Shown in pieces: positions 1-64,000 of a stretch of DNA of 64,000 nucleotides (position 1 is the stretch's first letter; the number at the start of each line of letters is the position of its first letter). A program made the translations under genes and the position numbers. Below the pieces are notes generated by a model. It had not been told where the DNA came from. It made no database searches and saw nothing but the letters and a program-made list of their open reading frames with translations. Source of the DNA: Isoetes taiwanensis (taxonomy: Eukaryota > Streptophyta > Lycopodiopsida > Isoetales > Isoetaceae); contig JAJEKV010000051.1 in NCBI GenBank assembly GCA_021234155.1, positions 5,088,698 through 5,152,697 of the forward strand, given 5' to 3'.

Positions 1-650
1 GGTCTTCGTAACTTCAATACTTGTGGATTGATTTCTTTTCTTCTTTCTGTTGATGACTTGGATCTCTTGGATAGTAACTTTTTCCTGCTGCTCAGTACTG
101 CTAAAAGAGGTCGGAGGACTGGAATAGTCTTGGTTCCTTTCACAGATACTCATGATTAGAGTCTTGGGGTTAGAATCAAAGTGAACCTTGATGTTAAACA
201 GGTTCAAGAAATCGGGTATGATAGGTCTACAAGGTCTGCTTTTAACCTAGCAACCAATGCTAACAAGATTGCAACCGAAGCAATGTTAATGCAGACGGAA
301 AGAGTGGTCGCATATGACTCTCAAAAAATAAACGATGCCGAGACTCGATACCCAACCCATGATCAGGACCTGCTAGCATAGAAGGGCACTAAAATTTGGA
401 GACATCACTTGTTGGAAAGAAAGTTCCAGTTGGATACCGACCAGTAAAGTCTTTAATATGTCTTCACCCAACCACATTTTAATCTAAGACAGAGAAGATG
501 GATGGAATTCCTGGAGAAGTATGACTTTGAAATAATATACAAACCAAGTAAACTAAATGTGGTTGCGAATGCTCTTTCAAGACACCCTTTAACAACAAAA
601 GTACTTTGCAATGCCATATCAACACTCACAAGCGAGTTTGGTAAGAGGAT
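1..650 (+). mobile_element. Ty3/gypsy pol remnant (RNase H and connection region)
   Basis: Broken reading frames give the tail of a Ty3/gypsy polyprotein. The stretch VVAYDSQKINDAETRYPTHD (about 310-365) is the RNase H signature in which a new chain asks for colour of the active strand, and FEIIYKPSKLNVVANALSRH (about 530-585) is the conserved end of RNase H, normally YxPGKxNxxADALSR. A stop codon at about 379-381 and a second one near 445 interrupt the frame, so the copy is dead. No LTR is visible; the element enters from the left edge of the window. Confidence 0.75.
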
Positions 651-1200
651 AGAAGAAACGTTGCCAATAGACAGGGACTTCCAAGAAGTATGGGCGAGCC
701 GTGCTACATGTGTAAGTATGGACGTCTTGCAAATGAGTCTAACTCTTCAAATTGTCCTCCTCATTGCAATATGTACAACCAGAGTATAGAAGAGTGCACA
801 TGCGCTCATCCCACGCCTTTTCGACGAAAGATAGTTTTTCAAGTTCAAGCCATCCCTTAGTAATAATATCAGCAGAATTTGCAATCTCGGTGATAGTGAG
901 GCCAACCTCGGGCTCTTTTTGATCCTGCCAAAGCTCAACATTATCATTGACATGAATGGCGCCATACCACTATTATGTGCCCTCAACTTCCTCAGGTTCA
1001 AGTTCAGCTTTCTAGCACCAACCAACCTACCTCGGTATATCTCAGGGCTTACTAATTTTAAGTGGCCAATAGTAAACAGGGCCTCTAACCTACTATAAAT
1101 CATCCTCCAAGAACTCCCCAACAATAACAACTGCCTCAGTAGGCTCTGCTAACTGAGCCTACTAAGCCTCACACCAAGCTCATAGCACCCGACCGTACAC
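651..1200. other. Junction of transposon debris without a clear gene
   Basis: No intact gene. On the minus strand, about 935-745, one frame reads GLTITEIANSADIITKGW and LSFVEKAWDERMCTLLYSG, which looks protein-like and could be a fragment of another mobile-element protein inserted in opposite orientation. I do not recognise it. Confidence 0.3.
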
Positions 1201-4200
1201 TCTCATGCCTCAAGACATGCACTCTGCTTACGTAGTAGTTGCTGCTCCACCAGAGACTTCGACTAAATCAGTCCTCTTTGATCCAGATTTGGAACATCTT
1301 ATGTCTCACGTCATATCTGAACTTCGACAGAACATTCTTCGTTTGATGCAAGCTATAGAAGGACACACGCTCATGAATGTTCCACTACCACACAGGTTCA
1401 ACAACCCTCTGCTGACCTTTCTCTATTCACGCCACCTTCATGCAATCAACCATATCTCAATATTGCTGGTAAAGTTGAGCTCTTGCATGAAGTGTCAGCA
1501 TCACTAATCAAGGACCCCGCAGCAATGGATCCTGCTAGTCATTTTGCTCATGTTCCACTAGAACTTCAAGAGGAACATAAAAATCAAGATCTCTCTTAGC
1601 TTGACTACAATTTTAAAGTTGTGTCTTGTTCTTCGGAACAACTTCCACTACTATTTTAGTTGGTGCAGTCACTACGTCCACGTCCATTGTTCATGCTACA
1701 GTCAGGAATCATCAAGTCAACTATATTCAGATCAATGGAGGTAGTGTTGTCAATCTTATCACTAACAAATTAAGGCATCAATTAGATATCAAACAATTGT
1801 ATCGAGCTCCTTATGATATCAAAGTCGCTAATGGTCATATCATGCACCCTTAAGGCATAACTCCCCAGCTTACCATCAGTGTTGGTGATCTCAAGTTCCA
1901 TTTGGAATTTGGTGTTTGCAAACCTGACAATGCTGTTTGGACGCCCTTTCCTTCACTAAACCAAAAGCATTCACTATTAGGCCACTACCAACTGGTTATC
2001 ACTGATGGCAACTTGAATGCCACTATAGATTTAAAAACCAGTCAAGTCATCTCTGTCGAGTGTTCTGAACCTTCTTTGTCGGACAATGACCTTGATAATC
2101 TTCAAAACACTTGTCAAGTTTAAACATCTGCTCTCGTGCCTCCCTTGTTCTTTCCGTCTAAATATGAAGATCCTTGGGCTGATATGGAACTTGACAACGA
2201 CAATGTGATAGTCACATTAGTTGATCCCTACTTGGTGCCTTACCACCAGGTTTAACTTGTGTGTCCCCATGAAGAAGACAATAAGAAGATGATATTCAAC
2301 ACCTTCCTCCTCTCTGTTACCAGTTTTCAACAACCGTCTTTCCAAGTTGGAGCTGGTTTTTCAAAAATGTGATGAATTTAACATTAGTCTCAATCTAGTA
2401 AGTGCACCTTTTGTGTCACATTCGACATCCTTCTGGAACATGTCATTAGTTGCCATGGTGTTACAACAGATTCTGCCAAAATCAATTGTGTTTGCAAAGC
2501 TCAGGCACTACATCCTTTCTAGACAAAGTTAACTATTATTCTATTTTCATTCCAAGTTTGGCTATGAAAGCTGAATCCATACTAAAACTCAAGGGTGATG
2601 AATCCACTTAAGCTTAGAATTCCCAAGCTGAAGAAGCTTTTCAAGAGTAGGTTTTGCTCACGCAGGTCTCTGTTCTTGTTCTCCTTCAATAGGTTAAGCT
2701 TTTTCACGTCCATGTTCATGTGTTAACCTTTGCGATTGGTGTTGTCTTATCACAAGAATATTTACCCAATATAAACAAACCCATACATTTTGCCATCTGA
2801 AGCTTTGTTCTACCGCGAAAAAGTTAGTTCGCCAAGGAAGGTGAAGCTCTAAGTCTCACCTTTTATGTTCAACATTTCAGACACTATCTTCTATGGATCA
2901 TTAGACTCTCTTGTATTTGGTCAACAAGAGCATGTTCATGTGGGTTCTCTTCCTGTAAGAATTTGTTCCTTTTAAGATCATTCATAAATCAGAGAAATCA
3001 CACACCGTTTCTGATTATCTTTCACACATTCATACAGATGATCCATCTTCAGGTGTTTCAGATAGCTTTTCTGATGCTCAAACTTTTCTGGTCATGGCCA
3101 TGCCCCATTGGTTTCATACTATATCTACTCTTCGGTCCTCTTCCTCATGCGAATACCACGCTGCCTCCTGAGAAACTTCGAGCATGCTGCCAGCAATTTC
3201 TCTGTGAAGTTCATGATTATACCATGGTTTTAAGATCTTTATAAACGTGATAAGAATATGATCTTGAGCAGATGCGTCCTTCCTATGAAATTCTAGATAT
3301 TTTTCGCCAAGGCCATGCGGGTTTGGGCAGTGGCCATTTTAGTGGTGATAACACTGCGTGAAAAATCCTCTTGGCAGGATACTTTTGACCCATGTTGTTC
3401 AAAGATGCTCATGCTCACGCTCACGCTCCCGCCCCCGCTTGTGATGTATACCAAAGAGTAAGCTGACCACAGCCGGTGATGCTCTTCTGTTAATACCAAT
3501 CGCCACACCCACTCCCTTCAGTAAATGGAGGATGGACTTTGTTAGTTCTATCTTCAGTTCCGAATACCCATGCTCGATATATTCTTGTTCTCACAAACTA
3601 TGCTAGTAAGTGGGTGAAGCCTGTACTCTGCCAGATCACAGCCACTAGCATGGCATGTGTGCTTTTTACACATATCATCACGTGTTCTGGATTACCCATG
3701 GAATTTGTTAATAACTGAGGAGTTCATTTTGTAAACTACACTATCAAAAAATTCATGGACTATCTGCATATTCATCGTACAAAAAGCACGCCATATTATC
3801 CTCAAGGCAATGGCCTTGCTGAGGGTACCAACAAGACCTTGATTACCATCCTGAAGAAAATTTGTGACGCTTACCTAATATTAATGGGCTTATAGCACGA
3901 TCCTTAAAATAGCTACATGGCAAACACCTTTCGAGGGGGTTTATGGGCAAGAGGCCTTGATGCCATTTGTAGCTTGCCATAGTTCATAACCCACTAGCTA
4001 CTCTGTAGGAATGTGTGTATCAACTCCAACAACTTGATGAGATTCGTCGAGATGCCTATCTCCGTGTACTTGCTGGTAACAAATTGAGGAAATCCTGGCA
4101 TGATCACAAGATAACAAACAAAAAGTTTCAACAAGGTGACTTAGTTCTACTTTATGATTCCAGATACGTTAGGATCGTATGAGATTGTTCAAGTGGTCCA

Positions 4201-5400
4201 ACCCAGTATTTTTCAATTAGCAGAATTGGATGGCACACTATTACCATCACTGATAAATGGCTTTCGACTCAAACCTTTTCATATAGATTCAAACTGATAC
4301 GATTTAAAGATCCTGAATTTTTTGTCGTCTGCAATGTCCAACCCATGGTCTATGTCATGCACGATTACTTCTTGGCACATTCCAACAAGGCTTTCATTGC
4401 AGATCTCTTGCCCTCTGGATTTCTTGGTAGAGAAGAAGACCAATTGTTTCTTCACAAAGACAACGGATATTTATCTCATGCAGATTGAGCACATCCTTTC
4501 CAAAATGATTTTATGACAGGGCTTATTCGACTTCTTCCCATCTAAGATCAAGAAAGCATTGGAAGTAGTTCAATGGCACTTGCATGACCGTGATGATCTT
4601 GGCTATGCTCAGCTATACTTACAACACACTGGTACCTTCGACATTCTGAACTCCTATTTTGAAAACCATGTTGTACTCGTGGACTGGGAACCTTCTCCTT
4701 TATAAGGGTCGATGCTGACTTCTGAATGGGAGAAACTTTGTAAGCAATTGGATACTCCTCTGATTGAGGTATTTCGTGCAGCATCTCTGCAGGCTTTGGA
4801 AAATCGTGCCACATATCTTGATAATGCGTATGATTTTCTTGGGGTACCTCCCCGCTGTCAATTCTTGACCATGGATTAGAGATACCATTTCTAGACCAAT
4901 GCTATGTTATCTCACGCAGATTGGATTCCTACACACATCAGTACACATCTTCGTTGGAATCCTCGTTATGTACTCCGTCATACTTGGCAAGAGGGTGAAA
5001 TACTTGACAATACCCAGAACTAGATTTATATTCCAAATGAATGGGATTGGAAAACACCTACTCAGGCAGCATGGAGTTTAACTCAGTTTCTTGAACGAGC
5101 AACCACCTCTCCAGACTGCTCCGTTCACAGGCAGGCTAGTTTCTGTGCTGCCCTTCGAAGTCTACTATAAAGCTCAAAGCCTGTGAACGTGCTATTGATC
5201 ACTGCAATTCCAAGTGTTAGTATCTTTGGTCTTGAGATTCTCCTTCTTATAGAATACCCCTTTGTTATGGCTCTTGCTCATCAGGCTTTTGAAGAAATGA
5301 TTAGCTCTAGTTTTCTTATTGATGCCAAAAAACTTGGGGAGACTTGGGCAAGGGCAACATCTTGAGTGGAGGGGACTAAGTGTTCCGGGTCCAAGCTCAC
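1200..5400 (+). mobile_element. Degenerate Ty3/gypsy retrotransposon, second copy
   Basis: A full gypsy pol order can be followed through many stops and frameshifts. An aspartic-protease-like segment lies at about 1690-1900 (INGGSVVNLI, with N where the catalytic D is expected). The RT thumb lies at about 2340-2495 (FQKCDEFNISLN, then a shifted frame with CTFCVTFDILLEHVIS). RNase H lies at about 2715-2950 (TFAIGVVLSQEY), the integrase zinc-binding region at about 3285-3475 and the integrase core at about 3720-3880. The end of the integrase region is at about 4165-4300 (LDGTLLPSLINGFRLKPFH). Sequence after integrase (4320-5365) stays partly open but is unrecognised. No LTR pair was found. Confidence 0.75.
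3285..3900 (+). pseudogene. Gypsy integrase fragment
   Basis: Integrase joins retrotransposon cDNA into chromosomal DNA. The zinc-binding part reads ILDIFRQGHAGLGSGHF and later ACDVYQR, matching the H-H-C-C layout (HxGxGGHF ... CxxCQ), with one internal stop. Between them the codons for an alternating H-A-H-A-H-A-P-A-P-A tract suggest replication slippage at about 3407-3440. The catalytic core contains THRTKSTPYYPQGNGLAE in which the last E is the third residue of the D,D35E triad. In-frame stops show it is no longer functional. Confidence 0.75.
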
Positions 5401-5735
5401 CGTTTACTCTTGTAATTTTATTGATTAATGTATTTAGTTTAGAAAATTTTGGGGAGACTTAGACAAGGGCATGGTCGACTCCGCCTTGAGTGGAGGGGAC
5501 TAGGTGTTACAGGTCTAAGCTCACTGCCTACCCTTGTTTATTTGTTTATTAATGTATTAAAATAGGAATCTTTACGGGATTGGACAAGGGCATGGTCGGC
5601 TCCACCTTGAGTGGAGAGGACTGGGTGTACCAGGTCCATTCTCTATTTAATTTATTACCTTCACCAACGGCTTGGACAAGGGCATGGTTGGCTCCATCTT
5701 GAGTGGAGAGGATCGGTTGTACCGGGGTCCATAGT
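5330..5735 (+). repeat. Four-copy imperfect tandem repeat, unit roughly 100-125 bp
   Basis: The phrase GACAAGGGCATGGT...CTTGAGTGGAGGGGACT recurs at about 5345, 5460, 5582 and 5680, each followed by a diverged spacer ending in TTTATT-like sequence. Copies decay towards the right. It lies just after the gypsy pol region, where some gypsy elements carry tandem arrays before the 3' LTR. Confidence 0.85.
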
Positions 5736-6313
5736 ACCTCTTTCTTTATATCTTGTTTGTTTCTTTAAATTTTAAACAAAAAGAAAAATAAAAGACTGGG
5801 TTAGTTAGGGTTTTGAAAAAATCGCATTATTAATTTTAGGGTTCCAAGTTAAGAACGTTGTTTTTTCTAAATATTAGGGATGTCAAAGAAACGCTAATGT
5901 TGGGTGGTTAAGTATAAGCAAAATATACCGTAATTGGTTTTTAAAATAAATTTAAGAGGGAAATTAAATATTAAGAAAGTAGGTAAAGATTCGTAATGAA
6001 GGTTTGAAAAAAAGTCACAAAGCACGATTAATTAGTCTAAATTGGTTTGTAGGTATGGCCCCGAATGTGAAGACGCAGATGCTTACTGAGATTAGATGTA
6101 TGCTCATAAATGAGATATGTGCCACCGAAAGTCCCGACCGAGAGATGCAAACTGGTCAACGTGTTGACCATTTGTCAGACATGTCAAAAGGAAGTGCCAA
6201 TTTGACTTAGCACTAAAATGGCCAGGCCAGGAGAAAATGTTGACTTCTCTTCTTGACACACATGTAAAGTCAATGATTGGAAACTCCATGGACGAACTCA
6301 AGCATGCTTGAAG
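5736..6313. other. AT-rich stretch without gene
   Basis: AT-rich sequence with no convincing coding frame apart from a short open stretch at 6004-6210 of unknown meaning. It forms the left flank of the LTR retrotransposon that begins at 6319. Confidence 0.5.
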
Positions 6314-6318
6314 CATTC

Positions 6319-6669
6319 TGTTTGGATTCTTGGCATGCACCCTGCAGCAGCAGTCCATGACTGCCGGATGCTACACGGCTGCCATGCTCATGATCACAAA
6401 ACAAGAACAAGACAAAGAAAAATGTACAAAGAATGAAGGAAACGTGAGCTAATGAGGCTCTCCAAATTTGAGATAAAACCTGAGTACATCTGAAGAGGCT
6501 CCGGTCTAATATAGTGTAGACCGCAAATCTGAGCCGTACACTAACTAAATCTAAGCCATACACTTAAGTTAACCTAAGCATGCCAAGTGTCAGTCTGCCA
6601 CCACTGACACCTAACATGTGCATGCACCTAACATGTGCATGCACAATGTTAACCACTAGGTGGTTAACA
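6319..6669 (-). repeat. 3' LTR of the non-autonomous retrotransposon
   Basis: Pairs with 8841-9190; the two copies differ mainly in a short stretch at their left ends. Its right end is an inverted repeat, TGTTAACCAC-TAG-GTGGTTAACA, and next to it an 18-bp motif CCTAACATGTGCATGCA is tandemly repeated. Confidence 0.93.
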
Positions 6670-8826
6670 CTGCCTCCCCCTAAAAGTTTTTAGCACAAAA
6701 ATATGTACAGACTTTTATAAGACAAGTCCGACAATTACAACATGGTGCCAAAAAATTTTAGGGGCAGAAAGGATAGTACTGGTAATGGTTTGTTGTGTCG
6801 CTGAAAGATGAGCGTGAGCGCGTGATGTCGAAATTGAGGGCCCAAATATTGTCGATGTTGAGGGCCATAAGCAAGTGGGCTAAAAAGATATAATAACTTA
6901 CCCTCATATCATCATGGATAAGTCAAACAATGACAAAAATGCCACTTTAATAGGAATGGGGGCCTTAAAATATAAACATGAGAATGTAGACCCCGTGATC
7001 AGCCATGGAAAACTTGCACAAAATCTGGAAGAACGTGACGGTAGCGTGGGGCATGAGAACAGAGCGTGGCCCGGGCGCCGGCGTGGCGTGGCGTGGCCGT
7101 CGGCTTCGAAGGCTTGAGTTTGCGTCGGCGTGGGTCGGTGATGGGGCCCCGTGGAGTGGGGTCGTGGGCGATTATCGCCCGGCGTGGGCGTGGCCTTCTG
7201 AAGTTCCACGAGCGTGAGCAAGAACAGTTGACCCACGGCGTGACCCGTGATCAGCCTGCATAACAAGGCCTTAAACCCTAAAAATTTCGAAACCTAAAAG
7301 GGTTTTGCGGCGGCTAGGCATGGCGGTGAAGCTCTCTGAGCTGCCAAGATATACTGCTATTGCTATTTCCAGAAAATAGGGTGTCGAATGGAGCTTAATA
7401 TCTGCCTTGAAGTGCGCATGCTAAAGAGAGATCTGCAGAAGGAAAGTCTGATGTGATGCCGAAATTGTAGTGCTATAGATAGGAACTGGCCGAATGTTTG
7501 CTGGAACAGAGCCATTTGGTTGCCTGGAGCGGTGCTGCATCCTGCTATGTCAAGAAGAAATCAATGCAACAGGGATACACAGAGGGCAAAGCCCATTCTG
7601 CTGCTATAGATAAGTAGGGCGGTTTTTTCCCGGCCGAAGAAGATGCGGGGAAACTCGCTCGCGGAACAAAATCTTGCGTGCTGACCATTTGTTGGATAAA
7701 CGCGAAGAGAGAAAATAGACTGTAGAAACTGTGCGGGAGAGGAGAAAATCTGACTCTGCTCAACAAAGATGTTTGAATTGAATCTTCTAGCCTTGACTGA
7801 TGCAAAGATTTTGTTTATTTGCAGATGATCGAGACCAAGGAACCGAATAAATCCGACCTGAGACTTCGAAAATTTCCTCACAGATAGCTGACTTGAAAAT
7901 TGCTTTGCAACCTGTATATCTGCGGCAGATGGGTGGGGGCTAGCCACAGTGCTGGCCCTCTTGAAAAACGTGAATAAGAATAGATACTGGAAGCAGACAA
8001 GTTTATGTGTTGCAGATGCTTAAGGTGCAGGAATAACTCCCGTAAATCAGTTAACAAGCTGCCGGAGGATGTGCTGGCTTCCTGTTCTGGAGATGATACC
8101 TAGAAAAATGATTCTCGCTTGAACTGTTGCTTGAACTGTGCTTTCTTGCAGGTGATGCCGATAGAAAAAGAACGAATATCCTGCAGAGATAGGGGGCTAG
8201 CCAAGTGCTGGTCCTCTGCAAATTTTTTTGAAACAGAATATCAGAGCCCTGCTTACAGCTGCGTGCTCTTGGAAATCAGGAAAGACTGCAGCGGAGTAAT
8301 ATTTTTGGTGTGCAGCAACAAGCACTGCACGAATTTTCTGAAAAAATAATGGCAGAGAATGACGTCCTGCCTCTTGAGACAAATTTTTTTGGGGTGCAAA
8401 AGCACAATTTCTGATAAGCCAAGAGAAACAGAAGATGATAAAAATGATCAAAGACATGATTTTTTCTGATAGCTTTTTTAGCAGAGAAAAGATAAAAACC
8501 ACTTGATTTTTTCTTGATTTTGTTGTTGAGAGAGTCTTTTGTCACCACTCCGAAATCTGAAACCGCAAACCGTACTTGCCGCGACTTGAAAAACAGAGTC
8601 TTGAGAACAGATTTCTGAAATTAAATTTGATCGGTGGCGTAATCATCACCGTTTGGAAAAACAAAGGCCTCCAAGCGGATACACAAATCGACTTGGTTGG
8701 GCAAACTAAGGAAACCTAACAGGGGAAGAATAGTATACAAGAAGTCTTCAAAACGGGAAAAATTGGAGCAGCAAGACAACAAAGAAACAAAGAAGGGAGA
8801 AGAAAGTGATCACGAGCTTAACCCAA

Positions 8827-8839
8827 GATAATGGCGCCA
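8827..8839 (-). promoter_or_regulatory. tRNA primer-binding site
   Basis: TGGCGCCATTATC on the minus strand, one base inside the 5' LTR. TGGCGCC is the complement expected for a tRNA 3' end (GGCGCCA) used to prime minus-strand DNA synthesis in plant LTR elements. I cannot say which tRNA. Confidence 0.8.
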
Positions 8840-8840
8840 A

Positions 8841-9190
8841 TGTTTGATTCTTGGCATGCACCCCTGCGAAGAAATCCATGATCGCCGGATGCTACACGGC
8901 TGCCATGCTCATGATCACAAAACAAGAACAAGACAAAGAAAAATGTACAAAGAATGAAGGAAACGTGAGCTAATGAGGCTCTCCAAATTTGAGATAAAAC
9001 CTGAGTACATCTGAAGAGGCTCCGGTCTAATATAGTGTAGACCGCAAATCTGAGCCGTACACTAACTAAATCTAAGCCATACACTTAAGTTAACCTAAGC
9101 ATGCCAAGTGTCAGTCTGCCACCACTGACACCTAACATGTGCATGCACCTAACATGTGCATGCACAATGTTAACCACTAGGTGGTTAACA
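8841..9190 (-). repeat. 5' LTR of the non-autonomous retrotransposon
   Basis: 350 bp, begins TG and ends CA on the minus strand, adjacent to the primer-binding site at 8827-8839. It carries the same terminal inverted repeat as its partner. Confidence 0.93.
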
Positions 9191-9195
9191 CATTC

Positions 9196-11328
9196 AGTGC
9201 AGCTTAAAAGTCCCAATGCCAAGGCTCGTGTGAAGGAATGGGCAGCTTCATAGAATTCCTCAAAGAAGTGACGTGCAGACCACAAGAACATCATTGCGGA
9301 TCTCAATGCACGTCAGTTGGAGGTAATAAAAATGCCTTGCATCAGGAAGGAAGCTCTAGTGGAGCAGGGCCTAGCATGCCCCACTTTTCTTTGGAGAATC
9401 ACATGAACACATCAATCTTTGTTGAACCCATACCCGTAGAGGTCGTGGATGTGATGCGCCTTATTGAAGAGAAACTTACTCATCGCACGTATCAAATCAA
9501 GCTCAACAGAACATAACACTTCCAAGATGATGAGCTATACAGTGGATGGAATTTCAAGGGCGAAGATAGGGCCATGATGTATGAGATGGCTCAAAGATAC
9601 ATACGCTTCAAGAGCCCGCATCCTACTTTGGCTACATCCATTGGACTTGCATATAAAGTTGCTAGCTCTAGTTGGGATACCATAGGGCCAATAATGATTC
9701 TACCATTCATGAATAGAGAGACACTTGCACACTTGTTTGACTATTTGCCTAATAACCTCCGTTTTAGGAGATGGCCAAACGCAATTGCTAGAGCACCAAG
9801 AAGAATTGACAAACATATAGGCGCTGAAGTTAGGAGTAAAATGAGATTTGTATATCAGTATGTTCCAAAGATAGCTCTTGCCCTAGCAGAAGGTGTCGTT
9901 GAGATCCACAAAGGCCACTTCACTCACACAAAGCTCAAGCGCAAGAGAGTCAAATTAGTGGGTGGCCATTGGTGATTGGGACAATGCAATACATTTTTAC
10001 GCCAAGGAGCATCATCCCTTGTTGAAGTGCCGGTATTTACTCTCGGATGGACAAGCAAAATATCCATGGTTAGATGAAAGTGTGTTTGAGAAATCAAACG
10101 ATGATGATCGTGTATGGAGACACGAAATTCATGATGTCTATGCATTGGGATATGCTTCTTGATTCCCGCAAGCTATGCGATGAATTGAGTGGTTTAACAA
10201 TAACAACAATGCCCAATGGATTAATACAACCCATATGTACCAATGACATCTTAACAAGTTGGAGGAGCAAAAAAACGAGAATGATGTACCCAAGTGAAGA
10301 CGTATTCTCGAAATGGCCCAAAGCTTTTGAAGTTGTTGAAGCCTTACAAAGTGTTGGAATATCTTCCACCATGGTTGTGAGACAAAGACAACACATGAGG
10401 TGCATGGATGCCTTGGAGATGTCAAAACTATTGTTGGCACAACTCAAAGAATGAATGAAATATTGTATATCTTGCCATGTTTAAGAATAGTAAATTTTCT
10501 TAATTGTCTAATGACCAAATATGTAAAGAAACTTTTAACTAGAGAAATTCCAATATCATGAAACTTTTAGTTTGTCATAAGTTTGTGAAATGTGTTGCTA
10601 ACATTTCTTGCTTTCCTAATATGCCATTCATCACATTCCATATCCAGCAATCATGGACTATGGTGCGATGGCCTACGTTGGGTTGCCACCCCTATTTCTT
10701 TGGTGGGTTGGCAGCCTTATGGATGGCCCTAAATCCACGAAAGCCCCTAAGAGGCGAGGTTGATTCGGGTATAGCTCGCCACCACTGCCACCTCCACCAT
10801 TGTGCGGATTTGGTATGGATTATTTTTTAGGATAAGATGTAAGTTAGCCATTTATTTCTAATGTTCTAATAAACGTTTTTTAAATGTAGCGTGTAACTGC
10901 ATCATAGTCTTTTTTTCCATATGTGTGGTGTTCGTCGTTATGGTTTCGGGCGGATCTTTTTCTAGAAGAAGAAGAAACCATCCAGACTCGAGCAAGACAA
11001 AGAGGAGGGAACTCCGAAATATCATCAAGGCACCCGCTCTGAAGATAGGTGGAATGAATTGCAAAGCACGATGATGCCCAAAGAATGGGAGGTTGTGGAA
11101 AGAGCTGTTCAACAAAGTACGACGAGGTATGATTATGAACCCGCTCGGCATAACTCATACACTCCTTCAGAATATCTTAGGCCCATTCCCGAGGAGGATG
11201 AGATAGTACCTCGACGAAGGAGCACCCACCATCGTTCACGTTCCCGTGGACGTCTTTCCTCTTCAAGCTCTGTTAAAGATCGTGCACCACCTGCACGTCA
11301 ACATGTCTTTGAGTATAAGTGAGTTCAT
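9196..11328 (+). pseudogene. Left half of an unrecognised, decayed spliced gene
   Basis: Protein-like frames continue for about 2 kb. From 9238 to 9975 one frame is broken only by a stop at 9514-9516 and reads ELYSGWNFKGEDRAMMYEMA and FRRWPNAIARAPRRIDKHIG. It then shifts frame near 9960 into DWDNAIHFYAKEHHPLLKC and WLDESVFEKSNDDDRVWRHE. A proline-rich piece follows near 10650-10830. The last exon (about 11025-11319) is basic and serine/arginine-rich (RRRSTHHRSRSRGRLSSSSS) and ends at a good donor, GTGAGT, at 11320. The gene seems to resume at 20095, beyond the inserted transposon. I do not recognise the family; it could be a host gene or part of another mobile element. Stops and a frameshift indicate a pseudogene. 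Confidence 0.5.
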
Positions 11329-11398
11329 CTTGAATTATGCCATTTTTTGTTCACTAACACATATTCATATGTCTTAACCCTGTAATCACTCTCTTATA

Positions 11399-11425
11399 GG
11401 GTCTAAGCACAATATTGGGGGGCAA
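11399..11425 (+). repeat. Left terminal inverted repeat
   Basis: About 27 bp starting GGGTCTAAGCACAATATT, matching the reverse complement of 20056-20081 apart from one G in a G run. Confidence 0.92.
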
Positions 11426-11642
11426 TTTTTTTGTCGCCGACATAGGGTGCTGGGGGGTGCTTTATGCCTTTTTTCCTAATTTTAGGGTCCATTAACGAAG
11501 AACAGCATCGAGCGCGAAAAAACTCAAGCAAATTAAGGAGAGATTGGTAGCCCGCCCAGAATCTCTTCCCAAAATGTGGCTATCCCTCCAAATTCCAGTT
11601 TGCATTTGCTGCATTTTCTTTTCTTTTTTTTTTCAAGAACAG

Positions 11643-14600
11643 ATGGATTTGGTTGAGCGGTATGCTGCTGAATTTCAAGCAAAGTTTGGGGATTCAGATC
11701 CAGAACTTATAGCAAAAGAGCTGGGATTCGATCCTGAAGCTGATATACCAGAAATCTTGGTACCAAAAATTGAGGCATCAAGTGTTGTGGTTGGAAAAGA
11801 ATTATCAATTTTAGGAGAGCAGCCTTCAGTTCTTGCTTGTGATAATGTAGTTTCCCCTATAATTACAAAAGAAAGTCCTGCTGGCCATAACTGTTGTCTA
11901 TGTATTCAAGTGAAATGCAAATGTACCTCACCAAATACAGCTTGCAGGAGAATAATGTCTACCAAAAGAAGGATGCAGAGGAAAAGAAGAGCAGAAAGAT
12001 TAGCACTTGAATCTGCATCCAGTCCTCACAGACTGGCCACTCGAACCAAACAAAAGTTGGCAAAAGGTATTTTGGATAACATTCATAGTGTATGCAAGAA
12101 TTTATTTCAAGATGATTGGGATGAAATCTTGGCAAGAACAGGTCAGGGATTGCCAGAAATTGGTATAATGGGACACAAGGAATTGTTTGCAGTTAGGCAA
12201 GTTGTTGATAATGTGAAGAGTAGTCTTCAGACTAACAAACTAAGAAGGAACCAGGATATGACACAAGCAAGATCATCTACTCTTGTAATGGCTGTTAATA
12301 ATGCTAGCAATAAGTCTGGAGTTGCAAAGACTTTAAACATAAAGAGAAGGACTGTGTATGCTGCTTTGGACAAGAGGAAAGCAGCTGCAATTGGTGGGCC
12401 CTGGTCCATGTTTAAGAGAAAGGATAGAAGTGATAAGCTCTCTTTTAAAGGTCGAGAGAAGATATATAGTTACTGGGTTTGTAACACAAGAGTATCTCCC
12501 AACAAGAAACAAGTTGTGAAGCTTAGGAGAAACAATGAAGGAGTCAAGAATTTCAAGCCATATAGGTTGCATCCCATCCACTTTTTGAAAGAATCTCAGG
12601 TTAGTGAACTTTGATATTTTAGTTTTGAAATTCCTAGTAGTGTCAATTTACTGCTACATTTGAAGATCAGACAAATTTATTGAAGTGTAAATGTTATAAA
12701 AGTTTTTTTGTGTTGGCTTGATGTGCAGGTTGTCTTCTACAAAAAGTTTCAGAAACAGAATCCTGACATCAAAGTAGGTTTGAAAAGGTTTGAGTGCTTG
12801 AAACCTTTGTTTGTTAGGAGACTAAAAGATCGTGAAACTTGCATGTGCATTTATCACATGAAGATGGAATTTGTGAGACAGACATTGAATAGAATTAGAA
12901 GAGACATAAACACACATGGAACAAATTGTAAGTGCAAGTGTTCAATTTGTGGTGCTGGAGACTTTTGTGAAGCAAAGGAGATGACTTTTAATAGTGTTAG
13001 TGAACTATGGAGGTCAACGGTTTGTTCTAAGGCAGATGAGGATCTTTGGCACAAAGCAAATTGTCTACAACTTGATTGCAGCTCATGTGGAATAAGAAAA
13101 TTCAAAAGATGTCCAAGGAAGAAGAGCGCTATTCGGATAATCGATTGGAAAAGCTTTGAGAAGGTATGTACATGTTCAATTCATTGTTTTTGCATTTGTA
13201 TTCAATATTTGAAAAAACATGCAACTTATTTAAACTAAATCTGAAACTATGAATCTGAGAGTGTATTTTGTTTCTGCAGGTTAAAGAGACAATAAAAAGG
13301 AATCTGGGAAAGGATGGCTCCATCAAAGAGAAGACCAAGGATATCATGAGGCTAGTCTACAAAACAACAACATTGAAAGAATTCATGTCTCATGCTGAAT
13401 CTGTCATGAAGCAGTCCATTCCACATAATTACACAGCTAGGTGGCAAGCAGAACAATTTAAAAACTGTCTTCAAATATTTCCAAAAGGTACTATGGTTTC
13501 TGTTATAGATTTTGCCGAGAATTTCTCCTTCAAAGTTCAACAGGAAATCCAAAGCATGCATTGGCATAATGACCAATGTTCCATCCTAATTTATATCACT
13601 TACAGACATGCCCAAGATTCTGAAATCCCAAATCCCACACATCAAGATTGGTGACAGAAAAATTGTCAAAGAGACACATTTCTACATATCGGACGACAAG
13701 AAACATGACAGTTTATTTGTCCAGCATTGTTTCCAAAACCATCACGAGTTTTTGTTGAGCAGGGAAGTTAATTTGTCAAAACATGTGTTCTGGTCTGATG
13801 GATGTGCCTCCCAGTTCAAATCTTCTAGAGCTTTCTACTTCTTAGGCAGATTCTACAAGCTCAAGAGGATTAAGTTGCAGTGGAACTTTTTTGCCACATC
13901 ACATGGTAAAGGGGAGCATGACGGGGCTGGAGCTGTCATCAAAAGAATATTGACGAGTGAAATGCTTAAAAGGAACAGCACGCCCTTAAGGAATTCTGAA
14001 GATCTTGTCAACTTTCTCAATTCTTATTTCAGCTGCAAACAAACTTCAAAGGAATGCAACATACAAAGGTATTAGTTTTATTCCATAGTGTTGAGTAATT
14101 TTATATTGAAATTATTTCTTACACCCAAAACCATATGTGAACAGAGATTTGCCATATGAATATGATACTTTAGCCGGTACAAAAAAGATTCACACAATTA
14201 GGCCTTACTGCCAAGACAGGCCAACTGAAATGGCACATAGGCATCTCTCATGCTTTTGCAGATTTTGTTGGAGAGAATTATGGTCTAAATGTAGACATGC
14301 ATCTCGGCTTGGAGATTATTCATTGTCAACCCTGATTCCTATGGTTTTCGAGCAGGAGTCTCCTGTCCACCATGTGCAGTATGAGGGGGACAATCAATGG
14401 AAAGCAGAAATGGTTGAAGTAGGTGATAACTTTGTTGTGAATGCAGAGGAAGGAAATGATGAGAATGTGGATTTCTGGATAATCAAGTGCACTGAACCTA
14501 AACACATTGTGCAGCATGCATTTAAGGACTATTGGGGCTCTAAGTTCAACAGGCAGGAGGTTGTCTTGTCAGGTAAGTATTACAAGTTCATCGGAGATGG

Positions 14601-14802
14601 TAAGTATGAGCTGTTAGACAATATGCCTGATGTAACTTGCTATACACACCTTGTAGTTTGTGCAAAGGTTGAATTGCAGGCTGCACATGGTGAGAAGGGT
14701 GTGTTCTGCCTCTCAGATGATGCACATGAGCAGATTATTGAATATTTGCCTCCTCCCTCATCCGAGGCACTCGCTGCCAGCCCTAGTATAGAGGAGGATT
14801 GA
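11643..14802 (+). CDS. Transposase-like protein with candidate D/D/E residues, four exons
   Basis: Exons 11643-12599, 12729-13163, 13280-14068 and 14145-14802 join in frame at GT-AG sites, giving about 945 residues. I chose ATG 11643 because the frame upstream is a pyrimidine-rich non-coding run. Exon 1 has a Cys cluster (CCLCIQVKCKC) and then the segment RVSPNKKQVVKLRRN. Exon 2 has another Cys-rich segment (CKCKCSICGAGDFC). The likely catalytic core is in exon 3: VIDFAENF (D541), FWSDGCASQFKS about 96 residues on, and ATSHGKGEHDGAGAVIKR with E 39 residues after the second D. This is a plausible DD(38)E RNase H-fold layout. Exon 4 has CFCRFCWRELWSKC. One 1-nt frame offset lies near 13600, so this copy may be dead. 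I recall similar SDG...SHGKG proteins from aquatic animals, unverified. Confidence 0.7.
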
Positions 14803-15423
14803 TGCAGTGAAGTGAATCCATGCATAAATGTTAATATAACATTGTAAACTTGGGCAACTGTCTCTTCTATCTAAATAGTGAACCATATGGTTCATGTGTT
14901 GTTTCAGCCTTTTTCTTCTATCAATAGTAACAGAACCATATTGTAACCATTGTTTCAACCATTGTTGTCAAAAATTCAAAGTGTTTTAATATCAAGTGTT
15001 TCAATATTGATCAAGTGTCTTCTTTCTCTTGCTTTTATTGTTGGGTGCCCGGATTGTCAACTGCCTGTATGGAACAGGTGTTCAATGAATTGAACAAGTG
15101 CTTAAGTAATGAAGTCTTACAAGTAAACAAGTCCATTATTTCCTATCATCTTTGATCAGTTGTATAATGTTTAAATGTGTTGATAAATAATGTTTAAGTG
15201 GCTTCATTATTTCATCAAGTGATGTTGTTTAAATATTTCGAGTTCAATAACGTGTTTTTGTATTGAGTTCAATAAGTTGTGTGTTTGTATTGTCTTCTTT
15301 GTGTTTGTAATTTAAACAGTTCAAAACTTGTGTACTTGTGTACTTGTGTTCAATATTCAGTGTTTAATTGCATGTTTAAAGTGTTCAATTCAGTACTTGT
15401 CTGGTCTTGTGTTTCAAGTACAG
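14803..15423. other. 3' flank of the transposase-like gene
   Basis: AT-rich sequence with many GTGTTTAA/TTCAATA-like short motifs and no coding frame. It probably holds the 3' UTR of the transposase-like gene. Confidence 0.5.
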
Positions 15424-17200
15424 GTATTGAAGTAAAGAAGGCTAACCCTCAAAGTTTCACTACATTTAACCTGTTGCAAACCACATATTCATGAAGAAGA
15501 CTGCTCACAATTTCCTAAAAACTCAAGTATTCCATTGTAAACAAGTATTGAAGATGGGGTTAGGGTTAGGCGGCAGATAGGACGGCGGCGGCGGCCGCCC
15601 AAGCTTCGTGAAGACCCTGCACTTATCGTAGCTGTTGGAAGAGCAGCATCCGTGGCTGCTGCTACCCTTTCAGATCCGAAGTAGTAGCCGGGCTCCAAGC
15701 ATTTTTCTATCAGATTCGAGCTGCTGCAGTGAGCTTGCTACCAGGTTATGGCCGCTGTCCTGTTATCTTGCTTTTCTGTTCCATCTTGTGATAGGGTAAG
15801 TTTGGATACTCCGTTTCTTGCTGAAGCTCTGAAATGGTTTAGCACTAGCTAGCAGTTAGCTTGTTCTCAAGGTGCTCAGATATCCTGGGGTTTGGTTCTA
15901 GGCATGTCTAAGTGTATCTTTTAAGCTACTGTTAGCAATCTTGTAAGCACATCTTGGTGAAATCTTTCAGTTCTGGTTAGCTCTTTCAATCTTGGCTCCA
16001 TTTTGCTGCACCCACTGCAGTGTGTAAGCTGCACCCATTGCAGCGTGTATGCTGCACTCACTGTGGCATGATGATCGCACTCACTGCGATTATCTTGGTA
16101 GAGCTAATAGTGGTTTGTGTGCCTTGATTTGTTTGCAAGCCCGAGGAAGTGCTTGAATATCTTCCTGGATGTTTCTTGCATTTCCTTCCACATTCTCCAT
16201 CCCAGCTGGAGAGGAGATCAATGTTGGCTATGGCAGGCCAAGCTGAGACACTTTGCTAACGGACGGGAGGCCATGGCAGACCTGTCTTCCTTTGGTTTCC
16301 GGTGGCAGACTTGGTTTTTTTGTGGGGTCACAGCATTTTGCCTGAGGATTCCAATAAGATAATCTCTTGAAAAGGTGATGGGCATTCTCCTATCGTACAG
16401 ATTATTGCCAGAAGCTTGGATCTTCATCCCTTGGTCCTACATGAAAAGGGGAATGACCCATAGTAACTTTGCTGCATGGAAAGGGTAGGGGAGCTGCACA
16501 AAGGGGGTGGTGGGATGCTCCAAGTGTTGGAGTTATGCTGAAATATATCCTATAGTACTTTACTGGAGGGAAGATAATGGCAGTTCTCTCAAGTACGAAC
16601 ATCCTCTCACTTACATCCTTCGATTGAGCTTCAAGATGGTGGGAGCACACTTGGAAAGAGACCTCGGCCTTTGTAGTACCACTAGTAGGGGAAGAAGGTG
16701 GCTTTCAACGCTCACATGTTTGCAGCATTACTACTGTAATAGAGATGTGCCCTTCAGGTATACATTGCGGGGTGCATTTCAGGGTCTCAGGGAGCATTTC
16801 TTTATTAAACCCCACAAATGTTGCTACCTTCTTGAGTACGTGCAGTGGGCGAGAAGAGGGCTATGCCCTTAGTACTGGGTGGATCAAAAGGGTGGGGGCC
16901 CAAATCTTCTTGCAATAACGAGGAAGAGGTTGAGGATGCCTTGATCATAGTACATGAGTGTTATCTTAGAGTCGTCCTTCAAGCTTAATGGCTGTTTGTG
17001 CTTATCCCTTTAGGTATCTGGCTTTTGAGCCATCCTCAATAAGGTGTTTATACCATTATTTATTATAATAATAAAAATCTAGCCTTCAACCAAAAAAAAA
17101 AAAAAAAAAGTATTGAAGTAAAAAATGCTAACCCTCAAAGTTTCAGCACATTAAACCTGTTGCAAACCACATATTCATGAAGAAAACTGCTCACAAATTT
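15424..17200 (+). repeat. Tandem duplication of about 118 bp split by a retroposon
   Basis: The stretch starting GTATTGAAGTAAAG (15424-15513) recurs at 17110-17200 with few mismatches. It shares the CTAACCCTCAAAGTTTCA and CTGCTCACAA blocks. The intervening 1.6 kb is the retroposon, inserted at the boundary between the two units. Confidence 0.85.
15554..17109 (+). mobile_element. Poly(A) retroposon with 11-bp target duplication
   Basis: The insert begins ATGGGGTTAGGGTTAGG, is GC-rich at its 5' end, and finishes with TAATAATAAAAATC and 18 A residues. AAGTATTGAAG flanks it on both sides (15543-15553 and 17108-17118). Poly(A) plus a short target duplication is the hallmark of LINE-driven insertion. 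No reverse transcriptase is encoded; a frame near 15590-15670 reads REDPALIVAVGRAASVAAAT, of unknown origin. It may be a non-autonomous LINE derivative or a processed transcript. Confidence 0.8.
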
Positions 17201-17439
17201 GACAACCATAAATATGCATTCATTTACAAGGCATTTACATTGTGAAAGGTTCAAGCTTTCTGCCTTTACAAAATAGGCAGTACAAAATCATTGACATAGT
17301 GTCAATGGATTGACAGTCATTCTGTACAAAAAAAACATTGTAGTTCATGTCATTTAAAAAGGGATCTTCACTCTGCATAATAGAAACATGAAATTGAATT
17401 AACATACACATAGATGTAGTTGCAAGATCAATAAGTTAC

Positions 17440-17870
17440 AAACCTGGCAAGTGTAAAGAGATCTTCTTCTGTTTAACAAACTGTTCCAGTGTCATGGCTT
17501 CTTCATCACTGTCATCATCACGAGCATCAGCAACTTTGGCAGCAATAGATGGAATTGAAGGTGGAAGAGATGGAATTGAAGGTGCTTGAGCTGAAGGGGC
17601 TTCAACTAATGGTATCACAACTTCAAGAGGAACATGAGGAGATGCAAATGAAGGAGCTTGCACTAAAGGTACATTGGCTTCCACCTGTGTTGAAACTAAA
17701 GGTGCTGGAACTAGAGGTGCTGCAGTTACAGGGGCTTCAAAAGGTATATAGCAGCAATTGTAGATGCTACTGGTTCAAACCACAAATTTGCAATCTGGCT
17801 AGAGTTGAAGGACTCAGCTTGGTTGCTTAAAGTATCATCTAACAGCAGAAAATGAGAATCAATATCTGCA
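17440..17870 (-). pseudogene. Possible additional 3' exons, acidic and Pro/Ala/Val-rich
   Basis: Downstream of the RING-gene stop the minus strand keeps protein-like frames: SNQAESFNSSQIANLWFEPV, then after a frame change near 17735 a repetitive tract of the type EAPVTAAPLVPAPLV, ending DDDSDEEAMTLEQFVKQKK. It may be an extended C-terminus in other copies of the transposon, cut off here by the TAG at 17933-17931, or a separate decayed exon. Confidence 0.4.
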
Positions 17871-17930
17871 AAATAATAGCACATTATTATTTGAAATGAA
17901 ATGTAGCACATGTATACCTGTGGGAGCATC

Positions 17931-19854
17931 CTATTGTAGGTTCTTCTTAGAATCCTTTGGTGTATTCTCCCCACATTTTTTTTTGGTAACCACTGGCTGC
18001 TTACTTTTTGGTCCAGCCTTCTTTGTACTCTTTGGCTTATCTGTAAGGTAAGTAAGTTAGAAATACAAACAAAAATTACATTATTTTATAGCTAGAACAC
18101 TTACCAGAAACTGCAGATACATGCTCACATGCATTCCATTTACTAGGTCTACCTTTACGAACATTAGGAAGTTTCTTTTGTCCACCTTCTTCTACAATTG
18201 GTAAGGATTCTATTACTATTGGTGCAGGTTCAGCCTCAGAAATCCCTGGACCTGTTTGATCCTTAGCAGCTACAAGATTAGCATGTTCTTCTCCCTTCCT
18301 TTTCCTCTTAGCAGCAGCTGCAAAAAACACAAGGCTGTAAGGTTTATAAACTGCAATTAATAAAGACATTTATCAACATACTAACCTTTCTTGGGTGATG
18401 TCATAGACCTTGTTATACGTCTCTTGACCTTCACAGGTTCAGGTTCAGAGACTTGATCTTCCTCTATGTCTTCATCATCTTCTTCATAAGCAAGAGGTTC
18501 TTCCTTACACTTGTTGCTAGGTAAGGAATCCAGATAGCCAAGCTCAACATATAATTCTGTAGGCACTTCACTCTTGCAAACTATGCAAAGAAGGTTCTCC
18601 ATACAAACTTGGAAACAAAACAAGTGATACTTGTGTCCACAATTTAATTCAACACGTAATGTATAATCTGGATTGAAATCAAAACCACATACTTGACAAC
18701 CAGAAAGAAGATTAATCACTGTCAACTTACCAAAACTCGGTCTAATAATGCTTCTGCTAGCATTGTGCTCACGTAGGTGCTGTAAATTTTTAGCCTTCTC
18801 TTTGTATTCAGAAAAATCTAACATTTTGGCCTGCAAGGCATTGTTCAAATCTGTTAACTTCTCCTCCATTGCTTTACTGTTGTCAGCCTGTTTTTTCCTT
18901 TTCAGAATTGTGAGCAAAGACAAACCGAGCTTAGATTCATCATCACAAAGCTTAGCAATAGCATTATCCTCCTCTGGAAAGTCTTTAACCAAAAGCTGAA
19001 TATCAAGTTTAACATTTTTAATACTCTTGGAAACAGAGGTTGCAGCCTCATCAAAACCTGCAAGCAAGCCCTCATTTCTAATTTTCTCAACTTCAACCTC
19101 TTTGATTTGCTGCTGCAGAGACTTGATGGAATCTTCAAAAGCTAAATAGTCAGCTTCTAAATAAGAAACACCCATATTAATATTCTCCAAAGTAGTGTCT
19201 ACTTGATCCGTTTTATGCCTTTTATTCATGTTTGAAATCTCAATTCTTTCAAAAGAAAAGGTAGCCCGATCCAACAAATACTTACTTGGGTTCGATTCAG
19301 CTCTTCTAGTGTGCTGCCAAGCAAATGCACGTGCAAAAATAGTTCTGGCCTCATTGTTTTTCAAACCATCTTGATAAACCCTGTTAATCAAATCCTTCAG
19401 ATGATGTTCAAACTCTGGCCTAATTGCTGATACTTTTATCTTGTTGTCTTTCTTCACTTCCCCAGTCCAAACTGTCAAGAAATCACCCCTGGTGCAATCT
19501 GCCCAAGTTATAGTGCTTGGATCCTTGCCCTCATTGCACAAGCCACGATATTCTACAAACTGCTGGACTATGTAAGCTTTCTTCATCTGCAAAGCAAGCA
19601 TCAGAAAAGTTCGGCGATTCAAATTAAAAAAGAACAAAACAAATAAATCTTGAATCTTTCTTAACTTCAAAAAAAAAAACAGAAAAATCAGGAAGCAGGA
19701 ACACACAGACATGGATTTTTACCTCTTGTATGGTAGGCAGCTTGTTTGGTTCTTTGCCGAGATGCCGATCTTCAACTAAATCCTCTACAGGGTTTGTACC
19801 CAACGGCAACATCATAGCAGGCATGGCAATTATGAGAAAGTACCAGTGATTCAT
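17931..19854 (-). CDS. Coiled-coil RING-finger protein of the DNA transposon, four exons
   Basis: Exons 19854-19723, 19586-18386, 18317-18105 and 18040-17931 (minus) splice at GT-AG sites and keep one frame, giving 551 residues. Residues about 190-300 are Lys/Glu/Leu-rich with heptad-like spacing, so probably a coiled coil. Residues about 338-385 carry CQVC...CGHKYHLFC...CIVC, that is C-x2-C ... C-x-H-x2-H-x2-C ... C-x2-C, the ligand order of a RING-H2 finger, usually found in ubiquitin or SUMO E3 ligases. The tail has an acidic patch, a basic KRKRKG stretch that could direct nuclear import, and RKGRPSKW, which resembles an AT-hook core. The gene converges on the transposase-like gene within the same inverted repeats, so it probably acts in transposition, regulation or host-factor turnover (inference). 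Confidence 0.72.
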
Positions 19855-20055
19855 TGGCAGCAAAAGTTCATAGCTCTGGCCTCAAATCATAGCATGAAAT
19901 CATAGCTCCGGCTTCACGCAGAAAATCTGCACCAAAAAGATTTTAGGGTAAAGCAAGAACGCAATGAAAAAAAAAAGGGAGGGAGGGAAAACAAAAAAGG
20001 AGGGAAAGAAAACTTCTTTAGGGGGGTGCTGAAGGGGTGCTTGCCATGCGCATTT

Positions 20056-20081
20056 TTGCCCCCAATATTGTGCTTAGACCC
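20056..20081 (-). repeat. Right terminal inverted repeat
   Basis: Reverse complement reads GGGTCTAAGCACAATATT, matching 11399-11425. TATA follows immediately (20082-20085). Confidence 0.92.
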
Positions 20082-20094
20082 TATATCGAGTGTA

Positions 20095-20700
20095 GTCCTT
20101 CCACAAAGACGCCACGCAAGACCACTGAAGATGGCAAGCTTTTTTGGTCTACTGTCAATGCTGTTACGAATAACATTTGCCATAACGTCCACAAGGGTGA
20201 ATGGAACTCGAGATGCTTTGACCCCCGAAAAGAGGCGATCAAAGCGGCTTTAGAAGAAGAAGGAGAGATATCATGGAGGGAAGTTATAAAACATTATGGT
20301 CAGCATGTTAAAGCCACCAGGAATTAGGCTCTTTTATTCTTCATGATGACCACCATCATACTCATGTCTGATTTATATTCTGCAGAGGTAATCAGAAGAA
20401 GCAGCTGACAGAATTGGCAGAAGCTGCGGGAGTCTCGATAGACACAGTGGCAAAACCTCTAGGGTGGACTGATGAGGCATTTGAAGTACATCATCTCTAA
20501 TGCTTGAGACGAGTCGTATAACTAGATGATGCCACGTAGACTAAGACTTTGTGTTGCATTGCAGTGTTTGAAGACCAGCATAATTTCGAAGAAAGGGGTA
20601 GATAGAACTATGCCAGCTTTGAAGTCGAGGTATGACGAAGCAAGTGGCAGCTATAGTGCCAATAAGATTGGGTCCAGCAGTTGAGGGTACCAATAACCTA
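20095..20700 (+). pseudogene. Right half of the unrecognised spliced gene interrupted by the transposon
   Basis: After an acceptor-like TGTAG at 20090-20094 the frame reads TPRKTTEDGKLFWSTVNAVT and RCFDPRKEAIKAALEEEGEI. Two more exon-like blocks follow GCAG acceptors: KKQLTELAEAAGVSIDTVAK (about 20386-20486, donor GTACAT) and CLKTSIISKKGVDRTMPALK (about 20566-20685). A later stretch at 20775-20885 (RNVGKDERERAFKQGNRVAI) may also belong. Function unknown; the helix-rich sequence gives no clear family. The neighbouring left half ends in an open donor at 11320, so the two parts were probably one transcript before the transposon arrived. Confidence 0.45.
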
Positions 20701-20880
20701 TTTGTAAGTATAAATTTGATTTAGAATTTAGGTTCTCACATTGAATACTAACATTAGCTTTGGGTGCTCATGCTAAACAGAGGACAATGTTCAAGAGAAA
20801 TGTTGGTAAAGATGAACGCGAAAGGGCCTTCAAACAAGGCAATCGTGTGGCCATCCAATACACCTATGCGCGTGAACGGG

Positions 20881-21945
20881 TGTGACGTTCCCTTGAAACA
20901 TACGCTATAAATATATATATTGCTGGGCCACGTCACTGTACGCTAAGTTATTCATATAACTTAGCCAACCTTAGGCATAGGGCCATTTCCACATGGCCTC
21001 ACCCTATTGGGCACCTGCCACATGGAAGCACCCCATTGGAGCCATGTGGCAGTGACGTGGAACCCGAACCTATAAATGGCCAAACCCTAACCCTAGGCCA
21101 TTTTTCTGGCTCCAACTGTCTTGGAACCTTGCTCATGCTCGAAACTCTGTTTCGAGAACCGTCTGCTGTGGCACAACATAGCACAGCAGCCCCCAGAGCG
21201 TGTGCGCATTAGTAGGAGTGGGAGCTATGTCGAACCCCTTGAAGGCCATGGAGACGCCGGAAGTAGGAGGGAGTTCCTCAGGAGCAGGTACTTGGGTTAG
21301 AGTTCTTTGTAGATCATCTTGAAGTTAGGACTCCAGATGAGTTAGCATTTCGTGCCTCTAGTAGAGCCTTCCTAGAACCCTCAGTCTAGATCTTAAACCC
21401 TAATCAATGAACCCTAACTGTAAGTTAGATGTATATGATTAGCTTTAGATGTTCTTCTCATTATTATCATGTTATGTGGATATGTGATGTTGGTTGATCA
21501 TGTTTGCTCCTCTTGTATTGGGAAGGGGGGTAGAGACCTAGTAGCCATTACTTAGTGATGCTCCTAGTATAGACCCCTTTAGTTCCTATTATTATGCGGC
21601 CTGTGCATAGGAACCCACCAGGCTACGGGGGCTATGATATGGCTCAGCACCAGATAACGGGGCTAGAGGTGAAGCGGAGGGAGGGTCCCTGCAGAGCGCG
21701 GCTACTGGGGACCCCATAGCGGGCTAGGCCTATAGCCGGTCACTTCGAGTGGGCCGGATATGGGTCCGACACCTCCTGGGGCAATGGTGTCGCCCTACCT
21801 CTCAAGAGCTGCAGGTGACGTCCTGGCTCTTGTTTTGGGGGGTTAAGTCAGGTAAGAATCGTGTGTCGCCACGATTCTCTAGCCGCTCGTGGAGCCTCTA
21901 GATCCGGGGAAGGGGAGATGGAACCCTTCCTGCCTCGTCGGACTG
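20881..21945 (+). repeat. Possible solo LTR or LTR-like block
   Basis: A segment starting TGTGACGTTCCC has a TATA-like TATAAATGG at about 21071 and is followed by GC-richer, gene-less DNA. This is what a solo LTR would look like, but no partner and no target duplication were found, so the right boundary is uncertain. Confidence 0.3.
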
Positions 21946-23020
21946 GGGAGAAGTCTTGGAGATCCCATATTTAAAAACAACTGACTTGTTGTTTGAAACT
22001 GTCATATTCTCAATGATAAGTGCATTGTTCCCATGCATTTCAAGTAGATCTGTGTCTGCATGCCTGTGGGTTTTATATAAAGCCAAGTCAAACAAAATAC
22101 GATATATTATTTTATTTTATTGTTGTCATATTCCAGGCATTGGACATTTTTACAATTTAAGAAATAGGCCAGCCCATAAATGCTTGCAAATCAAACTTTT
22201 TATAGTCAGCAGAGTGATGAAGGCCTCATGGCTGATCAGAGCAAAGCCCTGGAACTTATCAGCCTCTAGCTAAACGCGAGAGAAGTTTTGGAGATCCCGT
22301 GATTAAAGACCATCAAATTGCTGTTTGAAAGTCCAAAATGAAAGTCATTTTTCAAGCAAATGTGTTGTTTCCTCATGCATTTTGAGCAGCTCATTAGTGA
22401 CATAGATGTGTCTTTTGTAAAGTTAGACCATCATAAATGATATATACTATTTTATTGCTATCATGCTTAAGACCTAGAACCTTTTTTACAAGTTAAGAAA
22501 TGGACCAGACCATACATGCTTATGAATCTACCTGCTAGTAGTAAGGAGAGAGGCTTTGAGCCACTAAATAAAGTCACTTGGATTAGGTGCATGGTATTAC
22601 AGCAATCAGAATGCATGTGTGGGCATTCCTTATGTTGTTTTTATTTTTTAACCCCAAAGAGACCACATCCTTTAATATGCACGATTCCAGAACTTATGTG
22701 TAACAAGCAAGTACATTTATTTATTATTTTAATTAAAAAATTTATATTAATACTTATTTAATATTTACTATTAAATATTTACTTTGCCTTAGCCTTAAAT
22801 TAAAACCTTATCCTTAAATTAAAATAAAGACATTCCAGGGCAAAGCCCTAGAACTTATCAGCCTCCAGCAAAAAGCTAGAGAAGTCTTGGAGATCCCATA
22901 TTTAAAAACAGCTGACTTGTTGTTTGAAACTTCAAAGTAGAACATACTGTCATATTTTCAAGGATAAGTGCATTGTTTCCATGCATTTTAAGTAGATCTT
23001 TACCTGCATGCATGTGGGCT
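21945..23020 (+). repeat. Three imperfect direct repeats of about 150-190 bp
   Basis: GAGAAGTCTTGGAGATCCCA followed by a block on TTGTTTGAAA and ATGCATTT(C/T)AAGTAGATCT occurs at about 21949, 22270 (diverged) and 22868. The two outer copies share about 140 bp. A leader AGCAAAGCCCTGGAACTTAT precedes copies 2 and 3. Between copies lie AT-only stretches. No coding content. Confidence 0.8.
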
Positions 23021-23124
23021 TTATATAATTAAAAAATTTATATTAATACTTATGTAATATTTAATATTAAATATTTATTTAATATTTAAAAAAGCCAAGA
23101 TGGTTCATGAATGACAAGTACTTT

Positions 23125-24060
23125 TTTATTTTTTTTTGGTTGGCAAGATGACGAGTACTTCTTCCATCCATTTTATATCAAATTTGGCTTGCTGAATGAT
23201 AGTTTGTGGCCAAAATATTTCCGGCTCAAATATGATAGAAATTCTTGCTTTCCACATCCTCTAGAGAAGGAGATAGATTCTCCAGTCTCTAACAGGATGA
23301 GGAAATAGAATGTTCATTAAAGGCATGGTTGGAAGATGGGGACATCGAATTCCTGACATGCAAGTTCTAGCATCCATTTTGACCAGATACAACTCCTAGT
23401 AAGGTGATTTTCATCCTCAATACCCTGCACATATCTGTCACATAGGTTAGAAAAGGCGATTCCCATCCTATGTCTCTTGGCATTAGTGGCTAAAGCCTTA
23501 TGCCAGAGTTGCCAAATAAAGGATTTGATCTTGGGATTGATAAGGGAGTGCCACGTGAATTTTAGATTAATAATACATCTATCCTCACTAATATTCCATC
23601 TGGTTTAAACAAGGTGGAACCATTTAAATTGGAAATTTTGCCACTAAAATTCCACAGGCTTTCACTTAAATAGGATCGGTCATAGAGACAGTGAATAGGG
23701 GCGTCTATACTCTATCAGAACCAGCTAAAGGCATTAGGTTGAGTTCTAGCTAACTTGAGCTTATGAGTGGATAACAAGTGTGACCAAGAATTCTGCTCTT
23801 GATTTGGCAAAGGCCTGAAGTTGATGCTTCTCGTATAGCTGTGAGTAACCATGTTAAAGTCCCCAACCATCACACATTCATCATAGGGAATGTTATTTAA
23901 ACTATTTCTGAGAGAATTCCAAAAAGGATGTCTATCCCCAGGTTGATTGAAAGCATAGATATTAACAAAAGCAAACCTGATGTTATCTCACCATGGAGTA
24001 CTACCATCTGCCACCATTGTCATGAACCATTTGAATGTTATATTGATTCTGACCGTCTCT
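23125..24060 (-). mobile_element. L1-like LINE fragment lacking the reverse transcriptase
   Basis: Reading the minus strand from about 24000, an endonuclease segment appears: FAFVNIYAFNQPGDRHPFWN, then CVMVGDFNMVTHSYTRSINF. GDFN is the conserved catalytic motif of the LINE endonuclease. Within a few hundred bases the frame changes to the C-terminal zinc-binding region, INPKIKSFIWQLWHKALATN followed by CDRYVQGIEDENHLTRSC. The RT domain that should separate them is missing, so there is an internal deletion. A poly-T run at about 23126-23140 would be its poly(A) tail. Confidence 0.78.
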
Positions 24061-24099
24061 CCAAGCTAAAGAGATATGATATATCTGTAGAGCTGTTAT

Positions 24100-24860
24100 T
24101 TATCTTAATTGCCTAAAGCTTAAAATTGGAAGGAAGAGTGTTAGATAAAAGCTTATATTCAAAGTCTCTAAAAGCTTATACATTATTGGCCCAATTTACA
24201 TGGCTATAGCTAATATATCGTTGTTTTATTGCATTACCTGATGTTGCATCCTAATAAAATTGCTTCTTGGTGGCGACTTACACACTTCCCTATAGCCTGA
24301 AGCTTACAAAAAGGCCTTAGTGCGACACCAGACAGTTGCTCATTGTTTCCTCTCCCATCCACTTACTTCAGATAAGAGTACTTTTTTTTTTTTTTTTGGG
24401 GGATGTATTACGAGAAACAAATATTATCATGTCGGACATGTGCTTTTAACCTATCAAAAATGCCGATGGTTGCATCACATTGGGGGTCCATTGGATTACC
24501 TGTACTGCATACAAGACATATCATACCATTGTTGCAGGCCTGCAACTTGTATCACAAGCCCATGTTTCATTAACCATATAAAGTGCATGCATTCTTTTAA
24601 TCTTATCAGTACCGTTCGCAGCCACTCTGATCTTTCCTCATCTACTGACTTGAATCCCATGGTGCTCCATCCAAGAGGTGAAAAGGCCTCAGAGGTAAAG
24701 TCATTTCAAGTTTTAGCCTCAGAAACAAAAAATTATTGATTAGTCTCTAATATTTTAATTTTAGGTATTGAGACTGAATGTAATACAATGACCACACAAT
24801 TATTAAGCCCATACCATGATTATTCTGATATTTTTTAATACTACCTCTCTATCGCCTCCA
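24100..24860. other. Gene-less stretch with a T17-like homopolymer
   Basis: No convincing exon. A poly-T run at about 24381-24398 may be the poly(A) of another minus-strand retroposon whose body I cannot delimit. Confidence 0.4.
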
Positions 24861-24869
24861 TTCGCACAG

Positions 24870-25180
24870 GTGCCCACCATCTCCGAATTGAAACATGCAG
24901 ATGGAGTGGGGAGCCATGCCAGGACAAAATCTTTCAGTGCTATCAGATGGGAGCCGTTGAGGATGAATGTCACACCTTCCAGAGATGCCCGACATATAAT
25001 CAGATTCGAACATGCTACGCTCTGTTCATCAGACCCGAAGAGTTGCTACACATAATATTGAGCACGGCTTCAGTGCGATCACTAGGATCATACATTCAGG
25101 ATGTATATGAGGGCTCAGATATGCCCGGGGATAAATACTTAATGTGTATACATACGTCATCATGCATAATCGTATAGCTT
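24870..25180 (+). mobile_element. LINE C-terminal fragment
   Basis: The frame reads AHHLRIETCRWSGEPCQDKI and then VEDECHTFQRCPTYNQIRTC, ending SLGSYIQDVYEG. This is the C-terminal tail of a LINE polyprotein with a C...C...H...C zinc-binding pattern, the same layout as the minus-strand copy at 28789-29030. The RT is absent upstream, so this is a 5'-truncated copy. Confidence 0.7.
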
Positions 25181-25199
25181 GTCAGCAGACTTATTGCTG

Positions 25200-26070
25200 C
25201 CACAATTTTTCCCCGAAAAAACCCTTCGGGGCAGTAATACACCAGCTGCGCTTTTGTATTGGGTCCCATAGATCAATTGGTCTTCGTAGATGATAAAAAA
25301 ACATTCAATGTATTCAATTCTTTTGTGCTAACAACCTATCTCGTATGGGAACCAACCCAACCAACCAACATGTATGCAATACTATTTCCAACTCTTTTAG
25401 AAAGAAGCCTACATAGACCAAGTCTAAAACCTTAGTTGCAATGACAAGTAGACAATTTAATTTTGTGTTTACGTATGTAGACCAAGCACTAGTATCTAGA
25501 CCAAGCACCAAATGAAAGAATTTTCTTGTGCTTTCTCAGTATTAAATAGGTGTCAATCTCCATCAGAGACAATTGAAGCCTAGTATGCTAACTACCAACT
25601 CGTCTTGCATTGGGAACGTGTTTGGGTACATGATCACCTTGTAGTTTACATCTTAGGAAGACTAGACAAGAGGAAACTTCTATGTTCTTACCATGGGACC
25701 TTCTTGCTAGAGCAACCTTCCTTGTTTTATAGCCATATTAATAAGAATGTCATGCCAGCTCAGCAATCATATGTAGCTAAGTTCAATTCCATTTCTTTGG
25801 TGTTTGAGTAGATTATATTAATATGTAAGATCACATATATAAAAGGACAAAATAGTATATGCATCCAAGGAATTAAAAAAATCATTTTTCCATTTTATTT
25901 TTCTATGTTTTTCCGCTATCCGGTGGTGATGCCAACCATGCATATGTTGCACAATAATAGGGGTTCCAGGGGAGATTTGATATGGATGCATAAACCAACG
26001 TTTTTGAGACCATACTGCTAAAATAATTGAATGGGTTATTATAAAAAGAAAATAAAGGTTCACAAGAAAA
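25200..26070. other. No gene seen
   Basis: AT-rich sequence with short random frames only. TTCCCCGAAAAAACCCTTCGGGG at about 25208-25230 is a small hairpin that may belong to the 3' end of the LINE fragment. Confidence 0.5.
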
Positions 26071-26077
26071 AATAAGC

Positions 26078-26290
26078 ATGTTAGTTAGTTGGTTGGATTG
26101 GTTAAAGTATTCTTATTAGGATATTAAATTATTCTGATAGAGGTTCGAGTCCATATTTCAAAATCATGGGCACACCTAATCATAAATGAGATCAAAATAA
26201 GAGATGTCCAGAGGCCTCAACATACGATCTGCGCCATAGGTTGGACGCAACCGAGGACACTTTCTTTTATTTTAAAAATTTTTCTTTCAA
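26078..26290 (+). mobile_element. tRNA-derived SINE-like element
   Basis: TTAGTTGGTTGGATTGGTTA (about 26084) resembles a tRNA D-arm/A box, and GAGGTTCGAGTCC (about 26140) is a good B box (GGTTCGANTCC) some 40-50 bases on. Together they form an internal RNA polymerase III promoter. No cloverleaf with paired acceptor stem is evident, so this is more likely a SINE head than a tRNA gene. The tail runs into T-rich sequence near 26270-26290. Confidence 0.5.
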
Positions 26291-27022
26291 CTCAGAAAGA
26301 GTGTGTATTATTTGGATATTGGGTAGTGATAATCAAATTGTTGTTGTGTTTCTTTAATGCAATATATGTAAGCATTAATGCTCGCAGATTCCTTTGCAAA
26401 GTTATTGTATTTTTTATCTCTAACATCACATGGTAATCAACATGTACACGCATAATAATCATAAAATACATTTTGGGTGTTAAACTCGCCACGCATCTCA
26501 AATTCGAGAACAAATTGTATTATGCTAGTTTCATTGACAATTTTCATTTATGCTATTAAAAGATTTTACGGATGCTAAAAGATTTGGTTTTGTATTTCCC
26601 TGTTGGTCAAGCACTACATAAATGACTATTCTTGTCCCTTCTAATATGGAATACCTAGAGGTGGGACATCATTAAAGGCTCCAAGTCAACATCCATGCTT
26701 AAAGCGAGGAGCAAGTGGAGCACTTGCCGAAGTCCACATAAATATATCCTTGGGTAGATAGTATGCAAAAGGCGGTTGTTTATTTTACTCTAGGTAGCCT
26801 GCCTTACGAGTGCTTCGTGTCAACAACACGAGGGAAATAACCATGTGCACTGTTTTGAAATGGATGACAATAAATTACGAGAGAGACAAAAAAAAAAAAA
26901 AAAACACGCTTCTTTCGTCTAGCAGTACTTTACCATTCTTTAAATAGACTCTAGTTTGTCTTCTTCCAATCATAATAATATTGCAAGTCGATAGATACTT
27001 CATCGCAATCTCTTGTACTCGT
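26291..27022. other. Gene-less stretch with poly(A) run
   Basis: No exon seen. A run of 18 A residues at about 26888-26905 may mark the 3' end of a plus-strand retroposon. The right part is the promoter/5' UTR side of the TfdA-like gene. Confidence 0.45.
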
Positions 27023-27174
27023 GTAAGTACACGCCATCTTGATATCCATAGCGCCTAGAGAGACAACTAAGCAAGAGCAAATGGAAGTGATATGCCCTGT
27101 AAGTACGTGCCATCTTGATATCCGTAGCGCCTAGAGAGACAACTAAGCAAGAGCAAATGGAAGTGATATGCCCT
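27023..27174 (+). repeat. 76-bp tandem duplication spanning a start codon
   Basis: 27023-27098 and 27099-27174 are near-identical (starting GTAAGTAC and ending GATATGCCCT). Each unit contains the start ATGGAAGTG; the true start of the TfdA-like gene lies in the second unit. The duplicated start in unit 1 (27081) heads a 17-codon upstream frame ending at 27134, out of frame with the main start because 76 is not a multiple of 3. Confidence 0.92.
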
Positions 27175-28339
27175 GGTCACACTAAAGGGTTACAGATTCC
27201 AATATTCAGGCAATCATGGAATGATGTATTGGAGATAAAGGCTAAAGAACAGAAGATCTCAGAAGATGGGATACCATTCCCCTATATAATGTCACCATTT
27301 AAAACAAGCGCAAGTGCAGAAGATGCAATAAAGAGCAATAAGGCGCTAATAGAGAAGTGTTTAGAAGTAAGTGGAGCAGTGATTCTTAGGGGATTTAAAG
27401 TGAAAAGTGCGTCAGATTTTAACAAGGCATTGGATGCCTCAGGTTGGGAGGAACGTACTTATCTTGGAGGGGAGGCTACAAGGAGAAAAGTAGTGGGAAG
27501 AGTATACACTGCGAATGAAGGCGTGCCACTTGGACAGACAATAGGCTTCCACAATGAGGGAGCATATGTAGGGATTGAATTTGAACGCTGCGATTAGTTT
27601 TTATATGTTTATATCTCTGAGTTATATTTTCATGCAATTTGAATTAAGTGAGCATTTATTTTCATGCAGCTTGCTAGGCCAATCCGAAGAATAGTCTTCT
27701 ATTGTGATGTAGAGCCCCCATTAGGGGGTGGGGCAACAACGGTGATACAAGGGCACGTGATCTACCAGAGGATGGTTAAGGAGGACCCCAAATTTATACA
27801 ACAACTAGAACAAAAGAAATTGAGGTACTCGAAAGTTCTAAGGGAGCATGGAGATGGAAGTTGGAGGGCCATGTTCCAAACAGACAATCGAGAAAAGGCA
27901 GAAATAAAGTAAGAAAATATGCATGTCTTAAATATGTGGAATAATCTTTTTGCTGATGGAAATGTGTTTCATTTCCTACAGGGCTGCATCATTAGGTTCT
28001 GAAATTGAATGGCTATTCACAGGGGCCAAATTCCACTCTCAGAGCTTGCCAGGAGTCATCACACACCCGACTACGGGACAAAAAACTTGGTTCAATGCAC
28101 TTTCTGGAATTCGCTCCTTGATGAATATATCAGAACCAGGAACATACGAAGTTTCTTTTGGAGATGGCACGCCTATTCCAGAGGAGAATATCCAGACTAG
28201 TTTGCGAATTATGGAGGAAGAACATGTTGCAATTCCGTGGCAGCAAGGCGACATCTTAATTGTTGATAATTTGGCAGTCCTTCATGGCCGCCAAGCTTCT
28301 GCTTCTCCTCGTAGTATCCTAGTCTCCCTTTGTGCTTGA
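27157..28339 (+). CDS. TfdA/clavaminate-synthase-like Fe(II)/2-oxoglutarate oxygenase
   Basis: Exons 27157-27567, 27670-27908 and 27982-28339 join at GT-AG sites into 335 codons, the usual size for plant members of this family (about 330 residues, like Arabidopsis At3g21360). ATG 27157 gives MEVICPGHTKGL. Residues 131-137 read FHNEGAY, the HxE iron-binding pair (H132, E134). The distal His is H318 in VLHGRQ, and R327 near the end fits the 2-oxoglutarate-binding Arg. FYCDVEPPLGGGATTV is typical of the family. The enzyme should use Fe(II), O2 and 2-oxoglutarate to oxidise a small substrate that is not known for the plant members. All splice junctions keep the frame, so it looks functional. A 76-bp duplication puts a short upstream frame in its 5' leader. 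Confidence 0.88.
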
Positions 28340-28788
28340 TTCCACCCTTATCTCTTTCTATGCTTGATGCTCTATATAAGTTTTTGTGTATTTTAGTGGT
28401 AATACTTGACCGATGTACAATTATTATAGAGTCCATAAAGATGTCTTAGCTGTTTAGAAGCTTTTTTTTCGTGGCAATAAATCTTGCCATGTAGCCTTTA
28501 AAATATCTATAAAATGCGTACCGTACCTATAAAATACTTATCGTACTCGTCTTGAAAACTACCAGAATTTGACACAAAAATAATGCATTATTTATTCCTT
28601 ACGTGCCGTACCACTGGTACGGTACGCTAAGTACTTGAAAGTTACCATAGCCGTACGGAAACAACAATGGTTATGATGTTGTTTTACTACACAAAAAGTT
28701 GTATAGATTTGTAATGTAATGTAATGTAATATTATTATCACGCCCACTTTGGACCTTGAAAGGCCATGGAGCGGCAAATACACAATAT
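28340..28788. other. 3' flank of the oxygenase gene
   Basis: No gene. A (TGTAA)n microsatellite of about four units lies at 28709-28729. GTACCGTACC-like inverted pieces lie at 28520-28630. Confidence 0.5.
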
Positions 28789-30130
28789 TCATAGTTTCAG
28801 TACTAGTGAACGGTGTGCTTCTACAGCTTTAAAATAGTGACCAAGCAGCAAAGGGTCCTTATCAAGTAATGTCAGAAAATCATTAGCCTGTATACAGAAC
28901 CTGTTTCTAATCTCTTCATAAGCTGAACAGTGTAAAAACACATGGGCTTCATCTTCGATCAACTTCTGTTCACACACCAAGCAGTACCTCTCTTCTTTTG
29001 GAACATTGTACCATCTGCCCGTTTCCACATGCAGCCTATGGGAGCTTGTCCGGTATTTTGCTATGGGTGCTTCAAGAATCTCGAATTTGTGCTTTCAGTG
29101 CACGTTTGTTCGAATAGACCAACAACGGTTTTTACTTAGAAATGTATGTGATCATCGTGATCCTTTGGTTGCCCATAATTTTTCCACAACAGCGTGCGTA
29201 ATAGATCTCGGGCCCCAAGCTCAAAGATCCGCCAATCTTGCAGACTTATTCCCCAACGTTCAGCCCATTTTAGCAAATTTTGATACCATCCTGAGGAAGT
29301 AGATTGCGACATAGCTATCTTGGATAGGCGCCCATCTGGCTGTTGGCGAATCCTGTTGACAAAGGTTATTGCACGATAGAGAGCTTTCCGCTTCCAAAGG
29401 AAACATGCACGCCTCGCTAGCATAATTGCAAATGGAATCTGGCTGTTTAACCCCAATTCCTCACGGAGAAATACTTTCAACACTATTTCAATCTGCGACC
29501 CGGTGATGTCTTTGAGATGCGGCCCCATATAGGTGATCCATAAAGGATAACGGTTTGCACTAATGTTTTGAATAAGATTTTCTTTAGCCCCCAGTCATAG
29601 AGAGAAGCTTTATGACATCTAGTTAACATACCGTATAAAGATGCTTTGCCACCTGCTATCCGTTTTCTGACACATTCTTTCCAGGAATATTTAGAAGAAA
29701 ACTCTAATCCTAAATATTTGTAACAATCCACTATTTCCAGAATATCACCTTTATACCTGAATACAGGCCTGTGAGTCGTCCCAAAGATCATCACTTTAGA
29801 TTTGGCTAAATTGACTTTCATGTGTCGCATCACAGAAAGCTGCTAGATTATCAAGGTGAGACTGCAAACCCTCTGGTTTATCTGCTAACAAAGCCACATC
29901 GTCAGTGTATAATAAGACAATTGCCCATGCGGGTGCCTGCTAAGCCTCTATGACTCAACCATTCCTCCAGCTCATCTATATAAAGACCAAACAAAGTAGG
30001 GGATAATGGGCACCCCTGCTGAACACCTATTGTGCTTTGGACCTCTGCAGCAAAATCATCAGACAACCTTACTATTACCTCTGAATATAGCTTAGCAATA
30101 GCTCCTCTTATAAATTAACATTCGAACTTC
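28789..30130 (-). mobile_element. 5'-truncated LINE with RT and C-terminal zinc motif
   Basis: On the minus strand from 30130 the frame gives GVQQGCPLSPTLFGLYIDEL (RT motif), then VLLYTDDVALLADKPEGLQS, where YTDD is the polymerase active site (usually YADD). One nucleotide is out of register near 29840, after which NLAKSKVMIFGT and CYKYLGLEFSSKYSWKECV follow. A further shift near 29500 leads to the connection region, and the C-terminus reads METGRWYNVPKEERYCLVCE with a CxxC...H...C pattern. The 5' part (endonuclease and RT fingers) is missing, as expected for incomplete reverse transcription. At least two frameshifts make it inactive. Confidence 0.85.
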
Positions 30131-30194
30131 AATTTAGATAATCTTAGCTTTGATGAAAAGATCTCATCCTCATTTACATTGCAATTGAACACAT

Positions 30195-30350
30195 TCTCAT
30201 TTGGATCATCACCAAGAGGTTACGGTTATTTCTATTTGGATCATCACCAAAAGATTACGGTTATTTCTATAAAAAAAAATATACCCCCAAATGAGGGGCA
30301 TTTTAGCAATTTCAGCAAAACTTAAAGGCATTTTAGAGTTTTTTTCTTAA
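30195..30350 (+). repeat. Short tandem duplication and small foldback
   Basis: ATTTGGATCATCACCAA(G/A)AG followed by GTTACGGTTATTTCT-like sequence occurs twice (about 30198 and 30234). It is followed by CCCCCAAATGAGGGGCATTT, which resembles the foldback sequences at 30901 and 53242. Confidence 0.6.
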
Positions 30351-30900
30351 AAACAAAGTAAACACCAACATGCTCTATAACTAAGCATATGTTGGTTTTG
30401 TTTCGATTATTATGGAATAAGCTCCACATAGCATGCCAGAAAGATTGGAGGGATGGCCATAAGAATGCGCGGATAATGACATCGTGAAATGTCTCGCAAA
30501 GATGAATTAGTTGGTGCTGAAGGTGTCGAAAAAAATAAACGTGGTATAACTAGTCAAGATTCCTCCAGAAACGAGTGCTTTACAATATAAAATGTCGCAT
30601 CAAGGCGTACCAACCATTAGTGTATTGCATCCTTCCTTTTAATGTATCTCCCCATTAGTGTTTTTTGTGGAGAGCCATTGTTGTGATAGATATTACAATA
30701 GCCATATGTAGCATTTTTATACTTGGATTACAGTTATTAAATGCATACATCAGTTGTACATTCATTTCACACATTTTTTCAAAAACAATCGTGTAAAATA
30801 TATTCTTGATCTTCTAATTATGCAATCTAATTACTACTGATGAAGTATACCAATAGTGGACCACTTAAAAACAGACAAGGAAGCATTGAAAAAAAAATAA

Positions 30901-31080
30901 GAAAAACTACCAAACTACCCCTATGAGTTTATGTAATTACCAAAATGCCCTTATGAGTTTTAAAATTACCAAAATGCCCCTACACACCTACTATACACAA
31001 GGGCATTTTTGTAATTTTGAAACTCATAAGAGTATTTTGGTAATTATACAAACTCATAGGGGTATTTTAGTAGTTTTCCC
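30901..31080. mobile_element. Foldback MITE-like element, 180 bp
   Basis: Left arm (30901-30980) and right arm (about 30999-31080) are reverse complements for most of their length. The left arm starts GAAAAACTACCAAACTACCC and the right arm ends GGGTATTTTAGTAGTTTTCC. The arms themselves contain repeats of ATTACCAAAATGCCC and ACTCATA. No coding content. Such long hairpins are typical of foldback MITEs and of precursors of small RNAs. Confidence 0.85.
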
Positions 31081-32045
31081 AAATTTAATTAATAGTAAAA
31101 TGTAAAATTTAAAATGTAAAAATGCACTTAAAAGCCCTTAGTATGAGGATTGCGTATGATTTTTCTAAAAAACATTGTGTACATATAGCCGATTAAAACC
31201 TCCACATAAATGATTCTTTATAAATAGCATGTAGCATTCAAATACCCTACTGTTGTGGAGTCAATTTATAAATTATGTACATTATTCAAATAGCCTACTC
31301 CTCTGGAGTGTATTTATAAATTGTATCATTCAAATACTCTCCTATTGTGGATCAAGAGAGGATGTTTGAGTGTGGCCTTACTTTTCTTTTACCTGCTTTA
31401 TTCAATGGTTGAGATTGAACAAAAACTTTGTGTTGATCCACTATTCAAAGTCCATCCATTTAACCATAGTCTGCTATTGGACCATGGTCCACTATTGGTG
31501 ACCCCCTCTAATACATAAGGCCAATGTGTCTAGATGGCAATTGCAATCCACCATGTGTATAACATTCAATCCAAGAGTACGGCCAAACTTTTTGGCTGGT
31601 GTAAATGCTATCTTGAGCCAAAATCTCACTCACCTTAACTACCCACGTAGGCTGAGCTTCCAACTAGGTGATGATTTTTGTATACCTAAAGATAATTCAG
31701 GCATCATAGCCAACCACACATCTTTTAAGGAGTGGTAACAAAATATTTTAAGTGATGCGGCATGAACATCCCTAAATTGCGACAATTTAACCTGTCTGCG
31801 TGCTCGCTCTTCAGCAATAAATCCTCTTCATAAAGCAAGCTAAAATGACTCTTGTATACATTTCATATATATTATGGTAGAATGAATCAACCAATCAAGC
31901 ACTCAATCCATATCATTACAAAATGGTATAGTGGCATGCCTTATCATGCAGAAAATGTTATTACTCACATGTGTCACTCTATTCTGACAATGAGTTAATG
32001 AAGCGCCCAACAAGAGTGTTGTAGTATTATTGACATTGCCTTTTT
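31081..32045. other. No gene seen
   Basis: AT-rich sequence containing a short repeated phrase of the type TTATAAATTGTA...CATTCAAATA near 31225-31340. It forms the 3' flank of the FBL11-like gene. Confidence 0.5.
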
Positions 32046-35000
32046 TCAATATTTTGATTTTACAATGGTTGTCCTTAACCTCGTTTTGCTGCGTTCAAGT
32101 ACAATAGAATCACTGTGGCACCTCCCTTTGAGAAGTTTTGTGTAACTTTGAAGCACGTTATCAACAACTTTGCAGCGGGAGAGCTTGACAAGGTACAAAG
32201 ATCTCCATGCTGATCCCTGCCAAAGGCACGTCATTTGCATTACCAGACAAATAAAGATTTACTTCAAAACCTTCCACCACTATGAAGGTTGGCTTACATG
32301 AGGTGTTTCATACCCCCCCTCCAGACAATCGCATAAGTCGAGATGCAAGCTTCTTAAGACAGGTAGCTGCAACAGAATAATCCCCTTAGAATAACTGGAA
32401 CTGAATCCAAGAATAATACATGTAATAACTTGCTTAAATAACTTGCAGGCTAGAGAGTGTAACGTACCTTAAGGATGGCATCACTTATAAAACTTCTTGG
32501 CAAGCCAGGTCCCTACACAAATGTAACGAGCCACTATTTACATCTAATTCAACGAAGTTCAAATATGGCACTCCTACACTGAATTAGCTTGAAATGTTTC
32601 AGCACATCATATCATAAATATTTCTTTTTGCAACATTCCATTCACTTTATTATGTAACAATAATATTTCTGCTCACAAAACATACTTGTCATCCTTATGT
32701 CACCATCCTGCAAACACTCAGGAATGTCTATTCAGGGTATAACATCTGATATTTTACGGTGTTAATAAGATTGTCAAACCTACATTGTGCCGCAACGTTA
32801 GAATTTCGAGCGCAGGACAGAGATTCAGAAGGCATGATGCTCCCTCACACGTTGGTTGAGCACATTCCTGTATACAGAAAAAAATCATAGAACTTGCTAT
32901 ATATTCATGCATTACCAGACATGCAAGGGACCTGTTAATAAAACTTTATGAATGCAAATACAAGTAATACACAAACCTCAATTTTCAGTTCAGAAAGGCC
33001 ACGCCAGTTATGGGCAATAATACTTAAGGAATCTGATGAGCAAATGAAAGAAAATGTATAAGCGAGTAAAAAGATGGACTCTGTAGAAACAAGCTTGGAT
33101 GATCAGAACCACACTTTAGTCAATTATGGGACCAGGAAACATTCAGCTTGAACCATAAACTTAGCATGAAGATGCATTTGCCTGCCAAAACATATCATTT
33201 CCTAATATTACGGACAGCAAAAAGAAATAACAACAATGCTATATAGGTATTTGAATAGCTTGAAAGAAGAGATCCTGTCAAACGCTAGTGATCAAAGCAG
33301 AAGCAACATACAAGCAGGAGAAAACGAACTAACTACAAGTGCGGGTGTGTGCGCCTTTATAATATACATTAGCAGACACATGGTGAGCTATGAAGTGACA
33401 CATCAGCTGAGTCATAATAATGTTGATTGAGATATGCGTTGTGTCAGATTTTATGTACAGCCAGCAATTAAATGAGTCAGCAGTAAAGTACTTACTTGAA
33501 GACAACCTTGTGCAATGTGTGATTGAGAAACAGGACAACGTTTCACATGTCTTGCCAAGGATCAATAGTTCTCTGTCCGTAATACAGTTTATACTACCTT
33601 CCAGCTTCAGACACTTCAAATTTGACCCAAAGCCTTCATTAAATGTGTTAATACATCTTAATGGAAGATAGCTTAAACAATGCTCAAGCTTGAACACCAT
33701 AAGATTAGACAAATGTCTGAGCCAGTAAGTAAAAATAACAGCTGATAAATCCTGCCAAAGGAATGCGTAAAATTAAGACTTGACATGTAAAGATTCCGGC
33801 ATAATGTACAAAAATATCGATTATGTGGTACCTGAAAGCAAATGGCAATGCTCTCCAATATTGGACAAAGGATAGGGAGTTCAAGCAATGAAGAACTGCT
33901 GATAGTTGTGCCAAGACCTATCGTCAATGACCTTAATGAGAAGATAGACGGTGACATTGCTTTGAAAATACAATCTGAAAACCCCCAACCAACTTCCAGG
34001 TATTCTAACTGCCTAACACCTTTCTCAAGAAGGGCATCCTGAACTTTTGGCTCTTCTAAATGGCCCTCGCTCTTCATGTTTTTACATCCCCGAAAATTAA
34101 GCTTTTTCAGAGTCGGATTTTTCATGATTACATATGTCAAAGCCTGTTTAGATACCTAATCCAAATGAGAAATGGTTTTGGTTAGCAATTTACAGCCAAA
34201 TCATACTTAGAAAGATAAAATTTAAGTTATAGATATAATTTGCCATAAAATTTTAAGCTATAGACATAATATATGACTTTACCAAGGTGTTATAGGAATA
34301 TAATATAAGTGCTTCATTTCGGAACATTAATAAATACTCTGCTAGCACTTAATAACACAGTTACAAAGTTGATGCTCTTAATGTCCCGATAAACCCATAG
34401 GGGAAAAACTTATTATAGTTCTCTGTAACAAAATTAGGAATAGTCTGTTGTTCCACTTAGCTCTTCTAGTCAAGACTTAAAGCTACAAACATTCTGACTA
34501 GGGAATAGATAACAACTCTGCAGGAAAGGAGAAACTAAAGCATATCGATCAAGGATTCCAAAGACTTTCTAGAGCCATATATCAAACAAAAATATGATGA
34601 TTCAGCAAAGGGACTAGATATGACAAAATCTTATGGACAAATAAGACCAAGTAGCAAGAAGTGTGGAAACAAAAAACGAGAATAATATGGCTAATACATT
34701 GACCAATACAGTCAAGAACCAGATTCATTCCAAAGATAAAAACAAACCAAAATCAACAATAAATAGAATTTATACCTGAGTATCTTGCAAATTTAAGAAT
34801 TTTAAGCAACTACTTGAAAGCGCATATAGTGCATTGTCATCAACAACAGTATTTGAAAGTGCTAAATGCATAAGATTAGGCGTCAATGTCAAGAGTCTTG
34901 CCACATCGCCTGCAGAGAACCCTGCATGTGAGCACGCCATAGTTGGTTCCCGTTTTCCGTTGAAATACACTATCTTCCCAACAAATGTAAAATAATATAA

Positions 35001-38000
35001 TGCTTATGGTGATTTTAGAACAATATTTACTAAAGCCTTGGGACCTGAAAGTTACCACGACAACTTGTTAGGTCAAGACTTCGGAAAGCACACATAGCTG
35101 AAGCACCCTTTGCATTATCAAGATTCAGGACAAGTGCTTCAAAGGATTGTCCACCAAAAGCTGTGAATGCAGAATGTATAGACTGCAAATATGGATGGCA
35201 TTTTATAAAACTGCTAATTCCCAAGTCCGACAAACTGGTGCACCCACTGATGGAAATTTCTGCAATATTTGGACACCTGGATGATATCAACAGGAAATCT
35301 GAATCTGCATTGATAAACACGAAGCTAAGTGTTTTCGACAACTTACAGTAGACCTTAAAAAAGGGGGACACATGCAATCCAATCTCTTGTTGATTTAATG
35401 TTTTGTTTATGCCTTAAAGAGATTTTATACAGCAGGAAATATACCATATGACTTGCACTGAAAGACGATTCACATAAAATGTTATATGTAGGAAAACTCA
35501 CCTACAAGATTTGCATGCCCTTGAAGAGACAGAGTACTCAGGTAACTTAGTGAACAATTACACGTTGGCCACACATTTTCAATAGATGTGTGGATGGGTT
35601 CAGACATCGAGTTCTCCACTGTGACATCTTGAAATAGTGTGTCATTTATGTCCAGAGAGAGATCAATGACCTTAATGGATGGGCAAGCGGTAGGTAAGAG
35701 CAGTAATATTTTGGCTCCTATTTGAGGACAATTAACTGCATACAACTCTTGTAAATTTGGGAATGAAGCTTGTAACAATGATATCAATTCTTCTTGTTTT
35801 ATTCTCCAGCATTGAGATATCACCATCTTCTTTACATTTGTCACTGGGGACTCCCCTAACAAAGGGGCTTTTCTCTGGACATTGCGTTTAGTCCCACAGC
35901 AAAGAGAAGATGATAATTTTCTGACATGTGATGGTATATGACTAGAGTGTATGTCCATAGGATTACCATGTTGTGAAGCAGACGAAAGCAAGACAGAATG
36001 TGTTATCTGCTGGCATCCAGAAATATCCAAGACCTGCAACAGAATTGCTGCACAATTAACATGTAACAAATAATCAATCTAAACATTCCTAAATAGAAAA
36101 TCAGAGTGGGTAATAAGAAGAGAGTAGCCGAAAAGACATGCAGTATAGATATTCTTCTTATCACTTCTTGCATGCACATTGGATATGTGCAATAGTTGAC
36201 CCTTGAAAAAACAATATTTATTACTAATAAGCAGCAGCCTGCATAAAGAGTTGCTGCTTCTGAAATAGGTCTTTACCAAGGCATTCCAGCCGGGTAATAA
36301 TAATGCTGAATTCGGCATTCCTCATAACAGTTTAAGTTCAGCTTCATGAATAGCAAAAGATTTTCCCTCATAACATGGGCTTTTTCCATCAGATAACAAG
36401 ATAAAATAGCCCATTTATCGATCGAATTCAGAAACACTCAACAGATTAACAAATAGCCCTGGTAGCTTGGATGATTCTCTAGCTGAAAGCTGACCTTGAT
36501 CCTTTGAAGTATTGGGCAACAGTCTTTCGCAATTATCTGCAATCTCTTCTAAAGTGACCCTTGTCACAATGCCAAAATAGATATGGGGTATTATTTGCAG
36601 TCTTATTAGACTCTACTGAAGACACAAATGCTGGAATGATGGTAGAAGGAAAGGAAGGAAAAGACAAGTGGAAGAAACTCTATTTGACTTGGAGAAAATC
36701 TGAGCCTTAACGAGCCTCCATATCCCTTTCTTTTTTTTTTAAGCTTAAATTTTACAACTGCTGCTGTAATATATGATCATAATCACGTGGAAACCTTGCA
36801 GAGCATGCATAACAAGAGCAAGAGCCTTCATAGTTAAAACTTCTCCCTTATACATCTTACCTCAAATAAGAAGTTGCTGATCAGCTCCAGCTCCTGGTGT
36901 GTATTCGATTTTGTTGAGAAAAATACGGCCTCATGAAAAAAATTTTAATCTCTTATATCCCCGAGTATAGTAGCTTTAAGTAATGTAAGAGCTATAGAAT
37001 ACTTCTTCTTGCCTTTTGAAGTAACAGGCATCGAATCAGCGGCAAAAACATCTCTAAAACATTCAGATTAAGATTGTTTTCAAAATTATCATGCCAAGAG
37101 GAATAATTCCGACCCATCCAATAATGCATGAGATATAAACTTCCATTTATGAAGTGCAGACATCAAAATTACACTCTGTTAAGAAAGGTATAAATCCTTA
37201 GATCCCTTGCTTTTCCACAGCAAAACAGGCCTGGTAACTTGAAGATTTGCAAGATCAGAGAAATCTAGAGCAAGAACTTGAAAAGTTTTGCAGTCTTAAA
37301 TCCCTCTTGAACTCATTCAATAAGGTACCTTTAGTAGTGTAAGAGCTATGGAGTTTTTTCTTTTTATCTTCCGGAGTGTTAGAGTTAGTGAACTCTTAAA
37401 AGTTAAAGATAATTCATATTGACTGTTTAGTACAGTCAAGACTGTTGACTCAAAATAGAAATAGATTTCAGCGCCTTGTCTTCTCCAATTTCTGTAATCT
37501 GTTTTGTTTGATCTCTCTTCTCTTCCTTCATTTGGTATCAGAGCCTACAGCTTACATCCATTAGGTTGGCCATCTAAAATTTGGTGTGCAGGTCATGGAA
37601 GGGATGGAGAAAGCGTTGATGCATGAGAAGTTTATGCTAAATGGTAGAAATTACCCAGCATGGAAGGACAAGATGCAACTTGCCTTTGAGCTTTTAGATC
37701 TGATGGGGATTGTTGATTGAACTAATCCTAAACCCTGCACAAATCCTTCCGCAAGTGGAACAAGGCCTTATTCCTCATTAAAATTTCAATTGATGAGAAG
37801 ATGCAAAGGCATATACTAGGGATAAAATATGCCCTTGATGAGAAGATGCAAAGGCATATACTTGGGATAAAATATGCCCATGAAGCTTGGATCGGATTTC
37901 AGACCTTGGACGAGACAACGACATACAAGCAAACAATATTCGAAGGGTCAATTGAATCCCCTAAGGTTGAAGGATTGCAAAGACGAGAGGAATTTCTTGC

Positions 38001-41000
38001 TTCAATTAGAGAAATAGCAGTTCGATTGGCAACGATTGCATTGAAGTGGAATTAAGTGAAGGTGACTTGCTTAATGTCATCTATCAAGGGGCACCAAAAT
38101 TTGAAAGCTTCTTGGATGGCTTTCAAACTAGAGGAGGCAGCAATGACAATCAACCTAACTTTGAGGAGGTAGCTGCAGGTTTACAGCAAAAAGCATTGAG
38201 GTCAAAAGACAAAGACTAAAAGGCGCAACTGAATTTTAAATTTTCTCGAGAAACAGACAAATCTAATGGGGGAATCGAAGAGGATTGCAGTCCGCATCCT
38301 TTCAGCAACAATTCCCTTGTGATACACCACAGAGAGGTAAAAGGAGGAGTTCACGCGGAAGAGGATGAGGAAGAGCATATCCTGATGCAAAATCTGATCA
38401 GCACAGCAAGGTGATTGGAAGAAGGTAAAATGCTAAGGTTGTGATGAATTTAGACATGTTGCAGTAGATTGCCCTTTGAAAAAGGGTATTTAGAGATTAA
38501 AAACGAAAAGGGCATTTTGAAATTAAAAATGGAGGAGTCGCATTTACTTAAGAAAGTACATCTTCCGCTTCAAAAGAATTTGCTATGTTTGTGAATGTAG
38601 CAGACAATGTAGTAGAATCATCAATGTGGATAGTGGTTGTTCAAGTCATGCATCCGGCGATGAAACACCTCTTTTTGACAATGAAAAGGTACGATGGTGA
38701 TAGAATTTTGCTTGGCAATGATTCTGCCTTAGACATTAAGGAGAAGGTTCTAGATAAGGTGAAGAGGAGAAAATTCTTTGTTTTAGCAATGTTAAGTTAG
38801 TCCTTGGGCTCAAAACGAAATTTGACTGTTGGTTGCATTGCTAAAAAGGGATTCAAAATCCTCCTTGACGATAAAGAAACAATCATTTTCCAATTGGATG
38901 GAGAAAAGACGGATGTCATAGCACGTGAGAAGATGGAGGGTAATTTAATAGAGCCATCATCATCAATTAAAAGTTCCAAATGTGATGCTTGGGCACATAC
39001 GCTATTTACTTGCAGCCAAGGGACATTTGAAAGCTTGCAACATGATTTGAATGATAAAGAGAAGCAGCCATTGGAAAAAACCAGCCATCTAAACACAGAA
39101 AATCAGTCAATGGAAGGTACTTTTGTTTTGTTGGTTGCCACAGATGAGCCTTTAAGCGTTGGAGCAGCACTTGGTTCCAAAGATTAGAAGCAGCAATGGA
39201 TGAAGATATAGCAGCATACTAAAGAATAAAACATGGGAGCTTGTGCCGAAACCAAAAGACAAATTGGATCCAAATGGGTGTACAAGATAAAAGTGCAACG
39301 CTGAAATATGAGGGAGAAGATGTCATTCTATTTGTCCTTTATGTAGATGATCTCATACATACTTATTAAAAGTTCAGAAAACATGATTGAAATAGAAAAT
39401 AAAATGTTGGGGAAGACCTTTGACATGACGTATCTTGGATTGCTTCACTATTTCTTGGGCATTGAAGTGCATCAGTCTCCAAAAGGAGTTTTTATTTGCC
39501 AAAAGAAGTATGCTGCAGAGTTGTTGCAGAAATTTAATATGGCTCGTGCCAAACCAGCCTCAACACCTAAGGAAATAGGCATGAAATTTTTTGCATTTGA
39601 ACAAAGGGTTGACTCGTGCAATGTCTAGTACATGGCATCCTTAGTTGGTATCCTTAGCAAATTCATGACAAATCCTAATATACACACTGGGCAGCAGCTA
39701 AGAGAACACTAAGGCTGTGTAGACACACTGAGGTCTACAAGTAGATATGTTTTCTTACTTGGAAACGGAGCCATAAGCTGAAAAAGTTAAGAGGCAAGAA
39801 ACAACGTCTCTAATTACAGCTGAAGCTGAGTATAAGGCTAAAGCTGTTTGGATTCAAAAGGTGTTGGAGCTCATTGGTCATGATATGGACACCAAAACTA
39901 GTGACAATATCAGCAGCATTAGTTTGGCCAAAAATCCTGTTTTCCAACGCACTATCATTTTTTGAGAGAGAGTTGAAGCTGGCAGAATTGATATTCAATA
40001 TTGTAGGACAGATGATCAAGCAACAGATATCTTTACTTTTCATGAGGGGAGACCCTCAAAACCATGATCTGTTGATGTACGGCGTGAATCGGGATGATTG
40101 GGAGGAGACGCATCGGACGTATCTTAAACTTTTCACTCTCGCTGGCAGACTAATAGGAGCCGGCCGACTAATAGGCGGAGTATACTGACTATCAAACAAA
40201 TTGGAGTTATTTCATCGTAACTTGATATACGTACGCGTGTATTACAGTGAACACTAAACACTAGATGAATTATAATTGGTTCTCCGGGAAAATATGTTAC
40301 TCTCGTACAAACGATCGAAGGGTTCCAAATGATCCTTTCCGAAAAATTGGATGGTCTTCCCGAACAAGCTTTTTATTTGGTAGGTAATATTGATCAAGCA
40401 TTGGGAGTGAAGAAAATGACCCTAAATCTTCGTGTAATGGTGCCTAATCGAACGGTCCGGAAATCAGAAGTTCAAAAAAAACTTGAAAAGCTAAATTTGA
40501 GAAGTTCAGGTCTGCAATGGGAATGATTTCCCTGTTGAAAGTAATTAGCTGAAGCTTCTCATTAAGGGGAAGTGTTAACGTTAATGTGAACTAAAGTTAG
40601 AAACATATTGACTGTTTAGTACAGTCAAGACTGTTGACTTTCCAGATTCCTAGATTAGGGCCCTAAACCAAAGGATATATGTAATGGACAAGATGTCCCA
40701 AGAAATAAATTTCAGCGCGTCTTCTCCAATTTCTGTAATCTGTTCTGTTTAATCTCTCTTCTCTTCCTTCATGGAGCAACAGGCATCAAAAGCAAGACCA
40801 TCACCCGAATCATTCAGATTAAGATTGATCTCAAACTTATCACGCTAAGAAGAATAATTCTCGCCATCCAATAAGGTGAATTTCCAAGAATGAAGAACAG
40901 CTACCAAAATTACCCCTCAAATCTGACAGATCTGCACAAGATTTTGACAATCCTATCAAGAAAGCTATAAGTCCTTAGATCCCTTGCTTTTCCAGAGCAA

Positions 41001-44000
41001 AATCGCCCTGATAACTCGAGAGTTTGCAAGATCAGTGAAATCTAGAGCAAGATCTTAAAAGTTTTTGCAGAAAAGGCCTCTAGATGAACAATCTTACAAA
41101 AAACAGCATATTTCTTCGATTGGGATGATTCTTGGCTTGTTGGAAAGCCAATAGAAATCCGCCGCAGCTAGAAAACTCTCAGCTTGGATCACTCAATCCA
41201 AGAAAGATCTGACAGGCAAAGAAATTGCACTTAATTCTATACCAGACCGAGCCGAGAGCATGTAGACTTTGGATGACGCCATGGTAATAGATGCCAGACC
41301 GAGCCGAGAGCATGTAGACTTTGGATGACGCCATGGTAGTAGAAGAAAGATACAAACGTCTAAGCCAGAGCTCTAGCTAACGAAAACGATAACTAAGCAT
41401 CAAAGAATGCATAGGAGCCTCAGATTATATTCAGAAACTCCAGGCACTTAAAGAGGAAGTCATTTCTGCAGGAGGCAAGTTAGAAGATGAAGATATTACA
41501 CTCATCATGCTTGCAGCTATGGAAGTGTCTTATCCACAACAAGTGGTGAGTATTTAAACTCAAAAGGGAGTTACCTGGCCTTTTCGCCATCTTCAAACTG
41601 TTATTAGAGGCAGAATTACAAAATCCTAGAATTCTTGCTAGAAGGCAAGAATGCTGCCAACAGTTATGGATTTAATCTCTCTTATGCTGAAAAAAGAGCA
41701 TAAGCAAAGTGTTGGCATTGTGGAATCAAAGGGCATTATAGATTTCCGTGCAAAGAATTCAAGAAAATGCAGAAAGTGAATGGAAAATATGATGTCTCGG
41801 GCAGTACCAGTGCTAAATCTCAAGAGTTTCTCCCTCTGGTGTTTTTAGTGATGAGTATCTCAATATGGCTGCAGCTATCCCTTTGTCTCCCAGTCTCATA
41901 TACTCACTATGGATTCTGGAGCCTCTCAACACACTGTCACTGCACATGAACTTCTTGCTGACCCTATTCTTGATAAATCTGTTATAGTAGTAACAGTAGC
42001 TAATGGTGAAGTTTTGCAGTCCCAATCCAAAGGTATTCTTAATCTTCAACAGGAACATGGAGTCTGCTTTATCACGAAAGTTTTTCATGTCCCTGATGTG
42101 GCAGCAAATTTACTGTCAGTCTCTACATTTGATAAACAAGGTAATACAATATTGGTGAAGGTAAGATGTATCTCACCCACTTAAGTCCTTGGAAGAGTAT
42201 TTAGCCAGCCCAATTACAAGTGCAGATGACAGATCATATGAAGAAAGGAGGCGTATATACAGTTGATGGTACACCCCAAATTCAAGGCTCTGCCTATGTA
42301 GCAGCAGATCTTCGCCTTGAGAAACTTTGAGAAACTTTGGATGCTAGGTTTGGTCACATGGGAGGACGTGCCATTGGTGAACTTGCACACTTGGGCATGG
42401 TAACTGGCCTCCCAACTCTCAAAGTTAAATCATAGGAATGTCATGCATGCCATCTTGGCAAACAGACACAGCAGCCATATCTTTCACATGCTGACTTCAG
42501 GGCCACTAAAGTTCTAGACATCATCAACGAAGGCATGAATTATTGATAATAACTTTAAGCTGAATTCAGTATAGGCAAGGTGGTAACATCAAGGGATAGT
42601 AAGCAGAACTAATATCATAATGACATGTCACCTGAATGACATTTCAGCATAAATCCCATGTAAGCAGAATCTGCATAAGCCAGCAGACCTGCCATGCAAG
42701 TAGTCCAAGACAGCAGCTAAAACCCCAACATATTTTGCCATGTGCCAGCATATCTACAATAGAAGTCGGCACTATATATAATCTTTCCATTATACTTGCT
42801 AGTTCAAGATAGCCATTTAACCCCTTTAAGTCCTTTGCTTTTCTGGTGGAAGCACCAGTTGTATTTTGTCAATGCAATTCCTTCCTGTTCCTTCTTGAAA
42901 CTGCATTTTTTATACTCCTTAAATCAGGTGTTTACTGTCTCTATTTAATTTTATCTAGTTCTTGCAAACAGGAAAAAAGTACACAATCCAACTAACATAT
43001 ATAGTGAACATAATTATGTAGAAAATCTTACATCAGAATATTTTGTCAAACGTAAGGAAAAACGGTTGTTGTCATTGACAATTTTCCATATGTCAACATC
43101 ATTACATGTCAGTGCAAGCTCTCCCTCAACCCCGAAACTGGCGAAGGGAACTTTGCCATATATAGAACCTGCACACAAGTTATTACAGACTGAATCTCGT
43201 AACCATGTGTGATGAGCAGAGATGAAATAAAGGGGCACATGCAAGGATATCATAAATATGGATCCCAAAATTCAACTGCACTCATTATTGACTAATAAAA
43301 GAACATGACAAGCCTAGAAGAATAACATAAACATCATAATTAAAGGTGGAAAAGTAATAAGACCTAGTATATATTTGACAGGAAGACAGGATATCCGGAC
43401 CTGCAAAACATCAGACAATATCAATAACTCATTATCTTGAGAAACGTGAACTCCGCAAAAGGACTAGAGGGGCAATTTTCCCCCTGGAAAAATAAAATAC
43501 ATAAACCCACATGCATATGCACTGTTCATTTGGCTTTCCTTTTCTTCTTGTTTCTTTCCTTTTCTTTCCTGTTCTTTTATTTTATTTTTTCCTCTCTTAC
43601 TTTTTGCATCTTTATGCATAGCGTGCAAAGTGCAATAATATGCTGCTGCAGGTAGAAAAGGTAGATCAACATCTTCTATAAAATGTTCTTGCAACGAAAC
43701 CTTCTGCAGAAGACAAACAGATTTTAAATCATCGCCCCATTTGCCTAGATTTCTGCACCATTTCAAAATTGCATCACAGAGTTGCTTCTCACTGCAAAAG
43801 CGTAAGTGGGGATAGCTTGAATTATTTTATTCTCAGTAAATATGCATGATTATGAATCAATTGACCACAACCTCTCAACGGTCAGCTGAGGATGATCAAC
43901 ACAAGCAGACAAAAGCATTACTGGAAAATCCACGAATGTTTTCCACGAAATTAGTTCCACCTGATCACAAAAATAATGTTATATAAGGATAAATCTATAA

Positions 44001-46371
44001 CATGCCAAACCAAATTATAAAGTGCAGTAGATGTGGTTATGAACCTTCACAAGAAAAGTACAATACAAAGTACAAAAGGACCTTCATTAGATCTGTGCAG
44101 TATTCCCAAAGCTAATAGCGAACTGGACGGTACTTAGGAGACAACCTTACTGATGTTTAGAGAAACCAAATGATCCATGACACTAGAATCCATAATGCTT
44201 GTTATATAATTGTAACACCATTGCATGCATCCTTAATTGCATGAAGATGAGTCTTAATGCCTTGCAATAGATGAATCCAATCTGCAGCACTGGCATTTTA
44301 TGGTCCACCTTGCCTAGGGTGCATAGAATATCATTCATGATGAGATTTATCAGAATTTATTGGCTATTTTTCCCTTTTATGTCTACATCTTGAATACCTT
44401 TAATGCTTAGCTGAAAAGGTGAAAATTTTATCCGCGAAAATGCATAGCAATGTAATTTGCCACATGTCATGCAGGATTTACTCATCCATTTCCTGTGGAC
44501 ATTCTTCATATAAAATTATTTCTTTTATTGATCCAGTGTTGTAATGTGGACTTCCTTTGCTCCTGTACTAAATTTACATTTCCGTCCAAAAATATCTAGT
44601 AAATCCCTACAAATCATGCACATAGAACTTTCCAAGAATAAGGTTAAGCTTACATCATACAAAATTCCATGTGGACTTCCTTCACTCCTGTACTAAATTT
44701 ACATTTCCGCCCAAAAATATCTAGTAATTCCCTACAAATCATGCACATAGAACTTTCCAATAAGGTTAAGCTTACATCGTACAAAATTTATTGCAAGAGA
44801 CTCTGTGCACAAGTCCTTTATGGATGAAACTCCTGCAGCCCACAACAAAGCAGAAAAGATCAGTCAAGCCACCTCTCTTTCATTTCACTTTCCCCACGCA
44901 TCTGCAAGATGCAGGGTCTGATGAGATCAGTGTTACAATATTGCAAAAGACAGATAATGGCAGTATTTTTGCACTGTTTATATCAGCAGGGATTGCATAC
45001 AGAGACATGAATCCCAATAGAAAAGGAAGAAATGTTGCAGTTGCAATTCAATAATAATGCCTAGAAACAAACAGTACAAGAAAGGATAGACGTTTTAACC
45101 ATCTAAATACCTGCATCATGTGCAGCAGTCCAAATGCTAGCAACATGGTCTAGCACATAATTATCAAGCGTCATTTTCACTGCAGGAAACACAGAGGATG
45201 TCCACTGCTCACATGCAGCTACGGCCTTGTCAACCCCGTAGAATACAGCACCCTGTTAAGGATTTTTTAATGTATTTGAAAAGCACAAAAGCACTTTTAG
45301 TTATTGCTATCCCGTGGCCCTCTGTTCTTCAACATGACGTTCAGATATGCATTATACATAACCTATCTTGCCTTCTAAGAAATGACATATATTTTCCTAT
45401 TTCGTGGCTCAGCTTGTTATTACGAGATGCATAGAGATAACATAAATAATCAATGTCACATGCTCTTGCTCGTATTCTTGCTAGTACATTTATTTCCATT
45501 ATGAGTTTCAAATTTCAAATGTAGCCCCCTACATGGCACAGAAATGGCTGAAGTGCAATTTTGAACCATCCAGTAAACTAATCATATTTCTCAATGTCAA
45601 TGCATCCTATGTATAAGAGTTGTGCCAAGCTACAGTATAAATTTGGGTATACCTAATAGATTCTTTTCATTATCTGGACTGACTTTCATTTGTATCCATT
45701 CGATCTGCTTAAACATCTAGTCTTTTTCCTCCAAAATGACGTCCTTTTACATCTTCCCCCTCCACCACTTTGAATGTCACATTTGGTCGTATTCACTACC
45801 AAATACTCTGACTACCTTGTTTTATCATTCATTCTTCAAGTTCCGCTTCTCTCATATTACACAACAACAATTAAATGCAATTTGTCCAAATACCTCAATG
45901 AGAGGGGCAATCATACAAGGCTCTAGCGCAATGTCTCCCATGTATATAAATTGCATAAGCAGACAGAAGCTATGCAAATTCCAACGAATGTTGACTTCGG
46001 AACTTTCTGCTTCTCTGCATTTCAAGATAGACGTCTAGTTAATATTAAACGAAAGGATATTTGCAATGCATCAACAAACTGATCAACCGGAAATTGCTGA
46101 AGAGGGCTCTGAAGTAGCTAGATTTCTCAGTCAACCTGGATAGTGAGCTGTTAAAATTCAACGTAAAGACGGCAACAAACGCCAGAACAAGGATGTAAAC
46201 TCACATCTTTCGTTGAATTCGAATCCTCAAATTCTGCATTTCATTCCGTGCAGCACAATGAGTCAGACGTTCCCAGTCTCTGAGCTGCATGGCCTCGGCA
46301 TCTATGGTATGTTGTTGAAAACAGGCTGCTTGCGAATCCTGTGGCCAGACATGTAGAATCACCGACTCCAT
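32046..46371 (-). CDS. FBL11: BTB/POZ-BACK-LRR protein, FBL11-like, 20 exons
   Basis: Exons (minus): 46371-46205, 46147-46088, 46014-45894, 45252-45111, 44832-44783, 43960-43872, 43791-43701 (or to 43671), 43400-43364, 43168-43032, 36536-36495, 36033-35502, 35304-35056, 34909-34776, 34155-33832, 33751-33496, 33032-32977, 32867-32784, 32512-32468, 32366-32298, 32216-32046. All phases agree, giving about 951 residues, close to Arabidopsis FBL11. A BTB fold spans residues 1-115 ([20 protein letters not shown]), BACK about 116-265 ([23 protein letters not shown]), and Leu-rich repeats run from about 300 to the end ([31 protein letters not shown]). BTB-BACK proteins join CUL3 ubiquitin ligases and the LRRs would hold the target; the target is not known to me. 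The 6.5-kb intron (36537-43031) is full of copia DNA, which lies antisense to the gene. Exon 7's end is ambiguous. Confidence 0.82.
37377..40771 (+). mobile_element. Ty1/copia retrotransposon, degenerate
   Basis: LTRs at 37377-37530 and 40573-40771 share both ends (TGTTA... and ...CTCTTCTCTTCCTTCA); the left one lacks about 45 bp. The iMet primer site TGGTATCAGAGC follows at 37533-37544, a purine tract AAGGGGAAG precedes the right LTR, and CGGAG/TGGAG at the edges fits an aged 5-bp target duplication. Inside are a gag-like start ([20 protein letters not shown], with an in-frame stop), an RT piece ([11 protein letters not shown] near 39335 and [17 protein letters not shown]) and RNase H ([20 protein letters not shown] near 39820). 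Most of integrase and RT is deleted. A 45-bp in-frame tandem duplication lies at 37791-37880. The element lies antisense in an intron of the FBL11-like gene. Confidence 0.88.
40320..40474 (+). other. Chloroplast atpB-atpE fragment (NUPT)
   Basis: The frame reads [20 protein letters not shown] and GNIDQA, the C-terminal end of plastid ATP synthase beta (usually [23 protein letters not shown]). After a short internal deletion comes [20 protein letters not shown], the N-terminus of the epsilon subunit. In plant plastids atpB and atpE are adjacent and overlap or nearly so, so this is one piece of plastid DNA. It lies within the copia element, about 100 bp before its 3' LTR. Both gene pieces are too short to function. 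Confidence 0.88.
41150..42540 (+). mobile_element. Second Ty1/copia remnant (gag zinc knuckle, protease, pre-integrase)
   Basis: Separate reading-frame pieces in copia order: [20 protein letters not shown] (gag, about 41405), [15 protein letters not shown] (zinc knuckle CX2CX4HX4C, about 41708), [20 protein letters not shown] (aspartic protease DSGA motif, ORF 41909-42184), and [20 protein letters not shown] ending [14 protein letters not shown] (GAG-pre-integrase, about 42340-42480). It stops there; no RT. The following 42545-42960 contains CACTATATATAATC and may be part of an LTR. A 52-bp tandem duplication lies at 41242-41338. Confidence 0.8.
44544..44790 (-). repeat. 125-bp tandem duplication that copies a splice donor
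   Basis: 44544-44668 and 44670-44790 match closely (GTGGACTTCCTT...TACTAAATTTACATTTCCG...ATCATGCACATAGAACTTTCCA...GGTTAAGCTTACATC). The right end overlaps the 3' end of exon 5 of the FBL11-like gene, so the exon end AATTTT and its donor GTAC exist a second time (as GTAT) 120 bp downstream in the intron. Confidence 0.85.
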
Positions 46372-46439
46372 TTTGATGAATCGATTCCGAGGGATAGAAA
46401 AATATGGTCTTTAAAAAAGGCAATTTTTTTGTATATTAT

Positions 46440-47790
46440 GTGCTAGGTAACCGGCCGGATCGAGGGGTTTCCGGCGGCGCCGCCTGCCGGTTTACCAGCC
46501 GGGAACCCCGAGATCCGGCCGGCTACCAAACGTAAGCCGGCAGGTAATAGAAATTCCGTTAACCCTATCCAAAATTTTTTCCGGCCGGCTTTTTTTTTCT
46601 CTTCTCCTCTGGCGATGGCGGATGCCGGAGCCTTTGGCGATGGCGCTTCCGTCGTCCGTTGAGGCGCTGCACTCCATTTTTCGATTTTAAGGTTGTGCCG
46701 TGATGAGTTCTGCTAGTTCTTTTTTTAGATTTTGTGTTGTTATGTGTATTTTAACATTGTTCTTTATCTTTTGCAGGTTCTGGCGTTCTTGCAGAGGATT
46801 CCAAGTGTGCACGTTCTTTGTGATTTGTTGAGTCTGAAGATTGGATCTGTTACTTTGGCGAGTCTGGAGTTCTAAAGGTTTACTAAAGCTTTACTTTGGC
46901 AGGTTTGGTGTTCTCCGCCGCTCGTGGCGGCGCCGCCAGCCGGTTCCCACCTGGAAGCCACCGATTGGTGGAACGTTCCCAAACGTAAGCCACGTGTACC
47001 CGTGGTTTCCGGAAATTTGTCCATGTCAGCAACAACCATGTGAGCATTCCGGCGGCTCAGCAGTGATGGCCGCCAATGCAAGAACCATTGCAAGAATCTG
47101 CAACCATTGCAAGAACCATCTGCAAGAATGCGCTCAGAAGTCGCGGCGGGCGACTTCGATTGATGGCGGCGATGATGCTTTCTGCAGTGATGGCAAGCGA
47201 GGAGCGCGGCGGCCCCGCGAACAAAACCCCGCCTAAGCATGTTCTTGGGATCTGTAGAAGGAAGAAAGAAGATGAAGCAGAAGGATTGGGTCTACGCCAT
47301 TAGGAAGGATGCCGGATCTGCGATGAAGAAGCTGGGATGTCGCTCTGCCATAACTTGTCGCCATAGTCGCTGCCATCGGTTGAAGCTTCTTGCCATAGCC
47401 ATTGAAGAGTCCGCCATAGCTAATGCTGCTCGTAGACTAGGTTTGAGCGGCCTGAGCGGCGCCGCTTAGAATAGGTAAACGAATATGTTTCCTGAAATAA
47501 AAAATACAAGAAAAAATGCGGAAACCACGGGGTACTCGTGGTTTACGTTATAGCAATGTCATAAGAAATGTTATAAGAAGGTAGGTTAAATGCTGTAAGA
47601 AGTAAATGGCGGTGCTCTAAGCGGCGCCGCCACGAAACTGGAAACCCAAAAAATACCTAAAATGAACAAATGCTCAAAAATCCAGGAATTTGCGGCGCCG
47701 CCAAGAAACTGGAAACCCAAAAAATACCTAAAATGAACAAATGCTCAAAAATCCAGGAATTTCCATTACCTGGCGGTTTACAGGTATATA
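46440..47790. mobile_element. GC-rich nested inverted-repeat element
   Basis: Three levels of symmetry: a 30-bp-arm hairpin at 46446-46475/46498-46527; arms CGTAAGCCACGTGTACCCGT (46984-47012) and their reverse complement at 47519-47547; and outer arms TAAGCCGGCAGGTAATAGAA (46533-46557) with their reverse complement at 47756-47780. The palindrome GGCGGCGCCGCC or close variants occur about five times. GC content is far above the surroundings. No transposase is recognised; open frames inside look like GC-driven artefacts. It starts about 70 bp upstream of the FBL11-like ATG, so it may supply or disturb that promoter. Confidence 0.65.
47621..47762 (+). repeat. 71-bp tandem duplication
   Basis: GCGGCGCCGCCA(C/A)GAAACTG ... 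AATCCAGGAATTT occurs twice in a row at about 47621-47691 and 47692-47762, near the right end of the GC-rich element. Confidence 0.88.
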
Positions 47791-47949
47791 ACTAGAAAAA
47801 GTGCCCAGCCTAAAATACGGTTGAAAATATGTAGATGGGCATATAATATGGTCGTTTGTTATAAACTAAAGTTCGAAATTGTCTTCATAAACATCTAAAA
47901 ACGCATGCCCGACGATGTCAGACGTTTCTCCTTGATGTACCTGATGTGT

Positions 47950-48245
47950 TTAGTATAATTAGATTTTGCAGCTGAAACATAATATTGTAGATATAGGTTT
48001 TATCTTTGTCTTGGGTATGCCCCATGTTGACGCCCACAGGGGTCAACATAGTTCTTGTTGCAATTGTTATTATCTGCTCATAACACATCAGTCTATATGT
48101 GTAACAGCATTCACAAACTTCCATTCCGGGGTAAAACAGTGGCTTTTCAAGGTTCAAGATGCAATAGATGTTCCCAAACTTGCTGCCCATATTGAAGCAA
48201 TCAACAAATCTGCTAATGTTATTGAACACCAACAGGAGTTGTGAA
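47950..48245 (+). pseudogene. Possible decayed exon, unrecognised
   Basis: After TTTTGCAG (47963-47970) a frame of about 90 codons ends HSGVKQWLFKVQDAIDVPKL and AAHIEAINKSANVIEHQQEL. The second half looks like a real helical protein, the first half is Cys/His-rich and less convincing. No family recognised. Confidence 0.3.
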
Positions 48246-48692
48246 CATATTGAAAATGTGAACAGATTGGTTTTGATACGAGGTCAGTTGTGCTGAGGAT
48301 ACGCCAAGTTGAACGTTGCAGGGATGCCAAGTTGAGGTAACTATGTAGTCACAATTTGGAGTTAGCAATGGGTAATAAAAAATGAGGTTGTAGATTTACT
48401 TATTGATCCATGTTGAATAGATTCCCTTGATTTTTCCTCCATTGGTCATGTTTATTTTGCCTTGACATTTCATAGCCTCTCCTTGCCAAATTCCCAAGTA
48501 TGCCGTTAAATGGAATTGCTGAATGCAGCATATCCTTGCCGCTCAAATTCTTGTTTTCTACTCTATCAAAACCTTGCCTAGACTGCTTTAGCATGAGTGC
48601 ACAATGATCATATGAATCTGTACCTTGTCCATTTTTATCAATCATGTGCCCACTCCGAAAAAAGGAAAAATAAATTGAGATACTATGACCTT

Positions 48693-48814
48693 TGGCCAGT
48701 GCAAACATTTTGGGGCACAGTCTCTGTTCATTTCAAATGTATCGCTATCCAATGGCCAGTGCAAACATTTTGGGGCACAGTCTCTCTGTTCATTTCAAAT
48801 GTATCGCTATCCAA
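48693..48814 (+). repeat. 60-bp tandem duplication
   Basis: TGGCCAGTGCAAACATTTTG...ATCGCTATCCAA is repeated twice, the second copy carrying two extra bases (CT). Confidence 0.9.
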
Positions 48815-49900
48815 TGGGCCTATCCCCCTCAAAACGCTTAATGGGCAAACGTTATGATCTGGCCAAGGACAACATGGGGCAAGCATCATTTCATTTCAAA
48901 AGACATATATATCTGAGACAGTCCCGTATCTTCTCAAAAAAAGAACATTTGAGAAGCAATATTTCCCATATCCTATTGTTTAAATTTGGATTTTCCGGTT
49001 TGGAGGAAAACTTTTTGGATTTTTCTTTAAGCCAGATTTACTAAGATTTTGAGATTTTATTGGGGAATTTAGATGCCGGAAAAAAATCCCGATTTCTAAA
49101 AATCGAACATGCATTTTTTTCTATGATTTCTAAATTTTCCTTATCCATTCTAACCCTTCAGCATTGCAGCTGTCGAAGCGTGCATGCTAGCCATAAGGAT
49201 TGGCATGCTTTTATATTTTGCATTCGGTTTTTTTCTTCAGGTGGGAGATCCGATTGCGTCGCCATGTTTTTGACCTTCATCAAACCTCAGATGTGCTGAG
49301 GCGATTGCATGGATTTGCTCCTTCCCACTGATATGCCGTTGCCAGGTTCTTCCTTTTCTTTATCTTATATTTTCTTCATCTCAATTAGGTGCACTTGATT
49401 TGTTGAAGACGCACTCTGAATCGGCTCTATGCAGGTGTGCAGTGACTTGATTTTGTGCAGGTGAGCGTAGAGGATCTGAAGAGAAGCATAATCATGATTA
49501 GGGCAGTGCCCGAAACTAAGGTGTTGTGGATTTTGGCCCAATCTCGGCATGCAGGGCAGGCCACGAACAATATTTCCTTGCAAGTTTTGGCCAATCTACA
49601 TTTCAAAACTTCTATCTTCATTTAAGTCTGCAGTGGTAAGTCATCATCCCCAAGGTTTTGGCTTTCCATGTCAATCGTGGTAGCTTCTCATTATCTGATG
49701 GAAAGGAGCTCTGTACAACCAAGTCTTATGGGGATCCCAAATGTGCATTCTTCTGTCCATTTTAAAAACAATGCCAGGGTTTCTAACTCTAGAAGAACAG
49801 ATTTAGGATGGACCACATGACTTTATGATTTAGATCTTTTTTCGCTATCACACAACATGATTTCGTTTTCTGTATAAGATTATCAACCATACCATCCGAG
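48815..49900. other. No gene seen
   Basis: Low-coding AT-rich sequence. Short open frames occur but none shows a recognisable domain. Confidence 0.45.
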
Positions 49901-49904
49901 TGGT

Positions 49905-51850
49905 CATATTATAGTTCTATATATGGAATCAAAATCCATTGTTATTTCTTGAGAGCACTTACTATTGGCTCCTTCATGCATGCAGGATAGCAATGCAGCA
50001 ATCTTGAAACCGTGAACTCTGACCATTTAAACAAAGGGGTGTGCCTACTCATAACTTCCACAGGTGAGTCCCTTTCCAAGACTGTCTTTTCAAGTTCATG
50101 TCTACAATTATCAATTTTGTTGTCTTCACCACTGCTCCTTATCCATTAGATCAATGATTAATTCTCTATTATATGTTGCATCTATCCTTCAAGCGCACAT
50201 GAAATGCTATTCATGCACTTCCGAGCTACCCTTCACAGGGTCACCAAAGAAGGTCAATGACTGGAGACTCAGGAACAGTAAACAGGCACTATTTGGTTGC
50301 TTCAAAAATGTCCATACTCCATTCTTGATAGGGACTTTGCATTTTCTCATGGATTTCATGTGCTCTATGTCTTATGAATTTTGTTGACTTTCCCAGTTCC
50401 ATAATTATAATTAGCTTCACTATGGATTTCCTAAGCACTCTTTTCGAGAATAAACTCTCTGCCCAGGTAATGCAAGACATTGTTGGCACAGAACTAATAT
50501 AATATCGTTCCAGTTTGTAGCATGAAAGCCGAGTTCAAAATTTTCTCTCTTTCAACACCTTATGTAGCAGCAGATTTGGGCATAAGACTTGGTTGTACAG
50601 AACACCTTATCCATCAGATTAATGATTAAGTTCTCTATTACATGATTTGAATTCGGCCTTCAAGCACTTAGAAAGCCATGACACTAGGCTGTGCTTACCA
50701 TGTGTAGCTAGCTATAAATATATGCAACATGTGAGTATGTGCAGGTTATCTACTGTTTAAATTTCTGTCTGTTGCTTCTAATTTGGCAGGAAGAGCAGCA
50801 TGCATGGGCTTAGATTTCTGCAGCTTTTTGTAAATTTGGAGGATGACTAGGCACAATGAACTATTCAGCACTAGGCAAATTGATATTGCTCATCTTTAAG
50901 CGGTTTACCAATGTGAAGCGCATTATAGGTTCTATTTGTCTTATGTTTACCAAATTTAATTTCGGATGAACCCATCATAGGCTAAGTCTAATGGCGATGA
51001 GTTATTAGAGTTGATGGCTATGGAGGTCCTCAGCACTCTTTATGAGAATAAAGTCTCTGACCCAGCTCATGTAACACAATGCCTCGGACCTATACATTCC
51101 CTATCGTGCTGCTACTGCTTCCTATCCATTCGCCATCGAAATCCACATTTGTGTATGTTTTGAATATGGATTTCTGTCTCACTGATATTGTAAATATATT
51201 GTGAATATTCTTTGTATACATTGTCAGTAGTATTTGTACTTCGTAATCAACTTGATTGCGAAGATGATTTGAGTTGTCTTATTGTAATTCTATATATGGA
51301 ATCCAAATCCATTGTTATTTCTCAAGCACTTAATATTGGCTCCTCCATGCATGCAGGATACCAATGCAGCAAGCTTGAAATTGTGAACTCTGCCCATTTA
51401 AACGAATTGAAACAACTTCTTGATAAAGAACATGCAATTCCGCAGGAGGTGTCGCATGCAAGAGGTGTGGCTACTCATAACTGCCACAGGTGAGTCCCTT
51501 TCCAAGACTGTCTTTTCAAGTTCATGTCTACAATTATCAGTTGTGTTGTCTTCACCACTACTCCTTATCCATTAGATCAATGATTAAATTCTCTATTATA
51601 TGAATTTGTATTTGGCCTCCAAGCACTTAGAGAAATCCACGATGGTTGGCTGTGCCTACCATGTTTGCATCTATCCTTCGAGAGCACATGAAATGCTATT
51701 GATGCACTTCTTCAAAAATGTCCACACTCCATTTTTGCTAGAGACTTCAGATTTTTTCAAGACATGCATTTCATATGCTCTATGTCTGCATGTCTACAAT
51801 TTTGAATTTTGTTGACTTTGCCTTCCATCGAGAATAAACTCTATGCCCAG
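49905..51850 (+). repeat. Direct segmental duplication of about 500 bp
   Basis: 49905-50420 and about 51275-51850 share long blocks, including CTATATATGGAATC(A/C)AAATC, GCTCC(T/A)TCCATGCATGCAGGATA-type sequence and CACAGGTGAGTCCCTTTCC. Each copy contains an exon-like piece between a GCAG acceptor and a CAG/GTGAGT donor. A third partial copy (CAAGCACTTAGA block) lies at about 50600-50700. In the right copy the enclosed frame reads GYQCSKLEIVNSAHLNELKQ. The gene of origin is not recognised. Confidence 0.75.
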
Positions 51851-52061
51851 GTGATGCAACACATTGGGGCCCCAGTTTGTGGCATGAAGGGTTCAGAATT
51901 TTCTCTATTATAGCACCTTCCCATAAGACTTGGTTGTACAGAGCTCCTTATCAATCATACCTCGCAGCAAGCTTACACTGTATTAGTCTTCTTACAATAG
52001 TCACGGTGCATTTGATCAAATATGCCTGACATTCTTTTAGTGTGCAACTTGCACTTTGTAC

Positions 52062-52177
52062 ATCTGAAGATTCTTCCATGGCAATGAAGCATTCAGGCCC
52101 AAGATGTGTCAGCATTTCAAGGATCTGAAGATTCAATGGCAATGAAGCATTCAGGCCCAAGATGTATCAGCATTTCA
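52062..52177 (+). repeat. 60-bp tandem duplication
   Basis: ATCTGAAGATTC...GGCAATGAAGCATTCAGG...AAGATGT(G/A)TCAGCATTTCA twice in a row. Confidence 0.88.
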
Positions 52178-52739
52178 GCATTTCTGTTATCTCCTAAGCT
52201 TTAAGAAAGATATGAGTTTCTAGAATTTCAATCTGTCCAATCTAGATGACCTATTGGTACCTCATTTGGTGGAATCAACTATCAAATTGTTGTGCTGAAG
52301 TTTTTCATAGCAAGTCTTCACCTATGTTTTCATATTAGCCATGCAACAAACTCTCAACAATCTTGCACAACGTTAATCTCCTTACAATATTCCATTGCAA
52401 GGGGGCATTTAAGCTTGGTGAAAAGCGTTGCCTGACATTATTGTTTTATTGTGCAAACTTGCGAGAATTTCATACCACTTTAGTTGCAAAAAAGTGTTTA
52501 CGTGGGTATCTTTGAAACATCTAATATTTGAACTATTAGACATTTATTGATTTATTACATGTATATGATGGAATCTTTGAGCGGCTAGGAATGTGTTGCA
52601 CGGTTCCTCATGAAAAGAGACCCCGATTTATATTGTTAAGTTTTATATTTTAGGTTTCGTTATTCTAGAAGATTAAGACCTACATTCCATTCGTACGTTC
52701 AATCATGTATAATTACGTTTGTATGGATAACATTATGGG

Positions 52740-52930
52740 TCAGAAGTCCTCATCTTTGTCCATATAAGGCTTGAGATTCCTTGGTATAATATGAATATAT
52801 GTCTCTTTATTATTAAGGATGTAATGATTCTAGATAAGATTTATGGGCCATAACTCATCTTTGTCCATGTTCTCAACAATAAGGCTTGAGATTCTTTGCT
52901 ATAGTATGAACATATGTCTCTTTATTTATC
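52740..52930 (+). repeat. Imperfect direct repeat of about 70 bp
   Basis: CTCATCTTTGTCCAT, AAGGCTTGAGATTC and ATATGTCTCTTTATT occur in the same order at about 52750-52810 and 52856-52926. Confidence 0.75.
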
Positions 52931-53241
52931 CTCTTCCCATTTTGCACCCTTGACTATTGAACTGGAAATGGTACATTGATATGTCTAAAACTTCCAACAA
53001 GAACCAAGATTTGCATAAACCATTCGAAACGAAAAAAATGAATTGAAGCCTTCTTCCTTGATCTCACATGCAATTACCACATACTCCAAGATTACCAACA
53101 ATGGCTAAAGCCCATATTTGCAAATAAGTTTTCTATTTTAGTTTTCATTGTGTTTGGAGCACATAATAATTTAGTGAACGATCATAATCATTATATTTTA
53201 AATAGGAAAAATTCTAATTATACCCCTCAAGTTTGCAAAAA

Positions 53242-53279
53242 TTCCAAAAATGCCCTCCAAATGAAGGGCATTTTTGGAA
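53242..53279. repeat. Short perfect hairpin
   Basis: TTCCAAAAATGCCCT-CCAAATGA-AGGGCATTTTTGGAA: 15-bp arms, 8-base loop. It resembles the inner part of the 180-bp foldback element at 30901. Confidence 0.8.
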
Positions 53280-53506
53280 AATTGGTAATAGAGACCACTT
53301 TGCCTAAGGTTGTCGTGATGAAGTCAATGATCCTGATTAACCACTCTTTTCTATACAACTTCATATTCCATACAACTTTTAGAAGTTGCAACATCTAATA
53401 TTAATATTAATACCACTTTTGCCAAATCAATTTCACATCATCTACTTTCTTGGATTTCTCTATTCGCCATCTTTCAAACTTTGCAAGGTGTTAAAGAATG
53501 TATATA

Positions 53507-53536
53507 TGCCCGGCAACGCCGGGCACCCATTACTAG
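53507..53536 (+). mobile_element. Helitron 3' terminus
   Basis: TGCCCGGC-AAC-GCCGGGCA is an 8-bp-stem, 3-base-loop hairpin followed after 7-8 bases by CTAG and then T. A GC hairpin a few bases before CTRR with a host T after it is the defining 3' end of Helitron rolling-circle transposons. The 5' end is not certain; TCTCTTTATTATTAAGG at about 52802 is a candidate. No Rep/helicase is encoded nearby, so the element would be non-autonomous. Confidence 0.65.
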
Positions 53537-53692
53537 TTTCCCTTATTTTCCAATTTTTTCCTTCCCAAGGTCACCTCTCGAAATAATTTCTCCCTTAGCC
53601 TTGTCTTCCTAGTCTATTGGCCTATGTTTTTTTTCCTTAGTTTTTTTTCCCTACTCTATTGGCATGGATCGTGAGTGAACTATAACCTAATC

Positions 53693-55198
53693 TGTTGCTG
53701 AAACCAAATATGGAAAAAACGACCACAATGGCATGCCCGAGGCTTGATGCGGTGATTTCCAGCGGTGGAGGAAGATTGGAGATGCTTGCGGCACCGTTTC
53801 CTATGATTCTGGCGATGCCCAAGGCTTGGAAGATCAAAAACGAAATAGGCATCAATAGATGCACGGCTCCAGGAAGAAAACGATCCAGTGAGTGCAGTCA
53901 TTGTTTAAAATAAGTTCAATTTTATTCTTTGTGCAAATAATAGATTCTGAGCTGATATATGGAACGATCAGGTCATTGGGAAATCATGCATTGCATAGTT
54001 AAGGGAGATCATTGAATTTGGTGAAATTGGAGACATTATTTGGAGCAATTATGTTATGATCAGGAGAGCTACAGATTATGGCTGTGTAACAGACTTAACT
54101 TGCTATGTTATTTGGTACAAATGAGAATTTAAACAGTTGAATCTAAGCAGGTGGATATCAAGGAAGAGCATAGCATATGCATACATGTTATTCAGCGGGA
54201 TGCAATATTGAATATGAATATGTCAAAATGATTTGACACAGTTGTATTTAAGGCAGTGCAGCTACAGATTTGTTGGAATGCAATTCGAACATAGCATTGC
54301 TAGATTTATCTGAACATCTATTATTGTGAGATGACCATAAATGAATAAGAAAAGCCCTGCTCTGGTTTGGAAAGTTGCTTATATTGTAGCCTTGTTTTGA
54401 TTGTATTTTACTTTTAGTGAAGTAAGAGAAAGGAAGCTTGTTGTGCTTGTTGTGCTGTGAGTAAATCTTCTCAAGAGAAATAGATAAATCTATGGTAGAA
54501 GATTGCCATAAGAAACAAGAGTTTGCTTTAATTGCGTTACTGTATGCACGCTATAAACTATAAATTCCGGCATTTTTACACAGGCTGATTTAACAGTAGT
54601 ACATAAGTATTTGTATGCACAGGTTTATTGCTGTGTTGATCTGGAATTAAACGTATTTGCTAATGTATTAGTTCCAGACTCTACAGTTGATGCATTGCAA
54701 ATCCAAGTAAGAAGTGATCGCTTTAATCGTAAGGCTGTGGCACGCTATAAACTATAAGTTCTGGCCGCACAGGTTGGGCAGTAAGATAAATGACTGTATT
54801 ACTTAAGTCTTTGCATACACAAACCTATTGCTGTTTTTCTCATCTGGATATAGACATGTCTACTTCTGCTTCAGTTACATACATCATATTTGTAGGTTCT
54901 GGCATGTATATACAGGTTGGGCAATAAAATAGTTGACAGTATTACCTAAGTCCTTGCATGCATAGACTTATTGCTGATTTATCATCTGGATATATATACA
55001 GGTTGGGCAATAAAATAGTTGACAGTATTACCTAAGTCCTTGCATGCATAGACTTATTGCTGATTTATCATCTGGATATAAACGTATTTGTATTTGCTAC
55101 TGCTTCAGTTCACATACTATCTTATTTGACGTTAAACGTATTGTGATCTAAACTAAAATTGTCTAGATTGTTGGTGTACTGCTCCACATACATCAACA
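53693..55198 (+). repeat. 5' LTR with internal subrepeats
   Basis: 1.5 kb, TG...CA. About 85 bp starting ACAGGTTGGGCAATAAAATA is tandemly repeated near 54914-55080, and more diverged versions occur earlier (near 54770), so the LTR grew by internal duplication. Both LTRs carry the same subrepeats. Confidence 0.88.
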
Positions 55199-55459
55199 TC
55201 TTTTGGCACTCCTGGTGGGACCTTAGCAGTGGAGCTGCCCTATAAGGATCCCATGGACAAAGAAGGCGAGTCAGAAGGGTCTGTGCAAATGGCAGACCAG
55301 CGTTACCAGACAATAAGATTTATACTGCTCAACACCTGACTCATGAATGGGAAAATGAGAGAGAAGGAGAAATATATGCTGTACAAAGTGATAAGAAAGA
55401 AAAGAAAGTTCGATTTGAAGAGGAAATCAAGAAGGAGGTAGCAAAGGCTACTGATAGAC

Positions 55460-58048
55460 TTGAAACTTGAAACGGGCATGCAGGCATTACTAGAAATATC
55501 AAAACAGCTTACTGAAGCTCTAAAAGTGCAAGCAGCAAATGCTACAATCAATACGTGCACTTTTTGCCAAAGGTTGGGGCATACAGAAGCTACATGTTTT
55601 GCAAGGCCTTGTCCAAAGTGTAATATAAGAGGCCATTATGGAAAAGAATGTCCGGTTGTACATTTTGCAAAGAAATAGGACATACGGAAGAAAAGTGCAG
55701 GGTCAAACAATATTTGTCTAGGCAGGACATATTAAAAAACAAAGGTACAAGCACGAGTTCAAATGCAAACATCAATCTGATAGAACAGAATGTGGAGAAT
55801 GTAGCGCTTGAACAGGAGGACGAAGTCTTGAATGTGGTTACAAGACAACAAAGCCGTGCTCAACATCTTGAACTGCCAAGCGGTGAAGTGACAAAAAGCC
55901 AGCACGTGCAATCAGGAAACACAGTTGTACCAGTAGCAAAACATGCAAAAACTTCGCTTAAAAGTAGCCCGAAAATGGCTGATTCTGCTACAGAGGCTGC
56001 TTTAGGCCACTTGAGGAATAATCTACCCATTGCACCTAAGAAAACAGAAGAAACAGAAGGCCCACAAGATTTGGAAAGATTATTAAGGGGCTCAAGTGTA
56101 CGGATGGATCTGCTAACCTTGCTAAAAGTTGCCCCTTCATACAAACAGAAATTAATGGACTTAATGGAGCAAAATGGCGAGAGCTGTGTAAACAATATGG
56201 AGAATGATGATGAGGAATGTTTAGTGAACGCTATAATAGTGAATGAAGCTGCCGTAGACCCTGGTATTTTTGAATGTGGAGCTACAGTGCAAGGGAAGCA
56301 ATTGGAAAGAGTATTTGTTGATGGAGGATCTGGTTCTAATGTCATGCCGCATAATGTAATGATGCAACTTGGACTTAATGTGAATAAGTCCACTATGCAG
56401 ATACTTCGAACCTTTTCTGGTCATAAAGTGCGCCCCATTGGGATTGTAACAGATGTGCCAGTGATAGTTGAGGACATAACGGTAGTGGCAAATTTTGTTG
56501 TCGTACCATCTTACGATGATCCAAGTAAGCCCACGAGCTATGATCTGTTATTGGGAAGACGATGGATGAAATCAGTTGATGCTAGGCCAGTATGGGGCGG
56601 AGGTTATTGTAGTATCACCAATGGCATGAAATTATCGTATATCTATAACAGTGAGGGGAAAAGGAGAAACGATGAGGAGAAGAATGAGGAAGCATTTCTT
56701 ATAGAAACAGAGGACCTGCTGGTAGATGAAGGGATGGGACAATTTGTTATCAATGCTGAGGTGACTCCAACGATCACATCCAATGACATTAATAATTACT
56801 TACTAGTAAAGCAGGAAACAATAGTACAGGAAGATGGGGGCGAAAAATCTGCGTATCTATGGTTTGATGGGGGCATCTCAAGGAAGTTGCAGTTAGCTAG
56901 CACGGGAGTTGTGCTTAAAAATAGCAAGATGGAAGTGCTTGCAGAAAGGGGAGAGATCATACATGGTTGCACGTCCAATGCAGCAGAATATAAAGCGTTA
57001 TTGGCAGGTTTGGTAATGGCACAAGAACATAACATCACGCATCTCCATATTAGAGGTGATTCACAACTTGTTTGTAGTCAAATCCTCGGGGATTATAGAG
57101 TTAGAAATGAATATCTACTTCAGTTGTGGAATGAAGCGCATGCTAAATTGGCAAAATTTATGTTCTGGGAGATACGTCATGTGCCCCGTGAACAAAATTC
57201 GGAGGCTGACGCGTTATGCAAGAATACCTTACTTAATTATCTTTGCGAAGGGGCAGTTGAAGAGGAAGATATAGAAGTAGAAGATTTAGAGAAATTGCAT
57301 CCAATATTGGTGGTCGACATTGCAAGGGAAGCACATACTTGTGATATCACTATTGTGAAGAATGGTCAAGAAAGGAAATTGGCTTTAGGGACCTTAGTCA
57401 ATGAACAGGAAAAAGGCAATCTTGTTCAGTTATTCCAAGAATACTTGGAAGTATTTGCTTATGATTACTCTGAAATGAAAGGTGTATCTAAAGAAACATA
57501 TGAATTTGAAATAAAAGTGAAGCCGGAGGCTAAGCCAGTACCGCAGAAATTACGAAGGATAAATCCAACTTTGCTAATGCTGGTGCAGGAGGAAATTCAG
57601 AAAATGTTGCAAGCAGGACTGATTTATGAAATACAAAATCCACCTTGGGTATCATGCATAGTGCCGGTACTTAAAAAAAAATGGAAAACTGAGAATCTGC
57701 ATTGACTATCAGGAGTTAAACAAGGCCACGCGTAAAGATTGTTATCCATTACCTTTCCTGGAAGATATACTTCATACTGTGGCAGGTCAAGAAGTCTATT
57801 CATTTATGGATGGCTTCTCGGGATTCAATCAGATCTATATTAAGGAAGAGGATCAACCAAAAACTTCCTTTATAACTCCATGGGGCACATATGCAATGAA
57901 GAGGATGCCTTTCGGCCTTAAGAATGCCCCTGCTGCCTTTCAACGAGTTATGTGCAGAATATTCAAGGACATCCCATCAGACTTACTCAGGATATTCTTG
58001 GATGATTTGTGCTTGGCAACTCCTAGGTCTTGGATGATTTGTGCTTGA
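55460..58048 (+). pseudogene. Gypsy gag-pol fragment with RNase H between protease and RT
   Basis: Three CX2CX4HX4C knuckles open the frame (CTFCQRLGHTEATC, CPKCNIRGHYGKEC, CTFCKEIGHTEEKC), with a one-base shift between the second and third near 55670. The main ORF (55648-57705, 685 codons) then has a protease at residues about 220-320 (VFVDGGSGSNVM). An RNase H follows at about 400-525 with D-E-D-D residues in YLWFDGG, NAAEYKALLAG, HIRGDSQLVCSQ and NSEADALC. The start of RT is at about 585-685 (NPPWVSCIVPVLKK). An A-run at about 57672-57680 shifts the frame, and RT continues as CIDYQELNKA, YSFMDGFSGFNQIYI, MPFGLKNAPAAFQR and FLDD, then stops at 58048. RNase H ahead of RT is unusual for this group. 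Confidence 0.85.
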
Positions 58049-59547
58049 ATACCAAATATGGAAAAAACGACCACAATGGCATGCCCGAGGCTTGATGCGG
58101 TGATTTCCAGTGGTGGAGGAAGATTGGAGATGCTTGCGGCACCGTTTCCTATGATTCTGGCGATGCCCAAGGCTTGGAAGATCAAAAACGAAATAGGCAT
58201 CAATAGATGCACGGCTCCAGGAAGAAAACGATCCAGTGAGTGCAGTCATTGTTTAAAATAAGTTCAATTTTATTTTTTGTGCAAATAATAGATTCTGAGC
58301 TGATATATGGAACGATCAGGTCATTGGGAAATCATGCATTGCATAGTTAAGGGAGATCATTGAATTTGGTGAAATTGGAGACATTATTTGGAGCAATTAT
58401 GTTATGATCAGGAGAGCTACAGATTATGGTTGTGTAACAGACTTGACTTGCTATGTTATTTGGTACAAATGAGAATTTAAACAGTTGAATCTAAGCAGGT
58501 GGATATCAAGGAAGAGCATAGCATATGCATACATGTTATTCAGCGGGATGCAGTATTGAATATGAATATGTCAAAATGATTTGACACAGTTGTATTTAAG
58601 GCAGTGCAGCTACAGATTTGTTGGAATGCAATTCGAACATAGCATTGCTAGATTTATCTGAACATCTATTATTGTGAGATGATCATAAATGAATAAGAAA
58701 AGCCCTGCTCTGGTTTGGAAAGTTGCTTATATTGTAGCCTTGTTTTGATTGTATTTTACTTTTAGTGAAGTAAGAGAAAGGAAGCTTGTTGTGCTTGTTG
58801 TGCTGTGAGCAAATCTTCTCAAGAGAAATAGATAAATCTATGGTAGATGATTGCCATAAGAAACAAGAGTTTGCTTTAATTGCGTTACTGTGTGCACGCT
58901 ATAAACTATAAATTCTGGCATTTTTACACAAGCTGATTTAACAGTAGTACATAAGTATTTGTATGCACAGGTTTATTGCTGTGTTGATCTGGAATTAAAC
59001 GTATTTGCTACTATATTAGTTCTCAGACTCTACAGTTGATGCATTGCAAATCCAAGTAAGAAGTGATCGCTTTAATCGTAAGGCTGTGGCATGCTATAAA
59101 CTATAAGTTCTGGCCGCACAGGTTGGGCAGTAAGATAAGTGACTGTTTTACTTAAGTCTTTGCATGCACAAACCTATTGCTATTTTTCTCATCTGGATAT
59201 AGACATGTCTACTTCTGCTTCAGTTACATACATCATATTTGTAGGTTCTGGCATGTATATACAGGTTGGGCAATAAAATAGTTGACAGTATTACCTAAGT
59301 CCTTGCATGCATAGACTTATTGCTGATTTATCATCTGGATATATATACAGGTTGGGCAATAAAATAGTTGACAGTATTACCTAAGTCCTTGCATGCATAG
59401 ACTTATTGCTGATTTATCATCTGGATATAAACGTATTTGTATTTGCTACTGCTTCAGTTCACATACTATCTTATTTGACGTTAAACGTATTGTGATCTAA
59501 ACTAAAATTGTCTAGATTGTTGGTGTACTGCTCCACATACATCAACA
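58046..59547 (+). repeat. 3' LTR
   Basis: Near-identical to 53702-55198, including the tandem subrepeats; begins at the truncation point in RT. Confidence 0.9.
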
Positions 59548-59939
59548 CCCCATGTGACTTTGATATCATTAATATGATGTAAGTATATTAAGGTATACAA
59601 TTTGCATCACTACTGTAAATAAAGCACACCTGCTGCTACAAACCTCTTCAAACATTGATGACATAAAAACCTTATGGGATGATCCTTGGGTTGCCCCTAG
59701 GGGGGCAAGCCCTTGTTTATGTGGGTTTATGGCATATTTCAAGTATATGCCAGTATATATCAATGACTGCTCCAAACTTGCTATAGGGTGTAAATTGGCA
59801 GTGGCGCTGTTGTTGGGCAGCCACTTTGGAAAGGAAGGAGAGAACCTGTGCTTGGCGACGGACGGAAGGTTGTTGGGTTAACCTGTGCTTGGCGACAGAA
59901 GGAGAGAAAATGAAGGTTTAGTTTGAATAGGGGAAATAA
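59548..59939. other. Right flank of the gypsy element, no gene
   Basis: No exon recognised. AACCTGTGCTTGGCGACGG and AACCTGTGCTTGGCGACAG repeat a short phrase at 59839 and 59880. Confidence 0.45.
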
Positions 59940-61520
59940 TTCAGAATAATCACCATCACCATGCCGCTCATTTTGATACAATCGCAGATGGTAGAGGCCA
60001 GCGGCGATTTCATCGGAGAACCGAGGTTTGAACATGTTTGCATAAATTAAATTCGTTTTACAAGATTATGAAGCTTGGGTTTTACTATGTTTCCCGTAAT
60101 GCAAAGACACATGTGGGACGAGAATGGAGAAAATGAAGTAGGCCGAGATAAAATGCTTCTTCAACTTGAACAGGAATGCTTGGAAGTATTGTCAGAAGGT
60201 AAATAGTGCTAGCCATACTAGAGCTTGCCTTTGCCAAGCTCTTGCAGATTCCGAAGCCAAATTTGCAAAGCTTTTCACCTCACTAGGTTATCACCCTGTT
60301 CGTCTAAGAGTAATACTTCTTCCCTCTTCTCTTCATGCAATTTGAATGGTCCGTGCCAGCCTATCCAGAGTGTCATTGCTGATGCGTCTTTATTGGCTTT
60401 CAGAGTTTTCTAGACTTGGATGCTCCTGAGTAACAATTTTGAAGAAATCCTTTCCCAATTCTGTGGATAATTCATGGACATTATTCACATATTTAAGGAC
60501 TTTGTATAGCGTTGGCTCTGGCAGTCTACTTAAAAGTTAGTTGCTACAATAGAAATAGTCTTAAAGCTCAAACTATATCACTCAAAAAATGTCAAAACAG
60601 GGGCACCTTCTCTTTCATGAGACCTTGGAGCTAAACTTTGTATTTTTCGAGTTTTCTAGAAGACAAATCATGTTCTCTTGATTTCTGATACAACTCTTCA
60701 TCATGAAATTCTATGATATCAAAGATTTCCGCAGAATAATCACCATCACCATGCCACTCATTTTTTATACAATTGCATATGGTAGAGGCCAACGGCAGTT
60801 CCATGCCGGAGAACTTCAGGTTTGAACATGTTCGCACAATGGAGAACTTCAGGTTTGAACATGTTCGCACAGATTAAATTCGTTTTTGCAGTATGAAGGT
60901 TGGTTTTTACTATGTTTTTATAATGCAACATATATGGGACGAGAATGGAAAAAATGAAGTCGGCCGAGATAAAATGCTTCTTCAACTTGAACAGGAATGC
61001 TTGGAAGTATTGTCTCAAGGTAGATAGTGCTACATACTAGAGCTCGCCTTTGCCAAGCTCTTGCAGACTCCGAAGCCAAATTTGCAAAGCTTTTGACTTC
61101 ACTAGGTGGTCACCCTGTTCGTGTAAGAGTAATACTTCTTCTCTCTTCTCTTCATGCAATTTGAATAGTCCGTGCCAGCCTGTCCAGAGTGTCATTGCTG
61201 ATGCTTCTGCATTAGCTTTCTTCGGAGTTTTCTAGACTTGGATGCTCCTGCGTAACAATTTTGAAGAAATCTTTTCCCAATTCCGTGGATAATCCATGGA
61301 CAGTATTCACATATTTAAGGACTTTGTGTAGATGTTGGCTCTGGCAGTCTACTCAAAAGTTAGTTGCTACAATAGAAATAGTCTTAAAGCTCAAACTATA
61401 TCACCCAGAAAATGTCAAAGCAGGTATGCACCTTCTCTTTCATGAGACCTTGGAGCTAAACTTTGTATTCTTCGAGTTTTCTAGAAGACAAATCATGTTC
61501 TCTTGATTTCTGATACAGAT
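59940..61520 (-). pseudogene. Tandem 790-bp duplication with exon-like pieces, unrecognised gene
   Basis: About 59940-60730 and 60731-61520 match along their length (blocks CAGAATAATCACCATCACCA, GAGATAAAATGCTTCTTCAA, TCTAGACTTGGATGCTCCTG). On the minus strand both contain coding-like blocks: RLPEPTLYKVLKYVNNVHEL followed by TELGKDFFKIVTQEHPSL in the left unit, and ASAMTLWTGWHGLFKLHEEK then EEVLLLHEQGDHLVKSKALQ in the right unit, where the left one has a stop. WHGDGDYSAEIFDIIEFHDE sits between units. A nested 33-bp duplication lies at about 60808-60873. I do not recognise the protein. Stops and frame changes suggest decay, with the right unit the better preserved. Confidence 0.5.
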
Positions 61521-62056
61521 CATGAAATTCTGCGGTATCAAAGATTTTGCTAGAAGTTCTAAATTTGAAATTCAACATTTCTGACAGTGCTCCATTTCAC
61601 TGGCATTCTCGATTTATTATTTTTCATCTCATTCTGTTGTAAGATTTCTTATACACTTTGCATCCTGTGCATTTCATAAAGATTGAGTCAGGAATGAAGG
61701 TAGATTAAAGGGGAACTTTGTTTCTTACATCAAGCTTTGCTTCATTAACCAACACGAATCATGCAAGGTACATTTATTTCACTCTTCCTATGACTGTTTG
61801 CCCATAGCAATCCCTTTTGATTCATGTTGTAACTGTTGCCTTCCACAAAATAACATCATTCTAAGTCAGGAAAATAACCCCTATAAATGCATCCGTTTGT
61901 GAAACTGTTATATGGAAGCAACAAGTATTCTTTATTTCAAGGTCCATTTTATATGTTTTGTGTGCCTTGTGGGTGGTTGAAATCAGTTGTAACCTTTGGA
62001 AAGTTTACGTGCAGACATAAATGACATGGATCTTCTAGCCAAAAAATCAGAATTTA
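61521..62056. other. No exon recognised
   Basis: AT-rich sequence that would hold introns or upstream exons of the methyltransferase that follows, but none can be read with confidence. Confidence 0.4.
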
Positions 62057-62059
62057 CGT

Positions 62060-62752
62060 ATGAAACAGATGTCCACAAATAAAGGTTCCCGCCAAGATTT
62101 GATTGTTGTGGCTTCTTTGTTAGATCGTATTCCAAATCTTGCTGGATTGAGGAGAACATATGAAGTATGTTTCAAATGTGATAACTCTATCCAGTTTTTG
62201 TTTTTACTAAGATACAACTATCTTGTAATAGGTCTTCCAAGCTGCATGTCTTGTTGCGCATGATGCCCATGTTCTGGAGGATAAGCAGTTTAAGCTGATA
62301 AGGTACAATCACATATTTATTTTAGAACTTAAACAGGTTATCTTAAATCGTATTATCAAAGTGTAATGGTCGAGCAATATGTTCGATCAAGCTAGTATCT
62401 AGCCTCAAGTTGTTCCTCAAACAAAAATGAAATGAAGGCTACACCGGTTGGTTTGGAACAAAGCGCAAACAAAGCACGCCACTAATTGAATATTCATTCC
62501 CCAAAAAAATAGTAAGTGGCATTTATCTTTGTTTTCCCAAGTTGCTTTGTTTGAAATGAAGATTTAACCAAGGGAGTGGCACATGTATTACTGTTGGGTA
62601 GAGAGAAGGAAGGTATTCCTGTAGAATTAATACAGGCACTAGATGTCTGTCTTGAAATTCCTCAGCTGGGTCTCATTCGATCCCTGAATGTCCATGTCAG
62701 TGGTGCAATTGCAATTTGGAAGTACACAAGACAACAGTTAAAAGGTCACTGA
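62060..62752 (+). pseudogene. C-terminal part of a SpoU/TARBP1-type RNA 2'-O-methyltransferase
   Basis: Exon pieces at 62060-62164 (QDLIVVASLLDRIPNLAGLR), 62232-62302 (LVAHDAHVLEDKQFKLI), about 62430-62510 (VGLEQSAN and, two bases out of frame, STPLIEYSFPKKI) and about 62576-62752 ([20 protein letters not shown] and [20 protein letters not shown], stop TGA). GREKEGIP and the SLNVHVSGA stretch are the SpoU knot motifs that bind S-adenosylmethionine. The family methylates the 2'-OH of G18 in tRNA (yeast Trm3, human TARBP1). Large N-terminal parts of these proteins are not seen upstream. An extra AA near 62487 breaks the frame, and with no upstream exons a decayed fragment is likely, though the gene could extend through unread introns. 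Confidence 0.7.
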
Positions 62753-63114
62753 TATTTTCAGACCTGTACTTTCTTTCAGAAGATGCCATTTCCTTATTGG
62801 CAATCTGACTAGAACATGTAAAGTGTGTCTTTTAAATATCAAATTTGCTATACCCATGTTGTGGTTAACGGTAGTCAATGGCCATCATGGTTTAATTCTT
62901 CACATCCTTTAATTTGTAATTCTTTGATGCCCGATTATTACTTGAGGGTGAATTGCTCCAAGGAGTGAGAAAACTTTCTTTAGTTGATAAATCAGGTTGA
63001 CCTTGGCCATGGATAAGGTGGATGAAAAGGGAGGGCTTGTTTCCTTAAAGATGTGCAATCCTTCATTGTTTTCTCCCTTTTTTTAGTGTATATGGGTTTA
63101 TAGTCCATATGATG
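62753..63114. other. No gene seen
   Basis: Gene-less spacer between the methyltransferase fragment and the LINE. Confidence 0.5.
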
Positions 63115-64000
63115 GCCTCATACTCCTTGGAGACTTCAATGCGCGCACCGGGGTAGAACAACCCATGAGATTTGATCCCTTGACTGATGATATATTGCAG
63201 TTGCGTCCTGCAGAAGGAGCTTGGCCACGGACATCAGACGACAATCAGGTCACGCGCTATGGTCGACAGTTGCTTTTGCTCTGCAGTATCTTTGACTGTG
63301 TAACTGCAATGGATCGGCACGGTGGCCTTCCACCCATAAAAGCACTTGTAGGCGGGGAAAACCAGGGCGGATCTAGTGTGGTGGACTATGTGTTGGTGCA
63401 CGGCGGGGATATGCATGTCATCAAGCACTTTCGGTGGGAACAACTAATAGGGATGAAGAGATCGACTCAGACCACTTACCACTTTACTTGAAGTTGGCTT
63501 GGCAGGTTGTGCGAACCCCCGGTGCAACAACTCCTCACACGCCTCAGATGCGATTGGATTATGAACATGAAGGGGCTTATGCCCAGATGCTTATAGATGA
63601 CCTGGCAGAAATTTTGCAATATCCTACACTAGAGCAACAGACAAGGCCCACCGACCGATGTGCTTAGGGGCTGCGCAGAGATGCTTTGGGATGCTTTGAC
63701 CTCCGGGAACACAACCTTCCCACGTAATCAATGGTTTGATGCGAGTGCAAGGAACACAAACGCCGGCTCGCCAAGTCCACGCACTCGCTTTACGCCCACA
63801 TGCAATCGACAAACCGCATCTTCCTTAAAGCTAAGAAAGCCAGGTACATTGCAGCGCATCAAAGGGAAATGTTTTACCTCCTGGAACGTCACCCCAGGAC
63901 TTTCTGGCGAAGGGTACTTAGAAAGCCGCGATACGACCCGGGGGAATATCACTCCCGAGTAGTGGAGGCAATACTTGCAACAACTATATGACCCTCGGGG
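63115..64000 (+). mobile_element. LINE endonuclease and linker region, running off the window
   Basis: The frame starts GLILLGDFNARTGVEQPMRF, where GDFN is the endonuclease catalytic motif, passes GGSSVVDYVLVHGGDMHVIK, shifts near 63425 to NRDEEIDSDHLPLYLKLAW (SDH, the final catalytic motif), and after another shift reads STNRIFLKAKKARYIAAHQR and FYLLERHPRTFWRRVLRK, the linker to RT. The RT would lie beyond 64000. At least two frameshifts and a stop near 63987 show that the copy is inactive. The endonuclease differs from that of the L1-like copy at 23.1-24.1 kb. Confidence 0.82.

Follow-up and report, generated by a model that had tools for sequence, protein, structure and literature searches.

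Convergent transposase and RING-type genes in a probable Sola-like DNA transposon lineage of Isoetes taiwanensis

A 64,000-nucleotide stretch of the Isoetes taiwanensis genome (hereafter the window) harbours a two-gene DNA transposon, best explained, with good probability, as a member of a Sola-like cut-and-paste lineage whose autonomous members carry a convergent transposase and RING accessory gene. The element has defined ends with 4-bp target-site duplications, contains two genes and is present in multiple copies; the gene pair recurs in divergent families, and both genes have been under long-term selection. The features of the window copy are as follows.

11395..11398, left 4-bp target-site duplication, TATA, matching the right side
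11399..11421, plus strand, left terminal inverted repeat, GGGTCTAAGCACAATATTGGGGG, with 60 exact genomic copies
11422..11558, plus strand, subterminal region on the left in which GGTGC/GTGCT motifs cluster (from motif counts), candidate transposase binding sites
11643..12599, plus strand, predicted transposase exon 1 (319 aa, N-terminal part), with splice-like sites
12729..13163, plus strand, predicted transposase exon 2, Cys-rich, recognisable in other families
13280..14068, plus strand, predicted transposase exon 3, with VIDFAEN (first D), FWSDGCASQFK (second D) and SHGKGEHDG (third E/D)
14145..14802, plus strand, predicted transposase exon 4, conserved C-terminal domain, stop TGA
15554..17109, plus strand, nested LINE-like or processed insertion with poly(A), foreign to the element, with a 9-bp repeat (GTATTGAAG) on both sides
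17436..18320, minus strand, RING-protein gene, predicted 3' exons (bounds approximate); the window copy has TAG here
18386..19586, minus strand, predicted main exon of the RING-protein gene (ends approximate)
18576..18698, minus strand, RING-type zinc motif by pattern, C-x2-C-x15-C-x-H-x2-H-x2-C-x9-C-x2-C
19723..19854, minus strand, RING-protein gene, predicted first coding exon (bounds approximate)
20059..20081, minus strand, right terminal inverted repeat, pairing with the left repeat
20082..20085, right target-site duplication, TATA, matching the left side

Element ends and genomic copies

The arms at 11395-11421 and 20059-20085 (27 nt each, TATA included) were 100% complementary, bearing out the matching terminal inverted repeats described in an earlier sequence-only reading of this DNA, which had also recorded TATA on both flanks. 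The four flanking bases were identical on both sides of any one insertion and varied among 12 insertions; TATA was thereby ruled out as part of the repeat, which is itself 23 nt, and the TATA flanks of the window constitute a 4-bp target-site duplication. The 23-mer without TATA occurred twice in the window at up to 3 mismatches (0 in 100 shuffles), and the search for further copies with the same ends that the sequence-only reading had proposed retrieved 60 exact matches from the 1.66-Gb host assembly, the reversed control giving 0. Perfect 4-bp target-site duplications were found in all 12 inward-facing repeat pairs of less than 10 kb (window included), and these complete elements spanned 6.5-8.7 kb, each with perfect terminal repeats of 23-27 nt.

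Five GGTGC/GTGCT motifs fell in the element's initial 160 bp, one of these within the repeat, versus a mean of 0.64 in the interior, and like subterminal clustering was seen in two further families. The transposase may bind the terminal repeats together with the adjoining clustered GCAC/GTGC sites, and would excise the element for insertion at a staggered site of 4 bp.

The two genes and their pairing

Inside the repeats the transposase (plus strand) and the RING gene (minus strand) are convergent, as had been claimed. The transposase exon bounds are approximate, having been inferred from splice-like sites in the DNA. Resemblance of exon 1 to a helix-turn-helix was weak and under the cut-off, and Pfam scans of the transposase returned neither a transposase nor a Mutator-type match. 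VIDFAEN, WSDG..SQFK and HGKGEHDG were common to the window and loci L043, L044 and L045, and the core is presumed to be of the RNase-H-type D-D-[E/D] class. The last acidic position is either E or D in HGKGEHDG, such that D/D/E, the type assigned earlier, and D/D/D are inseparable by sequence alone. Searches of genome and viral contig collections found no relative; motif patterns gave six loci, taken as chance matches, and a second motif gave none.

The main exon of the RING gene encodes a conserved block at the N terminus, then a long predicted coiled coil (of low confidence in AlphaFold), the RING and a basic C-terminal KVKRRITRSMTSP. The zinc pattern was reproduced by none of 100000 shuffles, and all eight ligands have RING spacing in families 1, 2 and 3, whereas the final pair in L044 (family 4) reads C-x3-C, which the strict pattern does not match. 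RING families were the top Pfam matches for the window, L031, L038 and L044 proteins, each under the cut-off (best score 15.6 bits versus 27), and the PDB matches, all weak, were to RING proteins in 5/5 cases for the window exon and 6/7 for L038. AlphaFold models of the RING protein and the transposase C-terminal exon were both poor (mean pLDDT 44 and 35, respectively).

The window copy itself is defective and looks dead. A 7-nt tandem duplication at about 13623-13636 breaks its transposase frame; it is missing from 19 other aligned copies and, present in only 1/20, accounts for the break, ruling out a 28-bp intron there. In the RING gene, an early TAG lies in the exon following the RING, at a site where 9 of 12 other covering copies have CAG, L021 has TAG, and two more (L016, L022) carry other changes. 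Among L015-L041, the sole match to the nested LINE-like insertion was 122 bp at 72%, in L041.

The sequence-only reading had proposed that ends, transposase and RING gene move together and had suggested checking whether both genes always lie between the repeats. Convergent pieces of both genes were present in 12/12 repeat pairs of less than 10 kb, and pieces of both in 16/16 when four longer interrupted pairs, two of them read partly, were counted. One-ended loci read over 9.9 kb contained both genes of the window's family only in L037 (1/8). Genome-wide, among the matches listed, a RING locus lay no more than 14 kb from 80 of 204 transposase loci, in 78 cases convergently; random placement of loci, with the largest listed coordinates taken as contig ends, gave a mean of 4.1 and a maximum of 12 pairs. 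Seen from the RING loci (at least 341, merged, from the union of three lists), 79 had a transposase within 14 kb, convergent in 77, again among the matches listed. The remaining 124/204 transposase and 262/341 RING loci lacked their partner within 14 kb among those matches, though for five of the 262 (L016, L019, L020, L024 and L025) direct reading found a transposase present; some of the others may be free-standing RING genes.

The gene pair is also kept in diverged families (nested in L038; L045; L044), with RING identities of 28-42%, and in four families the RING gene and the transposase converge. The second family, nested in L038, is represented by a 7690-bp element with a perfect 29-nt repeat, the duplication CAAG and both genes; it also carries a phosphatase-like (NIF) sequence, apparently captured. 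An element of the third family (C994:112771-121185) has the duplication CTAC and both genes, and both are likewise present in L044 and L043.

Selection and the role of the RING protein

Codon-position identities between families were 0.75/0.86/0.39 and 0.74/0.79/0.42 for the transposase, and 0.56/0.66/0.37 for the RING exon between families 1 and 3, in which that exon is open at about 42% identity. Within the window's family, pN/pS was 0.29 for the transposase (bootstrap 0.22-0.47; 14 copies) and 0.59 for the RING exon (0.34-0.89; 10 copies), the shared codon differences being 25 synonymous and 8 nonsynonymous in the former and 6 and 11 in the latter. In L015 and L016, CAG/CTG triplets were altered in 62-63% of cases versus 8-9% for control triplets, which mostly rules out true divergence as the source of their low tblastn identity. 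The affected codons were therefore masked and the within-family test repeated, whereupon the case for selection acting on the RING exon became weaker. Judged from these codon patterns, selection on the RING gene is clear between families and weak within the window's family. Strong CAG/CTG-specific change was found in 8/12 complete elements, but not in the window copy, L017 or L023, and is read, indirectly, as the trace of CHG methylation.

Since even widely different relatives retain both genes together, the second protein probably aids movement or resistance to host silencing. It may act as a nuclear oligomeric partner, most likely, albeit tentatively, an E3-like adaptor that would modify or remove a target in the nucleus, be it the transposase or a silencing factor of the host. 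RING E3 ligases usually have a Trp and a Pro that contact the E2; neither residue stands where it would be expected in the four families compared and, with the Pfam scores below threshold as well, E3 activity is putative. The earlier inference of a ubiquitin or SUMO ligase directed against silencing is weakened by the same missing residues. A broader proposal, of rather low probability, is that of an old, large Sola-like lineage in which a self-encoded RING ligase is standard in the two-gene core and turns over either the element's own transposase or a silencing protein of the host; if true, transposon-borne ubiquitin/SUMO signalling would be a regular component of a DNA transposon.

Next to the E3-like adaptor, the protein could be a partner of the transposition complex that serves as a scaffold or binds the ends and has no ligase activity, a possibility of low confidence. 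MuDR, En/Spm and PIF/Harbinger encode second proteins comparable to such a non-catalytic partner, in which the RING would be a zinc-stabilised interaction domain only. This possible alternative agrees with the low-confidence coiled coil and basic tail, the missing E2-face residues and the near-strict convergent pairing; against it, the best Pfam matches and most PDB matches, weak as they are, point to RING proteins, and no DNA-binding domain was recognised in the protein. An anti-silencing factor opposing host DNA methylation is rather unlikely: the CAG/CTG signature suggests that the family is under host silencing which a counter-factor could oppose, but the signature is itself indirect. It is improbable that a host RING gene was captured once and carried neutrally. 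Weak selection within the family and the captured-looking NIF sequence of family 2 would fit such a passenger, yet the near-equal change across codon positions expected under neutrality was not seen between families 1 and 3, and the convergent arrangement in four families and the number of RING loci also argue against it. Lastly, the 60 genomic copies and the duplications in all 12 pairs refute a chance pairing of inverted repeats around unrelated genes of retroposed or host origin.

To our knowledge, plant DNA-transposon accessory proteins can decide escape from silencing and few are known; the RING partner, kept at such low identity, is a concrete candidate for a transposon-encoded regulator. 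The combination of GGGT ends, 4-bp duplications and a convergent RING gene also offers an annotation signature where Pfam misses the transposase.

Superfamily placement and known systems

The superfamily is probably Sola-like, judging from the 4-bp duplications and D-D-[E/D] motifs, with known Sola elements compared by description only. The plant superfamilies listed in the sequence-only reading (hAT, CACTA, Mutator, PIF/Harbinger and Tc1/mariner) omitted this likeliest home. Duplications are 8 bp in hAT and 3 bp in CACTA and PIF/Harbinger, none of which fits the 4-bp duplications here. The DFAEN, SDG..SQ[FY]K and HGK motifs are presumably Sola2-like. Tc1/mariner (TA) and Mutator (7-12 bp) likewise do not fit the varied 4-bp duplications, and Mutator differs further in its relatively long terminal repeats, as against 23-27 bp here (PMC10741241, in the text available).

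Sola elements are described, in the accessible part of PMC10741241, as having 4-bp target-site duplications, a DDD transposase, sizes mostly of 2-9 kb (some exceeding 15 kb) and terminal inverted repeats of 11-1124 bp, and as not common in flowering plants; plant examples include Physcomitrella Sola1 and Capsicum (PMC9033089, in excerpt). The duplications in the 12 pairs, along with CAAG and CTAC, agree with this, and both the element sizes and repeat lengths here fall within the published ranges (PMC10741241, same part). The second, RING-type gene differs, none being mentioned in the available portions of these descriptions (PMC10741241, PMC9033089). The Sola2 elements of social amoebae, as summarised in part of PMC3627910, similarly combine a Sola-type transposase and 4-bp duplications with a second protein, though there it is Fanzor1 rather than a RING protein, and their AWWT rule, as given there, fits 0/14 duplications here. 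In literature searched mostly at title and abstract level, with Repbase and most subscription papers outside it, no report of a RING-bearing Sola element was found.

MuDR/Mutator elements have two convergent genes, mudrA and mudrB, for transposase and accessory protein, an arrangement like that in Isoetes. The RING of RAG1 lies within the recombinase, whereas in the Isoetes element it is encoded by a separate convergent gene. RAG1/ProtoRAG (PMC4411706, in the portion available) nevertheless resembles this element in that a RING-type domain is tied to a transposon recombinase.

Element ends and gene content

The window element (11399-20081) was found to be bounded, as the sequence-only reading had proposed, by inverted repeats with TATA on the flanks; the repeat is perfect over 23 nt, and TATA lies outside both ends. 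Searching the 1.66-Gb assembly of the host, made up of 1110 contigs, for other copies by this end sequence retrieved 60 exact matches to the 23-mer and none to a reversed control. Of these ends, 32 formed 16 inward-facing pairs spaced by no more than 32 kb, and the other 28 were single. Twelve pairs under 10 kb, including that of the window, and four longer pairs (two of them partly) were read. Among the single ends, eight were followed for 9.9 kb and four others (L007, L008, L009 and L014) for 1.5 kb inward. In all 12 pairs under 10 kb, the four flanking bases were identical on both sides and differed among insertions (TATA, TAGT, TGTT, AACA, TGGT, GTTA, TCTT, AGAA, TAAC, GATA, CCAT and TGCA). 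Pairwise identities of these complete elements ranged from 0.88 to 0.97.

The claim that both genes lie between the repeats held for all 12, each containing convergent transposase and RING exon pieces, although in one of them, L020, the comparison did not recover the piece for the catalytic exon (e4). Convergent pieces of both genes were also present in the four longer pairs, as far as these were read. Among the eight long single-end stretches, family-1 transposase exons occurred in six (L034-L039), the RING gene in two (L037 and L040), both in one (L037) and neither in L041. The 1.5-kb stretches contained RING sequence in L007, transposase sequence in L009 and L014, and neither family-1 gene in L008. 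Several family-1 transposase copies lie between ends 32 kb apart in L032/L033 (C1007:15449100-15482000, two parts); these are nested or tandem insertions.

GCAC/GTGC motifs were clustered at the element ends in three families, at 4-7 per 160 bp compared with 0.3-0.6 inside, and are likely candidates for transposase binding sites. Since open frames beside the window element (10966-11322 and 20100-20330) resemble two exons of one host gene, the element seems to lie within an intron, with its 3' splice site only a few bases away. Elsewhere in the window, 55624-57702 holds a retrotransposon-type ORF matching RVT_3 (E 1.1e-20), with weaker aspartyl-protease-like matches.

Divergent families and genome-wide pairing

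The same gene pair was encountered in three divergent families. Inserted in the family-1 element of L038, which resumes beyond it, was a family-2 element 7690 bp long, whose 29-nt repeat is perfect and starts GGGTGTAAATATGG and whose duplication is CAAG. Its RING-type protein shares 28.6% identity over 154 aa with that of the window, and its convergent transposase 38% and 47% in query pieces e2 and e3, respectively; a second copy, L043, is 94-95% identical over most of its length. Family 3 (L045 with L046; C994:112771-121185) has imperfect repeats starting GGGT and the duplication CTAC, with identities of 64-68% in transposase pieces e3-e5, 31% in e2 and 42% over 398 aa in the RING exon. In family 4 (L044) the transposase is legible as a single 627-aa frame and the RING protein matches at 36% over 66 aa; element ends were sought at this locus and not found.

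Further sequences lie close to the gene pair in two of these families. Downstream of the L038 RING exon, on the same strand, 5390-6252 matched the NIF (FCP1-like) phosphatase family (PF03031, E 1.3e-8); the L043 counterpart (5192-6053) is 82-86% identical, and the piece of it scanned gave no PF03031 match. This sequence may derive from a host gene that was captured, or may belong to a fusion of RING and phosphatase. A PIF1-type helicase gene (L044:1-4865; PF05970, E 1.7e-81) directly adjoins the family-4 RING gene, and we read it as Helitron-like, nested in or neighbouring the element.

Across the genome, the RING sequences of families 1, 4 and 2 had at least 107, 125 and 157 matches, the last set not listed in full, and those listed merged into at least 341 loci. 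Transposase queries gave at least 151 (150 of them listed) and at least 92 matches, merging into at least 204. Among the matches listed, 80 of 204 transposase loci had a RING locus within 14 kb (78 of the 80 convergent) and 79 of 341 RING loci had a transposase (77 convergent). When loci were placed at random along these contigs, with the largest coordinate among the matches listed taken as the contig end, pairings averaged 4.1 and never exceeded 12. Unpaired loci are partly explained by the scoring, per query, of only the best 70-150 of about 2,500-12,800 first-look candidates.

Sequence alteration and selection

When L015-L025 were compared with each other and with the window copy over whole elements, eight of the 12 showed a 6-9-fold higher rate of departure from the majority at CAG/CTG triplets than at control triplets, alteration reaching 63% in some copies against 8-9% for controls. 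The ratio was 2.2 in L019, about 1.5 in L017 and L023, and 0.9 in the window copy. We infer that these changes are long-read basecalling errors at CHG-methylated cytosines; if they do mark CHG methylation, most of these family-1 copies would therefore be silenced. A literature search on this reading listed no paper that decides it. Frameshifts in the altered copies may be artefacts, given this probable error.

The transposase frame of the window copy is disrupted by a 7-nt tandem duplication that none of the 19 further copies aligned at this point shares. At one site its RING gene reads TAG; of the 12 further copies that span the site, nine have CAG, L021 likewise has TAG, and two carry other changes. 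The element also contains a LINE-like insertion (15554-17109), which has a poly(A) tail and is flanked on both sides by a 9-bp repeat; matches to it among L015-L041 were confined to 122 bp at 72% in L041. Flanking this insertion is a 90-nt direct repeat (15424-15513 and 17110-17199, 92% identical), much longer than the 9-bp repeat adjoining the poly(A) and probably left by an earlier tandem duplication of element sequence.

Between families 1 and 3, identity at the three codon positions is 0.56/0.66/0.37 in the RING exon, and two transposase pieces give 0.75/0.86/0.39 and 0.74/0.79/0.42. These values indicate that selection has maintained both genes in the long term, with the RING gene evolving faster. 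Without masking, dN/dS in family 1, taken as a ratio of means, came to 0.34 for RING over 16 copies, while the transposase pieces spanned 0.28-0.54. Once codons near CAG/CTG had been masked, RING had a pN/pS of 0.59 (0.34-0.89, 10 copies) and transposase one of 0.29 (0.22-0.47, 14 copies). Of the codon differences common to at least two copies, 6 were synonymous and 11 nonsynonymous in RING, against 25 and 8 in transposase. This test used 15 hand-picked loci (without L015, L016, L020, L024, L026, L032, L033, L035, L040 and others), and the CAG/CTG rates behind the masking come from L015-L025 and the window only. Owing to these results and the choice of loci, the recent evidence for selection on RING is weak; the old evidence is strong.

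The two proteins and a probable relation to Sola

Eight zinc ligands in RING spacing were present in families 1-3, the last pair being C-x3-C in family 4. Families 1 and 3 have in common an N-terminal block (GLKNNEA..IFAR.FAWQHT.RA) and a basic tail (KRR[IL]TRSMTSP), and a low-confidence model suggested a coiled coil. Every score against Pfam RING profiles was under the cut-off; PDB sequence matches of the window protein were RING proteins (best RLIM, E 0.005), as were six of the seven, all weak, of the L038 protein. A Trp and a Pro of RING domains usually contact E2, and both are absent here. An E3-like partner is a plausible though tentative role for this protein; a non-catalytic partner is rather less probable.

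The transposase gave no Pfam transposase match. Its conserved motifs are VIDFAEN[YF], [FV]WSDGC[AS]SQFK and [SA]HGKGEHDGAGAVIKR; in L045 the first and second D are 91 residues apart, with an E 38 and the next D 40 residues beyond the second. By cut-and-paste biology, the element would be excised at its GGGT ends and inserted into a target cut with a 4-bp stagger.

Sola is described as having DDD transposases and 4-bp duplications, present in Physcomitrella and seemingly not common in flowering plants (PMC10741241). It is recorded in Physcomitrella and Capsicum (PMC9033089), a table of Ceratopteris repeats gives it 0.06% (PMC6890710), and superfamilies are enumerated in PMC9587614. The portions consulted of these four sources and of PMC3627910 make no mention of a RING gene in Sola; the last describes Sola2 with Fanzor and AWWT duplications.
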